Shown here: piece after piece, positions 1 to 64,000 of the stretch
Numbering within the stretch: position 1 is the first letter of the stretch
Layout: every line of letters begins with the position of its first letter
DNA from: Nakamurella antarctica
GTDB taxonomy: Bacteria > Actinomycetota > Actinomycetes > Mycobacteriales > Nakamurellaceae
Length of the DNA: 64,000 bases
Assembly (NCBI RefSeq): GCF_003860405.1
Contig: NZ_CP034170.1
Span: 2,914,001 to 2,978,000, forward strand
Reading direction: 5' to 3'
The notes under the pieces: generated by a model
What the model saw: only the letters and a program-made list of their open reading frames with translations
What the model was told of the DNA's origin: nothing
The model's database searches: none
Position numbers and translations under genes: made by a program

Positions 1-119
1 TGATCTGTTAACGATTGTCCGGTCCCGGGTACTCACTATCTCAGCACCGCTCATTTAAGCACCGCTAGTTTCGACACCACTACATTGAAGACACCGGCAC
101 CAACTCACAAGGGGACACA

Positions 120-281
120 ATGGCATTTTTAGGTAAGACAGCTCTTCTGGGCACGCTCATGACGTTCGCGAGGAGCCAAAAAGGCCGGGAGCTGGCAGCC
201 AAGGCAAAAACTGTCGCGATGGACCCGGAAAACCAGCGCAAAGCCAAAGAGTTCGGCCGGAAGATCACGAAGAAGCGGTAA
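120..281 (+). CDS. Small basic hypothetical protein (53 aa)
   Basis: An ATG at 120 is preceded by an AAGGGGA ribosome binding site at good spacing and opens a 53-codon frame ending in TAA at 279–281. The product starts with a short hydrophobic stretch (residues 1–16, containing FLGKTALLGTLM) and then becomes strongly basic, ending KKR. I do not recognise the family; small Lys/Arg-rich proteins of this size are common in actinobacteria. It is convergent with the lipoate ligase gene, whose end lies 15 bases away. Start, length and binding site are seen; any function is unknown. Confidence 0.6.
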   Translation: MAFLGKTALLGTLMTFARSQKGRELAAKAKTVAMDPENQRKAKEFGRKITKKR

Positions 282-295
282 TCGCCGTCCCAGGG

Positions 296-1378
296 TTAGG
301 GAACGTAGTTCGTCCATTCCGGGCTGGAGAACTTCGATGCCGCAAGAGCTTCGCTTTCGACTAACGTTGCGTCATCGAGCTGGGTATCGGTTAGTCCGTA
401 TCGCGCTCGGAAAAACGCTATGAATGCGGCGATGATGTCTTCCCGAGGCAGCCCCGATTGTGAGCGCATCGGATCGACTCGTTTGTTGGCGCTCTTAATA
501 CCTTTATCGGAAAGCTTTTCACGGCCGATACGCAGCACGTCGAGCATCTTGTCCGCGTTGATGTCGTAGGCCATCGTGACGTGGTGCAGCACAGCGCCGT
601 TCGTAAGTCGCTTCTGCGCGGCGCCGGCGATTTTGCCTGCGGGGGAGGCGATGTCGTTGAGCGAGACATAGCTGGCTTTGATGCCGAGTTCGGCCAGAGC
701 GCCCAGCACCCAGTCGTCAAGGAACGCGTAGGAAGCCGCGAACGAAAGTCCCTCCACCAGCGAACCGGGGACGTACAGCGAATAGGTGATGGTGTTGCCG
801 GGCTCAACGAACATCGCGCCGCCGCCGGAAATGCGGCGTACGACCGTGACGTCGTGCCGGGCCGCGGCCTCCAGGTCCACCTCGTTGGTCACGGACTGGA
901 AGGACCCCAGGATGACGGCATTGGACGCCCAGTCCCAGATCCGCAGCGCGGGTGGCCTCGTGCCAGCGCCGACCTGACGAAGCAGCACCTCGTCGAGCGC
1001 CATCTGCATCGCCGGATGCTGCGGACCAGCTTGGATCAGCTGGAAATCATGGTCCCACCAGCTGGTGGCCCGGCCGAGTGCGCGGCGCACGGCCACAGCA
1101 ACGGATTCCGGGGTGAAGCCGGTGAGCACCACCTCGGGTGCTAGTGCCGCGGTGATGGCGGCGCTCATCCCGGCGACGTCCGTAGTGGCTGGCATCCCGG
1201 TCAGCGACCGGTTGATGTCAAGCAGCGCGTCATCGGGTTCGAGGAAGAAGTCACCGGAAATGGCAACTCTGCTCAACGTTTGGGTTGTCTCGTCAACCTC
1301 GACGTCAGCTGCTACGAGCTTGCCGCCGGGGACCTTGTATTCACCATGCACCCTTCCGACCTTAGACCCGTCGGCCAT
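296..1378 (-). CDS. lplA: Lipoate–protein ligase A family protein
   Basis: 360 aa. Residues about 105–350 form the BPL/LplA/LipB catalytic domain, which activates lipoate with ATP and attaches it to a lysine of E2 or GcvH lipoyl domains in the cytoplasm. The signature RRISGGGAMF (RRxSGGGxxF) and the later AGKIAGAAQKR segment, which carries the catalytic lysine, are visible. Residues 1–95 resemble the LplA accessory domain (KVPGGKLV, then ISGDFFLEP), placed in front of the catalytic domain rather than behind it as in Escherichia coli LplA. It diverges from csoR, and its first codons reach the csoR promoter. The start has no strong ribosome binding site. Octanoyl transfer rather than free lipoate use cannot be excluded. 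Confidence 0.85.
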   Translation of the reverse strand: MADGSKVGRVHGEYKVPGGKLVAADVEVDETTQTLSRVAISGDFFLEPDDALLDINRSLTGMPATTDVAGMSAAITAALAPEVVLTGFTPESVAVAVRRALGRATSWWDHDFQLIQAGPQHPAMQMALDEVLLRQVGAGTRPPALRIWDWASNAVILGSFQSVTNEVDLEAAARHDVTVVRRISGGGAMFVEPGNTITYSLYVPGSLVEGLSFAASYAFLDDWVLGALAELGIKASYVSLNDIASPAGKIAGAAQKRLTNGAVLHHVTMAYDINADKMLDVLRIGREKLSDKGIKSANKRVDPMRSQSGLPREDIIAAFIAFFRARYGLTDTQLDDATLVESEALAASKFSSPEWTNYVP

Positions 1379-1412
1379 TGGGACGTGCTTTGTCTCACTC
1401 CCCTCCGGGCCG

Positions 1413-1429
1413 GTACCCTACGGGGGTAT
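1413..1429 (+). promoter_or_regulatory. CsoR operator (copper-responsive)
   Basis: The 17 bases GTACCCTACGGGGGTAT, 11 bases upstream of the csoR ATG, form the inverted repeat TACCC–3 nt–GGGGGTA. This is the G/C-tract operator type bound by CsoR repressors. The position implies autoregulation of csoR-copZ-copA; the divergent lplA start is also close by. Binding itself is inferred. Confidence 0.75.
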
Positions 1430-1439
1430 AGTTCCTTTC

Positions 1440-1778
1440 ATGACGAGCAGCACCCATCCTGACGCAGGCGCCGAGCCGACGCGGGCACACGCCACCCCCT
1501 ACGGCTACATCGGCCGCAAGGACGACTACCTCAAACGGCTACGCCGGATTGAGGGCCAAGCTCGCGGCCTGCAGCGCATGGTCGACGGCGAAGAGTATTG
1601 CATCGATATTTTGACGCAGGTGTCCGCGATGACGAAGGCGCTGCAGTCGGTCGCGTTGGGATTACTCGAGGAGCACTTAAGCCACTGCGTGGTCCAGGCA
1701 GCTATCGCCGGCGGCCCTGAAGCGCAGGCAAAAGTAAAAGAAGCATCCGATGCCATCGCCCGGCTTGTCCGGTCATAA
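1440..1778 (+). CDS. csoR: Copper-sensing repressor CsoR
   Basis: 112 aa, DUF156/CsoR family: an all-helical cytoplasmic repressor that releases DNA on binding Cu(I). The copper ligands are present with canonical spacing: Cys54, His79 and Cys83 match the C-x24-H-x3-C pattern of Mycobacterium tuberculosis CsoR (C36, H61, C65). The family motif RLRRIEGQARGLQRMV is at residues 33–48. ATG 1440 directly follows the operator and promoter. It leads an operon with the copper chaperone and the copper ATPase, so its role in copper efflux control is well supported. Confidence 0.95.
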   Translation: MTSSTHPDAGAEPTRAHATPYGYIGRKDDYLKRLRRIEGQARGLQRMVDGEEYCIDILTQVSAMTKALQSVALGLLEEHLSHCVVQAAIAGGPEAQAKVKEASDAIARLVRS

Positions 1779-1812
1779 AACCTATGAAGCACCATCACTA
1801 CAAGGAGCAAAC

Positions 1813-2019
1813 ATGAGCACCCAGTCCTACACCGTCACCGGAATGACCTGCGGCCACTGCGTTTCTTCGGTCACCGAAGAAGTCAGCGAGATCCCAGGCG
1901 TCAGTGATGTGTCTGTGACGTTGGAATCAGGGAACCTGGAATTCACCAGCGCCAGCCCCGTCGATGACGCCACCGTCGCGGCCGCCGTAGAAGAGGCCGG
2001 TTACCAGCTCGCCCTGTAG
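1813..2019 (+). CDS. copZ: Copper chaperone CopZ (HMA domain)
   Basis: 68 aa, a single heavy-metal-associated domain with the Cu(I)-binding motif MTCGHC at residues 11–16. It carries Cu(I) in the cytoplasm and hands it to CopA. The start has an AGGAG sequence nine bases upstream. It lies 34 bases after csoR and 62 bases before copA, in a standard copper efflux operon. Length and motif are typical. Confidence 0.93.
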   Translation: MSTQSYTVTGMTCGHCVSSVTEEVSEIPGVSDVSVTLESGNLEFTSASPVDDATVAAAVEEAGYQLAL

Positions 2020-2081
2020 TACCCAGCGCCGGCGGTGCAGCGGCGCAAGAAGTTCCGCGCGCAATGTCAGGAGTATCAGAA

Positions 2082-4343
2082 ATGACTATCCCCCAAGTCC
2101 AGACCGATTCACTTGAGCTGACCATCGGCGGCATGACGTGCGCTTCGTGCGCCATGCGGATCGAGAAGAAGCTCAACAAAATGACCGGCGTCAGCGCCAC
2201 CGTCAACTACGCGACCGAAAAGGCTCGGGTCAGCTTTGGCGACGGTGTCGCAGCGCAGGACTTGATCGCGACCGTCGAAAGCGCTGGCTACACAGCGACT
2301 CTGCCGGCTCCGCCGCGCACCGAATCAAATCAGCCCGCGGCGGAGCCGGACGAGGTTGCCGCGCTCCGTCAGCGCGTCCTCGTCTCTCTGGTCCTGACAG
2401 TGCCCGTTGTGCTGATGGCGATGATTCCGCCGCTGCAGTTCACCAACTGGCAGTGGCTGTCGTTGACATTAGCTGCGCCCGTGGTGATCTGGGGCGCACT
2501 CCCCTTCCACCGGGCGGCATGGGTCAACCTGCGGCACGGGGCTACGACCATGGACACCCTGATCTCGATGGGCACCTTGGCCGCACTCGGATGGTCCGTC
2601 TACGCACTATTTTTCGGCCACGCCGGAATGCCAGGGATGAAACACCCCTTCGAGTTCACCGTGGCCCGATCCGATGGCAGCAGCAATATTTATCTCGAAG
2701 CAGCAAGCGCTGTCACGCTTTTCATCCTGGCGGGCCGTTATTTTGAAGTGCGATCCAAGAAGCAAGCCGGGGCGGCTCTGCACGCGCTGCTGGAACTCGG
2801 CGCTCGCGATGTGGCCGTCATTCGCGGCGGCGGCGAGGTTCGGATCCCGATAGAACAACTCGTCGTTGGCGATACGTTCCGCGTGCGACCGGGCGAGAAG
2901 ATTGCCACCGACGGCGTTGTCGTCGACGGGAACTCCGCGGTCGACGCCTCCATGTTGACGGGTGAGTCCGTTCCTGTCGAGGTGGGCCCCGGCGACAAGA
3001 TCGCCGGCGGGTGCATCAACGTGGGTGGTTTGATCACCGTCACAGCAGCTCAAGTGGGCGCGGATACGCAGCTGGCACAGATGGCCCGACTGGTCACGGA
3101 CGCGCAAACGGGCAAGGCTCAAGTCCAGCGTCTAGCCGACCGGATTTCGACGTTCTTCGTGCCCATCGTGATCGCGTTGTCGCTCGCGACCTTGGTGACG
3201 TGGTTACTCGTTGGCGGCGGCGCCGCGGCCGCATTCACCGCCGCCGTCGCGGTGCTGATCATCGCGTGCCCCTGCGCCCTCGGCTTGGCCACCCCCACCG
3301 CGCTCTTGGTCGGAACCGGTAGGGGCGCTCAACTCGGAATCTTGATCAAGGGCCCCGAAATCCTGGAGTCGACTCGGCAGGTGGATACCATCCTGCTCGA
3401 CAAGACCGGCACCATCACCACTGGAAAGATGGTCGTCCATGACGTCTTTGCCGGGGTTTCGAGCACCCGCGACGAGGTGTTGACCTACGCCGCGGCCTTG
3501 GAACACGGCTCCGAACACCCGATCGCACGAGCTATCGCGCAGCAGGGGGAAGCCGAATTCGGACAGCTCATCCCGGTTCGGAATTTTTCCAACATCGCGG
3601 GTCAGGGTGTCACCGGCCGGCTTGAAATAGGCGGCGAGACAGTCGAGATGACGGCTGGCCGCGCCTCGTTGTTCAGCCCGCTCTCCCCGGAGCTCGGCGA
3701 GCAGTTCGCTGCCGCTCAAGCCTTGGGCCGCACCGTCATTGTTATTGGGCGAGCGGGAGCCAGCGACGCTGCTGGCGTTCTGCCCGTCGCCTTTGGCGTC
3801 ATCAGCGTCGGCGACAGCGTGAAACCGACGTCCGTGCAGGCAGTCTCCGAGCTGCTGGCACTGGGGCTGACGCCAATCCTGCTGACCGGCGACAACGCTG
3901 CGGCTGCTCATTCGGTCGCCGCAGAAGTCGGCATCAGCGAGGTCATCGCCGAGGTACTCCCCGCCGACAAGGTGGCTGCAGTAAAGAAGTTGCAGGCGCA
4001 AGGCAAGGTGGTCGCGATGGTTGGCGACGGCGTCAACGATGCTGCGGCGCTCGCGCAGGCCGACCTCGGCTTGGCGATGGGCACCGGAACCGACGTGGCC
4101 ATCCAGGCATCAGACCTCACGTTGGTGCGCGGCGATCTTCGCTCCGCCGCCCAGGCGATCCGGCTGTCTAGGCGCACCCTGGGGACCATCAAAGGCAACC
4201 TGTTCTGGGCCTTCGCCTACAACGTGGCCGCGATCCCGCTGGCGGCGCTGGGGTTGCTCAACCCGATGCTGGCCGGGGCGGCGATGGCGCTGAGTTCGGT
4301 GTTCGTCGTGTCAAACAGCCTGCGGCTGCGCCGGTTTCGGTAG
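2082..4343 (+). CDS. copA: Copper-exporting P1B-type ATPase CopA
   Basis: 753 aa from ATG 2082, chosen over 2064 because CAGGAG lies eight bases before it. One N-terminal HMA domain carries MTCASC (residues 18–23). The P-type ATPase core shows the TGES actuator motif, the transmembrane metal site CPC at 396–398, the phosphorylated Asp440 in DKTGT, an SEHP nucleotide-domain motif and GDGVND at 648–653. CPC with the HMA domain and the csoR/copZ context indicates Cu(I) export across the membrane. The 3' end is hydrophobic, with the usual final helix pair. Confidence 0.95.
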   Translation: MTIPQVQTDSLELTIGGMTCASCAMRIEKKLNKMTGVSATVNYATEKARVSFGDGVAAQDLIATVESAGYTATLPAPPRTESNQPAAEPDEVAALRQRVLVSLVLTVPVVLMAMIPPLQFTNWQWLSLTLAAPVVIWGALPFHRAAWVNLRHGATTMDTLISMGTLAALGWSVYALFFGHAGMPGMKHPFEFTVARSDGSSNIYLEAASAVTLFILAGRYFEVRSKKQAGAALHALLELGARDVAVIRGGGEVRIPIEQLVVGDTFRVRPGEKIATDGVVVDGNSAVDASMLTGESVPVEVGPGDKIAGGCINVGGLITVTAAQVGADTQLAQMARLVTDAQTGKAQVQRLADRISTFFVPIVIALSLATLVTWLLVGGGAAAAFTAAVAVLIIACPCALGLATPTALLVGTGRGAQLGILIKGPEILESTRQVDTILLDKTGTITTGKMVVHDVFAGVSSTRDEVLTYAAALEHGSEHPIARAIAQQGEAEFGQLIPVRNFSNIAGQGVTGRLEIGGETVEMTAGRASLFSPLSPELGEQFAAAQALGRTVIVIGRAGASDAAGVLPVAFGVISVGDSVKPTSVQAVSELLALGLTPILLTGDNAAAAHSVAAEVGISEVIAEVLPADKVAAVKKLQAQGKVVAMVGDGVNDAAALAQADLGLAMGTGTDVAIQASDLTLVRGDLRSAAQAIRLSRRTLGTIKGNLFWAFAYNVAAIPLAALGLLNPMLAGAAMALSSVFVVSNSLRLRRFR

Positions 4344-4367
4344 TTTCGCCGAGGGGTCTGCTGGGAT

Positions 4368-4586
4368 GTGAGCGCAGATCCCTTCGCCCCACATCTGGCC
4401 GAAGTCGGACAGACAGGCAACGAATCATGGTTTGTCCTGGCCGATCCAGAAGAGAACGAGTTTTGCTTACTCAGGATGCAGTTGGCGGAACTTTCGGGCC
4501 TTCCTTACGCCTTTGCCTGCATAGCTGTTCACTTCCAGTTGTCTGCGCTACGTGCAAGATGGTGGCACCCCCGCTGTGCTGATTAG
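4368..4586 (+). pseudogene. Remnant of a VOC/glyoxalase-like protein
   Basis: The frame reads SWFVLADPEENEFCLL, which looks like the C-terminal strand of a glyoxalase/VOC domain (usual form VLADPEGNEFCLL). Only about 35 residues match; the N-terminal module and metal-binding half are missing, the first codon has no ribosome binding site, and the translation degenerates after residue 45. I read it as the 3' relic of a lost gene just behind copA. From 4587 to 5044 I see no supportable gene; an 89-codon minus-strand frame (4583–4852) has no strong start and no recognisable domain. Confidence 0.45.
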
Positions 4587-5044
4587 ACAAGCGCGTGGGT
4601 CCACTGTCCGAGCTCGCTCAGGATTGCCATCACCTCGCTGAGCGCCATTCCGGTCTGCGCGCTCATTTCGTTCGTCGCGATGTCACCATGCCACGATGTC
4701 TGTCTGACCCCAGAACGTGAATCACTGATCATGGCCCCGTCCGCGGTTGGTCTACGGGAGCGATGAGGGTCAGGTAAATCATCGCCGCGGACGCGGACGG
4801 TGTCAGGGGTTATCGCCGAAAGCGTCAGCGATCTCGCTGTTACCCAACGCATCGGCCTTCTAGATCTGGTTCGGAGTTCTCAATCTGGTAGTCGGGCTCA
4901 TCAGCGAGCCTCGTCATCTTGAAGCAGCATAGTGACCGCGTCCGGATCAATACAGAATCGGACTCCGCCCGTCAAAACGTCCACAGATGCCAGCACGGGC
5001 GCTCGGGGTTTCGAGCTGAAACGTTTTCAGACGGAGATCTCAAC

Positions 5045-5824
5045 CTATCTGACGCCGAAGCCACCGTTGCTGCAGAGCACTTGGCCGTTCACCCAGGACC
5101 CTTGGGGAGAGAGCAGGAAGCGAACCAGATCAGCGATGTCGTGCTGCGTGCCGAGGCGACCGGCGGGAGTTTGGCTGATCACCGACGTGCGGAGCGCAGA
5201 ATCCATCCAACCAGTATCGATTGGTCCGGGGTTGATGACGTTCGCTCTCACGCCCTGTCCACCAAGCTCCACAGCTGCGGCTTTCACGATCCGATCGAGC
5301 GCACCTTTGCTTGCCCCGTACGGCAGGTTGTTCACCGTGTGGTCGCTCGTCAGCGCAACAATATGCCCACCCACGGCGCCTGCCGGGACACCGCCAGGGA
5401 GTTGCTCCGCAAAGGACTTGATCAGAAGCCAGATAGCGCGAGAGTTCACTGCGAAATGACGGTCCCAACTTTCGACGTCGGTCGTCAAAATCGAACTGTC
5501 CACCGATTCGCAGTGCGACATCACCAGCCCTGTCACGGGACCGATATTCTGTGCCGCCCGCAAAAGATTGGCAGGGGTGGCCGGGTCACTCAGGTCTCCG
5601 GGGACTAGTTCGACTGTGACCCCCAGGGCTCGACATTCTTCTGCCACGGTTGCGGGATCATCCGACGTGCGTTCAAGACCGATCCGGTCGTCATACGGTT
5701 GCCAATAGTTGAGCGCGAGGTTCCAACCATCCTGCGCAAGACCAACCGCGAGACCGGCGCCAATCGAGCGCCGCCGGCCGACCCCGGTGATTACTGCGAC
5801 GCGATCGCTACCTGTGCAGGTCAT
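5045..5824 (-). CDS. SDR-family NAD(P)-dependent oxidoreductase
   Basis: 259 aa from ATG 5824. Short-chain dehydrogenase/reductase fold: a Gly-rich nucleotide loop TGVGRRRSIGAG at residues 13–24, a catalytic Ser in ALTSDH, the YGASK active-site motif (Y-x3-K) and NPGPIDTGW after it. It ends NGQVLCSNGGFG, the usual C-terminal signature of 3-oxoacyl-ACP reductase-like members. The basic stretch after the first glycine would favour NADPH. The frame is open for another 52 codons upstream, but that stretch (rich in Cys and Arg) does not look like SDR sequence. The substrate is not predictable; no partner gene is adjacent. Confidence 0.85.
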   Translation of the reverse strand: MTCTGSDRVAVITGVGRRRSIGAGLAVGLAQDGWNLALNYWQPYDDRIGLERTSDDPATVAEECRALGVTVELVPGDLSDPATPANLLRAAQNIGPVTGLVMSHCESVDSSILTTDVESWDRHFAVNSRAIWLLIKSFAEQLPGGVPAGAVGGHIVALTSDHTVNNLPYGASKGALDRIVKAAAVELGGQGVRANVINPGPIDTGWMDSALRTSVISQTPAGRLGTQHDIADLVRFLLSPQGSWVNGQVLCSNGGFGVR

Positions 5825-6195
5825 GGACGAAAGACTACGCAACAAGGTTCGGCAAACTTCGAGGTCAAGCCATATCCGCTGGCGCTGAAGAGCGTGAACA
5901 CAGACATGCACAGCAAGATCTGGGTCGCCATCCTGCCGCGAGAACGGTGCTGTAGCAGCACTTCCCGGGCAGCAACACACCTAAGATTCACTGCAAGCGT
6001 CAAGCCCGCAGATCCACATCCATCTCCTCATCGCTTGATGCCGTCACCGACTGCGCACGCGGTTTCTCGGGCCGCCAGAATCACGGCCGCGACGGCGACG
6101 GTCTAAATGTGACGTCCAGATACGGCGGAGTCGAAGACTGACCGCTGCAGTGGATCCACTGACGATGTTCCTTGGTTTTTGACCGGCGACGGCGC
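5825..6195. other. Intergenic region without a supported gene
   Basis: 371 bases between the SDR start and the MarR end. Frames crossing it are shadows of neighbours or lack a ribosome binding site. No hairpin with a T-run and no repeat was seen. It must contain the SDR promoter, but no convincing −35/−10 pair stands out. Confidence 0.5.
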
Positions 6196-6693
6196 TCACC
6201 AACCGAGGGCGGCGGCATCCGCGTCGGTGTGCGGTTCGTGCGCGGCGTCGGCAAACGATCGCAGTGCCTGTACCAGGTCCGCACGGTGCTCGACATTCAT
6301 CCCGCGAACGACCGCCGCAATCTCCCGCCGCCTGCGGGCGGTGACCTTCCGGACTACCTTCGTGCCGTCGCCGGTCAGTCCAAGCAAGACCTCGCGACGG
6401 TCGTCTGGGTTCTCCCGGCGGGTGACGAGGTCGACGGCGAGCAGCCGGTCGATCATTCGTAGCGCCGTCGAAGGGGTTACGTCCAACAGTTCGGCCAGAC
6501 GCCCCAGATTGATCTGTCCGTGCGCCCCAAGGACCACCAACGTACGGAACTGCGCGAGCGTCACCGTCTCTTCCACTATTGCGAGAGACCGAGCGGCAAC
6601 CCCCACCAGCACCCGTGACGCGGTCAGCACCGCAGACACCACGTCGTCAACTTCCGAGGCGCTCGCAGCCCCGAACGTACTCCTCATGCCCAT
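6196..6693 (-). CDS. MarR-family transcriptional regulator
   Basis: 165 aa. Winged-helix MarR domain: the recognition-helix region reads LAELLDVTPSTALRMIDRLLAVDLVTRR and the wing reads NPDDRREVLLGLT, both characteristic. MarR proteins act as cytoplasmic dimers, usually repressing themselves and a divergent gene until a small ligand binds. Here the divergent neighbour is a ClC chloride transporter 55 bases away, and a short palindrome lies in that gap. The most likely role is control of the transporter; ligand unknown. Confidence 0.88.
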   Translation of the reverse strand: MGMRSTFGAASASEVDDVVSAVLTASRVLVGVAARSLAIVEETVTLAQFRTLVVLGAHGQINLGRLAELLDVTPSTALRMIDRLLAVDLVTRRENPDDRREVLLGLTGDGTKVVRKVTARRRREIAAVVRGMNVEHRADLVQALRSFADAAHEPHTDADAAALGW

Positions 6694-6733
6694 CGCCTGC
6701 CTCTGATTTGATTTCCATTAGTGACGCCAATGG

Positions 6734-6746
6734 TTGCATACTGCAA
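6734..6746. promoter_or_regulatory. Candidate MarR operator
   Basis: TTGCATACTGCAA is a perfect inverted repeat (TTGCA–3 nt–TGCAA) ending two bases before the ATG of the ClC gene and 41 bases from the marR start. Location in the divergent gap and size suit a MarR dimer site. It would block initiation of the transporter mRNA. Binding is inferred. Confidence 0.45.
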
Positions 6747-6748
6747 AT

Positions 6749-8557
6749 ATGACCGACAATTCGAGGGCCTCCGGCCGAGGAGCAGGTGGGGCCCGCACTT
6801 TGCCGCTTCTTTCCGGCACCAGAAAAGGGCTCGCGCTGCTGCGGACCTCCGATACCGGACTACTGCTGCTCGCGCTGATCATCGGCGCCGGAGCAGGCCT
6901 TGGAGCCATCGCCTTTCGGTGGCTGATCCAGACCTTCACCCTCATCTTGTCCGGGCACGACGACTACTCCGGGCTCGGCAACGTCGCCAACCCGCATGTG
7001 CCCTGGCTGGGGAAATGGTTCGTGCTGCTGGCTCCTGTCGTCGCTGGGCTGCTCTACGGACCGCTCGTCTATTTTTTCGCCCGCGAAGCTCGCGGGCATG
7101 GCGTACCCGAGGTGATGTACGCCGTGGCACGCAAGGGTGGCCGGATTGCTCCTCAGGTTGCTGCCGTGAAGGCGCTTGCTTCGGCTTTATGCATTGGCGG
7201 GGGCGGGTCGGTGGGGCGCGAGGGGCCGATTGTGCAAATCGGGTCGGCACTGGGCTCTACCCTCGGCCGAGTCGTGAAGGTCACCGAGCCGCGAATGAAG
7301 GTGCTGGTCGCCTGCGGGGCAGCGGGTGGGATCGCCGCGACGTTCAACGCTCCGCTGGCTGGCGTGTTCTTCGCGATGGAGCTGATCCTGGCCAATTTCG
7401 CGGCCCAGTCTTTCGGGATGGTTGTGCTGTCCTCGGTCACTGCAAGTGTCATCGGCCGGGCGGCGCTGGGCAACGAGCCATTCCTCATCCTTCCGGAGTT
7501 CACGGTCGACCACCTGTCGCAGTACCTCTTCTTCGCGCTACTCGGTGTACTCGCGGGTGGCGTAGGCGTGGTGTTCACCAAGGTTTTGTACTGGATCGAG
7601 GACGCCTGCGACTGGGCGTGGCGCGGGCCGGAATGGCTGCGTCCGGCAGTCGGCGGACTGCTGCTCGGAGTGGTCCTACTACTGCTGCCGCAGATGTACG
7701 GCGTCGGTTACCCCGTACTCGGCAACGGAATCGCCGGCAACTACGCAACTGGCTTTCTGATCGTCCTCCTCATCGGCAAGGTCGTCGCCACCAGCCTGAC
7801 GATCGGTATCGGCGGCTCCGGCGGTGTCTTCGCACCGAGCCTGTTCATTGGGGCTGTGCTCGGCGCGGCCTACGGACAGGGACTCAACGACGTGGTTCCA
7901 GGTCTGGCCGGATCGGTTGGTGCCTACGGTTTGATTGGGATGGGTGCAGTATTCGCGGGGGCGTCGCGGGCACCGATCACAGCCGTGGTCATCATGTTCG
8001 AATTAACGGGCGAGTACAGCATTATTCTTCCGCTGATGGTGGCGATCGTATTGGCGACCGGCGTTAGCCACATCATGTCCGGCGACACGATCTACACCCT
8101 AAAACTGCGCCGACGCGGGGTGGACCTGTCTGCTCCTCCGCACGCGGAGGCCATGATGGGCGCTCCCGTTTCGCAGATTATGGAACCCACCGACGCAACC
8201 ATCGGGGAGCACGAAACCCTCGCGTCAGCAGTTGCTGCGCTATCCGTATCTCGTCATGGCCAATTGCCCGTGCTGAACGACGACGGTTTCTATCTCGGAG
8301 TCATCACCACCCGAACCGTCACGGAGGCGCTGGCCAGCGGTGACCGCGACGATGATCGGGTTGAGAACTGGATCGACAACACCGCTTCCGTTAATGCTGA
8401 TGAGACCATCGAGAGTGTGCTCGTGCGCCTAGAGGACGCGCAGGGGCCGCTGCCGGTGATGGACCCGGGTTTGGGTGTCGTGGTCGGATGGCTCAGCCAT
8501 CAGCAGTTGCTCACGAGTGTCTATCTGCCCAGGGGGTCGAATCCGCCCGGCGAATGA
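6749..8557 (+). CDS. ClC-family chloride transporter with CBS domains
   Basis: 602 aa from ATG 6749. Voltage-gated chloride channel fold (about residues 20–440, many membrane helices), then two CBS domains (about 470–590). The anion filter motifs GSVGREGP, with the external gating Glu, and GGSGGVFAPSLF are present. At the site of the internal proton Glu of E. coli ClcA the sequence FAMELIL has Leu after the first Glu, so coupling to protons could differ. CBS domains may sense adenine nucleotides. It is divergent from marR, which probably controls it. Confidence 0.9.
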   Translation: MTDNSRASGRGAGGARTLPLLSGTRKGLALLRTSDTGLLLLALIIGAGAGLGAIAFRWLIQTFTLILSGHDDYSGLGNVANPHVPWLGKWFVLLAPVVAGLLYGPLVYFFAREARGHGVPEVMYAVARKGGRIAPQVAAVKALASALCIGGGGSVGREGPIVQIGSALGSTLGRVVKVTEPRMKVLVACGAAGGIAATFNAPLAGVFFAMELILANFAAQSFGMVVLSSVTASVIGRAALGNEPFLILPEFTVDHLSQYLFFALLGVLAGGVGVVFTKVLYWIEDACDWAWRGPEWLRPAVGGLLLGVVLLLLPQMYGVGYPVLGNGIAGNYATGFLIVLLIGKVVATSLTIGIGGSGGVFAPSLFIGAVLGAAYGQGLNDVVPGLAGSVGAYGLIGMGAVFAGASRAPITAVVIMFELTGEYSIILPLMVAIVLATGVSHIMSGDTIYTLKLRRRGVDLSAPPHAEAMMGAPVSQIMEPTDATIGEHETLASAVAALSVSRHGQLPVLNDDGFYLGVITTRTVTEALASGDRDDDRVENWIDNTASVNADETIESVLVRLEDAQGPLPVMDPGLGVVVGWLSHQQLLTSVYLPRGSNPPGE

Positions 8558-8608
8558 CCCCCTGGCTTCGACGCCCAGCCCATCATCGAGATCAACGCCG
8601 CCGCTTCG

Positions 8609-9574
8609 TCACCTGCGTCGGTATTGCGCCGGCTTCCCAGCCACATTGGTCTTAGGCGCAGAACCCAAGGGGCGCTGCGGTTTTCCGTCATCTGTGGGCG
8701 TTGGTCCGGGCTGGCATGAGGGACAGTAGAAACCGGTTCGGGTGATGGGGGCGGCGTTGATCCGATTCGGGTCCCCCACCACGATGCCCGCCACGCGAAT
8801 CGTGGTCCCGCATCTACGGCACGGCTTTCCCGACCGGGCGTGTACCCACTGTTGCTGTCCCGGGCGAGAGTTGCCCGTCGTGGTCTGTACCGCACGGACC
8901 ACATTCGAGGCCAGCAGGATCCGTGCCCGCTCCACCACAGCGGCCACGTCGGGGACCTGGGAAACCGGTAGCCACGGCGAGATTCCTTTCAGGAAAAGCG
9001 CTTCGGCCATGTAGAAGGTACCGATCCCCGCGAGGTTTCGCTGCTCCAGCAGCGCAGCCCCGATGGTTTCATGGGGCGTTTGCTGGATACGCTCGAGCGC
9101 TAGCGTCACACCGAAATCCGCTGCGGGGTCGGCGAAGTCGGCTGCCAGAATATCCGGCCCGAGGTGGCCGATCAGCGTCGATTCGGCCGAGGTGGGAACA
9201 AGATCCATCATCCCTAGCCACACGCCAACCGCGGTCCATTCAGCATTCGCCATAGCCGCTCGCACCGAAGCTTGGGTGCCGGGTGGCCACGGCTTGCTGC
9301 CCGTTCGGTAGAGGTTCCAAGATCCATCCATCCGCAGGTGGGTTCTCAAAGTGAGCGGCTGAGCTGAAGCGGAAGGAATCCTCGCGCTCCCCTGCCCCGC
9401 CGCGATTCTGGTGAGGATCTGTTTGCCGTGCGCGTCGACCTCGAGCACCGTACGGCCCACCAAGTCCACATCACCCAGGGTGGGCCACCGAAGATCGCTT
9501 CTGGTCAGTTCGCGACCGGCCAGTCCCTGGTTCAGCCGATCCGCAGTGCGCCGGACGGTATCGCCTTCCGGCAT
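8609..9574 (-). CDS. nei2: Formamidopyrimidine/endonuclease VIII-type DNA glycosylase (Nei2)
   Basis: 321 aa from ATG 9574. I chose this start because Fpg/Nei enzymes begin MPEG: Pro2 is the catalytic nucleophile and Glu3 the proton donor. The helix-two-turn-helix region reads EQRNLAGIGTFYMAEALF, and the C-terminal zinc finger reads CRRCG then YCPSCQ. It removes oxidised bases and cleaves the abasic site. The start lies one base beyond the lhr stop, so the two are co-transcribed and probably translationally coupled, as in other actinobacteria where lhr and nei2 form a repair pair. Confidence 0.92.
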   Translation of the reverse strand: MPEGDTVRRTADRLNQGLAGRELTRSDLRWPTLGDVDLVGRTVLEVDAHGKQILTRIAAGQGSARIPSASAQPLTLRTHLRMDGSWNLYRTGSKPWPPGTQASVRAAMANAEWTAVGVWLGMMDLVPTSAESTLIGHLGPDILAADFADPAADFGVTLALERIQQTPHETIGAALLEQRNLAGIGTFYMAEALFLKGISPWLPVSQVPDVAAVVERARILLASNVVRAVQTTTGNSRPGQQQWVHARSGKPCRRCGTTIRVAGIVVGDPNRINAAPITRTGFYCPSCQPGPTPTDDGKPQRPLGSAPKTNVAGKPAQYRRR

Positions 9575-9575
9575 C

Positions 9576-12500
9576 TCAGCGCACCCCCGCGCGCAGTCGC
9601 AGGCCCCGCGGGGTTGCGGCAAATCCAGCAGCGGAGAGTGCGTCAGGCACAGCGCCCGACGCCAAAAGTGCATCCTCGCCGTTGATGCGTTGAATCGTCA
9701 TGGCACCGAGACCTCCGCGGCCAATCGCAGCGGCGATGGCTGCTGCCGCAGCGTTCAATGCGGCTTCGGATTCGGTGAACACCAGAAGGGTTTTTCCGCC
9801 CCGTTCGGCGTAAAACACCAGTTCACCGTTAGCCATCGCGACGAGGGCGCCTGCTCGCCGAGACGGGCGATGCTTCTCTTCCGACGCGGCCTCCGGCCAA
9901 GGGAGTGCGGCACCAAACGGACTGGCGGGGTCTGTCGCAGCAAGGACCAAGGCCTCCACCTGTGGGGCGACGAGTGCTCCTCCGGGGTTCATGATGGCGG
10001 CGGCAGCGGCGGCAAAGCCGTTGTCCTGCCAGGGAACTGGGCCGTTCCCGGCGTGGGCGGCAGAACCGGAAGTGGGGGAATCAGCTGTTTCTTGTTTGCC
10101 AGCCTCCCCGCTGGCTGCGCCCCATTGGTCGACAAACGTGCGCAGACGATCGATCGCGCCAGCGGACCCGAACTGCGCGGCGCCCAGACCTTCCACGAAG
10201 TACCCGCGCCTGGTTCGGCCAGCCTCTTCGAACGCGGCGAGAACCCGATAGACGCCTGCGAACCCGCCGAGAATCTCCTCGGCCACCACGCTGCCGCGGG
10301 TGACAATGCCGTATCTGTCTAACAGCACCTCTGCCGTGGCGTGCGCCCGAATAGTCGGGTCCAGCTCCACGGCCGGCAACAGCGACCACCGTCCGGCGAC
10401 GGTGGGCGGACCCAGCTTGGTTACGGACAGCCCTGCTTGCCGCCCTGCCGACCGCATCGCCGCCGCTCGACCGGTAGAAAGCCCCTGCAGCCCACGTAAT
10501 CTGCTTCGCGGAGCAGCCGGAGCGGTTTTGTGGGCGGTCTTTCCACCAGCGAGCCGAGCGCGCAGCGGGGCCGCGGTGTCGCCGGTGATCTGTGCGCTAA
10601 ACACCAAGTCCCATAACGCTTCCGCCATCGGGCCGTCATTGGTGAGGCCGATATCAGTACACACCGCATCGGACAACGCGCGGAAGAAATACGCGCCACC
10701 GCCAGCGAGAACGCGGAGGATCGCCTCGTGGATCGACGTGGAGGTGTGTAACTGTTGGGGGCGGGTCGAGACAGGAACCTCGTCGAGCTCGGCCGCCAGT
10801 ATTGGGTCGGTCACCGCGAGATCAGGCGCAGCCGGGCCAGACACAGCATCACCTTTTGCACCACCGACTTTTGCAGCCGAACCCTTTGCACCACCGGCCT
10901 TCGCGCCCCCGACCTTCGCACCGGCCTTCGCAGCCGCCCCCTTCCCTGGCACAGCAGGCGCACCGACAGCACCCTCCCCCAGCGGAAGCGGGAGGGTCAG
11001 GGATGCGGTGTCGGCGAGGTGCAGGGACACCCAGCAATCGTTGCCGGTCATTGAGCCATGCCCGACCCACAGCACCTCCCCCGCCGCGGTCAACTCGTCG
11101 AGCAACGCCGGGGTATATCCGTTGACCCTGGCAGGAAGGATCAGCGTTTCCAGCGCCGAAGCTGGCACCACGGCGCCGGCTAGTTGCTCCACGGCCCGGA
11201 GCAAACCCTCAGCGCCGCGCAGCTTTTCGTTGCGCCGGACCGACGGACCTATTCCGTTCCAGGCAGGTAAGAACTGGGCCAGCGCGGCGGGCGGCACCGG
11301 CTCTACCTCCGCTCGCAGTGCGGCGAGGGACCGGCGGCGCAGCAGTCGCAACACTTCGGCGTCGACGTACTCTTCGGCGCCCTCGATACCCCCGGCAGCG
11401 GTGGGCCGGAACTCCCCCTGCACCAGTCGGCCGGTCCCGACCAGCCTGCGCAAGGCGTCGGTGGCGACCGCTTGACCGAGACCAAAACGCTCGGCAGCCT
11501 GCGCGGCCGTGAACGGCCCCCGCACCCGCGAGTACCGGCCGAGCAGGTGACCGAGCGGGTCGACGCTCGGTTGGAGGAATGCTTGCGCGACGCCCAACGG
11601 CACCGGAACACCGACGCCGTCTCGCAACGCTGCGATGTCGGAGATGTCTGCATAGCGATCTACTCCGGCGATCCGGACGGCCGCGATTCGGCGGGCATCG
11701 AGGAGGTGAGCCAGCCAGTCGGGGACCGCCGAAGGGTCCGTGGAGCGCAGGGCGATTTCGGCAGCGTCCTGCGGCCCGAGAACCCGGAGCAGGTCGGCTG
11801 CTTCGTCGGCGTTGCGGGCTTGTCGACCCTCGATCAGGCGTTGCAGCTCTTTCTCTGCCTGCTCGATAGCGACCGGGTCCAGCAGGTCGCGGAGCGCTAA
11901 CCCATCGCCGTGGCCGAGCAGGTCGGCGAGCAGCGCCGGGTCGACAGCGAGGGCTGCCGCTCGTCTTTCAGCCAGCGGCGTATCACCGTCATACAAGAAC
12001 TGCGCAACGTAACCGAACATCAGCGACTTCGCGAACGGCGACGGCGTGCTCGTCTCAACCTCGACCACCCGCACGGAGCGGCCAGCGATCTGTTGCATCA
12101 GCGATATCAGGCCCGGTACGTCAAAGACGTCCTGCAGGCACTCGCGCACCGCCTCGGCAACAATCGGGAAGGTCGGGTACTTGGAGGCGACTTCCAGCAG
12201 TTGCGATGCTCGTTGCCGTTGCTGCCACAGAGGTTGCCGCCTGCCCACCTGCCGGCGCGGCAGCAATAGCGCGCGTGCGGCGCACTCCCGGAAGCGGGAG
12301 GCGAACAATGCGGAGCCGCCAATTTCGCGGGTCACGTCTGCTTCGATCTCTGTGGGTTCCAGAATCGCCAGGTCCGCCACCTCGGGCGACCCGCCCTCGT
12401 ATTCCAGGTCCGGCAACCGGAGCACGATGCCGTCATCAGCGTGCATCGCTTGGACGTCGACCCCGTACCGCTCGCGCATTCTGGCTGCCAACGACATCGC

Positions 12501-14663
12501 CCACGGTGCGTGGACGGCAGCGCCGAACGGCGAATGGAGAACTACCCGCCAATCCCCCAACTCGTCCCGAAAGCGTTCCACCACAATGGTTTTCTCGTCC
12601 GGCAACGCACCGGTCGACTGTTTTTGCTCGTTCAAGTACGCCAGCAAGTTGTCCGCCGCCCACGTATCCAGCCCCGCGAGCGTCAGCCGCTGCCGCGCCG
12701 CGACGTCGGTGGCGTTGCCGATTTCGCGCAAGAAGGCGCCGTGGGCTCGCCCCAGCTCAGCGGGTCGACCAAGGCCGTCCCCACGCCAAAACGGCAACCG
12801 ACCCGGACGGCCGGGAGCGGGTAACACCTTGACCTGATCGTGGGTGATGTCCACGATCTGCCACGACGAGGAGCCCAACGCAAACACGTCGCCGACCCGC
12901 GACTCGTACACCATTTCTTCGTCAAGTTCGCCGACTCGGCGCCCCGGCCCTTCGCCGGTTGCGAGGAACACCCCGTACATCCCGCGGTCGGGAATGGTGC
13001 CACCCGAGGTGATAGCCAAACGTTGAGCGCCGGGCCGTCCGGTCAGCGTTCCGGTGATGCGGTCCCAAACCAACCGCGGTCGCAGCTCCGCAAACTCCTC
13101 GCTCGGGTACCGACCGGAGAGCATGTCCAGTACGGCCTCGAGCACGCTGCGGGGCAACGCGGCGAAAGGCGCGGACTTGCGCAGCAACTCGTGCAACTCT
13201 TCGACAGCGATGTCGTCCAGTGCCACAATCGCCACGATCTGCTGGGCCAGCACATCCAGCGGGTTCGTCACGATTGCCAGCGCTTCGACAGCGCCCACCA
13301 GCATCCTCTCGGAAACCACCGCCGATGCCACCAGGTCACCCCGATATTTGGGGAACATGATGCCGTGGGAAGCCGCCCCGACCTGGTGACCGGCCCGGCC
13401 AATACGCTGCAAACCACTGGCCACACTCGGGGGCGTCTCGACCTGGATCACCAGGTCGACCGCGCCCATGTCGATGCCGAGTTCCAAGGAACTGGTGGCG
13501 ACCACCGCGGGCAGGAGACCGGATTTCAGCTCGTCCTCCACAATGGCTCGCTGGGTTCGGGACACCGATCCGTGGTGCGCCTTCGCGAGGGTGGGGCTGG
13601 CTCCCATCATCAAACCGGATCCACCCATTAGCTGAGCGGGCGGCTGGTTTTCTGACGCGCCCTCCGCGGCGCCAAGCCGTTCTGCGTGGATCTCGTTGAG
13701 CCGGGCGGTGAGACGTTCGGCCAAACGCCTGGAGTTGGCGAAGACGATCGTCGACCGATGCTGCCCAATCAGGTCAACGATGCGCTCCTCGACATGCGGC
13801 CAAATCGACGTCAGCGGTACCTGGCCTGCCGCGGTTCCGGTGAGATCGCCGGTGGGGGCCCCCAGTTCCGCGAGGTCTGCGACCGGAACCTGGACCTCGA
13901 CGTCAATCTTTTTGGTTGACGGCGGCTGGACCATCGTCACTGGCCGCCCACCCGTCAGGAAGCGACCCACCTCACTCAGGGGCCGCACCGTCGCCGACAA
14001 ACCGATTCGCTGGGCGGGTTTGTCCAGTAGGGCATCCAAGCGGTCGAGCGAAACCGCGAGGTGGGCGCCCCTTTTGGTGCCCGCGACCGCGTGCACCTCA
14101 TCCAGGATCACTGTGTCGACGCCGGCCAACATCTCGCGCGCCTTGCTGGTCAGGATCAGAAACAGCGACTCGGGAGTGGTAATCAGGATGTCGGCGCCCT
14201 TGCGGGCAAAGGACCGCCGGTCCTCCACCGGGGTGTCACCAGAACGGATGGCCACTTCGATAGCGGGCACCGCAACACCCTTCAACTGGGCCTGAACCGC
14301 GATCCCTGCGAGCGGCGAACGCAGATTGCGCTCGACGTCCACCGCGAGGGCCTTCAAGGGCGACAGGTAGAGCACCCGGCAGCGCTTCGCCGGCCCAACC
14401 TCGGGTCCTGCCTCCACAAGGGTGTTGATAGCGGAAAGAAATGCCGCCAGCGTCTTGCCTGATCCGGTTGGCGCGACGACGAGTGTGTGGTCGCCGCGGC
14501 CGATCGCGTCCCATGCACCGGCTTGAGCGGGTGTTGGCTCGGCGAAGACAGAGGTGAACCAGCCGGCGACCAGTGGCGAGAAGCGTTGTAACGCCGCAGC
14601 AGGGTCGAAGGCATCAGCTCCAGCGGCCTTCGGTTGCGTTGCTGCCGTTTTTGATGCCGCCAT
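9576..14663 (-). CDS. lhr: ATP-dependent helicase Lhr (large form)
   Basis: 1695 aa from ATG 14663, preceded by AGGGGG. Superfamily 2 DNA/RNA helicase: Walker A APTGSGKT at residues 64–71, DEVH box in ILDEVHAV, LSATVRP (motif III), and QRIGRAGHQ (motif VI) in the first 450 residues, then the winged-helix and long C-terminal parts of Lhr. It is about 180 residues longer than M. tuberculosis Lhr (about 1500). Part of the excess is an Ala/Gly/Lys-rich low-complexity linker near residues 1225–1285 (GAKVGGAKAGGAKG type). Known Lhr proteins translocate 3'–5' and unwind RNA–DNA hybrids in mutagen-inducible repair. Co-directional with nei2. Confidence 0.95.
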   Translation of the reverse strand: MAASKTAATQPKAAGADAFDPAAALQRFSPLVAGWFTSVFAEPTPAQAGAWDAIGRGDHTLVVAPTGSGKTLAAFLSAINTLVEAGPEVGPAKRCRVLYLSPLKALAVDVERNLRSPLAGIAVQAQLKGVAVPAIEVAIRSGDTPVEDRRSFARKGADILITTPESLFLILTSKAREMLAGVDTVILDEVHAVAGTKRGAHLAVSLDRLDALLDKPAQRIGLSATVRPLSEVGRFLTGGRPVTMVQPPSTKKIDVEVQVPVADLAELGAPTGDLTGTAAGQVPLTSIWPHVEERIVDLIGQHRSTIVFANSRRLAERLTARLNEIHAERLGAAEGASENQPPAQLMGGSGLMMGASPTLAKAHHGSVSRTQRAIVEDELKSGLLPAVVATSSLELGIDMGAVDLVIQVETPPSVASGLQRIGRAGHQVGAASHGIMFPKYRGDLVASAVVSERMLVGAVEALAIVTNPLDVLAQQIVAIVALDDIAVEELHELLRKSAPFAALPRSVLEAVLDMLSGRYPSEEFAELRPRLVWDRITGTLTGRPGAQRLAITSGGTIPDRGMYGVFLATGEGPGRRVGELDEEMVYESRVGDVFALGSSSWQIVDITHDQVKVLPAPGRPGRLPFWRGDGLGRPAELGRAHGAFLREIGNATDVAARQRLTLAGLDTWAADNLLAYLNEQKQSTGALPDEKTIVVERFRDELGDWRVVLHSPFGAAVHAPWAMSLAARMRERYGVDVQAMHADDGIVLRLPDLEYEGGSPEVADLAILEPTEIEADVTREIGGSALFASRFRECAARALLLPRRQVGRRQPLWQQRQRASQLLEVASKYPTFPIVAEAVRECLQDVFDVPGLISLMQQIAGRSVRVVEVETSTPSPFAKSLMFGYVAQFLYDGDTPLAERRAAALAVDPALLADLLGHGDGLALRDLLDPVAIEQAEKELQRLIEGRQARNADEAADLLRVLGPQDAAEIALRSTDPSAVPDWLAHLLDARRIAAVRIAGVDRYADISDIAALRDGVGVPVPLGVAQAFLQPSVDPLGHLLGRYSRVRGPFTAAQAAERFGLGQAVATDALRRLVGTGRLVQGEFRPTAAGGIEGAEEYVDAEVLRLLRRRSLAALRAEVEPVPPAALAQFLPAWNGIGPSVRRNEKLRGAEGLLRAVEQLAGAVVPASALETLILPARVNGYTPALLDELTAAGEVLWVGHGSMTGNDCWVSLHLADTASLTLPLPLGEGAVGAPAVPGKGAAAKAGAKVGGAKAGGAKGSAAKVGGAKGDAVSGPAAPDLAVTDPILAAELDEVPVSTRPQQLHTSTSIHEAILRVLAGGGAYFFRALSDAVCTDIGLTNDGPMAEALWDLVFSAQITGDTAAPLRARLAGGKTAHKTAPAAPRSRLRGLQGLSTGRAAAMRSAGRQAGLSVTKLGPPTVAGRWSLLPAVELDPTIRAHATAEVLLDRYGIVTRGSVVAEEILGGFAGVYRVLAAFEEAGRTRRGYFVEGLGAAQFGSAGAIDRLRTFVDQWGAASGEAGKQETADSPTSGSAAHAGNGPVPWQDNGFAAAAAAIMNPGGALVAPQVEALVLAATDPASPFGAALPWPEAASEEKHRPSRRAGALVAMANGELVFYAERGGKTLLVFTESEAALNAAAAAIAAAIGRGGLGAMTIQRINGEDALLASGAVPDALSAAGFAATPRGLRLRAGVR

Positions 14664-14765
14664 ATTCACCCCCTGAACGCACTGATGTCCTTCACCGAAT
14701 ACCCATTATTCGCGTTCGCACCGACACCCATTTTTTGCCAGCGGCAGAAGAACAAAAATTTGTGG

Positions 14766-14783
14766 TGAGTGAGCGCTCACTCA
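14766..14783. promoter_or_regulatory. TetR operator: perfect 18-bp palindrome
   Basis: TGAGTGAGCGCTCACTCA is a perfect palindrome 15 bases before the proposed GTG start of the TetR gene. It overlaps the likely −35 side of a promoter whose −10 would be TACCTT (14785–14790). This suits negative autoregulation of the tetR–ABC operon. The divergent lhr start is about 100 bases away. Binding is inferred. Confidence 0.7.
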
Positions 14784-14798
14784 TGTACCTTCGACCAG

Positions 14799-15425
14799 GT
14801 GCCACTCCCTTGCGTCCGCGCTCCCGCGCTCCCGCCCGACCAGCGCCGGCAAGCCATCATCACCGCCACTCTCCCGCTGCTGCGCACCTTTGGTCCGACA
14901 GTGACCACCCGACAAATCGCCACGGCGGCCGGGATCGCAGAGGGCACCATCTTTCGGGTCTTTCCCGACAAGGAAACCTTGATCCAAAAGACGATCGAGT
15001 CCGTGTTCGACCCCGAAGCGGCGATTGCAGAACTGGAGGCGCTGGACCCGGAAGCTGAATTGCAGCCGCGTTTGACGGCGGCGGTCGAGATCCTGCAGCG
15101 CCGCCTCAGGGACGTCTTCCACCTCATCGCTACGGTCGGAGCAGCGCATCGCCGCCTGCCCCACACATCCTTAGCCAGCCCCGGACCAGACGCCGTTATG
15201 GACGCAGTCCTCGAGGTGCTCGGACCCGACCTTCCTCGGCTTCGACTCGAGCCTGCCGAAGCGGGGCATATGTTACGGCTGCTTGTCTTCGCCGGCACCC
15301 ACCCGGTCATGACCGCGACGGCTCCCGTGTCCGCATCTCAAATTGCCGACCTTTTTTTGCACGGCAGCCTCGCCTCACCCACCGCACCCCAGAACGCCCA
15401 GACACCCGGAGAGCCTTCGTGCTAA
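14799..15425 (+). CDS. TetR-family repressor of the adjacent ABC exporter
   Basis: 208 aa from GTG 14799. N-terminal TetR DNA-binding domain: TTRQIATAAGIAEGTIFRVFPDKETLI is the helix-turn-helix with the usual FxxKxxL ending. The C-terminal ligand domain is not assignable. An in-frame GTG at 14769 would put the operator inside the gene; starting at 14799 leaves the palindrome upstream and places GTG eight bases after a TACCTT −10, suggesting a leaderless mRNA. Its stop overlaps the next gene's GTG, so it is coupled to the exporter and probably senses its substrate. Confidence 0.88.
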   Translation: MPLPCVRAPALPPDQRRQAIITATLPLLRTFGPTVTTRQIATAAGIAEGTIFRVFPDKETLIQKTIESVFDPEAAIAELEALDPEAELQPRLTAAVEILQRRLRDVFHLIATVGAAHRRLPHTSLASPGPDAVMDAVLEVLGPDLPRLRLEPAEAGHMLRLLVFAGTHPVMTATAPVSASQIADLFLHGSLASPTAPQNAQTPGEPSC

Positions 15426-17152
15426 TCACGCTCTTGCGCACCTACCTGCGCCCCTACCGTCGCCCACTGGCGGCGGTGATGGTTCTGCAACTCATCCAGA
15501 CCATCGCAAACCTGTACCTACCGAACCTCAATGCCGACATCATCGACAAAGGCGTGGCCCAAGGCGATACCAACTACATCTGGTCGGTAGGTAAGTGGAT
15601 GCTGCTGATCTCGGGGGTCCAGATCGCAGCAGCGATCAGTGCCGTCTACTTCGGCGCCAAGGTAGCAATGGGATTCGGTCGCGACCTGCGCGCGGGCATC
15701 TTTCATCAGGTGGGCAATTTCTCGGCGCGCGAGATGGGCAGCTTCGGCGCCCCCACGCTGATTACCCGAAACACCAATGACGTGCAGCAAGTACAGATGC
15801 TGGTGCTGATGGTGTGCACCATGTTCGTCTCCGCGCCCATTATGGCGGTCGGCGGCATCTTCATGGCACTGCGCGAGGACGCCAAACTCTCTTGGTTGCT
15901 GGTGGTCTGCGTTCCGGTGCTGGTCGGCGCTATCGGCCTCATCGTGATTCGACTCGTGCCCCAGTTCCGCGTCATGCAGGTCAAGATCGACAAGGTCAAT
16001 CAGGTACTCCGCGAACAGATCTCGGGCATGCGGGTGGTGCGCGCCTTTGTTCGCGAAGACTATGAAACCCGCCGCTTCGCCGATGCCAACACCGATCTCA
16101 CCGCGACGGCCCTTAAAGTCGGCCGGTTGATGGCGATGATGTTCCCGATCGTGATGTTGGTCTTCAACTCCTCCAGCGTCGCCGTGCTGTGGTTCGGTGC
16201 GAGCCGTATCGACAGTGGTGGAATGCAAATCGGTGGCCTCATCGCCTTCCTGTCGTACCTGATGCAAATTCTGCTATCGGTCATGATGGCTACCTTTATG
16301 TCCACGATGATCCCGCGCGCGGCGGTCTGCGCCGACCGCATCCAGGAAGTATTGACCTGCGAATCATCTGTCGTACCCCCGCAATCGCCGGTAACAAAGG
16401 TCCTGCAGCACGCCACTCTCGAGATGCGGGGCGCCACTTTCGCTTACCCTGGTGCTAGCGATCCCGTGTTGCGCAACATCACCTTCAGTGTCAGGCCAGG
16501 TGAAACCACAGCGATTATCGGTAGCACCGGAGCGGGCAAGACCACGCTCCTGGGTCTGATCCCGCGACTTTTTGACGTCACGCAGGGCAGCGTGTTGATT
16601 GATGGCGTGGATGTGCGGGAACTGTCCCCGTCGTTGATGGCGACCATGATCGGCCTCGTACCGCAACGGCCTTACCTCTTCTCGGGCACCGTCGCGAGCA
16701 ACCTGCGGTATGGCAACCCACAGGCCACCGATGACGACCTGTGGAAGGCCTTAACTATCGCGCAGGCAAAGGGTTTTGTCGAAGCGATGCCGTTGCAACT
16801 CGAGGCGCCGATAGCCCAAGGCGGCACCAACGTATCCGGTGGCCAACGGCAGCGCCTTGCCATCGCGCGCGCCCTGGTGCGGGAACCGGAGATATATCTG
16901 TTTGACGATTCCTTCTCGGCGCTCGATCTTTCCACCGACGCCAAACTGCGGGCGGCACTTCGGCCGCATGTCACCAACTCGGCCGTCATCATTGTGGCCC
17001 AACGAGTTTCGACCATCGCCCGCGCCGATCAGATTCTCGTCATCGATGATGGCGCCATCGTCGGCAAGGGCACCCACGAAGAATTACTCAACAACTGCCC
17101 GACCTACCAAGAAATTGTTTCTTCCCAGCTCACCACCGAGGATGCAGCATGA
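15419..17152 (+). CDS. ABC exporter half-transporter, degenerate catalytic site subunit
   Basis: 577 aa, GTG start overlapping the tetR stop by seven bases. Six-helix ABC membrane domain (about 1–310) followed by a nucleotide-binding domain: Walker A GSTGAGKT, signature SGGQRQ, Walker B YLFDD. The residue after the Walker B Asp is Asp instead of the catalytic Glu, as in the non-canonical halves of heterodimeric exporters such as TM287/288, BmrCD and LmrCD. It overlaps the next gene by four bases (ATGA), which supplies the canonical half. Likely exports drugs or lipophilic compounds; substrate unknown. Confidence 0.92.
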   Translation: MLITLLRTYLRPYRRPLAAVMVLQLIQTIANLYLPNLNADIIDKGVAQGDTNYIWSVGKWMLLISGVQIAAAISAVYFGAKVAMGFGRDLRAGIFHQVGNFSAREMGSFGAPTLITRNTNDVQQVQMLVLMVCTMFVSAPIMAVGGIFMALREDAKLSWLLVVCVPVLVGAIGLIVIRLVPQFRVMQVKIDKVNQVLREQISGMRVVRAFVREDYETRRFADANTDLTATALKVGRLMAMMFPIVMLVFNSSSVAVLWFGASRIDSGGMQIGGLIAFLSYLMQILLSVMMATFMSTMIPRAAVCADRIQEVLTCESSVVPPQSPVTKVLQHATLEMRGATFAYPGASDPVLRNITFSVRPGETTAIIGSTGAGKTTLLGLIPRLFDVTQGSVLIDGVDVRELSPSLMATMIGLVPQRPYLFSGTVASNLRYGNPQATDDDLWKALTIAQAKGFVEAMPLQLEAPIAQGGTNVSGGQRQRLAIARALVREPEIYLFDDSFSALDLSTDAKLRAALRPHVTNSAVIIVAQRVSTIARADQILVIDDGAIVGKGTHEELLNNCPTYQEIVSSQLTTEDAA

Positions 17153-19113
17153 GCACCACCACCGAGAAGCGGCCAGCACCCACTGGCCCAGGCCGCCCCG
17201 GCGGGCCAATGGCAGGGATGGGGAAACCGGTCGAGAAGGCCTTGAACTTCACCGTTTCGGCCAAGCGCCTCTTTGCCAGAATGCGACCCGACGCCATGGG
17301 GATTTATGCCGTCATCGCGCTGTCCATCATCTCTGTCGGTCTAACCGTCATCGGGCCCAAAATCCTTGGCACCGCCACCAACATCATCTTCGACGGCCTC
17401 GTTGGCAAACAACTGCCCGCAGGATTTACGAAAGCACAAGCGGTGCAACAAATTCGAGAGAGCGGCAACGGCACATTCGCTGATCTAGTGTCAGGACTCG
17501 CCGTAGTGCCCGGCACCGGCATCGATTTCACCGCTCTCGGCTGGGTGCTGCTGCTCGTGCTGGGCCTGTTCATCGCATCTTCGGTGTTCTCGCTGATCCA
17601 GGGCTTTATGCTGACCAGGATCGTGCAGCGCACCGTGTTCTCGCTGCGCTCCGACGTGGAGACAAAGCTCAACAGGTTGCCGCTCAAGTATTTCGACGGC
17701 CGAACCCGCGGCGAGGTTCTCAGCCGTGTTACCAACGACATCGATAACGTGTCACAGAGCCTGCAGCAGACCATGAGTCAGCTCCTGACGTCAGCGTTTA
17801 CGGTGCTCGGCGTGCTGATCATGATGTTCATCATTTCGCCGCTGCTTGCGATCATCGGCCTCGTAACGATTCCATTATCCGCATTGATCACCGCCATCAT
17901 CGGCAAGCGCAGCCAAAAACTCTTTGTCGCCCAGTGGAAATCAACGGGTGAGCTCAACGGACAGATCGAAGAATCCTTTACCGGACATTCGTTGGTCAAG
18001 GTCTTCGGCCGTCAGCTCGAATCGGAGGCAACCTTCAAGACCAAGAATGACGAGCTGTACGCGGCAAGCTTTGGGGCGCAGTTCGTCTCGGGCATCATCA
18101 TGCCGGCGCTGATGTTCATCGGAAACATCAACTACGTACTGATCGCCGTCATTGGCGGTCTGCGGGTTGCCAGCGGCTCCATGAGCATCGGCGACGTGCA
18201 AGCCTTCATCCAATACTCCCGCCAGTTCACCCAGCCGCTAAGCCAGTTGGCATCGATGGCAAACGTCCTGCAATCCGGGGTCGCCTCCGCCGAAAGGGTT
18301 TTCGAGCTTTTGGACGAGCCGGAGCTCAGCCCCGAACAGACCACACTTGCGAGCAAGCGTCCGACCCACGGCCGGGTGGAGTTTGCCGATGTTGACTTTT
18401 CTTACAACCCGGAAACACCATTGATCGAGGGTCTCTCGCTCGTCGCAACCCCTGGTCAGACCGTCGCCATTGTGGGTCCGACGGGAGCCGGCAAGACGAC
18501 GCTGGTCAACCTGATAATGCGGTTCTACGAAATCGATGCTGGCCGCATCACCCTCGATGGCATTGACACGCAGTCGATGTCGCGTCACGAGTTGCGGTCG
18601 AAGATCGGCATGGTGCTGCAGGACACTTGGCTTTTCGGTGGAACCATCCGAGAAAACATTGCCTACGGGAATCTCGACGCAACCGAGGAAGATATCCAAG
18701 CAGCGGCGAAAGCGACCTTCGTAGACCGGTTTGTGCACTCGCTTCCGGACGGCTACGACACCGTCTTGGATGATGAGGGCACTAACGTCAGCGCCGGCGA
18801 GAAGCAGTTGCTCACCATCGCACGGGCTTTCCTGGCCAACCCGTCGCTGCTGATTTTGGACGAGGCCACGTCCTCTGTGGACACCCGAACCGAGGTGATG
18901 GTGCAACGAGCGATGGCGGCGCTGCGCAGCGACCGGACGAGTTTTGTTATTGCGCACCGCCTTTCGACAATCCGCGACGCAGATCTGATCCTTGTGATGG
19001 ATGCCGGCAAGATCGTGGAGCAGGGCACCCACACCGAGTTGCTAGCAGCGGGCGGCGCGTATTTTGCCCTCTACAACTCCCAGTTCTCTGACCCTGAAGT
19101 AGAAGTCAGCTAA
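17149..19113 (+). CDS. ABC exporter half-transporter, canonical subunit
   Basis: 654 aa. An N-terminal extension rich in Pro/Gly (residues 1–25) precedes a six-helix membrane domain and an ATPase domain with Walker A GPTGAGKT, Walker B LLILDEA (catalytic Glu present) and H-loop IAHRLS. The signature is altered to SAGEKQ. An altered signature here and a Walker B change in the partner are complementary, which is the classic asymmetry of heterodimeric multidrug exporters. The four-base overlap with the upstream half supports fixed stoichiometry. The operon is probably induced through the upstream TetR protein. Confidence 0.92.
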   Translation: MSTTTEKRPAPTGPGRPGGPMAGMGKPVEKALNFTVSAKRLFARMRPDAMGIYAVIALSIISVGLTVIGPKILGTATNIIFDGLVGKQLPAGFTKAQAVQQIRESGNGTFADLVSGLAVVPGTGIDFTALGWVLLLVLGLFIASSVFSLIQGFMLTRIVQRTVFSLRSDVETKLNRLPLKYFDGRTRGEVLSRVTNDIDNVSQSLQQTMSQLLTSAFTVLGVLIMMFIISPLLAIIGLVTIPLSALITAIIGKRSQKLFVAQWKSTGELNGQIEESFTGHSLVKVFGRQLESEATFKTKNDELYAASFGAQFVSGIIMPALMFIGNINYVLIAVIGGLRVASGSMSIGDVQAFIQYSRQFTQPLSQLASMANVLQSGVASAERVFELLDEPELSPEQTTLASKRPTHGRVEFADVDFSYNPETPLIEGLSLVATPGQTVAIVGPTGAGKTTLVNLIMRFYEIDAGRITLDGIDTQSMSRHELRSKIGMVLQDTWLFGGTIRENIAYGNLDATEEDIQAAAKATFVDRFVHSLPDGYDTVLDDEGTNVSAGEKQLLTIARAFLANPSLLILDEATSSVDTRTEVMVQRAMAALRSDRTSFVIAHRLSTIRDADLILVMDAGKIVEQGTHTELLAAGGAYFALYNSQFSDPEVEVS

Positions 19114-19136
19114 ACGCTGCTAGCCGGATCTGGGAT

Positions 19137-19163
19137 CATTTGCCCGCCCACAGCGGGCAAATG
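19137..19163 (+). terminator. Hairpin after the ABC exporter operon
   Basis: CATTTGCCCG and CGGGCAAATG form a perfect 10-bp stem with a 7-base loop, 23 bases after the ABC stop codon. There is no clear T-run after it on the plus strand, so intrinsic termination is only probable. The 19164–19392 stretch behind it contains the DEAD-box helicase promoter. Confidence 0.5.
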
Positions 19164-19392
19164 GTCCCGCATTCGCATTTCTCGGCCCGTACGTGCGAGA
19201 GATCTCACCGCCCAGCGAATGACTTTTCCTCACCCCGCGGGTAGTGTCATCGCCGTGAGACGTCCCAACCGGGAACTCACGGTCGTTGCTGAAGGTGTCA
19301 GAACTAGCCAGACATCCTTTCCTTCCCTGAGCTTTGCGGGTTGGCCAGCACCACGGCCACCGCACAATAAAGCTAAGGATGTTCCTTTTTTC

Positions 19393-21072
19393 ATGCCCCC
19401 TTTCCGTACCCCCGCACGTACCAACAGCATCAACACCGGTAACGACAACTCCGGCGGCCGTGGATCGCGTCCCACCCGTACCGATCGCGCCGACCGCACT
19501 GAAGTTCGCGACGGCCGCAGCACGCGTCCCGCAGGCAAGTACGCCGACCACACCTCCGAATCCGCAGCTCCCTTTGGTGAGCGCCCGGCCAAGCTCAACC
19601 ACGATGGCAACGCCCTCGTCAGCCGACCATCCCGCCCGGCGGGCTCGGTCCGCAATGGCCGCGGAGCTGGCGGAGCAGGCCGCCCAGCACTATCAGGCGG
19701 TCGCGGCAACGCCCCCGCAGCAGGCCGCAACTCATCCGGTAGGAGCGACAACGCCCCCCGCAACCCACGTTCGGCCAAAGCAGGGGATGCCACCCGCGAG
19801 CGCCAAGCGCTGGATCGCCAGGAGCGCAATCGCGAAAAGGGTGCCGGTACCCGCGGTACCGCAGCAGCCAGCAAAGCCGTTGCCAACATTTTCGCCAGCG
19901 AGCAGCTTGTCACCGAATCCGATGGCCGTAGCTTCCTCGAACTCGGCGTTCCGGCACATCTCATCGAGGTACTGCACGACCTCGGGGCCGACTCACCATT
20001 CCCGATCCAATCCGCCACATTAGAAGCAACCCTGTCGGGTCGCGACGTTCTTGGCCGTGGCCGCACCGGATCCGGTAAAACGATCGCATTCGCCATCCCG
20101 CTCGTCACCCGCCTCACCGGCGGGGCACGCCGCGCCCACAAGCCGCGCGGCCTGGTGCTACTACCGACCCGCGAGCTCGCGCTGCAGGTCGAGCGCACCA
20201 TCGCCCCGTTGGCCCGCGCCGCGGGCCTCAAAACCGTCGTCATCTTCGGCGGCGTCGGCTACGGATCCCAAACATCTGCGCTGCGCGCGGGCGTCGATAT
20301 CGTCATCGCCTGCCCCGGTCGCCTCGAGGACCTGATCACCGGCAACCACGTTGACCTTTCTGATGTTCAGGTCACCGTGCTTGACGAGGCCGACCACATG
20401 GCCGACCTCGGCTTCCTGCCGGGTGTTCGCCGGCTGCTCCGCGCCACTGACCCCAACGGCCAGCGGCTGCTGTTCTCGGCGACGCTAGACAACGGCATCT
20501 CGGTCCTGGTCAACGATTTCCTCACCGACCCGGCTGTTCACGCTGTGGACGGCGAGACATCAACGGTGGAAACGTTGGAACACCACGTGTTTGCGGTCAA
20601 TGCCGCCGACCGCGGGCAGGTAATTCGTGAGCTCGCGAACTCCGGTGCCAAACGACTCCTGTTCACCCGCACCAAGCATGGCGCCAAGAAGTGGGCCGAG
20701 CAGCTGAACAAGGCCGGTATCGCCACTGTTGACCTGCACGGCAACCTGTCGCAGAATGCCCGCGAGCGCAACCTCGCCGCCTTTTCCTCCGGTAAGGCAA
20801 AGGTGTTGGTAGCTACCGACATTGCAGCCCGCGGCATCCATGTCGACGATATCGAACTGGTGGTTCACCTGGATCCGCCCAGCGAGCACAAGGCCTACCT
20901 GCACCGCAGCGGCCGCACCGCGCGCGCCGGCGCCGCAGGCACCGTCATCACCATCATGTTGCCGGAACAAAAGCGCGACGTCGCACTGCTGATGAAGCAG
21001 GCTGGCATCACCGCGACCAGCAACGTGGTCACACCAGGCTCGGAGATCATCCGCACCATCGCCCTGAACTAG
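19393..21072 (+). CDS. DEAD-box ATP-dependent RNA helicase
   Basis: 559 aa from ATG 19393. Residues 1–195 are low-complexity, rich in Arg, Gly, Pro, Ala and Asn, and likely disordered. The helicase core follows: Q-motif region, Walker A GRTGSGKT, PTRELA, DEAD in VLDEADHM, SAT in FSATL, and HRSGRTARAG. It unwinds short RNA duplexes in ribosome assembly or mRNA decay; actinobacterial members are often cold-induced. The frame is open a further 58 codons upstream, but that extension has no helicase character and covers the promoter area. Followed by a strong terminator. The usual basic tail is here placed at the N-terminus. Confidence 0.9.
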   Translation: MPPFRTPARTNSINTGNDNSGGRGSRPTRTDRADRTEVRDGRSTRPAGKYADHTSESAAPFGERPAKLNHDGNALVSRPSRPAGSVRNGRGAGGAGRPALSGGRGNAPAAGRNSSGRSDNAPRNPRSAKAGDATRERQALDRQERNREKGAGTRGTAAASKAVANIFASEQLVTESDGRSFLELGVPAHLIEVLHDLGADSPFPIQSATLEATLSGRDVLGRGRTGSGKTIAFAIPLVTRLTGGARRAHKPRGLVLLPTRELALQVERTIAPLARAAGLKTVVIFGGVGYGSQTSALRAGVDIVIACPGRLEDLITGNHVDLSDVQVTVLDEADHMADLGFLPGVRRLLRATDPNGQRLLFSATLDNGISVLVNDFLTDPAVHAVDGETSTVETLEHHVFAVNAADRGQVIRELANSGAKRLLFTRTKHGAKKWAEQLNKAGIATVDLHGNLSQNARERNLAAFSSGKAKVLVATDIAARGIHVDDIELVVHLDPPSEHKAYLHRSGRTARAGAAGTVITIMLPEQKRDVALLMKQAGITATSNVVTPGSEIIRTIALN

Positions 21073-21085
21073 ACCGACACGAAGA

Positions 21086-21121
21086 ATGGCCCGGTGGATT
21101 CCTTTCCGCCGGGCCATTTTT
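21086..21121 (+). terminator. Rho-independent terminator of the RNA helicase
   Basis: ATGGCCCGG pairs with CCGGGCCAT (9 bp, 14-base loop) and is followed by five T residues, 14 bases after the helicase stop. It also separates this gene from the convergent EAL gene. Confidence 0.88.
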
Positions 21122-21139
21122 CGAATGCGAAAGCTTGAG

Positions 21140-22423
21140 TCAGCCAGCTATCTCGATCGATGTGGCAGGTACGGCACGGGACCACAGGTAGCCTTGCCCA
21201 AAACTGCATCCCATCTCTGCAGCGCGTTGAGCTTGAGCTGCGGTCTGGACGCCTTCAACGGTGGTTGCTAGTCCAAGTTCGGCAGCAAGCGTCATCAGGG
21301 ACCGCAACACCGCCCTGCCCTCCGGTAAACCCAGGGCAGCGGTGACGTCGCGGTCAACTTTGATGCCGTCGATCTGGAACAGCAGTAGCGATTCCAACGA
21401 CGACCATCCCGTACCAAAATCGTCAAGCCACACCTTAAATCCGCTGGCGCGCAAACGATCCACCAAGCTGCTCGCCTGTGTTGCGCGGGTCAGCCTCGTG
21501 GTTTCTGTCAGCTCAATGTTGATCAATCGGGTATCGATGCCTGCCGCCGCGAACAGCGCAATGAGCACGTCGATGTCCGCACTATTTTCAAAATGCCGAG
21601 CGGACACATTCACATTCATTGTGAGCTTGGGGTCGGTCCGATGCCACCTTCGCAGGTCGATCACAACCTGCCGAATAACGCTTCGGTCAAGCTGGACGGC
21701 CAGGTCGTGCCTCTCCGCCTGGGCCACAAAATCGACCGGATCACCATTGTGCGGCCAGCGGGCGAGGGCTTCGTAACCAATGGTGGCGCCGGATTCGAGA
21801 TCCACAATCGCTTGGTACCACGGGACTATTTCACCGTCGGCAATGGCGTTCGCAAGGTGGGCGATCTCTCCGGAAGGCGGCACCGAACCCTCATCCACCC
21901 GCCGAACCAATTCGAGCTGGTCCTGGACAATGGCGGCAAAATTTCGCAACACCTCAAGCTCTGGGCCTGTTACCTCTCGAGCCTGCGGGCTCACCACACA
22001 GAGGGTGCCGATGATGAGCAACTCTCGTCCCAGGATCGGCACGCCAGCATAACCGCCGGCGGCGCTGTCCCGCTGAACCGGGAGGCCGCACAACCGTGGA
22101 TCATCTTTGATAGAAGTCACCGTCACTGCCGCATTTGCTTTGATGACGAGGTTGCAGATGGCATGTTCTTGGGCCTTGCGCATCACCGGGAAGTTACTGG
22201 AGGCAATGGTGTGCTGCATCGCGCCGTCGAGAATATTCACCATGACGGTGCCAAATCCCAGAGCGGCCGCCGCCAGGGACACGGTGTTGGCAAGTTTTGA
22301 CGCTACGTGAGCACTGGAAAAATGGCCACTGGAAACCTGGCCGCTGGAGACGTAGTGCCGCGCAGACTCGGCCCGCGCAAACTCACGCGCATCATCAGGT
22401 AGTACCGGTGTCACAACTGCCAT
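21140..22423 (-). CDS. GAF–EAL cyclic-di-GMP phosphodiesterase
   Basis: 427 aa from ATG 22423; the frame is open to a GTG at 22549, so the start is uncertain. A GAF-like sensor (about residues 40–170) precedes an EAL domain (about 190–425). The EAL active-site residues appear intact: EAL in GYEALARW, Asn in NVNVSARHF, Glu in IELTET, the DDFGTGWSSL loop, Lys in IDGIKVDR, Glu in TVEGV and Gln in GQGY. It should hydrolyse c-di-GMP to pGpG in response to the GAF signal. No GGDEF domain is present, and no transmembrane segment is evident, so it is cytoplasmic. Confidence 0.88.
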   Translation of the reverse strand: MAVVTPVLPDDAREFARAESARHYVSSGQVSSGHFSSAHVASKLANTVSLAAAALGFGTVMVNILDGAMQHTIASSNFPVMRKAQEHAICNLVIKANAAVTVTSIKDDPRLCGLPVQRDSAAGGYAGVPILGRELLIIGTLCVVSPQAREVTGPELEVLRNFAAIVQDQLELVRRVDEGSVPPSGEIAHLANAIADGEIVPWYQAIVDLESGATIGYEALARWPHNGDPVDFVAQAERHDLAVQLDRSVIRQVVIDLRRWHRTDPKLTMNVNVSARHFENSADIDVLIALFAAAGIDTRLINIELTETTRLTRATQASSLVDRLRASGFKVWLDDFGTGWSSLESLLLFQIDGIKVDRDVTAALGLPEGRAVLRSLMTLAAELGLATTVEGVQTAAQAQRAAEMGCSFGQGYLWSRAVPATSIEIAG

Positions 22424-22578
22424 CACTGTCCCAACCGGTCTGCGCCTATGGCGCTGCACTCGGAAAAAGTTACCCCTGAGCATATTGCTCATCTGCCCAA
22501 AGGGGGCAGACTGCACTCCGAACGATTTCGAAATTGGCCCTCCGTGCACACCCTGACAGCGACTGATTTCAGCGCCGA

Positions 22579-25068
22579 TCAGCCGCCTGGCGCAGGCGGT
22601 GTCGGCGGTGTCGGCGCCTCCGGAACGGGCGGGGCAACCACCGGAGCGGGCTCACAGGACACTGCGACTTGGCCGTTGTACTTCGTCGTGGAAGTGACGC
22701 TGGAGAGTTCATTGCCGGCGAGGTCCGTGATGGTCCGAGTGTTGTCTACCGAGAAACCGGTTGAGCCGCTCGTCGGGCTACATGTTTGCCCGTAGGGAAT
22801 TCGCTTTTTAGGAGCGCTGGTGAAGTCGTAGCGATCCCCCGTCTTCGACGTGACTTCAACGGTTTTCGTGCCCCAAATTTTGACCGTGATGTCGTCTTCG
22901 GTCCAGACGGTTTGGATGATGATTGCTGTGGGATAGGTGTTTTTGAAGGCGACATCAATCACGCTGGTCCCGTCTTCGGCCTCGAAAACCGTGGCTTCCC
23001 GCCCTTCCGGGTAACGCGAGATGTAATACGAATGCGCCTTGTGCTCGACGTCTTGCATACCGGCGAAATAGGACGCGTTGTAGAGCGTTGTCGCGAACTG
23101 GGAGATACCGCCGCCGACGGCTTTCGAAGCGACCCCGTCAAGAATGATGCCGGAGTCGATGTAGCCCTGGGCGTAACCGCGAGGCCCGGTAAACCCGTTG
23201 AGAGAGAAAGTTTCTCCCGCTTTTACCAACGCCCCGTTGACGGTTTCAGCGGTGCGTTTCACATTCTGACCAGACGCATATGCAAAGCCTCCGGTGGTGA
23301 ACTCGCCGATTACTTCCTTAATTCCCAGCGCTTCAATTGAAGCGGTGGTGACGGTTGGCGGCGTTACTGTGTACACCACGGTGAGGACATGTTCGGGTGA
23401 GCGCAGGGCGGCATTCACCGCCGCGTCAGTCGCTGGCCAGTCCACCACCCGGCCGTCGACGCCCGGGGTCAGCAGCGGCGCGTCATTCACGATCGCGATG
23501 GACGCATCCGCGGGGCTGGTCTCGGTAGCCGCTACGGCAGCTTCGTAGTTCGCTTTGATGGCCGCGGTATCTGCCGTCACGGCAAAGCCAGCTGCAGAGT
23601 CAGGTGCGACACTCAACGCTGCTGCGAGGACGTCTACGCCAACCGTGAGCGGTGTACCTGCGGCATCCACCGTCAGTGGCGCTGCCAGGATGGACTTTAT
23701 TTCGTCCGCAGCTGTCTTGACGCCAGCGGGCGAGGATCTGACGGGCGATTGCGTGGCGGGCAATTCCGCGCCCGCAAGCGCTGTCGGGTCCCCGGTGGCC
23801 CACGCATCTTGAATCAACTTCACAGATGCAGCAATGTCCAGTTGCTCACCAATGACGGGCTCTACCACCACCACCTCGGTTCCGGTCAGAGTCACCGAAC
23901 CCTCAACGGCGGGCACGTCGGTAGTAGCGGCGGCTTGCTGCACCCAGGCGCTCAATCGAGCTGAATCGGACGCCACCACCAGGGGGTGCTCAGATTTATT
24001 GCCAAGCAGGGCTTTCAGCCGATCCACCGGGTTTGCAGTGCGAGTGCCAACTGCCGCAACAGAGCTAGCCAGGTCCACACGGAGTCCGGCGTCAGCGGGA
24101 TCCAAGCTGACCGGCCGGCCGTGAGCCTTGAGCGCCACCGCTGACTCGTAACGCGGACTGATTGCCTTCTCAAGCGCCTGCTCCGCTTCCGCAACCGTGA
24201 GGCCGCCGACGTCGACCCCACCGATTGAAGTGCCTTGCGAGACTTGATCTTTCGTGACGATCCAGTCGACGAGGTAGGCGCCGCACACTAAGAGGATCAG
24301 AGATGCCGCGATGATGAGCGGGATGATCCAGCCCCGCCGCTTTGATGCGGCGGTGTGGTCTTCACCGAATTCGTCTGGCTCGTACCCCATCCCCTCTTCG
24401 CTGCCGAAAGCTCCGATCGGCGGCGCGTGCGCGACATACTCCTCGCCCGGTTCACCGAGCGATGTGGCAGTAAACTTTGCAGTGTCCGCGTCGCGGGGGT
24501 GCGACGCCGGGTGCGTAGTCGTGGTGGCCGCTAAGGCCGCCGAAAGCTCAGCCGCACTAATGAAATCGGTCGGCGATTCGTCCGCTGGGCTCAGGGCGAT
24601 CTGCGCCGTGATCTCGGCAGCGTTCAGTTCCTCAGCTCCGGGTTCGGGCGCATCTGATGCGGCGGCCGAAAAAACAGCGGCTGGTTCATCATTCGCAAGC
24701 CACGGGCCTGCTTCGGACACCGCCGCGGCCGAGCTGTCCCGGGCATCTTGAGTAACCAGAGCATCTTGAGTAACCGGGGCATCTTGAGTAACCGGGGCAT
24801 CTTGAGTACCTGAAGTGGTCTGGGACGGCGACGACTCCACCGCTGCGGCTGCAGAGTGTGCGGGCACGCCCCCGGAGGCATCTCCCTGGGGCGCACTACG
24901 CTCCCACGGCGCCTGGCGCTGTTCTCCGGAGAGCCTGGAGTTGATGTCTGCGCCAGCGGCGCCGCTGGTCTGGCCGACGGTTTCGTCCGGTCGGTCCGAT
25001 TCGTTGTGCTGCAAAACCCATCCTTGCTTTTTAGTGAAGTCCGCTGCGAGTGAGAGGCGCGGTTTCAC
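22579..25068 (-). CDS. VanW-family membrane protein with PG-binding-4 domains
   Basis: 829 aa, GTG start at 25068 preceded by GGGAGG. Residues 1–245 are acidic, Ala/Ser/Pro-rich and probably disordered in the cytoplasm, with four 18-bp coding repeats. One transmembrane helix follows (about 248–270, GWIIPLIIAASLILLVCGAY), then outside the cell YoaR-like PG_binding_4 segments (GTSIGGVDVGGLTVAEAEQAL) and a C-terminal VanW domain (GETFSLNGFTGPRG, GGGISQFATTLYNASYFAG, HSYYISRYPEGREATV). The end is Pro-rich. Such proteins are widespread in actinobacterial envelopes; the vanW name does not imply vancomycin resistance. Probable cell-wall role. Confidence 0.88.
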   Translation of the reverse strand: MKPRLSLAADFTKKQGWVLQHNESDRPDETVGQTSGAAGADINSRLSGEQRQAPWERSAPQGDASGGVPAHSAAAAVESSPSQTTSGTQDAPVTQDAPVTQDALVTQDARDSSAAAVSEAGPWLANDEPAAVFSAAASDAPEPGAEELNAAEITAQIALSPADESPTDFISAAELSAALAATTTTHPASHPRDADTAKFTATSLGEPGEEYVAHAPPIGAFGSEEGMGYEPDEFGEDHTAASKRRGWIIPLIIAASLILLVCGAYLVDWIVTKDQVSQGTSIGGVDVGGLTVAEAEQALEKAISPRYESAVALKAHGRPVSLDPADAGLRVDLASSVAAVGTRTANPVDRLKALLGNKSEHPLVVASDSARLSAWVQQAAATTDVPAVEGSVTLTGTEVVVVEPVIGEQLDIAASVKLIQDAWATGDPTALAGAELPATQSPVRSSPAGVKTAADEIKSILAAPLTVDAAGTPLTVGVDVLAAALSVAPDSAAGFAVTADTAAIKANYEAAVAATETSPADASIAIVNDAPLLTPGVDGRVVDWPATDAAVNAALRSPEHVLTVVYTVTPPTVTTASIEALGIKEVIGEFTTGGFAYASGQNVKRTAETVNGALVKAGETFSLNGFTGPRGYAQGYIDSGIILDGVASKAVGGGISQFATTLYNASYFAGMQDVEHKAHSYYISRYPEGREATVFEAEDGTSVIDVAFKNTYPTAIIIQTVWTEDDITVKIWGTKTVEVTSKTGDRYDFTSAPKKRIPYGQTCSPTSGSTGFSVDNTRTITDLAGNELSSVTSTTKYNGQVAVSCEPAPVVAPPVPEAPTPPTPPAPGG
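24743..24814 (-). repeat. Four 18-bp in-frame tandem repeats
   Basis: Units starting GCATCTTGAGTAACC occur at 24743, 24761, 24779 and 24797; the two central units are identical. They encode the repeated peptide TQDAPV/TQDALV in the disordered N-terminal tail of the VanW protein. Being 18 bp, changes in copy number keep the frame, so strain-to-strain length variation is likely. Confidence 0.85.
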
Positions 25069-25119
25069 CCATCCTCCCTGATAGCAGGCATAGATGTGGC
25101 GCGATTCCCACCATCGGAG

Positions 25120-25659
25120 CTAATTCGATATCTCAACACCCGACGTATTTCGCGGGAAATTTAACATTCTACGTACATCGCCGACGCTGACCTGCATTAA
25201 CTCTGCCAGCGCGGTCTGGGCGTCGAAGTCAAGAGTAACTATTTCAGTGCAGGTGTTATCGAATGCTGTGGGCCGGGATAAACCGATCCATCGACGCACC
25301 GGCTCGAGCCGGACATCAGCACTGTCCATCAGCGGCCGAACGGCAACGTGGATCGAGTCTTCGTGGCCGGTTCCAGCGGCACCTGCGACTTGCTGTTCGA
25401 CGTCGGCCACGATCCTGGACAGGTCTTCGCCGAGCGCCCTGGCGATAACCCATAAAACATCGATGCGGAGCGAGCGGTGGCCGGTTTCGTAGTTTGCCAA
25501 CGCCGCTTTCGAGACCAAGCCGTCGGTACGACGGGCGACGTCGGCTTGGGTAAGCCGCTGTCGGCGACGCGACTCGCGCAGCTTCTCTGTCACAACACTG
25601 GAGAATCTGAGCTGATCGTCGCCCGTCAACCGCGCGAGTCCCGTTTCCGATTGAATCAC
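25120..25659 (-). CDS. XRE-family regulator with BldD-like layout
   Basis: 179 aa, GTG start at 25659 with GGAG seven bases upstream. A Cro/CI helix-turn-helix covers residues about 22–80 (LTQADVARRT, then SKAALANYETGHRSL). A small C-terminal domain (about 95–175) ends LDFDAQTALAELMQVSVGDVRRML. The layout resembles BldD-like actinobacterial regulators, but the exact c-di-GMP signature of BldD (RGD-x8-RxxD) is not seen, so response to c-di-GMP is not supported despite the EAL gene nearby. The 290-base gap to the deformylase gene holds divergent promoters. Confidence 0.8.
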   Translation of the reverse strand: MIQSETGLARLTGDDQLRFSSVVTEKLRESRRRQRLTQADVARRTDGLVSKAALANYETGHRSLRIDVLWVIARALGEDLSRIVADVEQQVAGAAGTGHEDSIHVAVRPLMDSADVRLEPVRRWIGLSRPTAFDNTCTEIVTLDFDAQTALAELMQVSVGDVRRMLNFPRNTSGVEISN

Positions 25660-25949
25660 TGAATTACTCCGCCACTGTCTGTATACATTCTCGATGTCTT
25701 TCCGATGAATGTCACTCTAACGGCCTATTGATAGAGCGGCAGCCCACTAAAGAGTGAAACTTTTTGACTGGATGTGATCACAGCGGGTGCAAGTGCTCTG
25801 CTTGCTTACCTTGGATGAGGCGGCCAACTGACGACGCCCGGGTATCCCACAGGCGAGCCATCGCATCGACGTTGTTGGTCAACCCCCCTACTTATGTGCG
25901 GGCGCCTTCCTGCGTGAGACCGCTCTCGCCAAACCTTTAAGATTTGCCC

Positions 25950-26522
25950 ATGAGCATCCGTCCCATCGTTATCTGTGGGGAACCGGTTTTACACCGGCCG
26001 ACCACGCCTGTCACCGTCTTCGACGCCGAACTCCAGCAGTTCGTGGAAGACCTCTTCGAAACCAACACCGCAGCCCATGGGGCAGGGCTTGCCGCCAACC
26101 AAGTTGGCGATAACAGGCGCGTCTTCATTTACGACTGCCCAGATGACGAAGGCGTGCGGCACCGCGGCTACGTGATCAATCCGGTCTTGGAGACCACCAC
26201 CATTCCGGAAACCATGCCCGACCCCGATGACGACTGGGAGGGCTGCCTTTCAGTGCCGGGCGAGAATTTCCCCACCGGGCGCGCCAGTTGGGCGAAGGTG
26301 GTCGGCGTCGACTGGGACAACACACCCGTCGAGGTGGAGGGCACTGGATATTTCGCGCGCTGCCTCCAGCACGAGAGTGATCACCTAGACGGATACCTCT
26401 ACATAGACCGACTCGTCGGCCGCCATGCCAGGGCCGCAAAAAAGATGGTGAAAAAGAACGGTTGGACCGAACCGGGGAGCTCCTGGATGCCCGGAGTGGA
26501 CGAAGACCCGTTCGGCCACTGA
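25950..26522 (+). CDS. def: Peptide deformylase
   Basis: 190 aa. All three family motifs are present: GAGLAANQ (44–51), EGCLS (97–101, metal-ligand Cys) and HESDH (141–145, HExxH with the remaining ligands and catalytic Glu). It removes the N-formyl group from nascent proteins with a bound Fe(II) or Zn(II). ATG 25950 fits the family start. It lies 18 bases before the trehalose gene and may be co-transcribed with it. Confidence 0.95.
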
Positions 26523-26540
26523 AAATCCCGCGTCCGTAGG

Positions 26541-28796
26541 GTGATGGAAGTGATGAGCCCAGAAGTAAACGATCAGGCAGCCATGGTGGTGGTGGCCAAC
26601 AGGTTGCCTTTCGATTTTGAAATGCATGCCGACGGGACTACAACCGCCAAGCAATCCCCCGGCGGTCTCGTCACCGCTCTCGAACCTATCCTGAGTCGCC
26701 GCGAAGGGGCATGGATCGGTTGGACCGGAGCGGCCGACCTCGAACTAGAACCTCAGAAGGCCGACAACCTCAGTCTGTATCCGATCATGCTCACTGCAGC
26801 GGAGGTGAAGGACTACTACGAGGGGTTCTCCAACGCAACACTGTGGCCGCTGTATCACGACGCCGTAGCCGAATCCCACTACGACAGGGCCTGGTGGCAC
26901 ACGTATGTCGCTGTCAATCAGCGCTTCGCCGAATCCGCGGCACAGGTTGCGGCGCCGGGCGCCACCGTCTGGGTGCACGACTACCAACTGCAGCTGGTGC
27001 CCGCGATGCTGCGCGAGCTGCGCCCCGATGTGCAGATCGGCTTCTTCCTCCATATTCCGTTTCCGCCTGGCGAGCTGTTCAACCGATTGCCATGGCGCAG
27101 GCAAATCGTTGCGGGGCTGATGGGCGCAGACCTCATCGGTTTCCAGCTTCCGGGGGGCGCGAAGAACTTTGTGCGGCTAGCTCGCACCCTGCTGGACGCG
27201 GATGGCAAAGGTCACCACCTGCGGTATGAGGGCCGCACCGTCAAGGTGGACTCCTTTCCCATTTCCATTGACTCCGCTGGGCTTTCGAGGCTCGCGGCAA
27301 GTCCCGTGGTGGTGGCGCAGGCCCAGAAGCTGCGCGCGGAGCTCGGCAATCCTCGCAAAATCATCCTCGGCGTCGACCGCTTGGATTACACCAAAGGCAT
27401 CAACGTTCGGCTGGCCGCGTTCGCAGAGCTGCTGGAAACGCGCGACCCCAGCGTCGACGGCGCGGTGATGGTGCAGATCGCCACCCCCAGCAGGGAACGA
27501 CTCGATTCCTATATCCGGATGCGCGAAGAGATCGAGCGTCAAGTCGGGGCCATCAACGGCAACTACGGCCGCATCGGCTCCCCTGTGGTGCACTACCTGC
27601 ACCAGTCCCTGCCGCGGGATGAGCTATCCGCTTTCTACGTCATCGCCGACGTCATGACGGTGACGCCGCTGCGTGACGGAATGAACCTGGTCGCCAAGGA
27701 ATACGTGGCGTCGAGGGTGGACGGCGGTGGCGTGCTGCTCCTCAGCGAGTTCACTGGCGCAGCCCACGAACTCAAATCAGCGCTCATGGTCAACCCGTAC
27801 GACACCGACGGCGTCAAAGATTCCTTACGAGAAGCGTTGACAATGAGCGATTCTGAGGCGGGCCGTCGAATGCGGCTGATGCGCCGCCAGGTCCTGGCCC
27901 ATGATGTCGACAGGTGGGCTGAGCGCTACCTTTCCGCGCTGGAGGGCAGCCGAAATGTGTTGGCGAAGAACGCGGCGCACCTGCCTGCCGACGTTCTCCT
28001 GTCGGTAGAGGCCATTGCAGACACTCCACGGCTGCTGGTCGCCGTGGATTTCGACGGCACCTTGGCGCCGATCGTTGACGACCCCGCAATGGCCGCGCCG
28101 AATCCCGATTCCATGGTTGCTCTGCACTCGCTCGCAGCCATCGCCGGAACCGAAGTTGCCATCATCTCCGGACGTGCGATGGCGGTGCTTCCCGAGTTGC
28201 TCGGCGGCGATCTGAGCGCCTTCCACCTCGTGGGAAGCCATGGCGCAGAAGGGGTTGCTGCCGCTGGTAGCACTCGCGGAAGCGAGATCCTGACGCCTGC
28301 CGCATCTCAACGGCTGGTCCAGCTGCGCCGGGAGCTACAGGAGCTGACGGCTGAGTTTGCCGACATCAGGTTGGAGATGAAACCGGCCGGCGTCGCCGTG
28401 CACCTGCGCGGCTCCGACGATCGCCACGCGGAAGCGGTCACTGCCAACATCGAACTCGGCCCCGCCACGTGGCCTGGCGTTCACGTGCTCCGAGGCAAGA
28501 AAGTGATTGAGCTGACGGTAATCGGGGCCGATAAGGGTCAAGCGCTAGATGCGTTGCGTCGCCGGTTCCGGGCGACTGCGGTGATCTTTATTGGCGATGA
28601 CATCACTGACGAACACGCCTTCGCCACGTTGGGCGGATCCGACTTGGGGGTCAAGGTCGGCCCGGGCACCACGACCGCCCGCACCCGGATCGACTCCCCG
28701 GAGACGGTGGCTCATCTGCTGACGGTGCTGCACATCGTCCGCGAGCAGGCCAGCCACCGCCTCGCGGCGGGCTTCGCGACAGGTTCGGCGGGCTAG
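26541..28796 (+). CDS. otsA/otsB: Fused trehalose-6-phosphate synthase/phosphatase (OtsA–OtsB)
   Basis: 751 aa. Residues 1–475 are a GT20 trehalose-6-phosphate synthase: [24 protein letters not shown] and RLDYTKGI are visible. Residues about 495–745 are a HAD-family trehalose-6-phosphate phosphatase with the nucleophile motif DFDGTLAPI (Asp at 503) and [11 protein letters not shown] near the end. Both steps from UDP- or GDP-glucose plus glucose-6-phosphate to trehalose are thus in one chain; most actinobacteria carry them as separate genes. Starts at 26541 (GTG), 26544 and 26553 are all possible. Role: osmotic and stress protection, trehalose supply. Confidence 0.95.
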
Positions 28797-28825
28797 GTCG
28801 GTTGCGCTGCCCTTGCCGGGCGTGC

Positions 28826-28968
28826 CCGCGTGCCGGGTCCGCGTGCCGGGTCCGCTTGCCGGGTCCGCGTGCCGGGTCCGCGTGCCGGGTCCGCGTGCCG
28901 GGTCCGCGTGCCGGGTCCGCTTGCCGGGTCCGCGTGCCGGGTCCGCTTGCCGGGTCCGCGTGCCGGGT
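28826..28968. repeat. Eleven 13-bp tandem repeats
   Basis: Eleven head-to-tail copies of CCGCGTGCCGGGT, three of which (units 3, 8 and 10) read CCGCTTGCCGGGT. There are no spacers. The array lies 30 bases after the OtsA–OtsB stop and ends seven bases before a palindromic element. Since 13 is not a multiple of three, the repeat is unlikely to be coding. A variable-number tandem repeat is the best reading. Confidence 0.92.
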
Positions 28969-28975
28969 TACCCCG

Positions 28976-29033
28976 CCGAGTGGTCGCTGAGCCCCGGAAA
29001 TCCGGCCGCGGACGGGGCTGAGCGACCACTCGG
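28976..29033. repeat. Dispersed palindromic element, copy 1
   Basis: Arms at 28976–28996 and 29013–29033 (21 bp, one mismatch) carry the sequence CCGAGTGGTCGCTGAGCCCC and its near-complement around a 16-base loop. Two further copies are at 29721–29778 and 46665–46722. It interrupts the 3' side of a degraded HEAT-repeat gene. I infer a REP- or MITE-like family; it could also form a transcript-stabilising hairpin. Confidence 0.88.
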
Positions 29034-29039
29034 CCGGAA

Positions 29040-29499
29040 ATGTCGGAGAAGAGGCCCCCAACCCACAGCCACTCGGCTGGCAGCGGAACAACCCCATCAG
29101 CCAGTAGCTACCGGCATATTCTTCGTATTCGGCTCTCCCAAGCAGCCGGGCACGCAATTCCGACGGCCTCCGCAGATACTTCCAGCCCCACATTGCTCGG
29201 CCGCGGACGCTGGATTCGTCATCGAACCGCAGTCTGGCCAACAGTGGCAGGACAGTCTCGCCGCCTAGAAATGCCAAAGTTTAAGCGGCTGTGTTGCGAA
29301 CTGCGGGATCGTCATCGGATTCAAGGATCCCCACGAGCGCGGTATAAGCGGCCCGCCTTACCGACCGGGTTGGAGCCCTCCCGTGTCCAAACGTTTTACC
29401 AAGTGCCTCCGCAGTCGACCCACGAACGCCCAGAACCGGATCCTTCAAGGCCTCGATCAGTGGGTTCACCGTCGCCCAGCCCCCACCCGGAATAGCCAA
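29040..29499 (-). pseudogene. Degraded HEAT-repeat protein gene
   Basis: In one minus-strand frame the translation reads NPLIEALKDPVLGVRGSTAE, then TALVGILESDDDPAVRNTAA, an in-frame TAA (29281–29283), and then TLAFLGGETVLPLLARLRFDDESS. These are HEAT/PBS-lyase-like repeats on both sides of the stop. The 5' end has no usable start (TGA directly precedes 29499), and the 3' end runs into the palindromic element. It is therefore truncated at both ends and carries a nonsense codon. The 29500–29720 stretch upstream shows no further clear domain. Confidence 0.65.
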
Positions 29500-29720
29500 T
29501 CATGTCGCAAATCAGCTCACTGACAGGGGATTCAACGCTGACGACGGCGCCAGGATTTTCGCCTCCACGCTGGAGCCGGTCTCCAGCCGCGCCCGAGTGC
29601 TGCGGCCCGCAGCCGGGTCCGGCAACAGCTCTTGAGGCCGCTCAAGAAAATCTACTATTTCCTCAGATGAGGACTACAGGTGTCCCACCTGCTTCCCCCA
29701 GGAATCGTCCATTAACCCCG

Positions 29721-29778
29721 CCGAGTGGTCGCTCAGCCCCGGAAAACCGACCGAAGACGGGGCTCAGCGACCACTCGG
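29721..29778. repeat. Dispersed palindromic element, copy 2
   Basis: Arms at 29721–29741 and 29758–29778 match those of the copy at 28976 almost base for base; the single arm mismatch sits at the same position. The flanks CCCCG before and GGCCG after are shared. It lies 30 bases past the end of the L28 gene on the minus strand and could act as its transcript-end hairpin. Confidence 0.88.
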
Positions 29779-29807
29779 CCGAAAATCCGCCGGGCCACAG
29801 AAGCGGC

Positions 29808-30044
29808 TTAAAGCTTGTCGCCTCTCGCAAGGATCTGAGCTACGACCGCATCGATGCCTAGCCGGTCGATCACACCCAATCCTTTGGCGCTGACCTGCAG
29901 ACGCACCACCCGGCCCAAACTGGGGACATAAAAGCGCCTCCGTTGGATATTGGGGTTCCAGCGTCGGGAGGCGCGAACGTGGCTGTGCGACACGTTTTTG
30001 CCGAAACTTGGCGATCGTCCAGTTACCTGGCAGTGAGCAGACAT
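29808..30044 (-). CDS. rpmB: Ribosomal protein L28, zinc-free (C−) paralogue
   Basis: 78 aa. L28 signature [28 protein letters not shown] at residues 5–32. The zinc-binding form has two CxxC pairs; here only Cys5 remains, so it does not bind zinc. Such C− paralogues replace the zinc forms on the ribosome under zinc starvation and are usually repressed by Zur. Last gene of the minus-strand operon L33–CobW-like–L36–L28. Confidence 0.93.
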
Positions 30045-30085
30045 TGTTGTCCTTCGTCGTAATTGTTTCTATGTCGGGTCAGGCT

Positions 30086-30208
30086 TCAGCCCTGCCGGGC
30101 TTTCCATTTCGGATTCTTCTTATTGATGACGAACGTCTTGCCGTGCCTGCGCACAACGATCGATCCCTCTTTGAGTTTCAGCGCCCGCAGCGATGCTCGT
30201 ACTTTCAT
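30086..30208 (-). CDS. rpmJ: Ribosomal protein L36, zinc-free paralogue
   Basis: 40 aa, a short gene starting at ATG 30208 with GGAG eight bases upstream. The sequence [11 protein letters not shown], then [23 protein letters not shown], matches the type-B (YkgO-like) L36. The Cys3-His zinc site of normal L36 is absent and there is no Cys. It sits between the CobW-like gene and L28 in the same minus-strand operon. Under zinc limitation it would replace the zinc-binding L36. Confidence 0.93.
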
Positions 30209-30238
30209 TAGTTTTGCTCCTTCGGTGATGAGTGGGTG

Positions 30239-31324
30239 TTAAGCAACTGATTCGGCCTCGCCCAGCCAGTCGTCCAATTCGTCTCCCTGTTGAATCCAGT
30301 GCTGGCGTCCTTTGGCGAGTTCCGCCTCGGTCATCACGATTCGATCGAAAGTAGACCGGATCCGCATCCGGTCATCATCGATGCCGGTGAAGATCAGTTG
30401 GGTTGATGGACGAGTGCCCTCCCATGAGCCAGCGTCGCCGACACTCACCTGGCCGCCCGCGCCATCCCACATTCCTACAGTGACCGGACGACTGGCCAGA
30501 TAAAAACGGCCACGGCTGCGGATACGCCCAGCACCCAATTTCTCGATCATCTCGAAGAACCTGCCCGGGTGGAAAGGTTTGCTGGACTTCAAATTTAGGG
30601 ACCAGACGCCATGGGCATCGCCCGCCGTGGGCGGCTGCACGCAACGGGGGTCCAGCCTTGCCTCGGCGTTAGTTCGGCGGTGGCGGTTGGCAAATAGCGC
30701 GTGGGCATCGATCTCGAAAAGGTCTTGCTGCCCGCTCTTGTGTCCGCGGAGGTGCTGAACCATGGTGAGACCTGCTGCGTCGTCGCCAACGGTGAGCGTG
30801 AGGTCGGCTTGTCCGATCTGTGCGGCCAGCGCTTCTCCGACACTGCGATTGTCATCGCGGCCAATCGATAAGGCGCGCTCGATCAACAGGTCATCACCCA
30901 TCAGGTCGGGGATCAGCTGCGCCGAATCAACCACCGTGATCGCCGCTCTCAGCGAGATGCCCAGCTCCCGCGCAGTTCGCACGTCCGCTAGCGGCCGGGT
31001 CACCGGCGTAGATTCCGCGGTCAGCGGGGAGAGCAGAATAATTCGTTTCCATCTGTTCTGCTCAACGAGGTCGGCAATTGCTGGCAACATGTCCTCGCGA
31101 ACGGCACACCCCATGCACGTGTGATCCAACATCTGGCTTGACCGCTGGACAACACCCGTCTCATCGCTAACCACCCGGTGCAGTTCACCCGAATCGGGAT
31201 CAAGATCCTGCCGGAGCACCACAGTGCCTGACGACCCGCTCATGGCGGCGAAAACTGCGGAGTCGCGCAACACCTGATCGATGGTTGAGACAACGATCAG
31301 CGGCATTAAGCCGGCATCTGCCAT
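30239..31324 (-). CDS. CobW-like protein lacking the P-loop
   Basis: 361 aa. The CobW-type central motif TCMGCAVREDML (CxxC metal site) is at about residues 69–80, and a CobW C-terminal domain follows (VWSLNLKSSKPFHPGRFFEMIEKL). The N-terminus reads LIVVSTIDQVLRDSAVFAAM where GTPase members have GxxGxGKT, so no Walker A is present. M. tuberculosis Rv0106, encoded beside C− ribosomal proteins, appears to have the same arrangement. It is coupled to L33 (stop and start one base apart). Likely role: zinc allocation or ribosome remodelling in zinc starvation; the mechanism is not clear without nucleotide binding. Confidence 0.85.
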   Translation of the reverse strand: MADAGLMPLIVVSTIDQVLRDSAVFAAMSGSSGTVVLRQDLDPDSGELHRVVSDETGVVQRSSQMLDHTCMGCAVREDMLPAIADLVEQNRWKRIILLSPLTAESTPVTRPLADVRTARELGISLRAAITVVDSAQLIPDLMGDDLLIERALSIGRDDNRSVGEALAAQIGQADLTLTVGDDAAGLTMVQHLRGHKSGQQDLFEIDAHALFANRHRRTNAEARLDPRCVQPPTAGDAHGVWSLNLKSSKPFHPGRFFEMIEKLGAGRIRSRGRFYLASRPVTVGMWDGAGGQVSVGDAGSWEGTRPSTQLIFTGIDDDRMRIRSTFDRIVMTEAELAKGRQHWIQQGDELDDWLGEAESVA

Positions 31325-31325
31325 G

Positions 31326-31493
31326 TCAGCGCTCCTCTTTGAACTCGACGTGGCGCCGGATCTTCGGGTCGAACTTTCGCAGAACCAGGCGGTCCGGATC
31401 GTTGCGACGATTCTTGCGGGTCACGTAGGTGTAGCCCGTTCCGGCTGTGGACTTTAATTTCACGATTGGCCGAATCTCGTTCCTTGCCAACAC
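31326..31493 (-). CDS. rpmG: Ribosomal protein L33, zinc-free paralogue
   Basis: 55 aa from GTG 31493 (or 54 from the adjacent TTG), preceded by AAGGGA. The sequence [19 protein letters not shown], then [20 protein letters not shown], is the cysteine-free form of L33. First gene of the minus-strand zinc-starvation operon; its promoter region shares the palindrome at 31539–31555 with the divergent L31 operon. Confidence 0.95.
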
Positions 31494-31538
31494 ATTTCCC
31501 TTCTGATGGGTTCGTTCGATCCGAACCGTCTATTGTTA

Positions 31539-31555
31539 ACGATACTCGTTCTCGT
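31539..31555 (+). promoter_or_regulatory. Candidate Zur box between divergent C− ribosomal operons
   Basis: ACGATACTCGTTCTCGT is a 17-bp palindrome (6 of 8 arm pairs). It matches the site at the RiPP precursor promoter at 13 of 17 positions and the site upstream of znuA in centre and outer bases. For the L31 operon, TTGTTA (31534–31539) and TACTGT (31556–31561) form a −35/−10 pair with the box in the spacer. A second repeat, TACTG–3 nt–CAGTA, follows at 31556–31568. Zur binding is inferred from the genes controlled. Confidence 0.7.
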
Positions 31556-31611
31556 TACTGTTACAGTAGCACTCGACTATCCCAACCTCACCACTCTCAG
31601 GAGCAGCACTC

Positions 31612-31869
31612 ATGAAACCCGGCATCCACCCCGCGTACAGACCTGTGGTCTTCCGCGACGCCACGACCGGCGAACAATTCCTCACCAAATCCACGGCTGA
31701 CAGCGATAAGCAGGTCGTGTGGACAAACGGCAACACCTACCCACTCATCACTGTGGATGTCACCAGTGCCTCCCACCCGTTCTGGACAGGAACGGCCAGA
31801 ATCGTCGATACAGCGGGCCAGGTGGAGAAGTTCAATCGCCGGTACGGCCAACGAAAGCGAGCCATCTAA
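31612..31869 (+). CDS. rpmE2: Ribosomal protein L31 type B, zinc-free
   Basis: 85 aa. Type-B L31: [32 protein letters not shown] and RRYGQR are hallmarks, and the CxxC zinc site of type A is absent. An AGGAG ribosome binding site precedes the ATG. Its stop overlaps the L32 start (TAATG). It opens the plus-strand operon that appears to continue into the FecBCD-type importer, linking zinc-free ribosomes to metallophore uptake. Confidence 0.96.
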
Positions 31870-32033
31870 TGGCCGTCCCGAAGCGGCGGAAGTCCCGCTC
31901 TCGCACCCACTCTCGCCGATCCCAGTGGAAGACGACGGCTGCGGACTTGGTGCCGGTCACCATTTCTGGAAAGCAAGTTTTGATTCCGCGAAGGCTGATT
32001 ACTTTCTTCCATCGGCACCCAGAAGAACTCTGA
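31869..32033 (+). CDS. rpmF: Ribosomal protein L32, zinc-free paralogue
   Basis: 54 aa, starting [20 protein letters not shown], the L32 N-terminus. The four Cys of zinc-binding L32 are missing; the end reads [17 protein letters not shown]. It overlaps L31 by one base. An 82-base gap with no terminator leads to the substrate-binding protein gene, so read-through into the transporter is likely. Confidence 0.93.
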
Positions 32034-32115
32034 GGTCGAGCCCTCCACGAGTCCGCGAGCGGGTCTGATCACCATCCGGTTTCGCAACAAACCCCCTACT
32101 AGCTTGGAGAACATC

Positions 32116-33294
32116 ATGATTTCCCCGCACTTCTACGCCGCTACCTCAGGGCGCCGGTCATCAAGCCGGTCACGACACAAGGCGCCGAAGGTCCTGTGGG
32201 CCTCGATGGCCATCATCGGACTCGCTGTGGCTGGCTGCGGGACCGCAACGGAAACACCCACCGCCGCATCCAGCAGTTCAGTTGCTGTTACCTCAGAAAC
32301 GAGTAGTGCTCCGGCGTCCACCTCATCTTCAGCAGCCGCCGAAAGCATGAGTTCAAGCGCCGCCGAAACCTCGGCTGCCATGAGTTCGGAAGAGGTTTCC
32401 GCTAGCGCTCCTGGCATGGAAGGTGGCAGCGCCACCCCCGTCACCCCGGTGCTTTCAATCACCAACGCCGACGGCACAGAAATCACCTTCGACAAGATCC
32501 CCGAGCGAATCGTCTGCCTCACCGGGCTCTGTGACGACGTGCTGTTTGAACTAGGCTTGGTTCCGGTGGGAACCAGTACTCCAGGACTTCTGGCATTGCC
32601 GGAATACCTTGGTGCTGAGAGCGCTTCGATCACTTCCATTACCGGAAGCTTCGGCGGCGAGGATGTCGAGTCCATCGCTGCTTTGACGCCAGATCTCGTG
32701 GTGGGCTTGGCCGGGGCGCACGACCAAATGAGCCCGTCGGTGGTGCAATTCGCTCCGCTGCTTTTATTGGACGTCACCAGCTACGAGGACTCGATTTCCT
32801 ACCTTCGCTCGTTTGGCGCACTTTTGGATAAAGCAGACGAACAAGTGATCGCCGAAAACTCCTTCAACGCTAGCCTTGCGAAAGCGCGAGAGGCTAGCAG
32901 CGCTGGCGGCCTGAAGAAAATGAAAGCGTTGACGATGTACGCAAGCGGCGGCGGCACCGGCGTTAATACCTCTGACGACCTGCTCGGCGGACTGATGTCA
33001 GAGATCTTCGAATACCCATGGCCTAATAAGGGTGGCGGCTGGGACACTGCACAGGCATACAGCACTGAAGAAATCCTTGCGGTGAACCCAGACATTATCT
33101 TCATCCAGTCGTTCACCGCTGATGCAGCAGCTCCCAAATATTCGCAAGAGCTGGCTGATAACCCGGTCTGGTCCCGAATTGCTGCTGTGCAGTCGGGCAA
33201 GGTGATCGAGGTCGACACCGCACTGTGGACCGCGGGTCGCGGACCACGAGCGTTGAGCCTCGTCCTCGACGAGGCAGTGGCTGCAGCCTCCTAA
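32116..33294 (+). CDS. Metallophore ABC importer, substrate-binding lipoprotein (FecB/TroA-type)
   Basis: 392 aa from ATG 32116, with TTGGAG six bases upstream. A long signal sequence ends in the lipobox LAVAGC, then a Ser/Ala-rich linker of about 80 residues (low complexity, cell-wall spacer), then a Peripla_BP_2 domain (KIPERIVCLTG, IAALTPDLVVGL, NPDIIFIQSF). Proteins of this class bind siderophores, haem or cobalamin rather than free metal ions. The gene follows zinc-free L31/L32 and precedes two FecCD permeases and an ATPase. I infer uptake of a zinc-bound small molecule, possibly the product of the convergent RiPP cluster. Confidence 0.88.
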   Translation: MISPHFYAATSGRRSSSRSRHKAPKVLWASMAIIGLAVAGCGTATETPTAASSSSVAVTSETSSAPASTSSSAAAESMSSSAAETSAAMSSEEVSASAPGMEGGSATPVTPVLSITNADGTEITFDKIPERIVCLTGLCDDVLFELGLVPVGTSTPGLLALPEYLGAESASITSITGSFGGEDVESIAALTPDLVVGLAGAHDQMSPSVVQFAPLLLLDVTSYEDSISYLRSFGALLDKADEQVIAENSFNASLAKAREASSAGGLKKMKALTMYASGGGTGVNTSDDLLGGLMSEIFEYPWPNKGGGWDTAQAYSTEEILAVNPDIIFIQSFTADAAAPKYSQELADNPVWSRIAAVQSGKVIEVDTALWTAGRGPRALSLVLDEAVAAAS

Positions 33295-33330
33295 CGGTCG
33301 ATCGGCGAACTGCACTCGAAATAAGTACAC

Positions 33331-34389
33331 ATGACTTATCGCCGTTGGGCGGTGATCGGCATGGCCATCGCGTTAATGGCCGTGTCGGTTGCCGCCCTCT
33401 GCATCGGTAATCCAATGCTCGCCCCTACCAGCCTATTTTCCGTTCTGGGCCAACCCGATTCCTTGGAATACGTGGTTCTTTTCGAGCTCCGCCTGCCTCG
33501 CCTCTTACTCGGCGCCGCGGCTGGCGCCGCCTTCGCAGTTGCAGGTTTACTGCTCCAGGAATCGTTGCGTAACCCGCTGGCCGTGCCAGAACTACTCGGT
33601 GTGGCCCCGGGTGCGGCTCTGGTGGTCGCGACCATCGTCGTGCTGGGAATCCCGGTACCCACAGCGTGGTTGCCAGTACTGAGCCTCATCGGCGCGCTGA
33701 GCGGAGGCATACTCACGCTGAGCATTGCTCGCCGAATGACCACCCCGACCGCCGTATTGCTGGGTGGTTCTGCGGTCTCGGCCGCACTCGGCGCTTTGGT
33801 GGTGGCGGTCGTAGCGATGGGCGAACAGCTGCAGATCCAAACCTTGTTGCGCTATCTCAGCGGCAGCCTCGCCGGATTGACCTGGCCGCAGGTCAGCCCG
33901 AGCCTGATCTGGCTGCTCTGCTTGATCCCCCTCACCGTTTTGGCGGTCCCTGCTCTGGGCGTGCTCCGGCTCGGCGAGGAGGTGGCGGCCAGCCTAGGGA
34001 TCAAGGTGTCTAGAACGAGACTGTTAATTCTGTTTCTGGCAGCGTTGCTGGTAGCCATTCCAGTATCGGTCTGCGGTCCCATTGCTTGGGTCGGCTTTCT
34101 GGCGCCACATCTGGCCCGTCGGTTGTTCCCGCTCGCCAGCGCGAAGGTCTGGATTCCGATGAGCGCGCTTGCTGGCGCTGTCTTCACCACCACCGCAGAT
34201 CTCGCTGCGCGCACTGTCTTTACTCCACTGGAAACCCCCGTGGGCGGTTGGACAGCAATCATTGGAGTGAGCGTGGGCGCAGTCCTGCTGGGCCGCCGAC
34301 GCCGCAATGCACGTCACAGCAGTGCAGGTCGCACCAGCGCAGACAAGCAACAAGCTGTTACTCCTGCGATCGACGGCCCCGGAAGATGA
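33331..34389 (+). CDS. FecCD-family metallophore ABC permease 1
   Basis: 352 aa. BtuC/FecCD permease with about nine to ten hydrophobic helices. Family motifs visible: RLPRLLLGAAAGAAFAVAGLLLQ, NPLAVPELLGVAPGAAL and GPIAWVGFLAPHLARRL. The last overlaps the usual coupling region, and a basic, polar tail follows (residues 318–352). ATGA overlap with the second permease. It forms a heterodimeric channel with that permease for a chelate delivered by the lipoprotein. Confidence 0.93.
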   Translation: MTYRRWAVIGMAIALMAVSVAALCIGNPMLAPTSLFSVLGQPDSLEYVVLFELRLPRLLLGAAAGAAFAVAGLLLQESLRNPLAVPELLGVAPGAALVVATIVVLGIPVPTAWLPVLSLIGALSGGILTLSIARRMTTPTAVLLGGSAVSAALGALVVAVVAMGEQLQIQTLLRYLSGSLAGLTWPQVSPSLIWLLCLIPLTVLAVPALGVLRLGEEVAASLGIKVSRTRLLILFLAALLVAIPVSVCGPIAWVGFLAPHLARRLFPLASAKVWIPMSALAGAVFTTTADLAARTVFTPLETPVGGWTAIIGVSVGAVLLGRRRRNARHSSAGRTSADKQQAVTPAIDGPGR

Positions 34390-35423
34390 AACTCGCCAAG
34401 AAGTCTTTACTCGGCTCGGGGGAGACCCGCCATGGGCGCACCGTGGCGGTGCTGGTCCTGCTGGCGTTCTTGGCCGCGATGGCCGACCTCATGTTGGGCC
34501 GCGGCTTTTCTGTTCCTCGATTTATTCCTGCTCTGTCCGATTCCAGCTCGGTGGAAGGTCAGATCCTGCGCCTGGTGCGCCTTCCACGAGTGGCGACCGC
34601 GGCCTTGAGCGGCGCCGGGCTTGGTGTTGCGGGGTTGATCCTGCAGGCTGTGCTGCGTAATCCACTGGCCTCCCCCGAACTCACCGGCGTCAACCCAGCA
34701 GCAGTTCTCGGAGTGATAGTCGCTATTAGCTTTTCCCTGGTCAGGCTGGATTCGGCGATGGGCCTGCTTTCAGCAGCTCTGATCGGCGGCCTGCTGGGGG
34801 GGGCTATCAGCTATCTCTTGACCAATCGGCTCGGCTCGCACCAGTTGATCCTGGTGGGCGTGCTTACAGCCGCCGTAACCGGCGGGGTGACGGTGTTGTT
34901 CCTGTCGTTGAACTCTTCCCAGTTCGGCAATGTGCTCCGGTGGCTCGTCGGGTCGGTGGACGGCCGAACCTGGGAGAACCTCCGGTACGCCGCGCCCTGG
35001 ATACTGGCATGGATACTGGTAGTTGCGCTCTTCAGCGGTGTCCTACCTATCATCGCAGGTGGCGACTCCCATGCTGCCGGCCTCGGCGTTGCCCTGCTGG
35101 CCGCCCGCGGACTGCTGCTTTTTGCCGCGGTGGCGTTAATCGCCGGTTCCGCGGCCTTGGCAGGCGCCATTAGCTTTATCGGTCTGGGCGTGCCACATAT
35201 CGTCCGAGCACTCGTCGGCGGCCAATCGCGGTGGGCGGTGCCCGCTGCGGCGCTGGTCGGGTCGATCTTGCTGTGCGCCTGCGATGCGCTCGCCCAATTC
35301 GGTACCGGCATTATCGCCGCCTCCGACATATCCCAACGGGCCGGACTTCCTGCCGGGGCGGTAGCCGCGCTGATCGGCGCGGGCGCCCTGGTGTGGGCGG
35401 CCAGAAAGCTTGATAAGCAATGA
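34386..35423 (+). CDS. FecCD-family metallophore ABC permease 2
   Basis: 345 aa from ATG 34386, which overlaps the previous stop (ATGA); the frame is open 100 codons upstream, but that part is a shadow of permease 1. FecCD motifs: RLPRVATAALSGAGLGVAGLILQ, NPLASPELTGVNPAAVLG and GAISFIGLGVPHIVRALVG. Pairs with permease 1. Its stop overlaps the ATPase start. Confidence 0.93.
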   Translation: MKLAKKSLLGSGETRHGRTVAVLVLLAFLAAMADLMLGRGFSVPRFIPALSDSSSVEGQILRLVRLPRVATAALSGAGLGVAGLILQAVLRNPLASPELTGVNPAAVLGVIVAISFSLVRLDSAMGLLSAALIGGLLGGAISYLLTNRLGSHQLILVGVLTAAVTGGVTVLFLSLNSSQFGNVLRWLVGSVDGRTWENLRYAAPWILAWILVVALFSGVLPIIAGGDSHAAGLGVALLAARGLLLFAAVALIAGSAALAGAISFIGLGVPHIVRALVGGQSRWAVPAAALVGSILLCACDALAQFGTGIIAASDISQRAGLPAGAVAALIGAGALVWAARKLDKQ

Positions 35424-36301
35424 CGGCGACAACGCGACCACACCACACCGGGCGCTGCGTGCTCTCGGCGCAGGGCCTCTGGCTCAATTACTTGCCGGCT
35501 AAGTACGCACTGCCGGATGACGATGTCCGCTGGGTGCTCAAGAATGTGAGCGTGCAGGTACGCGAGGGTGAGTTTCTTGCCTTGGTCGGCATTAATGGAT
35601 GTGGAAAAAGTAGCCTCCTGCAGGCGCTCTCCGGTTTGATGAAGGCACATCGCGGCGAGGTGACGTTGGATCTGCCTGACGAACAACCAGCGCGGTTGGC
35701 CGACATGTCCAGGCGCTCCATCGCCCGAAGGATCGCTACCATGCATCAGGTGCTGCCGCCGATGCCCGGGGTCACTGTCACGCAACTAGTGGATCAAGGG
35801 CAATACCCGCATCGGGGTGCCTTGGCCATGCTTGGCCGGCCCAGTGGGGGCGCTACGGCGCAAGCAATTGCGGCGGTCGGCATGACTGCCTTCGCCCATC
35901 GCGCGCTGGATTCCTTATCCGGCGGTGAACGGCAACGGGCCAGGCTGGCGCTAGCGCTGGCACAAAAAGGCCGGGTCCTTCTCCTAGACGAGCCCACGGC
36001 CCACCTAGATATCCGGCATCAACTCGAGATGCTCTCATTGATCAGGGATCTGCAGCGCAGTCATGGACTCACCGTGGTGATGGTGATTCACGATCTTGAT
36101 CAGGCTGCCCGATTTGCGGATCGGATCGTAGCGCTGACCGAAGGGCAAGTCTCCGCCGACGGGCGGCCGGAGGACGTCCTGACCTCACAACTGCTGGCCG
36201 AGGTCTTCGGGGTTCGGGGGCGAGTCGAACGGGACAAGGCCACCGATCGGCTGCATTGCTTTCTCGATGAGCCGGTTTCCCCTGGCGTCGAACGCGATTA
36301 G
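35420..36301 (+). CDS. Metallophore ABC importer ATPase (FepC-like)
   Basis: 293 aa. Walker A GINGCGKSS, signature LSGGERQRARLA, Walker B VLLLDEPTAHLD and H-loop VIHDLDQAARFAD. ATGA overlap with permease 2. It powers the FecBCD-type importer from the cytoplasm. Its last four bases overlap the end of the convergent CydC-like gene of the RiPP cluster, so the two operons meet tail to tail with no room for a terminator; transcripts would overlap. Confidence 0.94.
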   Translation: MTATTRPHHTGRCVLSAQGLWLNYLPAKYALPDDDVRWVLKNVSVQVREGEFLALVGINGCGKSSLLQALSGLMKAHRGEVTLDLPDEQPARLADMSRRSIARRIATMHQVLPPMPGVTVTQLVDQGQYPHRGALAMLGRPSGGATAQAIAAVGMTAFAHRALDSLSGGERQRARLALALAQKGRVLLLDEPTAHLDIRHQLEMLSLIRDLQRSHGLTVVMVIHDLDQAARFADRIVALTEGQVSADGRPEDVLTSQLLAEVFGVRGRVERDKATDRLHCFLDEPVSPGVERD

Positions 36302-38058
36302 CTCGGACTCACCTCATCAGCATTGAGGAGCGAACGCAGTGCCGATTCGCCGTGCATTAACTCATCAAAGCTGCCCTGCTCCAGAACCTTCCCACCGCCA
36401 AGGACGATAACCCTGTCTGCCCTGGCTATGGTGGATCTGCGGTGGGCGATGATCAGGGTGGCTCGGCCACTTTTGCCCACCTGCATGGCCTGGGCTAACT
36501 CCAGCTCACTTGTGGTGTCCAAGTTGGCCACCGCTTCGTCCAGGATGAGCACCGAGGGCTCCACCAATAAGGCGCGGGCAATGGCAACTCTGGCGCGCTG
36601 CCCCCCGGACAGAGTGACGCCACGCTCCCCGACCATCATTTCTAGGCTGTGGTCTCTGGCTGTTACGAAGCCGCCCAACTGGGCGGTCTGGACCACCGCA
36701 AGGACTTGGGCATCCGTTGCCTCAGGTCTCCCAAGACGAACATTGCCCGCGAGCGAGTCGGCGAATAGATCGACATCCTGAGGCACAGCGCTCACCGCGG
36801 CGCGCAGATCGTTGTCGGCAAGGTACCGAATATCGGTTCCGTTGAGGAGGATCTGCCCATTGTCCGGGTCCCAGAACCGCTGCAATAAACTCATTGCGGT
36901 GCTTTTCCCTGCGCCAGAATGGCCAACCAGTGCCACCACCTCACCTTGGTGCACGCTGAAGCTCACTCCGGTCAACACCGGGTCTGCCTGCCGATAGCCA
37001 AACTCGACACCGACAAACTCCACCATTGGCACCGCGCCCGCAAACTTGCCCAATGGCTGCGGCTTGGGGTCTTGCGGCGCCGAGTCCGGGGCGTCCATCA
37101 GCGCAAAAATTCGGGTCGCCGACGCGCGCAGCACTCCCATATCCCGCAGTGTCACCGCCACCCCAGCGGCCGGCGCCAGCACGGCGCCCACCAAGGCCAG
37201 TACGACAGGGGCTGCTGCGGCGTCCACCCGCCCGTCTCGTACTCCGAGCATCAAAACCAACAACGACAACACCGCAGCCCCAGAAACCAAGAGCTCGGTC
37301 AACGATCCTTCAGCAGCGCTCCGGCGAACTCCCGACATCCCTACCGCATTCAGATCGCGAGTCTGGGCGAATAGCGCCTTTCGGCGCCTCGGCAACGCTC
37401 CGGCCGCGGCTAATTCTGGTAATCCTTGGATCGTGTCGACGATTTCTGAGGTCAGTGCCGCGGAACCGGCCCGCAACGCATGACCCTGACGGTCTGCTAT
37501 CCGGCGCAACCACCAAGGGACGCTCATCAGGGCCAAGGCAGCCGGAATTGCAACCCACAGCACTTCAGGGTCAATCAACGCTACCCCGGTGAGACCGCCG
37601 GTGACAATCACGCCCGCAACAAAGATCTGCGCAAAAACGTGGGCGTAAATCCACTCCAAACTTTCAATATCTTGGACGGCGGTGCTAGATAGGTCGCCGC
37701 TTCTCCGGCTGGCCGTCCGGCTGGGAAGGGTTTGGCGAAGCCGATCAAAGAGCCGCACTCGGAGCGAGGCCAGCACGACATAGGCCAAGTCGTGGGCGAC
37801 ATACATCTCCCAGTAGGTGCACCCGGCGACCACCAGCACGCAGAACCCGATCACCCACACCAGCAGCAACGCGTGCCCGGAGAAGACTTCGAAGTTCGGC
37901 ACACTGACGGCCTGGCCGGCGAGCCAGGCACCGCTTACCGCTGCAACCACCGTGCCTACTTGGGCCAGCAGGTTGGCCACCAAAGCTCCGACGAACTTGC
38001 CTCGATACTCACTGACCGCTGGCCACAGCCGCCGCACCGCTTGCCAGTCCCCGGCCAT
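36298..38058 (-). CDS. CydC-like ABC transporter of the RiPP cluster
   Basis: 586 aa. Six-helix ABC membrane domain (about 1–320) and ATPase with Walker A GHSGAGKST, signature LSGGQRARVA, Walker B VLILDEA and H-loop IAHRRS. Best resembles the CydC half of CydDC-type exporters. No cytochrome bd genes are nearby; instead it is the last gene of the peptide-modification operon, overlapping the CydD-like gene (TGATG). I infer export of the finished peptide. Import, as done by mycobacterial IrtAB, is an alternative. Confidence 0.85.
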   Translation of the reverse strand: MAGDWQAVRRLWPAVSEYRGKFVGALVANLLAQVGTVVAAVSGAWLAGQAVSVPNFEVFSGHALLLVWVIGFCVLVVAGCTYWEMYVAHDLAYVVLASLRVRLFDRLRQTLPSRTASRRSGDLSSTAVQDIESLEWIYAHVFAQIFVAGVIVTGGLTGVALIDPEVLWVAIPAALALMSVPWWLRRIADRQGHALRAGSAALTSEIVDTIQGLPELAAAGALPRRRKALFAQTRDLNAVGMSGVRRSAAEGSLTELLVSGAAVLSLLVLMLGVRDGRVDAAAAPVVLALVGAVLAPAAGVAVTLRDMGVLRASATRIFALMDAPDSAPQDPKPQPLGKFAGAVPMVEFVGVEFGYRQADPVLTGVSFSVHQGEVVALVGHSGAGKSTAMSLLQRFWDPDNGQILLNGTDIRYLADNDLRAAVSAVPQDVDLFADSLAGNVRLGRPEATDAQVLAVVQTAQLGGFVTARDHSLEMMVGERGVTLSGGQRARVAIARALLVEPSVLILDEAVANLDTTSELELAQAMQVGKSGRATLIIAHRRSTIARADRVIVLGGGKVLEQGSFDELMHGESALRSLLNADEVSPS

Positions 38059-39788
38059 CAGACCCGCACTTCCTGAGAGTTCAGCAAATCTACAAGAGGG
38101 CCAGGCCGTCCGCGGAGATCCACCGCAGCGCCCTGTTGCACGATGCAGCCATCGTCAAGCACCACGATGTCGTCGGCCTCTGCGATAGTGCTGAGTCGGT
38201 GCGCGATCATCAAGCAGGTTCGGCCTTCCCGAACACCTTTGAGCGCTTGGACGATTTCGAATTCGCCAGCGGTATCAACATGCGATGTCGCCTCGTCCAG
38301 AATCAGCACCGGTGCATTCCGAAGTATCGCCCGGGCTAGTGCCAAACGCTGGCGCTGCCCACCGGACAGCGACTTGCCACCCTCGTCCAAAACCGTTTCA
38401 TACCCTTGTGGTAACTCACGAATAAACTCATCGGCTTGCGCCATCCGGCATGCATGTTCAACCTGCTGCTCGGAAGCATCCACCGCGCCGAGACGCAGAT
38501 TCTCTCGGACAGAAATGTTGAATAGGTAAGTGTGTTGATTCACCACGGCCAGACTCGCCCGCAGTTCCTCGATTCGAAGTTCTCGGATGTCCATTCCGTC
38601 AAACAGGATTGAGCCGACGTCCGGGTCATGTGTGCGACCGAGCAACGACACGAGGGTCGATTTACCTGCGCCGGAGCGCCCGACGATCGCGGTGGTTCGC
38701 CCGGCTCTGATGGTGAGGTCCAGCCGCTGCAATGCTGGGGTTCGCGCTCCCGGATAGCTGAACTGGACGTCTTCAAAGGTGATGGTCGGCGGGGTTCCCG
38801 CCTTCCACGGAGCCAGACTGGTCCCAGAGTCAGCCACGGTCGGCTTCGCACTGAGTAACGCGGTAATCCCGTCTACCGCAGTGATTCCGAGATACCCTGC
38901 GTGCCACGCTTTCCCAAGATCTCGCACCGGCCTGAAGCACTCGAAAGCGATCAGCAGAACCAGGAACATCAATGACGCCCCACCTTCGCCCCTGCCTACC
39001 GCAACTGCGGCCAGCACTACGGCCGCCGAAGTGCCCGTCTGCACTAGCAGCGCCGTCATTCCGCTCTCTGTGAGCGAAAGTTTCAACTCTGCCATGGTGT
39101 CTTGGTACAGCGTGTGCGAGCGTTCTTCGAGTGTGTCCCTGCGTCTTTCGGCGGCACCGAACGACCTCAGTGTCGTAATCCCTTGCATTGCCTCCAGGTA
39201 GTCGGCTGAGAGATCGGTGTAGGCCTGCCAGCGTTGTTTGCCCGTGGCCATCAATTTCAGATCCTGCAATCTGGGCACCGTCAACACCAGGACAATGCAG
39301 ATCAACAGCACCCAGGCGATAGTGGTGTTCAGGGTGAACATCCAGGCGACCAACGCGGTCGGGACCAGCACGGTGACAACAACCTGTGGCAGGTAGCGGC
39401 TGTAATAAGGATCAAGTCCGTCGACCCCGTCAGTCAATGTTGCCTGCGCAGCTCCGGCTCTGGCGTGGCTCAGGTAGGCCGGGCCAAGGTCGGCCAGGGC
39501 GGCCACGAGTCGATCCCGTAAGCGGGCCCGGATTAAACCGCCGGCCCACGTTGTCACGACCTCGCGGACCCAGATCACGCCGGTTCGAAGGACGATGAAA
39601 ATCAGGGCGAACGACAGGTAGCGGATCGCGCCGTCTGCGCTGCCCTCGAAGAGCTCGGTGAGCGCTTGTGCGACCAAAAGCGCTTGAGCGATATAGGTGC
39701 CGGACACGATCAAACCCATCAAGACACAAACGGTCATCGGCCACCACACCCGCCCGGCTAGTTCGAGAAGGCGTCGGTGAATCATCAT
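38058..39788 (-). CDS. CydD-like ABC transporter of the RiPP cluster
   Basis: 576 aa. Membrane domain with the CydD-type segment GVDGLDPYYSRYLPQVVVTVLVPTA split over about residues 119–145, then an ATPase: Walker A GRSGAGKST, signature LSGGQRQRLA, Walker B VLILDEATSHVD and H-loop IAHRLS. Both ATP sites of the pair look catalytically competent, unlike the asymmetric exporter at 15.4–19.1 kb. It starts eight bases after the YcaO stop. Confidence 0.86.
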   Translation of the reverse strand: MMIHRRLLELAGRVWWPMTVCVLMGLIVSGTYIAQALLVAQALTELFEGSADGAIRYLSFALIFIVLRTGVIWVREVVTTWAGGLIRARLRDRLVAALADLGPAYLSHARAGAAQATLTDGVDGLDPYYSRYLPQVVVTVLVPTALVAWMFTLNTTIAWVLLICIVLVLTVPRLQDLKLMATGKQRWQAYTDLSADYLEAMQGITTLRSFGAAERRRDTLEERSHTLYQDTMAELKLSLTESGMTALLVQTGTSAAVVLAAVAVGRGEGGASLMFLVLLIAFECFRPVRDLGKAWHAGYLGITAVDGITALLSAKPTVADSGTSLAPWKAGTPPTITFEDVQFSYPGARTPALQRLDLTIRAGRTTAIVGRSGAGKSTLVSLLGRTHDPDVGSILFDGMDIRELRIEELRASLAVVNQHTYLFNISVRENLRLGAVDASEQQVEHACRMAQADEFIRELPQGYETVLDEGGKSLSGGQRQRLALARAILRNAPVLILDEATSHVDTAGEFEIVQALKGVREGRTCLMIAHRLSTIAEADDIVVLDDGCIVQQGAAVDLRGRPGPLVDLLNSQEVRV

Positions 39789-39798
39789 GGTGAGATCC

Positions 39799-41196
39799 TC
39801 AATTGTGCGGCGGTGGAGTCAATGTGACATTGGCCAGCTTGGGTCTAAATCCAGAGCGGCCGTGCGACAGCGCTATCTCCGTCAATCGTTGTGTTCCGAG
39901 GTACGGATAGGCAGCTGGCGCGTTGGGCAGGAGGCCGGGAACAATCACCCGCGCCACAGCTAGCGGGGTCTGAGCCACATCCGCCGTGGTGAGATCGATC
40001 GTCACCGGATGAAAGTTGTCGCGGTGGAGCGCTTCCTGAAATTCCTGGGTGTCGCCCGGGGGGAGGCTAGCGATATCGACCGGACGCCGACCGTCACCCC
40101 TGAACCTTTCCAACATCGGGTGTAACCGGTCATCTAGCCACAGCTGCGTTTGGGCCGCGAGATCTTTGATATTGCAGAAGTTCTCGCCGACATCGTCGAG
40201 ATAGCGTCGGTCAGCCCGATAGGGCAAGTACGACTTCGGCGAGAATGCTCCAGCGGCGACGGCCTGGAAGCTGGCGCCATCGGCTGCTGTCAGCCCCGAG
40301 GTAGCGATCCACACCTGCAACGCCTCCTGGATAGCCTTCCGGCCTGCATGCTGCGGATCAGGGTGGCTGGAGAATCCGGCGGCCGGGATCTTGGCGTCGT
40401 TGTCAAAAATCAAAGCGCCCAGCACGGGCAGTCCGAACTCCGACGGGAGGCTCACCAGCGTTACCTGGAATGGACAGCCGGCCCAATCGTCGCGGAAACC
40501 TTCAATGCTGAACGGGTCCACCGATATTGCCGGTAACCCAAGCAGCCACCAGGCGACTACGGCGTCACGTTCGATGCATTCGGCGAGCGCCCGCTCCGCA
40601 GCATCTGCCAGTCCCGCGCCGGTGGCGATCCCCGCGTAATTCAAATGGTTGGTGCGCGGCTCATTTCGGCGAGAACCCTGGTGCCAGTTCAGGTACACCC
40701 ACGAACCGGGGACCAGAACCGGCTCCCGCTCGGGGCTGAACCCGCGCGCCCAGAGCACCTCCATAGTGTCGGTGAATCGCTGGTAGGCAAACCCTGGCTG
40801 TTGATGTTGTTCCACCGAGAAGCTGGCTAGCTGTCCGGCACCCACCACGTGATGTCCAGCGGCCCGCAATGCGGCAGCGGTCCCCCGCTCCAGATCAAGC
40901 GGAATGTTGTTGCCGCAGTATCTTTCGACACCTTCACCCAACGCTGCCATCCATGCGGCGCGACGATCACCGAAGGAAGTCCCAGCAGAAATCCGGTCTG
41001 CTAACCAGACGGCAAACTGGCGGGTATCAGAAACAGATGCGACACAACTGACGAAGTTTCGGGGTAGCCCCGTCATCGCAGGGAAATCACTGATCCGTTT
41101 TACGACCCCGCAGATCGGATCGACCAAATCTTCCACTGGGCGCAACTTTTGGCTGGCCGGCCGATCGATGGCGCCGATACCTGCGTGCATAGTCAT
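39799..41196 (-). CDS. YcaO-domain cyclodehydratase (TOMM, SagD-like)
   Basis: 465 aa. YcaO ATP-binding residues are recognisable: GEGVERY with Glu88 and Glu91, Asn186 in NYAGIATGAG, LAECIERD (205–211) and the later AIQEALQVWI. The protein ends TPPPHN; a Pro-rich C-terminus is typical of azoline-forming YcaO enzymes, where it contacts the partner protein. It would phosphorylate backbone amides of a precursor peptide and convert Ser, Thr or Cys to oxazoline or thiazoline. No TfuA partner, which would suggest thioamidation, is present. No FMN dehydrogenase is seen, so rings may stay as azolines. Overlaps the hydrolase gene (ATGA). Confidence 0.92.
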   Translation of the reverse strand: MTMHAGIGAIDRPASQKLRPVEDLVDPICGVVKRISDFPAMTGLPRNFVSCVASVSDTRQFAVWLADRISAGTSFGDRRAAWMAALGEGVERYCGNNIPLDLERGTAAALRAAGHHVVGAGQLASFSVEQHQQPGFAYQRFTDTMEVLWARGFSPEREPVLVPGSWVYLNWHQGSRRNEPRTNHLNYAGIATGAGLADAAERALAECIERDAVVAWWLLGLPAISVDPFSIEGFRDDWAGCPFQVTLVSLPSEFGLPVLGALIFDNDAKIPAAGFSSHPDPQHAGRKAIQEALQVWIATSGLTAADGASFQAVAAGAFSPKSYLPYRADRRYLDDVGENFCNIKDLAAQTQLWLDDRLHPMLERFRGDGRRPVDIASLPPGDTQEFQEALHRDNFHPVTIDLTTADVAQTPLAVARVIVPGLLPNAPAAYPYLGTQRLTEIALSHGRSGFRPKLANVTLTPPPHN

Positions 41197-42746
41197 TTCA
41201 GTAGTTCGCCTATCAGCTCGTCAACGGTCAGGTCCGAGGCTGTGCCAGTAGCTATGCAGACACGAATGTGAGCCGGCGCTTCTACCGATCTGGTTAACGG
41301 GTGCAGTTCGCTGACGCGAAGCGCATCCTCGCCCCGCTGCCCGTCTCGCGGATACAGCGGAAATTGGTGCCCACTCACCTGGACGGCGAGGTGGCTACCG
41401 AATCTGACGCGTTGGCTCACCCTGGGAATCGATATCCGCAGATTCGTTCGGTCAGCGGTGCGGATGATGCCGTGCCCCAACTGCACCGATTTGCCGTTGC
41501 TGCGGCATTCGATGACTCGAATCGCCCAATCCAACTGGACGCCGTCGGGTAGTGCCGCGTGGACTTGTCCCAGTTCGACAGTGAGCGTTCCGATCAAGTC
41601 CAGATCCTCCAAAAATGGGTCTGTTGTCAGCAGCGCGCAATCCGAACGCGCCATGAGGTCGCCAACCTCAGCCGGTCCCATTGCGCTGGGATGGGGGTCG
41701 GAGGGATCGGCAACGAAATCCGAACGATGCACCGAAAGCTCCAGGTGGGTTTGCCCTTGCTCTGTCGGCGGAACAGAACGCCATTGTTGGCAGGATTCCA
41801 CGGCCGATAACCCCACCCTGCCCGCAGGAGCTTCGCCATCGAGAACTCGCATCACCCATCCGAGAAGCGCTGCCACTGCGGGAATCTGATGCGCCCGCTG
41901 CCGAGGCCGGGCCCCATTGCGATCGCGGTGTTTCAGGCCGAGATCATGTTGCCAGGTGTTGATCAACAACCGCGCCGACTCATTCGGCCATTGCCGCCAC
42001 AGTTCCACCGCATCATCGCAATAGACATCGTAAAGTCCCGCCAGCACGATCAACGGTGGCACTGAGACCCTGGTATTCACCCGGCCCGACGACGTCATTC
42101 CAGGTGCTGTCCACCCGTCGCGACTCGTCTCCCAAGCGTCCGCGAAGCCGGGTAGGTCTACGCCCAGGCTCTCAGGGAGCTCCGCTACCGGCAGATGACG
42201 CAGCACATCCGGTCGGTGGCGGAGCAAGGCATCTAGTATCGGGCCACGGGTGGTCGACTGATCCCCTTGACTGCTCCACCACCAAGCATGCGCGAAAAGC
42301 CTTGGCACGCCGGAAGGCTCGCGAATTGTGTGCGCTAGCGAAAGCGCCGGAACTGTCACCACGACACCCCATAGATGGTCGCCAGCCAACCGGGCCAGTT
42401 CCACAGCGCAATGGGCACCATAAGAGCTGCCGTAGGCAATGACGCGTCCATCACTCCAAGGCTGCTGCTTGATCCACGCCAAGGTATCGCAACCATCGAG
42501 CCCCTCGTTAACATAGGGCTGCCAACGCCCGCCGGACTCATATCGGCCGCGAACATCTTGAATCACCGACCCCACACCCTTCGCGGCCCAGGAAAACGCC
42601 TCGGCCATGTGCGAACTGGTGGAGTAAGGCGTCCGGACCAACAGCACCGGATGCGGTCCGGCGCCGGCCGGCAGCACCACCTGGGTGTGCAACTGCGTGG
42701 AAATTCGGAAATCGCCCATCAGGCGAATGGCAGCGGGGGCCGTCAT
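41193..42746 (-). CDS. CocE/NonD-type hydrolase (S15 peptidase-like) in RiPP cluster
   Basis: 517 aa. X-Pro dipeptidyl-peptidase (S15)/CocE fold: RTPYS, QDVRGRYESGG, QPWSDGRVIAYGSSYGA with nucleophile Ser108, candidate Asp in GLYDVYCDD, His in TWQHDLG, and a C-terminal jelly-roll domain. No signal peptide, so it acts in the cytoplasm. The gene lies inside the modification operon with ATGA overlap to YcaO and two bases from the E1-like gene. I infer that it trims or releases the precursor; the precursor has a His-Pro step at residues 25–26. Esterase or amidase action is an alternative. Confidence 0.85.
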   Translation of the reverse strand: MTAPAAIRLMGDFRISTQLHTQVVLPAGAGPHPVLLVRTPYSTSSHMAEAFSWAAKGVGSVIQDVRGRYESGGRWQPYVNEGLDGCDTLAWIKQQPWSDGRVIAYGSSYGAHCAVELARLAGDHLWGVVVTVPALSLAHTIREPSGVPRLFAHAWWWSSQGDQSTTRGPILDALLRHRPDVLRHLPVAELPESLGVDLPGFADAWETSRDGWTAPGMTSSGRVNTRVSVPPLIVLAGLYDVYCDDAVELWRQWPNESARLLINTWQHDLGLKHRDRNGARPRQRAHQIPAVAALLGWVMRVLDGEAPAGRVGLSAVESCQQWRSVPPTEQGQTHLELSVHRSDFVADPSDPHPSAMGPAEVGDLMARSDCALLTTDPFLEDLDLIGTLTVELGQVHAALPDGVQLDWAIRVIECRSNGKSVQLGHGIIRTADRTNLRISIPRVSQRVRFGSHLAVQVSGHQFPLYPRDGQRGEDALRVSELHPLTRSVEAPAHIRVCIATGTASDLTVDELIGELLK

Positions 42747-42748
42747 TG

Positions 42749-43585
42749 TTAACGATCCCGACGTTGGGCGGGTGGGATCACCAGAATCGGGTGATCCTGG
42801 CTAATGAGTTCGCGCAGATCCACGACTCGCAACCGTTGCGACGCTTCCACTGTTTCTCCTGGTCTGGAAGTCGCCCAGTCCCGAAGGTCGTTGAACAGCA
42901 GATCGGCCACCAGGCCGCCCGCAGCGGCCGACATCAAGTAAGGCTCACTGATGCCGTCGCCGTGCCACAGGGATAGCTGCGCATCTGGGTGAGCCGAAGC
43001 CGCCAGCCTGCGCGATCGAACCGCCCGATGATCAACTGCGAGCGGACCAAAAGCCAGAGGTTCGAGATAGGCAAGCGCTCCCTCCACAGAGACCCGGAGC
43101 CACGCAATGCCAGCCCCGATCAGGAGATGCTCCTGGTCGAGCCAGAGCTGAGGAGCAACGTCGTCAGAGCACCAACACAGAGCGGACACATCGAGGGCTT
43201 GGGCTTCTTTTGGGTCTACCACCCGGACAAGTTCGCAGCCTGCACGTTTCAGCAGAGCAGCCAGGCCGTCGGCGATCTGACCCGATCCGCCCAGCCCAAT
43301 CCGACGGCGTTGAGCAGACCAACTCGTACCGGATTTGTAACCGGCGAAACCGCGTTGCGCCATGGCTTGCCCGAAGGCAGGCATGCGCAATAACTTCTCA
43401 AGTACAACTGTGTCGCTGCCAGCCGCTGATGTCGAGTGATAGTCCTGGGTATTCAATCCCAGCGTGCCAAGATTCACTGCGATCAGCTCACCATGGGGCA
43501 ATCGAATGGTCGGCTGTCCACCGGTCAGAAAGAGCGCGTGCCCGGGGGTCAGCAGCAGCTGCGGCTCACTCGACTCGTACTTCAT
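42749..43585 (-). CDS. E1-like TOMM partner (Ocin-ThiF-like, leader-binding)
   Basis: 278 aa from ATG 43585, chosen for AGGAAG five to six bases upstream. Residues 10–75 have a winged-helix-like, precursor-recognition character (GELIAVNLGTL); a Rossmann-type segment IGLGGSGQIADGLAALL follows at 96–112, and the rest is a degenerate ThiF/E1 fold. No CxxC zinc site and no complete ATP-binding E1 motif is visible, as in TOMM partner proteins that only bind the leader and activate YcaO. Between the precursor and the hydrolase gene. I am confident of the role class, less of the exact family. Confidence 0.75.
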   Translation of the reverse strand: MKYESSEPQLLLTPGHALFLTGGQPTIRLPHGELIAVNLGTLGLNTQDYHSTSAAGSDTVVLEKLLRMPAFGQAMAQRGFAGYKSGTSWSAQRRRIGLGGSGQIADGLAALLKRAGCELVRVVDPKEAQALDVSALCWCSDDVAPQLWLDQEHLLIGAGIAWLRVSVEGALAYLEPLAFGPLAVDHRAVRSRRLAASAHPDAQLSLWHGDGISEPYLMSAAAGGLVADLLFNDLRDWATSRPGETVEASQRLRVVDLRELISQDHPILVIPPAQRRDR

Positions 43586-43655
43586 GGCAACTTCCTGATT
43601 GCGTGCGTAAAGGGACAAATTTTCTCAATCTGGTTTAGGACTGCACCTGCGCGCC

Positions 43656-43702
43656 GATGACGGGCGATCCCGGAAGTGATCCGGCCGAGATCGCCCGTCA
43701 TC
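43656..43702 (-). terminator. Hairpin between precursor gene and modification genes
   Basis: GATGACGGGCGATC and GATCGCCCGTCATC form a perfect 14-bp stem. The 19-base loop holds a nested stem CCGGA/TCCGG. On the minus strand it starts 28 bases after the precursor stop and precedes the E1-like gene. No T-run follows, so partial termination or mRNA stabilisation is more likely than complete termination. Such hairpins let a precursor be made in excess over its enzymes. Confidence 0.75.
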
Positions 43703-43729
43703 CACTTTCGCCGCAGCAACCACCGCGGC

Positions 43730-43858
43730 CTACTCGCCCTCCTCGGCGAACAGATCTTCCACTAACGCATTTGAACAAGTCGGGTGCGCCGTGGAAGTCG
43801 CATTGAAGTCCATCGCGTCCATCGACTCGAAAACTCCTCTGATGTCAAGCTTCTCCAT
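43730..43858 (-). CDS. RiPP (TOMM) precursor peptide, 42 aa
   Basis: A 42-codon gene with ATG at 43858 and TAG at 43730–43732. Residues 1–19 (MEKLDIRGVFESMDAMDFN) form an acidic, probably helical leader. Residues 20–30 (ATSTAHPTCSN) concentrate the heterocyclisable residues Thr21, Ser22, Thr23, Thr27, Cys28 and Ser29 together with His25. Residues 31–42 (ALVEDLFAEEGE) are again acidic. It is first in the operon with E1-like, S15-like and YcaO proteins and has an exceptionally strong ribosome binding site. I do not recognise a described precursor family. Which segment is the core is inference; a C-terminal follower, as in bottromycin, is possible. Confidence 0.85.
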   Translation of the reverse strand: MEKLDIRGVFESMDAMDFNATSTAHPTCSNALVEDLFAEEGE

Positions 43859-43862
43859 ATCA

Positions 43863-43873
43863 ATCACCTCCTT
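43863..43873 (-). promoter_or_regulatory. Near-perfect ribosome binding site of the precursor
   Basis: AAGGAGGTGAT complements eleven consecutive bases of the usual 16S rRNA 3' end. The GGAGG core is eight bases from the ATG. It is the strongest ribosome binding site I saw in the window and fixes the start of the precursor gene. Confidence 0.92.
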
Positions 43874-43887
43874 CCGCTCTTGGTTTA

Positions 43888-43904
43888 ATGATAATGAGTA
43901 TCAT
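43888..43904 (-). promoter_or_regulatory. Candidate Zur box at the RiPP precursor promoter
   Basis: On the minus strand ATGATACTCATTATCAT is a 17-bp palindrome (7 of 8 arm pairs) 29 bases upstream of the precursor ATG. It overlaps the −10-like TATGAT (43906–43901). It shares 13 of 17 bases with the box at 31539–31555 and resembles Fur-family (Fur/Zur) operators in its TGATAAT core. The divergent pacL gene starts 213 bases away and seems not to share the box. Confidence 0.7.
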
Positions 43905-44117
43905 ATAGAAGTGATGTGCGCGACTCCTGGGCCGAAATATTGACCGTCACTCTTGCCTGCTGCGCGCTCACATGACGCAATTCATCGAGGGTGCGGCAGG
44001 CGTCACCGTTGCGGCACGGTCGTTCGATGCGGACTTGTCGCAGCTCGGAAGGTCGTAGGGTGAATAGACAGGCAGATGGTTCGCCCACGACCGAAACAAC
44101 GTAAGGAAGGCAACGCA

Positions 44118-44399
44118 ATGTTTATTGGAATTCTTGCTCGTCAGGCCGCTCATGCGGCGATCACTGGAGTAGTCGGGGTGGCAATTGTCAACGCTGTGAA
44201 GGGCTCCGGCGGACGTAACGTGGTCAAGAAGGCGGCCGTAGGAGTTGCCGAACTCGGCCTTCGGAGTGCGAGAGTGGCTGAAGCGGGCGCCGAAAACGTG
44301 CGGCTGGCAGCTGCGGATGTTATGGCCGAGGCCAAACAACGAGTGGGCGGAGAAGTCAAAGCTCCGGGTGTGCACACCGGAAACGATCACCAGCACTGA
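44118..44399 (+). CDS. pacL: PacL-type metal-binding membrane protein (DUF1490)
   Basis: 93 aa from ATG 44118 with AAGGAAGG upstream. A hydrophobic N-terminal helix (IGILARQAAHAAITGVVGVAIV) is followed by an Ala/Glu-rich amphipathic helix and a C-terminus ending GNDHQH, a probable metal-binding tail. Layout, length and position before a P-type ATPase match M. tuberculosis PacL1 (Rv3269) beside CtpC, where PacL1 scaffolds the pump and binds zinc. The plus-strand stretch 43905–44117 in front holds no supported gene. Confidence 0.85.
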   Translation: MFIGILARQAAHAAITGVVGVAIVNAVKGSGGRNVVKKAAVGVAELGLRSARVAEAGAENVRLAAADVMAEAKQRVGGEVKAPGVHTGNDHQH

Positions 44400-44460
44400 C
44401 GCCGTCCCTTCCCGTGACCTAGCGCAATAAGCTCTCCCGAGAAATGAGTGCCATCGCATC

Positions 44461-46695
44461 ATGAGCTTGCCCACGCTCCCCGAAACCGGCATCACAGTCC
44501 TGTCTGATGCGGCCGGTCGGATCCGATATTTTGCGCCATTGCTACGCGGGTCGGTGTCCAGAGCCGTCGCGGTCGAAGATGCGATCAAGGACCTGCACGG
44601 AGTGCGCGCGGTGCACGCTTACCCCAGATCAGCTTCGGTGGTTATCTGGTTCGACCCGCACCCCCAGCGAGGATCGGACCGGGAGCGATTCGTCTCCGCC
44701 ATACTCGCTGGCGGAACTGTCGCGCCCAGCAGCCTGGCCACGCGTGCCCCCTACTCGGCAGAAGTCCGCAACCGAGATCTGGTCCGAATGATGGTGGGCG
44801 GCACGGCATTAGCGGTCTTGGGCCTTCGACGGTACGCGTTTCGGCGGCCGCCCGTACTCGGTCCCACAAGTCGGCTGGTCGCGTCCGGGGTCACGCTGTT
44901 CACCGGATACCCATTTCTCAAGGGTGCGGTCGCCACACTTCGCGGCAAGCGCACCGCCGGTACCGACGCTCTCGTTTCCGCTGCCACCTTGGCGTCGCTC
45001 CTGCTTCGCGAAAACGTCGTTGCACTGACCGTTCTTTGGTTGCTCAACATCGGTGAGTATCTGCAGGATCTGACCCTGCGACGTACTCGACGGGCCATTA
45101 CCGACTTGCTCTCCGGCGCTGAAACCACCACCTGGCTGCGCTTGCCGGATGGCATTGAACAACGCGTCGATATCGACGACCTGCGCGTCGGCGACGAGGT
45201 GGTAATCCACGAGCACATCGCGCTCCCCGTCGACGGAATGATCGTGAGCGGTGAAGGGATTCTGGATCAATCGGCGATCACCGGCGAAAACATGCCGGTG
45301 TCAGTGACTGTCGGCGCCACAGTGCACGCTGGCAGCGTGCTTCTGCGGGGTCGTGTCGTCGTGAAAACGGCGGCGGTCGGCCGTGACACCGCTATCGGTC
45401 GGATCATTGCCAGGGTAGAAGAGGCGCAAACGGACCGAGCACCAATTCAGACCATTGGAGAGAACTTCTCTCGCCGGTTTGTCCCCATTTCCTTTGGGGT
45501 GGCAGCTTTAACCCTGCTGATCACCCGAGATGTCCGACGAGCCATGACCATGTTGCTCGTGGCATGTCCTTGCGCCGTGGGTCTGGCCACCCCAACCGCC
45601 ATCAGTGCGGCAATTGGCAACGGCGCCCGACGGGGGATCCTGATAAAGGGCGGATCCCACCTGGAGGCAGCGGGCCGAGTCGACGCGATCATCTTCGACA
45701 AGACCGGAACTTTGACCATCGGCCGCCCGATCGTCACCGAGGTCATCTCCTTCTCACCAGAGTGGGAACCGGAGCAAGTACTCGCCTACGTCGCCAGCTC
45801 AGAGATTCACTCGCGACACCCGTTGGCGCAGGCCGTCATTCGATCCACGGAAGAGCGACGAATAACCATCCCAAGCCACGAAGAGTGCGAGGTATTACTG
45901 GGTCTGGGCATGCGCACCCAAGCCGATGGTCGAACCTTGTTGCTGGGCAATTTGGCGCTGCTCAAAAGCGAGAAGGTAAGAGTTTCGCAACCGGCCCGCA
46001 ACTGGGTGCGCCGCCTGCAGAAGGCGGCCGAGACTCCGCTGCTTCTCGCCGTTGATGGGAAATTGGTCGGTTTGGTGAGCCTGCGTGACGCGGTCCGACC
46101 CGAAGCCCGCGAGGTGCTCGACGCCCTGCGAGCCGACGGTGTGAAGCGGCTCATTATGTTGACCGGTGACCACCAAGACACCGCCGCGAAGGTAGCCGCC
46201 GAGCTGGGCATTGACGAATGGCGATCTGAAGTTCTGCCCGAAGATAAACAAGACATCGTGCGGGAGTTGCAAGCTCAGGGCTATACGGTGGCGATGGTCG
46301 GTGATGGCACCAATGACGCGCCCGCGCTTGCTCTAGCCGACATCGGAATAGCCATGGGAATCTCTGGAACCGATGTGGCGGTAGAGACAGCCGATGTCGC
46401 GCTCGCGGGCGATGATCTCCGCAAACTGCTCGATCTTCGAGATCTCGGCAAGCACGCCATCGCGGTAATTGGGCAGAATTACGGAATGTCCATCGCCGTC
46501 AATGCCATTGGATTGGCTGTCAGCACCGGTGGCGCACTCTCCCCCGTCATGGCGGCGATCATGCACAACGCTTCGTCGGTTGCTGTAGTGGGAAACAGCT
46601 CACGGCTTACTCGATACCGCATCGCCCCGATGCCCGTCGCGCCGCCAGATCCGCAAAACCCCCGCAGAGTGGTCGCTCAGCCCCGGATTTGGTGA
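44461..46695 (+). CDS. ctpC: CtpC-like metal-exporting P-type ATPase
   Basis: 744 aa. A degenerate N-terminal HMA-like domain without CxxC (residues 1–95) precedes the P1B core: CPC at 369–371, phosphorylated Asp413 in DKTGT, SRHP, GDGTND. The actuator motif is TGEN (274–277) rather than the common TGES. Pairing with PacL fits CtpC-type pumps, linked to zinc resistance and manganese in mycobacteria. It would expel metal under excess, opposing the uptake genes nearby. Its last dozen codons are encoded by a palindromic repeat arm (46665–46686), so its C-terminus was reshaped by the element. Confidence 0.9.
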   Translation: MSLPTLPETGITVLSDAAGRIRYFAPLLRGSVSRAVAVEDAIKDLHGVRAVHAYPRSASVVIWFDPHPQRGSDRERFVSAILAGGTVAPSSLATRAPYSAEVRNRDLVRMMVGGTALAVLGLRRYAFRRPPVLGPTSRLVASGVTLFTGYPFLKGAVATLRGKRTAGTDALVSAATLASLLLRENVVALTVLWLLNIGEYLQDLTLRRTRRAITDLLSGAETTTWLRLPDGIEQRVDIDDLRVGDEVVIHEHIALPVDGMIVSGEGILDQSAITGENMPVSVTVGATVHAGSVLLRGRVVVKTAAVGRDTAIGRIIARVEEAQTDRAPIQTIGENFSRRFVPISFGVAALTLLITRDVRRAMTMLLVACPCAVGLATPTAISAAIGNGARRGILIKGGSHLEAAGRVDAIIFDKTGTLTIGRPIVTEVISFSPEWEPEQVLAYVASSEIHSRHPLAQAVIRSTEERRITIPSHEECEVLLGLGMRTQADGRTLLLGNLALLKSEKVRVSQPARNWVRRLQKAAETPLLLAVDGKLVGLVSLRDAVRPEAREVLDALRADGVKRLIMLTGDHQDTAAKVAAELGIDEWRSEVLPEDKQDIVRELQAQGYTVAMVGDGTNDAPALALADIGIAMGISGTDVAVETADVALAGDDLRKLLDLRDLGKHAIAVIGQNYGMSIAVNAIGLAVSTGGALSPVMAAIMHNASSVAVVGNSSRLTRYRIAPMPVAPPDPQNPRRVVAQPRIW

Positions 46696-46722
46696 ACATC
46701 CCGGGGCTGAGTGACCACTCGG
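46665..46722. repeat. Dispersed palindromic element, copy 3
   Basis: Arms at 46665–46686 and 46701–46722 carry the same GAGTGGTCGCTCAGCCCCGG-type sequence as the copies at 28976 and 29721. The 14-base loop differs. The left arm overlaps the ctpC stop; the right arm lies between ctpC and the convergent lacI gene, where a bidirectional terminator would be useful. Confidence 0.85.
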
Positions 46723-46800
46723 CCGGAAGCGCGACCCAAAACCGCGACCACCCGGCCCGTCGCGCCCCACGAAGGCGCACAACCGAAACGTGTTCCCTGC

Positions 46801-47877
46801 TCAGGTCCGAGGCTTGGCCGTCGTGCTGCCCGTCAGGAACTCCGTTTCCAACGACACCCGGCGTGGTTCAGCCCGATGGTTTGGCTCCAGCAGAAGCTGC
46901 CCCGCCCTGCGGCCCTTCTCGGTGAACGGTTGACTGACGGTAGTGAGACCGCGCGTTAGCGCCTCTTTAATACCGTCAAATCCGGTGACGGCGACATCTT
47001 CGGGCACCCGCTGGTGGCGCCTGGCAAGTTCCTCCATCACACCGAAGGCGAGAATGTCGGAGGTCGCCACCACGGCGGTGATACCCGGGTCCAGGGCCAG
47101 GATCTCAGCCGCACCCGACGCCCCCGCCTCGATGGAGTTCTCGAACCTTTCCACCACCGGAATTCGGTCCCAGGCCACGCCCGCGGCCTCGAAACCGTCT
47201 TGCAATCCCGCCAACCTGTTGCGCTGTACGTGGTAGTGCGCGCGCTGTTGCCGCGCGATGTCCACCGGCCCATCCCGGTGTTTACGACCCAATCTCATAC
47301 TCACCACCCCGATCCGCCTGTGGCCCAAAGCCGTGAGGTGGTCAGCGATCTCGCGCATCGCCGCCCTGTCGTCGACGCTCACGAGATCGACGCCATCGGC
47401 CAATGGCTGGTCGCAGATCACGGCGGGTACGGGCCGGACCAGTACCGCTTCGAGGTGGGGGTCGTCATCGGGCATGGCGTAGGCAACGAAGCCGTCGACC
47501 GCGGCTCCCGCGACAGCACCCACGTCTTCCGCATCGGGGTTGGCGGGGATTAGCAGCAGACCGGTTTTAGCTCTGTCGCATTCGCTGGTCAGCCCTTCTA
47601 GGAAGGAGACGAGCGCAGGGTCGCGGAACGCGTACGAAAGCTTCTCGGCCAGGAGCAACCCTACGGCGCCGGCCTTGCGGGTCCGGAGCGAACGGGCGAC
47701 AGGGTCCGGGCCGGGGTAGCCCAGCGCGCGAGCAGCGTCCATCACCCTCGTGCGCAGCTGCGGGGAGAGCTGATCCGGCCGATTGTAAGCGTTGGAGACC
47801 GTGGTCCGGGAGATTCCCAGTTCGGCAGCAAGCGAGGCCAGTGTTGCCGGCGGGCGCCTTCGTGAGATCCGTTCCAT
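46801..47877 (-). CDS. LacI-family regulator, divergent from MsiK-like ATPase
   Basis: 358 aa from ATG 47877; the frame stays open to 47925, but family members begin just before the helix-turn-helix (TLASLAAELGISRTTVSNAYNRPDQLS, residues 11–37). The ATG has no ribosome binding site and follows a possible −10 TACGTT, so a leaderless mRNA is likely. The effector-binding domain is of periplasmic-binding type (VAVTGFDGIKEA, LTTVSQPF). Two CG-centred palindromes lie between it and the ATPase gene, so it probably represses both until a sugar binds. Confidence 0.9.
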   Translation of the reverse strand: MERISRRRPPATLASLAAELGISRTTVSNAYNRPDQLSPQLRTRVMDAARALGYPGPDPVARSLRTRKAGAVGLLLAEKLSYAFRDPALVSFLEGLTSECDRAKTGLLLIPANPDAEDVGAVAGAAVDGFVAYAMPDDDPHLEAVLVRPVPAVICDQPLADGVDLVSVDDRAAMREIADHLTALGHRRIGVVSMRLGRKHRDGPVDIARQQRAHYHVQRNRLAGLQDGFEAAGVAWDRIPVVERFENSIEAGASGAAEILALDPGITAVVATSDILAFGVMEELARRHQRVPEDVAVTGFDGIKEALTRGLTTVSQPFTEKGRRAGQLLLEPNHRAEPRRVSLETEFLTGSTTAKPRT

Positions 47878-47936
47878 GGGAATTAACGTAACCGGCGCGG
47901 CTTCGGTATCGGTACAGCAGGGCACCCTTGCCCTGC

Positions 47937-47952
47937 TGGAAATCGTTTTCCA
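47937..47952. promoter_or_regulatory. LacI-type operator 1
   Basis: TGGAAATCGTTTTCCA has TGGAAA/TTTCCA arms around a CG-containing centre, the usual form for LacI-family sites. It is 60 bases upstream of the lacI start and about 100 bases from the ATPase start. Confidence 0.6.
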
Positions 47953-48016
47953 CGAATGTGGGCGCGGGCCTTTCGTTTGGCACCCGTCAATGGCTACAGT
48001 GACCTACAGCACTGTT

Positions 48017-48030
48017 GGAAAACGTTCTCC
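48017..48030. promoter_or_regulatory. LacI-type operator 2
   Basis: GGAAAACGTTCTCC is a near-palindrome centred on CG, 20 bases before the ATPase ATG and related to operator 1 (GGAAA–CGTT–TCC pattern). It would block transcription of the ATPase gene. Confidence 0.6.
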
Positions 48031-48050
48031 CATCTTTCGAAAGGCACCAC

Positions 48051-49148
48051 ATGGCAACCGTTCAGTACGCCGCAGCCTCCCGCATTTACCCGGGCACTCC
48101 GCCGGTCCGAGCCGTCGACAAGCTCGACCTGGATATCGCCGACGGCGAGTTCATCGCTTTGGTCGGCCCGTCCGGTTCCGGCAAGTCCACCGCGCTGCGC
48201 ATGCTCGCCGGCCTTGAGGACATCAACGAAGGCAAAATCTTCATTGGCGGCCGCGACGTCACCAACGTCCCCCCGAAGAACCGCGATATCGCGATGGTTT
48301 TCCAGTCCTACGCGCTGTACCCCCACATGACGGTCGCCGACAACATGGGCTTCGCGCTCAAGCTGCGCGGCGTCCCGAAGGTCGAGATCGCAGCCAAGGT
48401 CAAGGAAGCCGCCGGTCTGCTGGACTTGGAACGCTACTTGGATCGCAAGCCCAAAGCCCTCTCCGGTGGCCAGCGCCAGCGCGTGGCCATGGGTCGCGCC
48501 ATCGTTCGTGAGCCCTCCGTCTTCCTGATGGACGAGCCGCTGTCAAACCTTGACGCCAAGCTTCGCGTTGAAACCCGCGCCAACATTGCCGCCCTGCAGG
48601 CGCGTCTTGGCACCACCACCGTCTATGTCACCCACGATCAGGTGGAGGCCATGACCATGGGCCACCGCGTCGCCGTCCTTGCCCCTGGTGGGGTGCTGCA
48701 GCAATGCGATGCACCGCGGATGCTCTACGACCGCCCGGTCAACGCTTTCGTTGCTGCCTTCATCGGCTCGCCGTCGATGAACCTCACGACACTGCCCGTC
48801 ACGGCTGACGGCATCACCATGGGCGAGTCGACGGTCGCGGTACCGCGCGAGCTGCTCGACGAGGTCCACGGCCTGGGCCTGAAGGAAGTCACCTTCGGTG
48901 TACGTCCGGAGAATCTGACGTTGTCGTCGGAGGGCCTTTCGATCGTCGTTGACGTGGTGGAGGAGCTCGGCGCGGAGTCGTTCGTCCACGGCCACGATGC
49001 CAACGGCGGCCGCATCGTTGCCCGCACCGAGGCGCGCGTATCGGTGAACGCTGGCTCCACGATTCATGCCACTGTTACCAACCCGGAGCACATCCACTTG
49101 TTCCACCCGGAATCGGGTGTCCGCCTCGGTTTGGCAAAGGGATTCTAA
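48051..49148 (+). CDS. msiK: MsiK/UgpC-type sugar ABC transporter ATPase
   Basis: 365 aa from ATG 48051. ATPase domain with Walker A GPSGSGKST, Q-loop VFQSYALYPHMTV, signature LSGGQRQRVA, Walker B FLMDEPLSNLD and H-loop VTHDQVEAMTM, followed by a TOBE/OB regulatory domain (about 240–360). It stands alone without permeases. In streptomycetes one MsiK energises several sugar importers; the importer at 54.9–58.1 kb lacks an ATPase and is a natural client. Control is probably by the divergent LacI protein. Confidence 0.92.
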   Translation: MATVQYAAASRIYPGTPPVRAVDKLDLDIADGEFIALVGPSGSGKSTALRMLAGLEDINEGKIFIGGRDVTNVPPKNRDIAMVFQSYALYPHMTVADNMGFALKLRGVPKVEIAAKVKEAAGLLDLERYLDRKPKALSGGQRQRVAMGRAIVREPSVFLMDEPLSNLDAKLRVETRANIAALQARLGTTTVYVTHDQVEAMTMGHRVAVLAPGGVLQQCDAPRMLYDRPVNAFVAAFIGSPSMNLTTLPVTADGITMGESTVAVPRELLDEVHGLGLKEVTFGVRPENLTLSSEGLSIVVDVVEELGAESFVHGHDANGGRIVARTEARVSVNAGSTIHATVTNPEHIHLFHPESGVRLGLAKGF

Positions 49149-49168
49149 TAGTTCTTTGAAATAGCGAT

Positions 49169-49214
49169 AAGGGCTGGTCAGGGGTGCTTTTCATAGCTCC
49201 TGCCAGCCCTTTTT
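49169..49214 (+). terminator. Rho-independent terminator of msiK
   Basis: AAGGGCTGG pairs with CCAGCCCTT (extended by further pairs with a one-base bulge) across a long loop and is followed by a T-run (TTTTT). It lies about 20 bases after the msiK stop and isolates it from znuA. Confidence 0.85.
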
Positions 49215-49258
49215 CGCACTCGCATGCGTCGTCATCGGTGCCGAATCTGTTATCTTGA

Positions 49259-49275
49259 ATGGGAACCGTTCCCAT
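49259..49275 (+). promoter_or_regulatory. Candidate Zur box upstream of znuA
   Basis: The stretch 49258–49276, AATGGGAACCGTTCCCATT, is a perfect palindrome around one central base. Its inner 17 bases share centre and outer positions with the boxes at 31539 and 43888 (about 10 of 17 with the latter). It is 20 bases upstream of the znuA ATG, before the AGGAG binding site. Zur control of znu operons is well known; this exact site is inferred. Confidence 0.65.
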
Positions 49276-49295
49276 TATCGACAGGAGCTTCACCG

Positions 49296-50243
49296 ATGTA
49301 CGCCCGCCGCAGATCGCTCGCCGCACACCGCACTCCGTTACCCGCTGCACCAGTCGTCATCGCCGGAGTTGCAGTCGCTCTCCTCGCGCTGACTGGGTGC
49401 GCGAGCTCCGACAAAGCTCCGGTAGCCGATTCCACCAAGGCCCTGAAAGTGGTTACCTCCACCAATGTGTGGGCCTCCGTAGTCAGCGCTGTCGGCGGTG
49501 ACAAGGTCAACGTGAGCGCGGTCCTCTCGGACCCCAGCGCCGACCCGCACTCCTTCGAAGCCACCCCGGCTGTGGTGCTTGACCTCTCCAAAGCCGACCT
49601 GATCCTCGTCAACGGAGGTGGCTACGACGACTGGGCCCTGACTACCATCGCGTCTCTCCCCGCCGCTCCCCCTGTCCTGAACGCCGTGGACCTCTCCGGG
49701 CTGGATACAGGCGAAGGCTTCAACGAGCACGTGTTCTACGACCTTGACTCTGTCGAATTGATTGCCAACAAAGTCGCTGCAGAACTGAGCGCGCTCGCCC
49801 CCGCCGACGGCCCTACATTCACCGCTAATGCAACAGCTTTCACCGCCGGCCTCACGGCGCTCAAGACCCGAGCGGCTGCAGTGGGAGCAGACCACCCCGG
49901 CACCAAGGCCATCGCGACCGAACCTGTCGCCGGTTATCTGCTCGCAGACATAGGCCTGCAGGACGTTACCCCCGCCGGTTTTTCCCAAGCCGTTGAAGCA
50001 GACGCGGAAGTATCCGTCAAAGACCTCGCCGATACCAAGAATCTGCTGTCCACCAAGTCTGCAGCGTTGCTGTTCAACAACATTCAGACTTCGGGCCCGG
50101 TGACGGATGAGTTGGTAGCCGCCGCCAAGGCAGCGGGCGCTGGCGTCATAGGTGTTACTGAAACCCTGCCAGCGGGCATCACCGGGTACACGGTGTGGAT
50201 CGCTGGCACCGTCGATGCTGTCAGCGCCGCTCTGAACGCGTAA
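49296..50243 (+). CDS. znuA: Zinc/manganese ABC importer, substrate-binding lipoprotein
   Basis: 315 aa from ATG 49296 (AGGAG upstream). Signal peptide with lipobox ALTGC, then a cluster A-I ZnuA-like domain. Two expected metal ligands are visible (His in SADPHSFEATP and His in FNEHVFYDL). The third His position reads ATEPVAGYLL, and the fourth region reads LLFNNIQTSG without Asp, so the metal site deviates from E. coli ZnuA. The His-rich loop is absent. First gene of znuA-znuC-znuB behind a candidate Zur box, so zinc is favoured over manganese. Confidence 0.9.
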   Translation: MYARRRSLAAHRTPLPAAPVVIAGVAVALLALTGCASSDKAPVADSTKALKVVTSTNVWASVVSAVGGDKVNVSAVLSDPSADPHSFEATPAVVLDLSKADLILVNGGGYDDWALTTIASLPAAPPVLNAVDLSGLDTGEGFNEHVFYDLDSVELIANKVAAELSALAPADGPTFTANATAFTAGLTALKTRAAAVGADHPGTKAIATEPVAGYLLADIGLQDVTPAGFSQAVEADAEVSVKDLADTKNLLSTKSAALLFNNIQTSGPVTDELVAAAKAAGAGVIGVTETLPAGITGYTVWIAGTVDAVSAALNA

Positions 50244-50253
50244 ATTGACCTCA

Positions 50254-51039
50254 ATGACAGCCGTCCGCCTGCGCGATGCCAGCCTCGCGTACGGCAGCAG
50301 GGTGCTGTGGGAAGGCCTGAGCCTCGACATCGAGCCAGGCGAATTTGTGGCGGTGCTGGGTCCCAACGGGGCTGGCAAGACCTCGCTGCTACGTGTTCTC
50401 CTTGGCCAGCAAGCACTTTCCCGCGGCAGCGTGGAAGTGGGAGGCAGACCGGTACAACGGGGATCGGCCGGGATCGGATACGTCCCGCAGCAAAAGAACT
50501 TTGACCCCGGGCTGCCGGTACGGGCCCGCGACCTCGTGCGCTTCGGTATCGACGGCCATCGCTGGGGCGTCGGTCTGCGCAGTCGCAAGCGGGATGCACT
50601 CGTCGACCACGCGCTTGCCCGCGTCAATGCAACGGCCTACGCCGATGTGCCTATCGGCCTGCTGTCCGGTGGCGAACAGCAGCGGCTTCGGATCGCGCAG
50701 GCCCTCATCACCGAGCCGGATGTGTTGCTCTGCGACGAGCCGCTACTGAGCCTCGACCTGTCTCACCAAGAATCGGTCAGCGCCCTGATCGACGAAAGAC
50801 GCAAAGCCACGAACACCGCCGTCATTTTTGTCACCCATTCGCTCGACCCCATAGTCGATAGGGTCGATCGCGTTCTCTACATCGCCGCCGGCCGGTTTCG
50901 AGTCGGAACTGTCGCGGAAGTCATTACCTCAGAGGTGTTATCAGAGCTTTTCGGCTCACCAATCCAAGTCCTCGAGGTGGGCGGCCGGTTGCTGGTATTG
51001 GGCGGCGAAACCTATCCACACCACCACGAGGAACACTGA
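50254..51039 (+). CDS. znuC: Zinc ABC importer ATPase
   Basis: 261 aa from ATG 50254 (a TTG nine bases earlier is possible). Walker A GPNGAGKTS, Q-loop YVPQQKN, signature LSGGEQQRLRIA, Walker B LLCDEPLLSLD and H-loop VTHSLD. The C-terminus is His-rich (YPHHHEEH), common in zinc importer ATPases. It lies 10 bases after znuA and 13 before znuB. Confidence 0.93.
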   Translation: MTAVRLRDASLAYGSRVLWEGLSLDIEPGEFVAVLGPNGAGKTSLLRVLLGQQALSRGSVEVGGRPVQRGSAGIGYVPQQKNFDPGLPVRARDLVRFGIDGHRWGVGLRSRKRDALVDHALARVNATAYADVPIGLLSGGEQQRLRIAQALITEPDVLLCDEPLLSLDLSHQESVSALIDERRKATNTAVIFVTHSLDPIVDRVDRVLYIAAGRFRVGTVAEVITSEVLSELFGSPIQVLEVGGRLLVLGGETYPHHHEEH

Positions 51040-51052
51040 TGGGCGGCAAGCG

Positions 51053-51937
51053 ATGAGCACGGTCGCCAACTGGTTCTCCCAGTTCTTTTCCTTCACCGAC
51101 TTCGGCCAGCTACTCCCTCTGGTCAGCGGATCACTGATCGCCGCCGTGATCATGGGGGTGATGGCTGGCGTTGTCGGCCCCATGGTGCAGGCGCGGGACC
51201 TTGCGTTCGCCGTGCACGGGACCGCTGAGCTGTCATTCACCGGCGCCGCTGCGGCATTGTTGTTTGTGGGCAGCGACTTTGTGGTGCAGGGATCCATCGT
51301 GGGCAGCGTCATCGCCGCCATCATCTTTGGTTTACTGGGTGCGCGCGCCACCGAGCGAAACTCCTCGATTGGTGTGGTGATGGCCTTTGGTCTAGGCCTC
51401 GGGGTCATGTTCATCGCGCTCTACAAAGGCAGGTCTGCCAACAAGTTTGGGGCCTTGGTCGGCCAACCGTCTGCGGTCAACGGGAACCAGCTAGTGACCC
51501 TTTCCATCGTTGCTGTACTAGTGCTGGCTGCGATGGCAGTCTTGTGGCGGCCGCTGTACTTCGCGTCGGTGGACACCGAAGTTGCCATATCTCGAGGGGT
51601 CCCCGTCCGGCTGTTGGCCCCGATCTTCATGGTGGTACTGGGGCTTACCGTGGCAATGGCAGTGCAGATTGTTGGTGCGTTACTAGTGCTTTCGCTGATG
51701 ATCACGCCTACCGCAGCGGCGACGCGGGTGACGGCCTCACCCGTGAAGGTCGTGTTGCTGTCAGGGCTGTTCGCCACTGTGTCGGCCGTGGGCGGAGTGT
51801 TGCTCGCGCTGTCGCCGGGGCTGCCCATTAGCCCGTACGTCACGACGATCTCGTTCGCGATCTACCTCGGCTGCCGCGTCGTCGGCTCCCTCCGCGGGCG
51901 CCGGGGGTGGTCCAAGCGCGGCGTCGTCGTGGCGTGA
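51053..51937 (+). CDS. znuB: Zinc ABC importer permease
   Basis: 294 aa. ABC-3 family permease with about eight hydrophobic helices; GVMAGVVGPMVQARDLAFAVHG, split over residues 38–60, and GALLVLSLMITPTAAATRV are family features. Third gene of the znu operon; forms the membrane channel powered by ZnuC. Ends with a basic tail (SLRGRRGWSKR). Confidence 0.93.
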   Translation: MSTVANWFSQFFSFTDFGQLLPLVSGSLIAAVIMGVMAGVVGPMVQARDLAFAVHGTAELSFTGAAAALLFVGSDFVVQGSIVGSVIAAIIFGLLGARATERNSSIGVVMAFGLGLGVMFIALYKGRSANKFGALVGQPSAVNGNQLVTLSIVAVLVLAAMAVLWRPLYFASVDTEVAISRGVPVRLLAPIFMVVLGLTVAMAVQIVGALLVLSLMITPTAAATRVTASPVKVVLLSGLFATVSAVGGVLLALSPGLPISPYVTTISFAIYLGCRVVGSLRGRRGWSKRGVVVA

Positions 51938-51962
51938 CTTTCGAATCGGTGTAACGACCGTC

Positions 51963-52397
51963 TTAGTTGAACCTCGGTTGGCCTACGGCGTCTACGTTGC
52001 GTTCGAGGGTAGGGGTGCCGAAGATCCCGCCGAACGTAATGGGAACGTCGGCGCGGCATCGCGCGAGGACGATGCCTTGGTCGATGGTGATGGTGAATAG
52101 CACTCCGGAGCCCCTGATCGAAAGGTATTCACTCGCAGCGTCGTACACGCTGGTGATCGAGGCTTGCGACGAGGCGGCAATAGCGCTCGGCGCCGCATCG
52201 GCCGCAGCTTGGGCGGCTCCATCACACTGCCGTTGAAGTTTTTGTCCGCCAAGGAACGCCGAGCCAGCCGCGACGACTCCTGCGGCGAGGATTAACAGGC
52301 ACAGCGTCATTCCGATGACGAGAGGCGAGACACTCCCCCTGTCTCGGCCTAGGGGCAGAGCTGCCCGTTGCGCCCGTCCCCCTGTATTTTTGGCCAT
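51963..52397 (-). CDS. TadE/TadG-like pilus-associated membrane protein
   Basis: 144 aa. After a basic N-terminus the motif GSVSPLVIGMTLCLLILAAG (about 21–41) is the single N-terminal helix typical of TadE/TadG pseudopilins; the remainder is extracellular. Such proteins normally sit in tad/Flp pilus operons, but none is here. It is convergent with znuB (25-base gap) and divergent from the second lacI. The 216 bases between the two divergent starts must hold both promoters; I see no clear site. Confidence 0.65.
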   Translation of the reverse strand: MAKNTGGRAQRAALPLGRDRGSVSPLVIGMTLCLLILAAGVVAAGSAFLGGQKLQRQCDGAAQAAADAAPSAIAASSQASITSVYDAASEYLSIRGSGVLFTITIDQGIVLARCRADVPITFGGIFGTPTLERNVDAVGQPRFN

Positions 52398-52613
52398 AAC
52401 CGCCCCCCGATGGTGTAACGGTAATCATGCACCACCATCGGGCTGGGCGTAAAGGAGTCGACCTCTGTTCGGGTGGCGCCTGGGGCTGCGTCCGCCGCCG
52501 CGCCCGTAAAAAGGTGAGATGTGTGGGAAGGCGTCATGGGGGATGCGACTTGGTGGGAGCGCTACCATTGCAATTTGCAGGCGCACTGAACGGACAAGTC
52601 GACGGAGAGATTT

Positions 52614-53654
52614 TTGACAGACCACTTGGACGCGCGGGCCGTACGCATGGTCGATGTCGCGAAATTCGCCGGTGTCTCGCAGACCACCGCTAGCCGCGCC
52701 CTTAGCGGATTCAAGAGTGTTTCACCAGCGACGCGCGCGGCCGTCGAAGAGGCCGCCCAAACGCTGGGATACGAGATCAACCTAGCCGCAAGGTCTTTGG
52801 CCAGTCGTGGATCTCAGTCCATTGGCTTCGTCGTGGCAGAACCCTCAGCCCATCTGTGGGGTGGCACCTACTTTCCTCGTCTTCTCCAAGGGATTACCGA
52901 GGCCACCGAAGGCGCGAACCAGCAGCTGGCGATCTTCATGCCACAACCAAATATCTCGCATCAACGACTTCGGCGCTACCTCGCCCAAGGCCATGTCGAC
53001 GGCCTTTTGCTGATCACCTCGACCCGGCAGGATCCGCTGCTCGTTGACCTGATGAGACGAGGAATGCCGGTCGTCGTTGGGGGCCGTCCCATTGGCGTTG
53101 CCGGAGCAAGTTTTGTCGATGTCGACAACTCGCACGGCGCGGCCATGGCCACTTCACACCTGTTCGAGCGGGGATATTGCAATCCCGCCCACATCGCAGG
53201 TCCCACCGATACCGCGGCCGGCGAGGACCGGCTCAGCGGGTACTGCACGGCTATGACGAGTCGGGGCCGGACCCCCGTCTTCCGTGAGGCGACAGACTTT
53301 AGCTTTCAACAGGGCGCGGAGGTGGCGCTCGCAATAATGCGCGAACACCCGGAAACCGACGCTATTTTTGCCGCCGGCGACTCGATGGCGATGGGCGCAC
53401 TGACTGCGCTTCGGACAATCGGCAGAGATGTCCCGGGAGATGTGGGGCTGATTGGCTTCGATTCATCAGAGCCTGCTGCACAAGCCATCCCGCCGCTGTC
53501 CAGCATCTACCAACCCGTGGAGCAACTGGGAAGCGAAATGGTTCGTCTCATCCTCGCTCGAGTCAAAGACCCCGCGCAACCGGCTCAGCAGAGGATCCTG
53601 GGCACGCGTCTCGTTGCTCGTGATTCCTCCTCAGGTCCCGTCGTTCGCCGCTGA
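52614..53654 (+). CDS. LacI-family regulator of the carbohydrate importer operon
   Basis: 346 aa, TTG start at 52614 with GGAGAG upstream. Helix-turn-helix MVDVAKFAGVSQTTASRALSG at residues 12–32, then a periplasmic-binding-type sensor (DAIFAAGDSMAMGALTAL, DVGLIGFDSSE). It ends inside the convergent esterase gene (24-base overlap), part of a sugar-uptake operon it likely represses. A CG-centred palindrome at 58142–58157 is the candidate site. Confidence 0.9.
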   Translation: MTDHLDARAVRMVDVAKFAGVSQTTASRALSGFKSVSPATRAAVEEAAQTLGYEINLAARSLASRGSQSIGFVVAEPSAHLWGGTYFPRLLQGITEATEGANQQLAIFMPQPNISHQRLRRYLAQGHVDGLLLITSTRQDPLLVDLMRRGMPVVVGGRPIGVAGASFVDVDNSHGAAMATSHLFERGYCNPAHIAGPTDTAAGEDRLSGYCTAMTSRGRTPVFREATDFSFQQGAEVALAIMREHPETDAIFAAGDSMAMGALTALRTIGRDVPGDVGLIGFDSSEPAAQAIPPLSSIYQPVEQLGSEMVRLILARVKDPAQPAQQRILGTRLVARDSSSGPVVRR

Positions 53655-54872
53655 CTTCCCCTCGCCCGCAACGAAGGTTGCCAGCTTGTTAAAGAGCTTG
53701 TCGAAATTGTCGCCCGGTTCGTGCGTCCCGGCACCGACGCGGAGCTCGTGAGCCACACCCAGCGCGCGTAGCTCGGCGGACAGTGCTTCCGCCCCGTTGT
53801 CTGCAAAAAACTCGTCGTCCGTCCCCGCTTGCAGTGCGATGAAGCTCAGGGAACGTAATTGGCTGGCAAATCTTGATGCACACCGTACGGGATCGTGCGC
53901 CAACCACGACGACCATACTGCGAGATCGAGTCGCCCATCCCGGCCGAAAAGGTACTCGGCCTCGCCATTCGCGTTCTGCGTGAATGCCGCGGCGAGCATG
54001 TGTTGGTCGAAAAGAGGCGCATCTTGTGGCTCCCACATCCCTCTATCAATCACTGGCGCGCCGGAGTGCGGTGCGGCCGCATCGAGAATGCGTGCGGCTT
54101 GGACAACACTGTGCCGCGCCCAAAAGTTGGCCATCGAACCGTCATACGCATCCCTGAGCCGTCGGGTCGATGGGCTGAACGTCTTGAGAAAAACACCCTC
54201 GAAGAGGCAATCCGCTGCAAGCATGGCCAACGACGAGAACACATCCGGCCGCGTCGTACAGGCCACCCATGCACCGAATCCGCCGGATGAATGGCCAAGC
54301 ACCGCTCGGCCCTGCCTGCTGCGCAGCGTGCGGAAGGCGTCGTCAACGAAGGCGGTCACGTCGTCGACGAGGTAGTCGTGATAGCGCCCGATGGCTGGAG
54401 AATTTACATACTGACTTCCGCCGACGGACGTCCAGGCGTCCACCAGCACCACAATTACTTCTGTCTGGCTCGGCGCCAGGATTTCGTCGATCCGCTCCAG
54501 CAGGCTTCCACTCCCCCGGCCGCGCTTGAGCCAGTAACCGACATCGGTCATCGCCCCGTGGAGAAGATAGATAACTGGGTAGCGCTTCGCAGGATCGCGC
54601 GGGTAAGACTCGGGAAGGTACACGATGATCGGCCGCATGGTCGGATCTTGGAGCCGGTTGCCCTCCAAGGCAGTGCTTTCGAAATAACGCAATTCTGCCG
54701 ATCCGTTGGCGAGAATGTTCCGATCCAGCAAACCGGCAAGATCTGCCCAATGTGGTCCCGGTAGCAACGGTGCTGCTGGGAAGCGTTCTTCTTTCCCGTG
54801 CAGATTTCCAGTCGGCTGTATCTGTGGCCCTAGGTATCCGTTGTCGCCGATCTGTTCGGCGTGCTGACTCAC
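53631..54872 (-). CDS. Putative esterase (alpha/beta hydrolase) of sugar operon
   Basis: 413 aa from GTG 54872 (GAGGGA upstream); GTG 54884 overlapping the permease stop is possible. Esterase D-type fold: YPVIYLLHG, nucleophile Ser in GHSSGGFGAW, and a C-terminal His in GAGTHEPGDN. No signal peptide is visible, so it is cytoplasmic. Co-transcribed behind a carbohydrate importer, it probably removes acyl groups (acetyl or feruloyl type) from imported oligosaccharides; substrate unproven. Confidence 0.85.
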   Translation of the reverse strand: MSQHAEQIGDNGYLGPQIQPTGNLHGKEERFPAAPLLPGPHWADLAGLLDRNILANGSAELRYFESTALEGNRLQDPTMRPIIVYLPESYPRDPAKRYPVIYLLHGAMTDVGYWLKRGRGSGSLLERIDEILAPSQTEVIVVLVDAWTSVGGSQYVNSPAIGRYHDYLVDDVTAFVDDAFRTLRSRQGRAVLGHSSGGFGAWVACTTRPDVFSSLAMLAADCLFEGVFLKTFSPSTRRLRDAYDGSMANFWARHSVVQAARILDAAAPHSGAPVIDRGMWEPQDAPLFDQHMLAAAFTQNANGEAEYLFGRDGRLDLAVWSSWLAHDPVRCASRFASQLRSLSFIALQAGTDDEFFADNGAEALSAELRALGVAHELRVGAGTHEPGDNFDKLFNKLATFVAGEGKSAANDGT

Positions 54873-54880
54873 TCGTTCCC

Positions 54881-55768
54881 TCACCCCTTCACCGACCCCG
54901 TGGTCAATCCGGCCTTCCAATATCGTTGCAGGGAAAGAAAAGTAATTACCAAGGGCACGACAGCCACCAGTGAGCCGACCACCGTCAGCAACAGTAGTTG
55001 GGGATTTCTGCTGATTTGAGACTGCCAGCTATAAAGACCCAGGGTTACCGGGAAAAGTCGATCATTTTGCAACATAATGAGCGGAAGGAAGAAGTTGTTC
55101 CAAATGCCTACGAACTGAAACAAAAAGACCGTCACCAGCGCGGGCGATATCAGCCTGAGAACTACAGCCCTGAATATCTGCCACTCGTTAGCTCCGTCAA
55201 TACGGCCCGCCTCTAGCAACTCGAGCGGCACCGCGGCCTGAGTATAAATCCGGCTGAGATACACACCGAAAGGACTAATAATGCTGGGCAGGAGGACGGC
55301 CAAATAAGAGTCGGTCAGCCCCACTTTGGCAAAGGCAAGAAAAGTCGGCAACGCGAGCGCCGTAGCGGGCACCAACACGCTACCCAGGATGAGCGAAAAA
55401 ATTGCTTCTTTACCCCGGAAACGGTAGACCGCCAAACAATAACCAGCACACGCCGCCAAGACGGTGCCGACCAAAGCTCCGACGCCGGAATACAGAAGGC
55501 TGTTCAGCATCCACTGACCGAAAACATGGTCCTGTTCTGAGAACAGCTCTTGGAGGTTTTGAAAAAGTTGTGGTCGGAGGAACCAAAAGCCGAAGGATGA
55601 AACTAGGTCGGGACGGCTTTTTGTGGCGGCCACCACGAGCCAAAATACGGGGAGCAGGAAGTAACCGGTCGCAACTAGCAACACAATGTTCACCGCGACT
55701 GGAGCCGCACCAAATTTGCGCTTGATCCGAACGGAGGTCGACGGCGTGTTGGTGGTGTGGGAGGTCAT
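54881..55768 (-). CDS. Carbohydrate ABC permease (MalG-type)
   Basis: 295 aa from ATG 55768, overlapping the stop of the partner permease (ATGA). Six hydrophobic helices and the EAA loop (ELLEAGRIDGANEWQIFRAVVLRLISPAL, with conserved E, A, G) that contacts the ATPase. Second permease of a CUT1-type importer. No ATPase gene lies in the operon, so it probably uses the MsiK-like ATPase at 48051. Confidence 0.92.
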   Translation of the reverse strand: MTSHTTNTPSTSVRIKRKFGAAPVAVNIVLLVATGYFLLPVFWLVVAATKSRPDLVSSFGFWFLRPQLFQNLQELFSEQDHVFGQWMLNSLLYSGVGALVGTVLAACAGYCLAVYRFRGKEAIFSLILGSVLVPATALALPTFLAFAKVGLTDSYLAVLLPSIISPFGVYLSRIYTQAAVPLELLEAGRIDGANEWQIFRAVVLRLISPALVTVFLFQFVGIWNNFFLPLIMLQNDRLFPVTLGLYSWQSQISRNPQLLLLTVVGSLVAVVPLVITFLSLQRYWKAGLTTGSVKG

Positions 55769-56682
55769 GAGGTGCCGTTCCACCGCGTGGTAAACCGGAG
55801 AAATCCAAACGAAAGGACGAAGCTCACGCCAGCAATCAGAACCGATAATGCTGCTGCGTAGGAGTAGTCGTTGGCGCTCGCAGCAGAGTAGGACGCCATG
55901 GTCGGCGTGTAGGTAGAGGTGATCGTAGTTGTGATTGTTTTTAAGACTTCCGGCTCGGTAAACAGCTGCAGCGTGCCAATAATCGAAAATACTGCGGTGA
56001 GAACCAAGGCCGGAGCAATCAACGGAACTTTGATGTGAAACGCCAGCCTCAACGGCCGGGCGCCGTCAATCGACGCTGCTTCAAGAATATCGCTGGGCAA
56101 CGCTTGGAGAGCCGCATAGATAATGATCATGTTATAGCCCGCGTAAGTCCAGGTGACCACATTCGCGATTGACCAAAGAATATGGTCGGTTCCCAGAAAA
56201 TCAGGATGCAGCCCCACCGCTTCGAGTCCGCTGACGATGGGCGAGAGCCGAGGGTCGTAAAGAAACCCCCACATCAGGGCCGCCACCACTCCAGGTATTC
56301 CGTACGGGGCAAACACCGCGAGCCGATGGAACCGCTTGAGACGAGCGGATTGGGTGTCGAGAAGTAGTGCTACCAGCAACGCAATACCCATCATTACCGG
56401 TACTTGAATTACTCCGAACAGCAGTACCCGCATAATGCTGGCGACGAAGTCAGAGTCAGATAGCGCCCGCTGGTACTGCGCAAACCCAGCCCACACCGTG
56501 GTGGGGGTTCCGAAGAGTCCGGCTACCCGTTCCACTTTCTGAAGGCTCTGAACTACCGCGTAGCCGATGGGACCAATAAAGATCAGGAGAAACGGGATGA
56601 GGAACGGCAAAAGGAAAGCCGCTGGGGCGATGCGACTACCTAATCGCCTTCTCTTGGGCGCGTCAACAACTGAAGCTGACAT
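55765..56682 (-). CDS. Carbohydrate ABC permease (MalF-type)
   Basis: 305 aa from ATG 56682, which has GGAGG six bases upstream; the frame is open to 56715. Six helices with EAA loop ILEAASIDGARPLRLAFHIKVPLIAP. Forms the channel with the MalG-type partner. Separated from the substrate-binding protein gene by a perfect 12-bp hairpin. Confidence 0.92.
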   Translation of the reverse strand: MSASVVDAPKRRRLGSRIAPAAFLLPFLIPFLLIFIGPIGYAVVQSLQKVERVAGLFGTPTTVWAGFAQYQRALSDSDFVASIMRVLLFGVIQVPVMMGIALLVALLLDTQSARLKRFHRLAVFAPYGIPGVVAALMWGFLYDPRLSPIVSGLEAVGLHPDFLGTDHILWSIANVVTWTYAGYNMIIIYAALQALPSDILEAASIDGARPLRLAFHIKVPLIAPALVLTAVFSIIGTLQLFTEPEVLKTITTTITSTYTPTMASYSAASANDYSYAAALSVLIAGVSFVLSFGFLRFTTRWNGTS

Positions 56683-56708
56683 CGAATCCTCCATTGAAAA
56701 GACAGTGC

Positions 56709-56733
56709 CGGCCACGTGATGATCACGTGGCCG
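56709..56733 (-). terminator. Hairpin between binding protein and permease genes
   Basis: CGGCCACGTGAT and ATCACGTGGCCG form a perfect 12-bp palindrome around one base, 18 bases after the binding-protein stop. No T-run follows. As in maltose operons, such a hairpin keeps binding-protein mRNA more abundant than permease mRNA. That function is inferred. Confidence 0.7.
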
Positions 56734-56750
56734 ACACCGTCGAGGTACAC

Positions 56751-58088
56751 CTAGTTGACGACTTGGAGACCCTGAGCCTTTATCGAATCGATTGTTTTGG
56801 CCTGAGCGTCTTTCAGCGTGTCTTGCAGAGTTCCCTTTCCAGCAAGAGCATTCGCTATCCCATCGGCCATAAAACGGTAGGTATCCGTCATTGTCGGGCC
56901 CCAGGTGAAGTCGTTATTGACTTGTGCGGCCGCAGTTTTGAACGTGTCGAAGATCTTTTGACCGCCATAGAATTCGACGCCGCTGGTAAGCGCGGAGTCA
57001 TCGGCACCGGCTTTGCTTGCCGGGTAAATGCCAGTTTCTTTGATGAGGATCGCGACAGCTTCCGGATCGGAGTTCAGCCACAGTAGGAACTTTGCCGCCT
57101 CATACGGATGCTTGCTTGTGGCCATGACCGCCGTTGACGAGCCGCCCCAGTTGCCATTTGCAGTATCGCCGGCCTTCCACTGTGGGATGGGCGCGACAGC
57201 CCATTTGCCAGAGGTATCGGGCGCGCCATCGCGGATAGTCGACCATCCCCAAGGGGCACTGACCCAGGTGAGGACCTTATCCGTGTCCCACGCCTTACTC
57301 AAAGCTTCGGAGAATCCTTGGAGATCTGTTGAGACGAGCTTCTGGTCGATCATCTTCTGCCAATAGGCGGCAACTTCTTGGGCTTGCGGGGAGTCGATCG
57401 AAACCTGCCACTTGTCGCCCTGGGTTCCGAAAAGTTTTGCGCTGTTCTGCCAGAGAAGTCCGGTGAACCAGTTCGGGTCAGTCTGCGAGAAATGAGTTAT
57501 TTCGTAGCTGGGGTCGGCTGCTTTCAACTTGACGGCATCGTCGTAATACTCCTGCCAAGTGGTGGGCGCAGCCAGTCCATACTTATCGAAGATATCTTTG
57601 CGGTAGTACAGCCCCAGTGGGCCAATATCCTGCGGGACCGCGAAGACATTTTTGCCCTCGCTCACTTGACTCCAGGTCCAGTCAACGAACTTGCTTGCAG
57701 ACGTCCCCACATCGGCGCAGCCGGAGATGTCTTTCAACCCGTTAACCAACCGAAAGCTCGCTACCGTGTCGTACTCGATGGGTGCGATGTCCGGGGCCGT
57801 TCCTGCCTTCAGCCCGTTGAACAGGTTTTGGTACGTTCCAGCATTACCGTTGGGAACGGTCTTGAGATCCACATGAATATCTGGGTTCTTCTCATTCCAC
57901 AGGTCTACCGCTTTATCCATTCCCGTACCCCAGTTCCAGAAGGTCAAATCGACCTTCCCGCCAGCTGGAGCACAAGAACTAGCGGAGTCAGAGCTCGTGG
58001 TGGTCGACGTTCCTGACGAGCAACTAGCGAGGGCGATAGCGCCCGTCAGCACCGCTGCCAACGCCACACTTCTCCGAATCTTGGCCAT
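56751..58088 (-). CDS. Carbohydrate ABC importer substrate-binding lipoprotein
   Basis: 445 aa. Signal peptide with lipobox ALASC (Cys23), a Ser/Thr-rich linker, then a family 1 solute-binding domain (VDLTFWNWGTGMDKAVDLWNEKNPDI split over 46–71; GTAPDIAPIEYDTV; GLYYRKDIFDKYGLAAP). Binds a sugar or oligosaccharide outside the membrane and delivers it to the two permeases downstream. First gene of the operon with a consensus-like promoter. Substrate not predictable; the esterase suggests an acylated oligosaccharide. Confidence 0.93.
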   Translation of the reverse strand: MAKIRRSVALAAVLTGAIALASCSSGTSTTTSSDSASSCAPAGGKVDLTFWNWGTGMDKAVDLWNEKNPDIHVDLKTVPNGNAGTYQNLFNGLKAGTAPDIAPIEYDTVASFRLVNGLKDISGCADVGTSASKFVDWTWSQVSEGKNVFAVPQDIGPLGLYYRKDIFDKYGLAAPTTWQEYYDDAVKLKAADPSYEITHFSQTDPNWFTGLLWQNSAKLFGTQGDKWQVSIDSPQAQEVAAYWQKMIDQKLVSTDLQGFSEALSKAWDTDKVLTWVSAPWGWSTIRDGAPDTSGKWAVAPIPQWKAGDTANGNWGGSSTAVMATSKHPYEAAKFLLWLNSDPEAVAILIKETGIYPASKAGADDSALTSGVEFYGGQKIFDTFKTAAAQVNNDFTWGPTMTDTYRFMADGIANALAGKGTLQDTLKDAQAKTIDSIKAQGLQVVN

Positions 58089-58141
58089 GGGGATCCTCTG
58101 GTCTTAGTCACTGGAATATGCGAGAACACGCGTGCAACAGA

Positions 58142-58185
58142 ATGACTGCGCATTCATAGCATAAGCAAGTCCGTGTGACTGTCAA
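58142..58185 (-). promoter_or_regulatory. Promoter and LacI-type operator of the sugar importer
   Basis: On the minus strand TTGACA (58185–58180) and TATGCT (58163–58158) are separated by 16 bases, a strong sigma-70-like promoter. Directly downstream, ATGAATGCGCAGTCAT (58157–58142) is a palindrome with 7 of 8 arm pairs centred on CG. That is LacI-type in form and placed to block initiation. The regulator at 52614 is the candidate. Confidence 0.65.
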
Positions 58186-58220
58186 CACTTTTTTCCAGAT
58201 TTGTCTGGGAAGGTGCGCTC

Positions 58221-58263
58221 GCTGCGCGGTGTCGTTAGCTGGGCTGCGCGGTGTCGTTAGCTG
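58221..58263. repeat. Two direct 21-bp repeats
   Basis: GCTGCGCGGTGTCGTTAGCTG occurs at 58221–58241 and again, identical, at 58243–58263. The pair lies between the importer promoter and the end of rlmB, so it is outside coding sequence. A slippage duplication is the simplest origin. Confidence 0.9.
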
Positions 58264-58378
58264 ACGTCCTCGTGGCCAGAACCCGACCTATCGTTCTGGC
58301 CACCCGCTTTGGTCCGCGCGCCACCCGCTGGGGCTGTTTCGAACGGAGAAGCCTGCTACTGGACAGGCACTGCAATTA

Positions 58379-59368
58379 CTACCGGGCGTTGCTGCGGCGG
58401 CGCCGGGCCACTTCGGCGAGAACCACACCCGCGGCCACGGAGGCGTTCAAGGATTCGACGGTGCGGGCCATCGGAATGGAGATTGTGGCGTCGCAGACGG
58501 TGACAGTCAAGCGAGAAAGGCCGCGCCCTTCCGACCCGACGACGAGCACCAGCGGGCCGGTGGCCATATCGAAATCGTCCGTGTTGACGGTGCCGTCGGC
58601 GTCGAGGCCGACGATCATCGCGCCGGTGGCGGCCCAGTCTTTGAGAGTCCGGACCAGGTTCGTGCACCGGCCCACCGGGATGCGAGCGGCGGTACCGGCC
58701 GAGGTACGCCACGCCGACGCCGTCATTCCGGCGCTGCGACGTTCCGGGACGAGCACACCATGGGCCCCGAATGCAGCGGCGGAGCGGACGATAGCGCCCA
58801 GGTTGCGGGGGTCAGTCACACCGTCGACGGCGACGAGAAGCGCGGGTTGGCCGGATTCGACGGCGAGCGCCATCAGCTCGTCCGGGTGTGCGTAGGTGTA
58901 GGGCGGAACCTTCAGCGCCAAGCCCTGGTGGATCGCGTTACCCGTCAGGCGGTCAAGTTCGCCGCGACCCACTTCGAGAATAGCGATCCCGCGGCCGGCC
59001 GCTTCATGGACGGCCTCGGTCACCCGCTCGTCCGCGGAAAGGCCCTGGGCCACATACAGCGCGGTCGCGGGGACGCCGGCGCGGAGGGCTTCCACCACCG
59101 GGTTGCGACCGACTACCGTTTCGGGCAAGTCACTCTTGCCCCGGACCGAGCGAGAATTGCTGGCACCATTGCGCTGCGGGTTCTTACTATCCCGCTTTGC
59201 CGCCGCCACAGCACGTTTCGCGGCCGGATGGTGCGGACGCTCCACTGCGGCTGGGGTCGGCCCTCGACCCTTGACGCCGCGGCGCTGCTGCCCACCGGTG
59301 CCAACAACCGCACCCTTTTTGGTGCCGTCTTTCCGGACCGCTCCGCGTCGCTGTGAATTGCCCGCCAT
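58379..59368 (-). CDS. rlmB: 23S rRNA 2'-O-methyltransferase RlmB (SpoU family)
   Basis: 329 aa. Basic, disordered N-terminal extension (residues 1–80), a substrate-binding domain ([14 protein letters not shown]), then a SPOUT methyltransferase with the three SpoU motifs: [22 protein letters not shown] and IPM-x3[11 protein letters not shown]. It transfers methyl from SAM to a 23S rRNA ribose (G2251 in E. coli). Downstream of cysS on the same strand, the common actinobacterial pairing. Confidence 0.93.
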
Positions 59369-59473
59369 AACCTTTTATCTCTTCTCTTCATTACTGGTGT
59401 AACACGTCATTGCTCAAACGAGCCGGATACTGCTGGACCCTTTACTGCTGGGCCACTGCGCTTATGTCGACAC

Positions 59474-60862
59474 CTAATGAGCCAACGACCAGGTGGCACC
59501 GTCGCGGCCATCTTCGACCACAATCCCGGCGTGCGCGAGTTGATCCCGGATCTGATCGGAGGTGGCAAAGTCTTTGGCAGCCCTAGCCTCGGCGCGCTGG
59601 GCGAGCATCGCAACAACAAGCGCATCCGTTGCTCGTCTCAAACTATCGCTATCGCTGCTCGCCTGGCTCCACTGCGGGTCGAACGGGTCGATCCCTAGAA
59701 CGGCAAGCATGGACCGCACCGCGGTCGCTGCCGTGCGAGTTCCAGCGTCATCTACTGCGGCCACTGCGGAGTTTCCTGCTCGAACGTAATCGTGCAAGAC
59801 GGCTAGTGCTCGGGGAAGGGCAAGATCGTCATCCATCGCCTGGACGAAATCGCTTGGCAACAAACCGATCTCGACTGCACCCAACCTATCGGCAGCTCGA
59901 AACAGGAAGGCCTGCACGCGCTCGAAGGCGGTGACCGCATCAGCCAAGGCGTGCTGCGAGTACTCGATCGGCGACCGATAGTGCGCGCCGATTAAGTAGT
60001 AGCGCAGCGCAATAGGCCTGGTATGAGATGTGATGGAGTCAATAGTCGCAGTGTTACCAAGCGACTTCGACATCTTCTCGCCAGCGAGCGTGACCCAGTG
60101 GTTATGCAGCCAGAATCGGGCAAAGCTATCGCCAGCCGCATTCGACTGGGCACGTTCGTTCTCGTGATGAGGAAAGACCAAGTCCAAGCCGCCGCCGTGG
60201 ATATCAAACTCCGCGCCGAGGTAGGCGCGGGCCATCGCTGAGCACTCAATGTGCCAACCGGGTCGGCCGGGCCCCCAAGGCGATTCCCATGCTGGTTCAC
60301 CAGGTTTAGCCGCCTTCCACAGGGTGAAGTCAGCAGAATCGCGCTTGCCAGCACCCAAGGATTCACCTTGCGTCATCTCGTCGATTTGCTGACCGGAGAG
60401 CTTCCCATAATCAGGCAACGACCGAACGGCGAAGTAGGCATCACCGCCGGCTGCGTAAGCGTGGCCGGTTTCGATCAGTTGTTCAATCATGCTGATCATC
60501 TGCGGGATGTGACCGGTGGCGCGCGGTTCGATGGACGGGGGCAAGCAACCCAAGACCCGGTATGCCTCGATGAATGCCCGCTCGTGCGTCGTCGCCCACT
60601 CCCACCACGGACGATGAGCGTCAGCGGCCTTTGTCAAGATCTTGTCGTCGATGTCGGTGACGTTCCGGACGTAGCTGACCTCGTATCCGCTGTACACCAG
60701 CCAGCGGTTCAGCACGTCGAAGACAAGACTGGACCTCGTGTGGCCGATGTGGGGAATCCCCTGAACCGTCGCCCCGCAGACGTACATCGAGACCTTGCCA
60801 GGAACGAGCGGCACAAAGGGCCGTACCGATCGGGTCGAGGTGTCGTACAGGTGAAGGGTCAC
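59474..60862 (-). CDS. cysS: Cysteinyl-tRNA synthetase
   Basis: 462 aa from GTG 60862, normal family length; the same frame stays open another 178 codons through a repeat block but that part is not protein-like. Class I synthetase: zinc ligand Cys in [13 protein letters not shown] motif as PHIGHTRS, zinc ligands in GWHIECSAM and HHENERAQS, and KMSKS as [10 protein letters not shown]. Charges tRNA-Cys. Whether the start is moved by repeat expansion upstream cannot be judged, but VTLHLYDT is the usual N-terminus. Confidence 0.94.
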
Positions 60863-60925
60863 CCGGTCAAGGCTACCGGCCGGATGGTATACGCACCTAC
60901 CAGCCGCGTTTGGGGCCTGGTGCGA

Positions 60926-61127
60926 GCTTGCCGCGGGCAGCGGGCTTGGTGCGGGGCTTGCCGCGGGCAGCGGGCTTGGTGCGGGCTTGGTGCGGGCCGG
61001 GCCTGGCAGCGGGCTTGGTGCGGGGCTTGCCGCGGGCAGCGGGCTTGGTGCGGGGCTTGCCGCGGGCAGCGGGCTTGGTGCGGGCTTGGTGCGGGCTTGG
61101 TGCGGGCCGGGCCTGGCAGCGGGCTTG
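60926..61127. repeat. GC-rich tandem repeat block upstream of cysS
   Basis: A 30-bp unit starting GCTTGCCGCGGGCAGCGGGC and ending TTGGTGCGGG recurs at 60926, 60956 and, after a longer insert with GGCCGGGCCTGGCAGCGGGC, again near 61025 and 61054. Shorter CTTGGTGCGGG units fill the rest. The order is nested, suggesting repeated slippage. No spacers, so not a CRISPR array. Translations are biased (GLPRAAGLVR type) and are not believed to be protein. Confidence 0.88.
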
Positions 61128-61189
61128 GTGCGATCGGAATCGGTTCGTGCGACCCCGATTGTGGTCGCACGAACCGATTCCGATCGCAC
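61128..61189. repeat. 27-bp perfect inverted repeat (hairpin)
   Basis: Arms at 61128–61154 and 61163–61189 are perfectly complementary with an 8-base loop. The arm begins GTGCGATCGGAATCGG and ends TGCGACC. It adjoins the tandem repeat block and lies between the divergent cysS and rnhA starts. No T-run. It differs in sequence from the palindromic family at 28976, 29721 and 46665. Confidence 0.92.
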
Positions 61190-61239
61190 GAACGGCGGAC
61201 GTGCCCGCGGGTGAGCCCTAGCGCTCCTAGGATGTCCAA

Positions 61240-61743
61240 GTGACTTCCAACCGCGCCCGACTGACCGTGGCCACCGACGGCTCCTGCCTGTCCAACCCCG
61301 GCGGGGCTGGCGGCTGGGCGTGGGTGGTCTCCGAGGAGTGCTGGGGGGCTGGCGGCAGCGCGAGCACCACCAACCAGCGGATGGAGCTGCAGGCAATCGG
61401 CCAAGTCGCCCGCGCCTTCCCCTCCGATGTGCCGCTTCTCATCCAGTCCGATAGTCAATACTCCATCAAATGCCTCACCGAATGGCTGCCAAACTGGCTG
61501 AAAAACAACTGGGTCAACTCGGCCAAGAAGCCCGTTGCCAACAGAGACCTGATCGAATACATCGCGTTCCTGCTCAAGGATCGTGACGTGACCTTCGAGC
61601 ACGTGCGCGGGCACCGCGGGCATGTCCTCAATGAGATCGCCGACATGAAATGCGGCGCCGCGGCGGAGGCAACCAGAGATGGCCTGCCTGTCAACGAAGG
61701 CCCCGCGGGTTGCCTTGAAAAGCTACTCGCTCAACACTCCTGA
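61240..61743 (+). CDS. rnhA: Ribonuclease HI
   Basis: 167 aa, GTG start at 61240. The four catalytic acids are visible: Asp in ATDGSCLSNPG, Glu in RMELQA, Asp in QSDSQYS and Asp in NEIADMK. Cuts RNA in RNA–DNA hybrids with Mg2+. C-terminal part ends without an extra domain, so it is a single-domain RNase HI and not the RNase H–phosphatase fusion found in mycobacteria. Confidence 0.92.
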   Translation: MTSNRARLTVATDGSCLSNPGGAGGWAWVVSEECWGAGGSASTTNQRMELQAIGQVARAFPSDVPLLIQSDSQYSIKCLTEWLPNWLKNNWVNSAKKPVANRDLIEYIAFLLKDRDVTFEHVRGHRGHVLNEIADMKCGAAAEATRDGLPVNEGPAGCLEKLLAQHS

Positions 61744-61787
61744 ATGCGCAGAGCAGCGGTCAGTGAACTGAGGTCAGTGAACAGCGG

Positions 61788-62699
61788 TCAGTGAGCTGCG
61801 GCGAAGTGCAGACGCGCGAACGAAAGTGCCTGCGCCAGATCGATCTCACGATCCTCCACTGAGGATTTTCGGGTGGAAATCTCAACAACGATACTGCCAT
61901 CGAACCCACTAGCTGCTAACTGGCCGAGGATCTGCGCGCAGGGCTGGGAGCCGCGACCTGGCACTAAATGCTCGTCGAGCGCCGAGCCGGTGCCGTCCGC
62001 CAGATGCAGGTGCGTCATCCGAGAGCCCATGCGGCCCAGCATTTCCAGTGCATCCGATTCTGCGGTCGCGGTATGCGAAAGATCCAACGTGTAGTACTGA
62101 TGCCCGGCTCCGCCCACTGCCGGGTCCCAATGCGGCCGGTAGGTAGAGATCACGGATCCCCGCACTCGCGCCGGGAACATGTTCTCCACAGCGATCTTCA
62201 CCGCTGTCCTGGTCTGGAGTTCGGCGACGGCAGCTGAGAAGTCCAGGGCCGCAGCGCGTTGCCACACGAAGGGCGGATGCGTCACCACCGTGGAGGCACC
62301 CAAAGCCTCGGCCATTTCAATGGATCGCGCAAGCTTCACCAGTGGGTCGGTCGACCACACGCGCGACGTAATCACCACGCACGGTGAATGCACTGACAAC
62401 ACGGGAATTTGGTAGGTCTGCACGAGGTCGCGGAGCTCGCTGACGGACTGCGAGACGGCGTCCGTCCAAACAAAGACCTCTACCCCGTCGTAGCCCAGTT
62501 CGGCTGCGCGCCGGAAAGCGAGCCCGGTCGGTTCGGGATACACCGACGCGGTCGAAAGCCCCACGGGCGCTTCGGGTAAGCGCACCAAATCGCGGACATC
62601 AGCAAACGGAGCCACATCAGCCACTGCAGCCGAGTCAGCAAACGGAGCCAGGTCCGTGGCGGCAACACCGTCGGGCAATGGACCATCAAACTCGCTCAT
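61788..62699 (-). CDS. TIM-barrel sugar phosphate isomerase/endonuclease-like protein
   Basis: 303 aa from ATG 62699, overlapping the ppx stop (ATGA). After an acidic stretch (residues 5–45, with a short repeat of the type APFADSAAVADVAPFAD) comes an AP_endonuc_2/xylose isomerase-like barrel: GYDGVEVFVWTD, LSVHSPC, VTHPPF, AVENMFP, LDLSHT, HLHLADG and VVEIST carry probable metal ligands. Function unknown. M. tuberculosis Rv0498, near ppx1 (Rv0496), is the positional counterpart. Confidence 0.82.
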   Translation of the reverse strand: MSEFDGPLPDGVAATDLAPFADSAAVADVAPFADVRDLVRLPEAPVGLSTASVYPEPTGLAFRRAAELGYDGVEVFVWTDAVSQSVSELRDLVQTYQIPVLSVHSPCVVITSRVWSTDPLVKLARSIEMAEALGASTVVTHPPFVWQRAAALDFSAAVAELQTRTAVKIAVENMFPARVRGSVISTYRPHWDPAVGGAGHQYYTLDLSHTATAESDALEMLGRMGSRMTHLHLADGTGSALDEHLVPGRGSQPCAQILGQLAASGFDGSIVVEISTRKSSVEDREIDLAQALSFARLHFAAAH

Positions 62700-63619
62700 C
62701 GGCCGAACTCCAACTCGTCCAACTGCCGAAAGATGACGCCTTCGCGCAGGGCCCACGGGCAGATTTCCAAGACCTGCGCCCCCGTAGCGGACAGTGCGGC
62801 GCGCGCCACTAACGCACCTGCCAACAGGTGCGGCGCCCGCTCCGGCGAGACGCCATCGAGCCCAGCAACATCCGCGATGCTCATTTTAGAGACACGCGAA
62901 ATCACCTGGTCCAAAGATGCGGCTGTCAGAACGCGGGGATCTCCCAGCGACGAAGCTGCGCCAAGCCGGGCCAACGTTCGGAATGTTTTGGAGGTGCCAA
63001 CGACGTGGTCGATGGGGCCGGCGTGGGCGATCTTTTCTTTCAACGGCGCCATCTCCTTTGCGAGACGCTTTGCAAGAGCGGCTGCTTCGGAGCGTTTTGG
63101 CGGATCTGCCATACCAGCTTCGCGGGCTACCCGAGCGGCGCCCAGCGGCACGGACATCGCAAGATCTGGTTCCTCGCCAGTGCCGCCGGCGAATTCGAGC
63201 GAACCACCACCGATGTCGAGCACGAGCAATGCGCCACGGCTGAAGCCGTACCAGCGTCGCGCGGCCAGAAACGTCAGCCGCGCTTCGTCTTCGCCGGACA
63301 TTACGCGCAGATCCACGCGGGTCTGTGCGGCAACGTCGGCGACGATCTCTGCCCAGTTGGTCGCCTCGCGCACCGCGGACGTGGCGAAGGCAAGTAGTTG
63401 TTCGCAACCTGCGCGGGCTGCAGCGAGCGCCGCTTCGCCTATTGCGTACAGCAGGGCTTCTTGGCCGTCGTCACTGAGGCGGCCGGCACTATCAATGTGC
63501 TCAACGAGCCTAAGAACGGAACGCTTTGAATTCAGCGGCTCCGGTTTCCCGCCCCGATGTGCATCGACCACCAGCAGGTGGACGGTGGTGGATCCAACAT
63601 CGAGAACTCCCAGGCGCAT
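62696..63619 (-). CDS. ppx: Exopolyphosphatase / GppA-family phosphatase
   Basis: 307 aa. ASKHA-fold: GVLDVGSTTVHLLV (phosphate-1 motif), catalytic-region SGEDEARLTFLA, and VLDIGGGSLEFAGG (phosphate-2). Short form, as in mycobacterial Ppx1, lacking the HD-type C-terminal domain of E. coli Ppx. It hydrolyses short polyphosphate and may act on pppGpp. Starts 20 bases after the response-regulator stop on the same strand, so phosphate sensing and polyphosphate turnover are linked. Confidence 0.9.
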   Translation of the reverse strand: MRLGVLDVGSTTVHLLVVDAHRGGKPEPLNSKRSVLRLVEHIDSAGRLSDDGQEALLYAIGEAALAAARAGCEQLLAFATSAVREATNWAEIVADVAAQTRVDLRVMSGEDEARLTFLAARRWYGFSRGALLVLDIGGGSLEFAGGTGEEPDLAMSVPLGAARVAREAGMADPPKRSEAAALAKRLAKEMAPLKEKIAHAGPIDHVVGTSKTFRTLARLGAASSLGDPRVLTAASLDQVISRVSKMSIADVAGLDGVSPERAPHLLAGALVARAALSATGAQVLEICPWALREGVIFRQLDELEFGR

Positions 63620-63639
63620 TCTTGCAAATCTACCCGCCG

Positions 63640-64000
63640 TCAGCTTTCGAATTTGTAGCCCAGCCCGCGGACGGTCAGCAAGTAGCGTGGGTTCGCCGGG
63701 TCGGGTTCGAGTTTGGCTCGCAGCCGTTTGACATGCACATCAAGGGTTTTGGTATCACCGACGTAGTCAGCTCCCCACACCCGATCAATTAATTGACCCC
63801 GGGTCAACACCCGGCCGGAGTTTCGGAGCAAATACTCAAGAAGGTCAAACTCCTTGAGTGGCAACGAGATCGCTTCCGCGTTGACCGTCACCACATGACG
63901 TTCGATGTCCATCCGGACGCGGCCCGCGGTAAGTACCGCAGCATCTGGTTCTTCAGCGTCCGTGCCGCGGCGCAATACTGCACGGATCCGTGCGATCAAC
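63640..64000 (-). CDS. regX3: OmpR-family response regulator, C-terminal part (RegX3-like)
   Basis: Incomplete: the gene runs off the window edge and its receiver domain is not seen. The visible 119 residues hold the linker and a complete winged-helix domain: LKEFDLLEYLLRNSGRVLTRGQLIDRVWG and TKTLDVHVKRLRAKLEPDP, ending VRGLGYKFES. Placement beside ppx matches the senX3–regX3 region of actinobacteria, which responds to phosphate limitation. The symbol is an inference from context. Confidence 0.85.
   Translation of the reverse strand, partial: LIARIRAVLRRGTDAEEPDAAVLTAGRVRMDIERHVVTVNAEAISLPLKEFDLLEYLLRNSGRVLTRGQLIDRVWGADYVGDTKTLDVHVKRLRAKLEPDPANPRYLLTVRGLGYKFES

Follow-up and report, generated by a model that had tools for sequence, protein, structure and literature searches.

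A gene cluster of Nakamurella antarctica, contained in a 64,000-nucleotide stretch of its genome (NZ_CP034170.1, positions 2,914,001 to 2,978,000; hereafter the window), is on sequence grounds a divergent member of the streptamidine (ami) RiPP family, which has already been described (Russell et al. 2021, PMC8442711). What is added here is a predicted Zur box ahead of both amiA and fecB across the streptamidine-type (A-type) loci, and Zur regulation of these clusters is well supported in silico. The main text of PMC8442711 contains no mention of Zur, and no paper naming both streptamidine and Zur was found in a literature search covering few subscription journals. Among the close relatives examined, almost all carry before these genes a match to the actinobacterial zinc-starvation switch, which suggests that peptides of the streptamidine family help zinc uptake. 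The explanation that we regard as reasonably probable is a peptide zincophore under Zur control that leaves the cell through AmiT1T2 and comes back in through FecBCDE.

Gene cluster and its relatives

The relevant features of the window are as follows.

30086..30208, minus strand: Cys-free L36 (type B) (translation, family match)
30239..31324, minus strand: COG0523/CobW-type GTPase (best NCBIfam match MRF, below cut-off)
31326..31490, minus strand: Cys-free L33 (translation, family match)
31537..31557, no strand: Zur-like palindrome TAACGATACTCGTTCTCGTTA between divergent L33 and L31 (21-mer, 3 mismatches)
31612..31869, plus strand: Cys-free L31 (type B) (translation, family match)
31869..32033, plus strand: Cys-free L32 (translation, family match)
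32116..33294, plus strand: FecB-like metallophore-binding lipoprotein (amiF1) (PF01497)
33331..34389, plus strand: FecC/D-like permease (PF01032)
34386..35423, plus strand: FecC/D-like permease (PF01032)
35420..36301, plus strand: FecE-like ATPase (PF00005, FecE-type among best matches)
36298..38058, minus strand: amiT2-like ABC exporter (CydC/MsbA-like, below cut-off)
38058..39788, minus strand: amiT1-like ABC exporter (CydD-like, below cut-off)
39799..41196, minus strand: amiD-like YcaO, 465 aa, C-terminus TPPPHN (PF02624, 147 bits)
41193..42746, minus strand: amiC-like S15/CocE-NonD hydrolase, 517 aa (PF02129, PF08530; TIGR00976 above cut-off)
42749..43585, minus strand: amiB-like, weakly E1-like partner protein, 278 aa (homologues adjoin amiD in relatives)
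43730..43858, minus strand: amiA-like precursor, 42 aa, MEKLDIRGVFESMDAMDFNATSTAHPTCSNALVEDLFAEEGE (aligned with AmiA of relatives at SNALV)
43889..43903 (21-mer 43886-43906), minus strand: Zur box of the precursor promoter, TGATACTCATTATCA (12/15 to the published consensus)

A preliminary description of this DNA had proposed a 42-aa precursor gene followed by biosynthetic and transport genes, and the precursor is confirmed at 43858-43730 on the minus strand, with the order, strands and coordinates of its neighbors in agreement. The S15-like hydrolase, probably responsible for leader removal, is borne out by PF02129 plus PF08530, and the YcaO by PF02624, of which it is the only match in the 3.38-Mb one-contig genome. 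"CydDC-like" is a fair label for the ABC pair, though both proteins score below the NCBIfam cut-offs (AmiT1 best with CydD, 406 bits versus 435; AmiT2 with MsbA, 291.7 versus 602, and CydC, 291.6 versus 329). L31 and L32 ahead of the fec genes are Cys-free, in keeping with the zinc-free forms described, as are L33 and L36 opposite, and the importer does meet the cluster tail to tail, the convergent T2 (36298) and FecE (36301) ends overlapping by 4 bases. Of the proposed E1-like leader-binding protein, the position after the precursor stands, while the E1 likeness is weak: the best Pfam match of AmiB is noise (E=0.034), NCBIfam gives no match, and a 30-sequence AmiB profile, searched against the PDB with a limit of E=10, finds TruD as the sole chain, with an E of 0.35 that is not significant. 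A Phyre2 result quoted in PMC8442711 also bears on the assignment of this protein. A promoter and terminator scan of 43600-44100 gave no match.

In a 48-row tree the window AmiD falls within the A-type clade with support of 100/100, and homologues of fecBCDE, amiB, amiC, amiT1 and amiT2 all lie near the window YcaO. The same gene kinds occur in Rhodococcus pNit, with one FecC/D-type permease versus two, in a cluster annotated as "streptamidine family RiPP". Streptamidine-type clusters are reported from more than 230 bacterial species (PMC8442711). The relatives were drawn from a named set (the best 80 of the 377 that were confirmed for the query, hence those nearest to the window's YcaO, mostly Streptomyces) and from order and class sets (20 of 397 genomes for the order and 34 of 394 for the class, E<=1e-60, about one place each). 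Loci were called A-type when their score against the window's AmiD exceeded 300 bits; AmiA was recognized by the ALV follower, in one case (L055) by hand; Fec, T1 and ribosomal genes were matched by tblastn with the window proteins. Six of the 109 A-type loci, having no recognized amiA (L056, L063, L064, L077, L095, L198), were left out of the amiA counts, and 32 of the 109, having no usable fecB match, out of the fecB counts; L025, without an amiD match, was also dropped, and L017 and L018, annotated without fec or ami neighbors, were excluded. Seven plasmid records have a YcaO match, and among the three viewed only L016 is an ami cluster.

Importer and exporter genes, judged as genes by their Pfam families, are both present in the window cluster, and the association recurs. 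All four fec genes are matched in 68 of the 89 A-type loci of at least 19 kb, a T1-like exporter homologue lies downstream of amiD in 91/109 A-type loci, and genes for L31, L32, L33, L36 or COG0523 occur in the same stretch in 25/89; in 22 of these, one or more of the ribosomal matches are Cys-free.

Precursor and amiE

The precursor ATG has GGAGG directly upstream, and its SNALVEDLF shares the ALV motif with the precursors of relatives, that of S. albidoflavus reading ..QLAHLSATHSNALVENPF... The predicted core is HPTC (His and Cys), between ..TSTA and the SNALVEDLF follower; it stands in place of the motif-A core HxSxxH, and is also found in locus L020, Planobispora and Thermoactinospora. The streptamidine core is HLSATH, and motif A is the feature of a subset, 22 sequences lacking both motifs (PMC8442711). 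The residue preceding the follower is His in 96/103 A-type precursors and Cys in 7/103. His or Cys before ALV is missing in four of the five B-type relatives with a recognized precursor, three of which carry a Zur-like site, so that the zinc link cannot be put down to the conserved His/Cys alone.

No amiE lies between amiD and T1 in the window (14 bases separate the matches), and the gene is missing beside amiD both there and in the one cluster-bearing congener; an AmiE search across five genomes, which had no positive control, gave no match. According to PMC8442711, amiE is essential for streptamidine, and many clusters of the family are without it.

Zur boxes in the genome and across the family

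Sites were scored as a 15-mer and a 21-mer against the published, ChIP-derived actinobacterial Zur box (PMC5472717). The precursor box lies about 30 bp before the ATG and matches the 21-mer at 3 mismatches. The palindrome at 31537-31557, whose L31 side runs into fecBCDE, reaches 9/15 by hand count. The preliminary description had the "same 17-bp palindrome" at both places; they are related dyads (16/23 identical in the best register), and their sequences are not the same. A third, more divergent palindrome at 49257-49277, absent from that description, lies 18 bp before the znuA ATG, with 3 mismatches to the 21-mer. A 12/15 site at 47937, flanked by genes for a LacI-type regulator and a UgpC-type ATPase, was treated as probably unrelated. 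A FUR protein of the genome has as its best PDB match S. coelicolor Zur (3mwm, E=8e-43), the third-best match being M. tuberculosis FurB, and a second FUR-family protein is also encoded.

Homologous clusters lacking metal transport genes or Zur boxes had been named as grounds for doubt, and the opposite was found: at least two of the four fec genes are matched in 89/89 A-type loci of at least 19 kb, and a box (at least 11/15) stands upstream of amiA in 101/103 A-type loci, compared with 15/2060 dinucleotide shuffles and 0/103 for the reversed motif. By source, the box is found in 74/75 loci of the named set, 10/10 of the order set and 15/16 of the class set, plus the Rhodococcus plasmid and the window; a de-duplicated count, reported because some species occur in both sets, is 96/97 after removal of identical upstream stretches. 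No convincing box was seen in two A-type loci, which represent one species, Jiangella endophytica, present twice. L198, for which no amiA was recognized, does carry a 12/15 site. Upstream of fecB a box is present in 68/77 A-type loci versus 16/1540 shuffles, the window's fecB being among the misses. The 89 A-type loci of at least 19 kb hold 161 sites at 12/15 or better, versus 0 for the reversed motif. These comprise 81 sites ahead of amiA, 52 ahead of fecB, 3 ahead of other fec genes and 12 ahead of L31, L32, L33, L36 or COG0523 genes, with 13 elsewhere. In the flanks, unused in scoring, the majority of 56 distinct sites agrees with the published 21-mer at 4/5 specified positions. S. albidoflavus NRRL B-1271, which belongs to the species of streptamidine, has boxes upstream of both amiA and fecB. 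The boxes and conserved neighbors thus support the earlier proposal of a zinc-starvation regulon that includes a RiPP cluster tied to a FecBCDE importer.

Proposed function and alternatives

In zinc shortage, Zur would leave the boxes at 43889-43903 and 31537-31557, and on derepression the precursor, AmiB, AmiC, AmiD and the exporter would be made alongside the zinc-free ribosomal proteins and FecBCDE. AmiB would present the precursor to the YcaO AmiD, AmiC would cut off the leader to give a free His amine, and the YcaO would close either a six-membered amidine on His-Pro or an azoline at Thr/Cys. The predicted product, the HPTC core with one dehydration ([M+H]+ 439.176), could offer imidazole, amidine or azoline N, and thiolate as donors; exported by AmiT1T2, it would bind Zn(II) outside the cell and return via FecBCDE. 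The azoline RiPP of the preliminary description holds as a RiPP cluster, while the azoline is not established, the characterized relative being free of azoles and having an amidine in a six-membered ring (PMC8442711).

Several observations count against the zincophore. Metal binding by the product is contradicted for one relative, purified streptamidine having shown no binding to any of seven metal ions, among them zinc, and an amiD mutant showed no phenotype under metal starvation (PMC8442711). As that mutant is described as lacking amiD only, an effect may have been masked by other zinc uptake. Deletion of fecBCDE abolished streptamidine production (PMC8442711), which is not obvious for a pure importer. 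The producing cultures are not described as zinc-limited in the main text of that account, whose authors suspected metal import from the fec genes and left the function open (PMC8442711). The 9/15 score of the window's L31/fecB box, the lack of amiE beside amiD, the B-type precursors without His or Cys and the two box-less Jiangella endophytica loci are likewise counted against. We give even chances to the broader proposal that the whole A-type family, which extends across many actinobacterial genera, consists of ribosomal zincophores: short Zur-repressed peptides, His- or His/Cys-ended, with an N-terminal amidine, export and re-import through dedicated FecBCDE systems. Were this true, the HPTC branch would be a thiolate-using variant, made without a dehydrogenase beside the YcaO, and the negative binding by streptamidine would reflect an incomplete, hydrolyzed or wrongly sized product.

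The peptide could instead be Zur-controlled and no chelator, acting as a zinc-starvation signal or competition agent while FecBCDE retrieves the signal or another chelator, a reading that we find possible and rather doubtful. It would accommodate the published negative binding and starvation tests and the authors' suggestion of signaling or development (PMC8442711), as well as the B-type loci, which have at least two fec genes in 18/25 and Zur-like sites in 4/5 of those with a recognized precursor. Against this reading, streptamidine had no antibacterial or antifungal activity in published tests (PMC8442711). The His or Cys before the follower in 103/103 A-type precursors also speaks against it. 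So does the importer, FecBCDE-type systems being typical metallophore importers.

That the peptide carries iron, cobalt, nickel or copper, and sits in the Zur regulon incidentally, appears improbable, even though FecBCDE is named for iron citrate and the streptamidine fec genes were called iron transporters by the authors (PMC8442711). Against another metal, ribosomal-paralogue or COG0523 genes lie nearby in the 25/89 loci noted above. With the IdeR consensus, no site of at least 14/19 was found upstream of amiA (0/103) or fecB (0/77), and iron (IdeR) control was rejected. Another regulator with a similar dyad is very unlikely to own the palindromes: the window boxes deviate from the consensus (12/15 and 9/15) and there is the second FUR-family protein, but the match to the ChIP-derived consensus is family-wide, and 12 sites precede ribosomal-paralogue or COG0523 genes of those very loci. 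Mere adjacency of FecBCDE and ribosomal genes to an unrelated RiPP cluster, for which nothing was found beyond the single-window view, is scarcely credible, since the association is kept in several actinobacterial families and in several orientations; a coincidental neighborhood was rejected by the fec conservation and the Zur-site distribution across A-type loci.

For the zincophore, the amiA and fecB boxes, those of the model species included, point to which metal and growth condition to test, and as a candidate ligand the His/Cys-core branch of the window may hold more promise than streptamidine. Should zinc be their cargo, the peptides would form, among RiPPs, a zinc-acquisition counterpart to the copper-binding methanobactin; no earlier zinc-acquisition RiPP was among the matches listed in literature searches of titles and abstract openings.

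Comparison with known systems

The streptamidine cluster of S. albidoflavus J1074 (PMC8442711, MIBiG BGC0002115) resembles the window in having FecBCDE, an AmiA with ALV, AmiB, AmiC, AmiD, AmiT1 and AmiT2. The window differs in its core (HPTC, not HLSATH) and follower (SNALVEDLF, not SNALVENPF), lacks amiE between amiD and T1, and places its fec genes after L31/L32 and tail to tail with the cluster; its YcaO is 47% identical to that of S. albidoflavus NRRL B-1271. TOMM/cyanobactin systems (TruD) also pair an E1-like protein with a YcaO (TruD being the non-significant E=0.35 match of the AmiB profile), whereas in the window AmiB and AmiD are separate and the precursor has no long Ser/Thr/Cys-rich core. 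Methanobactin is a copper-binding RiPP, an extracellular chelator of ribosomal origin, and thus similar to the proposed product except that its metal is copper, not zinc. The MNIO (DUF692-type) enzyme of methanobactin systems had no match when the window's ten ami and fec proteins were scanned with Pfam. Coelibactin of S. coelicolor is, like the window, the product of a Zur-controlled peptide cluster in an actinobacterium, but this Zur-repressed zincophore is assembled non-ribosomally by unrelated enzymes (PMC5472717).

Cluster layout and family identity

The window's cluster has the layout given for it in the preliminary description, with genes for a precursor, an AmiB-like protein, a hydrolase, a YcaO and an ABC pair meeting FecBCDE genes behind Cys-free L31 and L32, in a host genome of 3.38 Mb on one contig.

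Genes of the cluster and its importer in the window
43858-43730, minus strand: precursor gene, 42 aa
43585-42749, minus strand: AmiB-like protein
42746-41193, minus strand: S15/CocE hydrolase
41196-39799, minus strand: YcaO
39788-38058, minus strand: ABC exporter, first of two
38058-36298, minus strand: ABC exporter, second of two
31612-32033, plus strand: L31 and L32, both Cys-free
32116-36301, plus strand: FecBCDE

The end of FecBCDE and the end of the exporter gene share 4 overlapping bases. The family had been taken as new, but is the streptamidine (ami) family, already described by Russell et al. (2021), who name amiF1-F4 (FecBCDE), amiA, amiB, amiC, amiD (YcaO), amiE (dehydrogenase), amiT1 and amiT2 (PMC8442711). 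A Rhodococcus rhodochrous plasmid carries the same kinds of gene, including one annotated 'streptamidine family RiPP'. In a tree of 48 rows, the window AmiD lies within the clade of A-type loci (AmiD above 300 bits to that of the window) with support 100/100, and the window precursor is alignable to AmiA of relatives at SNALV.

Zur boxes across related loci

Related loci and the window were scored with the 15-mer TGAAAATSATTTTCA, derived from the S. coelicolor ChIP-chip consensus tGaNNatSatNNtCa (PMC5472717). The search reached no more than 450 bp upstream of the amiA core codons and 700 bp upstream of fecB, and the amiA counts rest on the 103 A-type loci, out of 109, with a recognisable amiA. 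Controls were the reversed consensus, dinucleotide shuffles and an IdeR-like iron box (at least 14/19). A match of at least 11/15 was found upstream of amiA in 101/103 A-type loci and of at least 12/15 in 94/103, against 0/103 for the reversed consensus, 0/103 for the iron box, and 15/2060 and 0/2060 shuffles at the respective thresholds. Both misses (L079 and L197; 9/15) are one species represented twice, Jiangella endophytica, and removal of identical upstream stretches leaves 96/97. By source, boxes were found in 74/75 named loci, 10/10 from the order set, 15/16 from the class set, the plasmid and the window, a count that is not one of independent events because the named loci are mostly Streptomyces and the best 80 of 377 relatives. 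The stronger point is the spread of the box over families, its genera including Streptomyces, Planobispora, Thermoactinospora, Streptosporangium, Microtetraspora, Nocardiopsis, Marinactinospora, Nocardioides, Williamsia, Cryobacterium and Rhodococcus.

Upstream of fecB, 68/77 loci pass versus 16/1540 shuffles; the nine misses are the related loci L053, L054, L055, L207, L109, L022, L023 and L024, and the window, whose box precedes L31. The 89 A-type loci of at least 19 kb contain 161 sites of at least 12/15 (reversed motif, 0). Of these sites, 81 precede amiA, 52 fecB and 3 other fec genes; a further 12 precede genes for L31/L32/L33/L36 or COG0523, and 13 lie elsewhere. At five flanking positions, unscored by the 15-mer and given by the published 21-mer, the majority base of 56 distinct sites matches at four. 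At least two of four fec genes are matched in all 89 of these loci (all four in 68/89) and in 103/109 A-type loci overall, while L31/L32/L33/L36 or COG0523 matches occur within the same stretch in 25/89, and 22/89 have one or more Cys-free ribosomal matches. The proposed zinc control and transport link is borne out as far as sequence goes. S. albidoflavus NRRL B-1271 has a box (TGAAAATCATATTCA) about 70 bp upstream of the amiA ATG and another (TGGCAATGATTATCA) 80-90 bp upstream of the likely fecB start; this strain is of the same species as the streptamidine producer, and the word Zur is absent from the main text of the streptamidine paper (PMC8442711). Among the literature searched, which misses most subscription journals, no paper contained both 'streptamidine' and 'Zur', nor did those papers report a Zur link across the family.

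Boxes and zinc-related genes in the window

The precursor box scores 12/15 by the 15-mer; the L31/L33 box scores 9/15 (hand count), yet forms a clear dyad. Both, like the palindrome before znuA, have three mismatches to the published 21-mer. At this tolerance 11 positions match genome-wide, three of them within one 18-kb stretch of the window; lone matches elsewhere are weak because the reversed pattern gives 9 matches versus 17 for the motif (both strands counted). One 21-mer Zur-like site in the same genome (G000:C1:3116904-3116924) matches on both strands. A 12/15 match at 47937-47951, flanked by genes for a LacI-type regulator and for a UgpC-type ATPase, is probably unrelated to zinc. The genome encodes two FUR proteins; for the one at C1:87111, the top PDB match is 3mwm, the Zur of S. 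coelicolor (E=8e-43), and 2o03, the FurB of M. tuberculosis, ranks third.

Several metal- or zinc-related gene sets lie within about 22 kb of the window (30086-51937), as Cys-free ribosomal genes, COG0523, FecBCDE, a P-type ATPase and znuA are all there. Genes for Cys-free L33, for a CobW/COG0523-type GTPase (top NCBIfam match MRF, under cut-off) and for Cys-free L36 diverge from L31. Adjoining the precursor gene is a DUF1490 gene followed by a heavy-metal P-type ATPase (44118-46695), a pair reminiscent of PacL1-CtpC, which exports metal in M. tuberculosis. A znuA-like gene (49296-50243) with following ATP-binding and permease genes forms a znuACB-like set (49257-51937 with its palindrome, GAATGGGAACCGTTCCCATTA, 18 bp upstream of the znuA ATG).

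Proposed function

In silico, the analysis shows co-regulation and gene content; we infer zinc binding, transport and the ring type, the azolines of the preliminary description being a proposal. Most likely, the product is a Zur-controlled peptide that is made, exported, loaded with zinc and taken back via FecBCDE. Zinc shortage would release Zur, so that precursor, modifying enzymes, exporter, importer and zinc-free ribosomal proteins would be produced jointly; the peptide, trimmed and cyclised, would be exported, bind zinc and return through FecBCDE.

The main counter-evidence to this zinc mechanism is that neither metal binding nor a starvation phenotype was detected for streptamidine (PMC8442711). 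The same paper describes the dehydrogenase as essential though no oxidation was seen, with hydrolytic loss of an oxidised part as one explanation offered, so the compound assayed may not be the working form. Its starvation mutant is described as deleted for amiD alone (PMC8442711), so the remaining zinc uptake of the cell may have compensated. Further caution comes from B-type loci, at least two fec genes being present in 18/25: a Zur-like site (at least 11/15) lies upstream of amiA in 4/5 with a recognised precursor, and His and Cys are absent before ALV in 4/5 precursors, three of these four having the site. These precursors (L030, L211, L212, L213 and L216) have QGPGTN before ALV in four and PTTH in L216. 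The family-wide Zur link offers a direct way to test streptamidine function.

Comparison with the streptamidine cluster

In S. albidoflavus, the core HLSATH yields streptamidine, in which a six-membered amidine ring links the amine of His to the carbonyl of Leu (PMC8442711). The residue preceding the follower is His in 96/103 A-type precursors and Cys in 7/103. A congener (L020), Planobispora (L053 and L054, with L207 a repeat of L054) and Thermoactinospora (L055) have the same HPTC as the window. In the 48-row tree, HPTC rows form one or two branches, and HPTC and HACC rows fall outside the group of remaining A-type rows (support 99/98). HACC, before CHALVEDLF, is found in L190 (G387, 13309-13512), the most Cys-rich ami-type precursor of the set. 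A T1-like exporter lies within 4 kb downstream of amiD in 91 A-type loci, the 18 others being left out of the judgement on amiE, and the gap is below 700 bases only in the window (14 bases) and the congener (20 bases), so amiE is missing between amiD and T1 in both. Five same-order A-type loci (L019 and L021-L024) have ami and fec genes, and the sequence covered beyond their amiD shows no match to an amiT1-like exporter. The streptamidine cluster has counterparts for every gene of the window's cluster, with the place of amiE as the exception, whereas between leader and SNALV the streptamidine core HLSATH contrasts with HPTC in the window.
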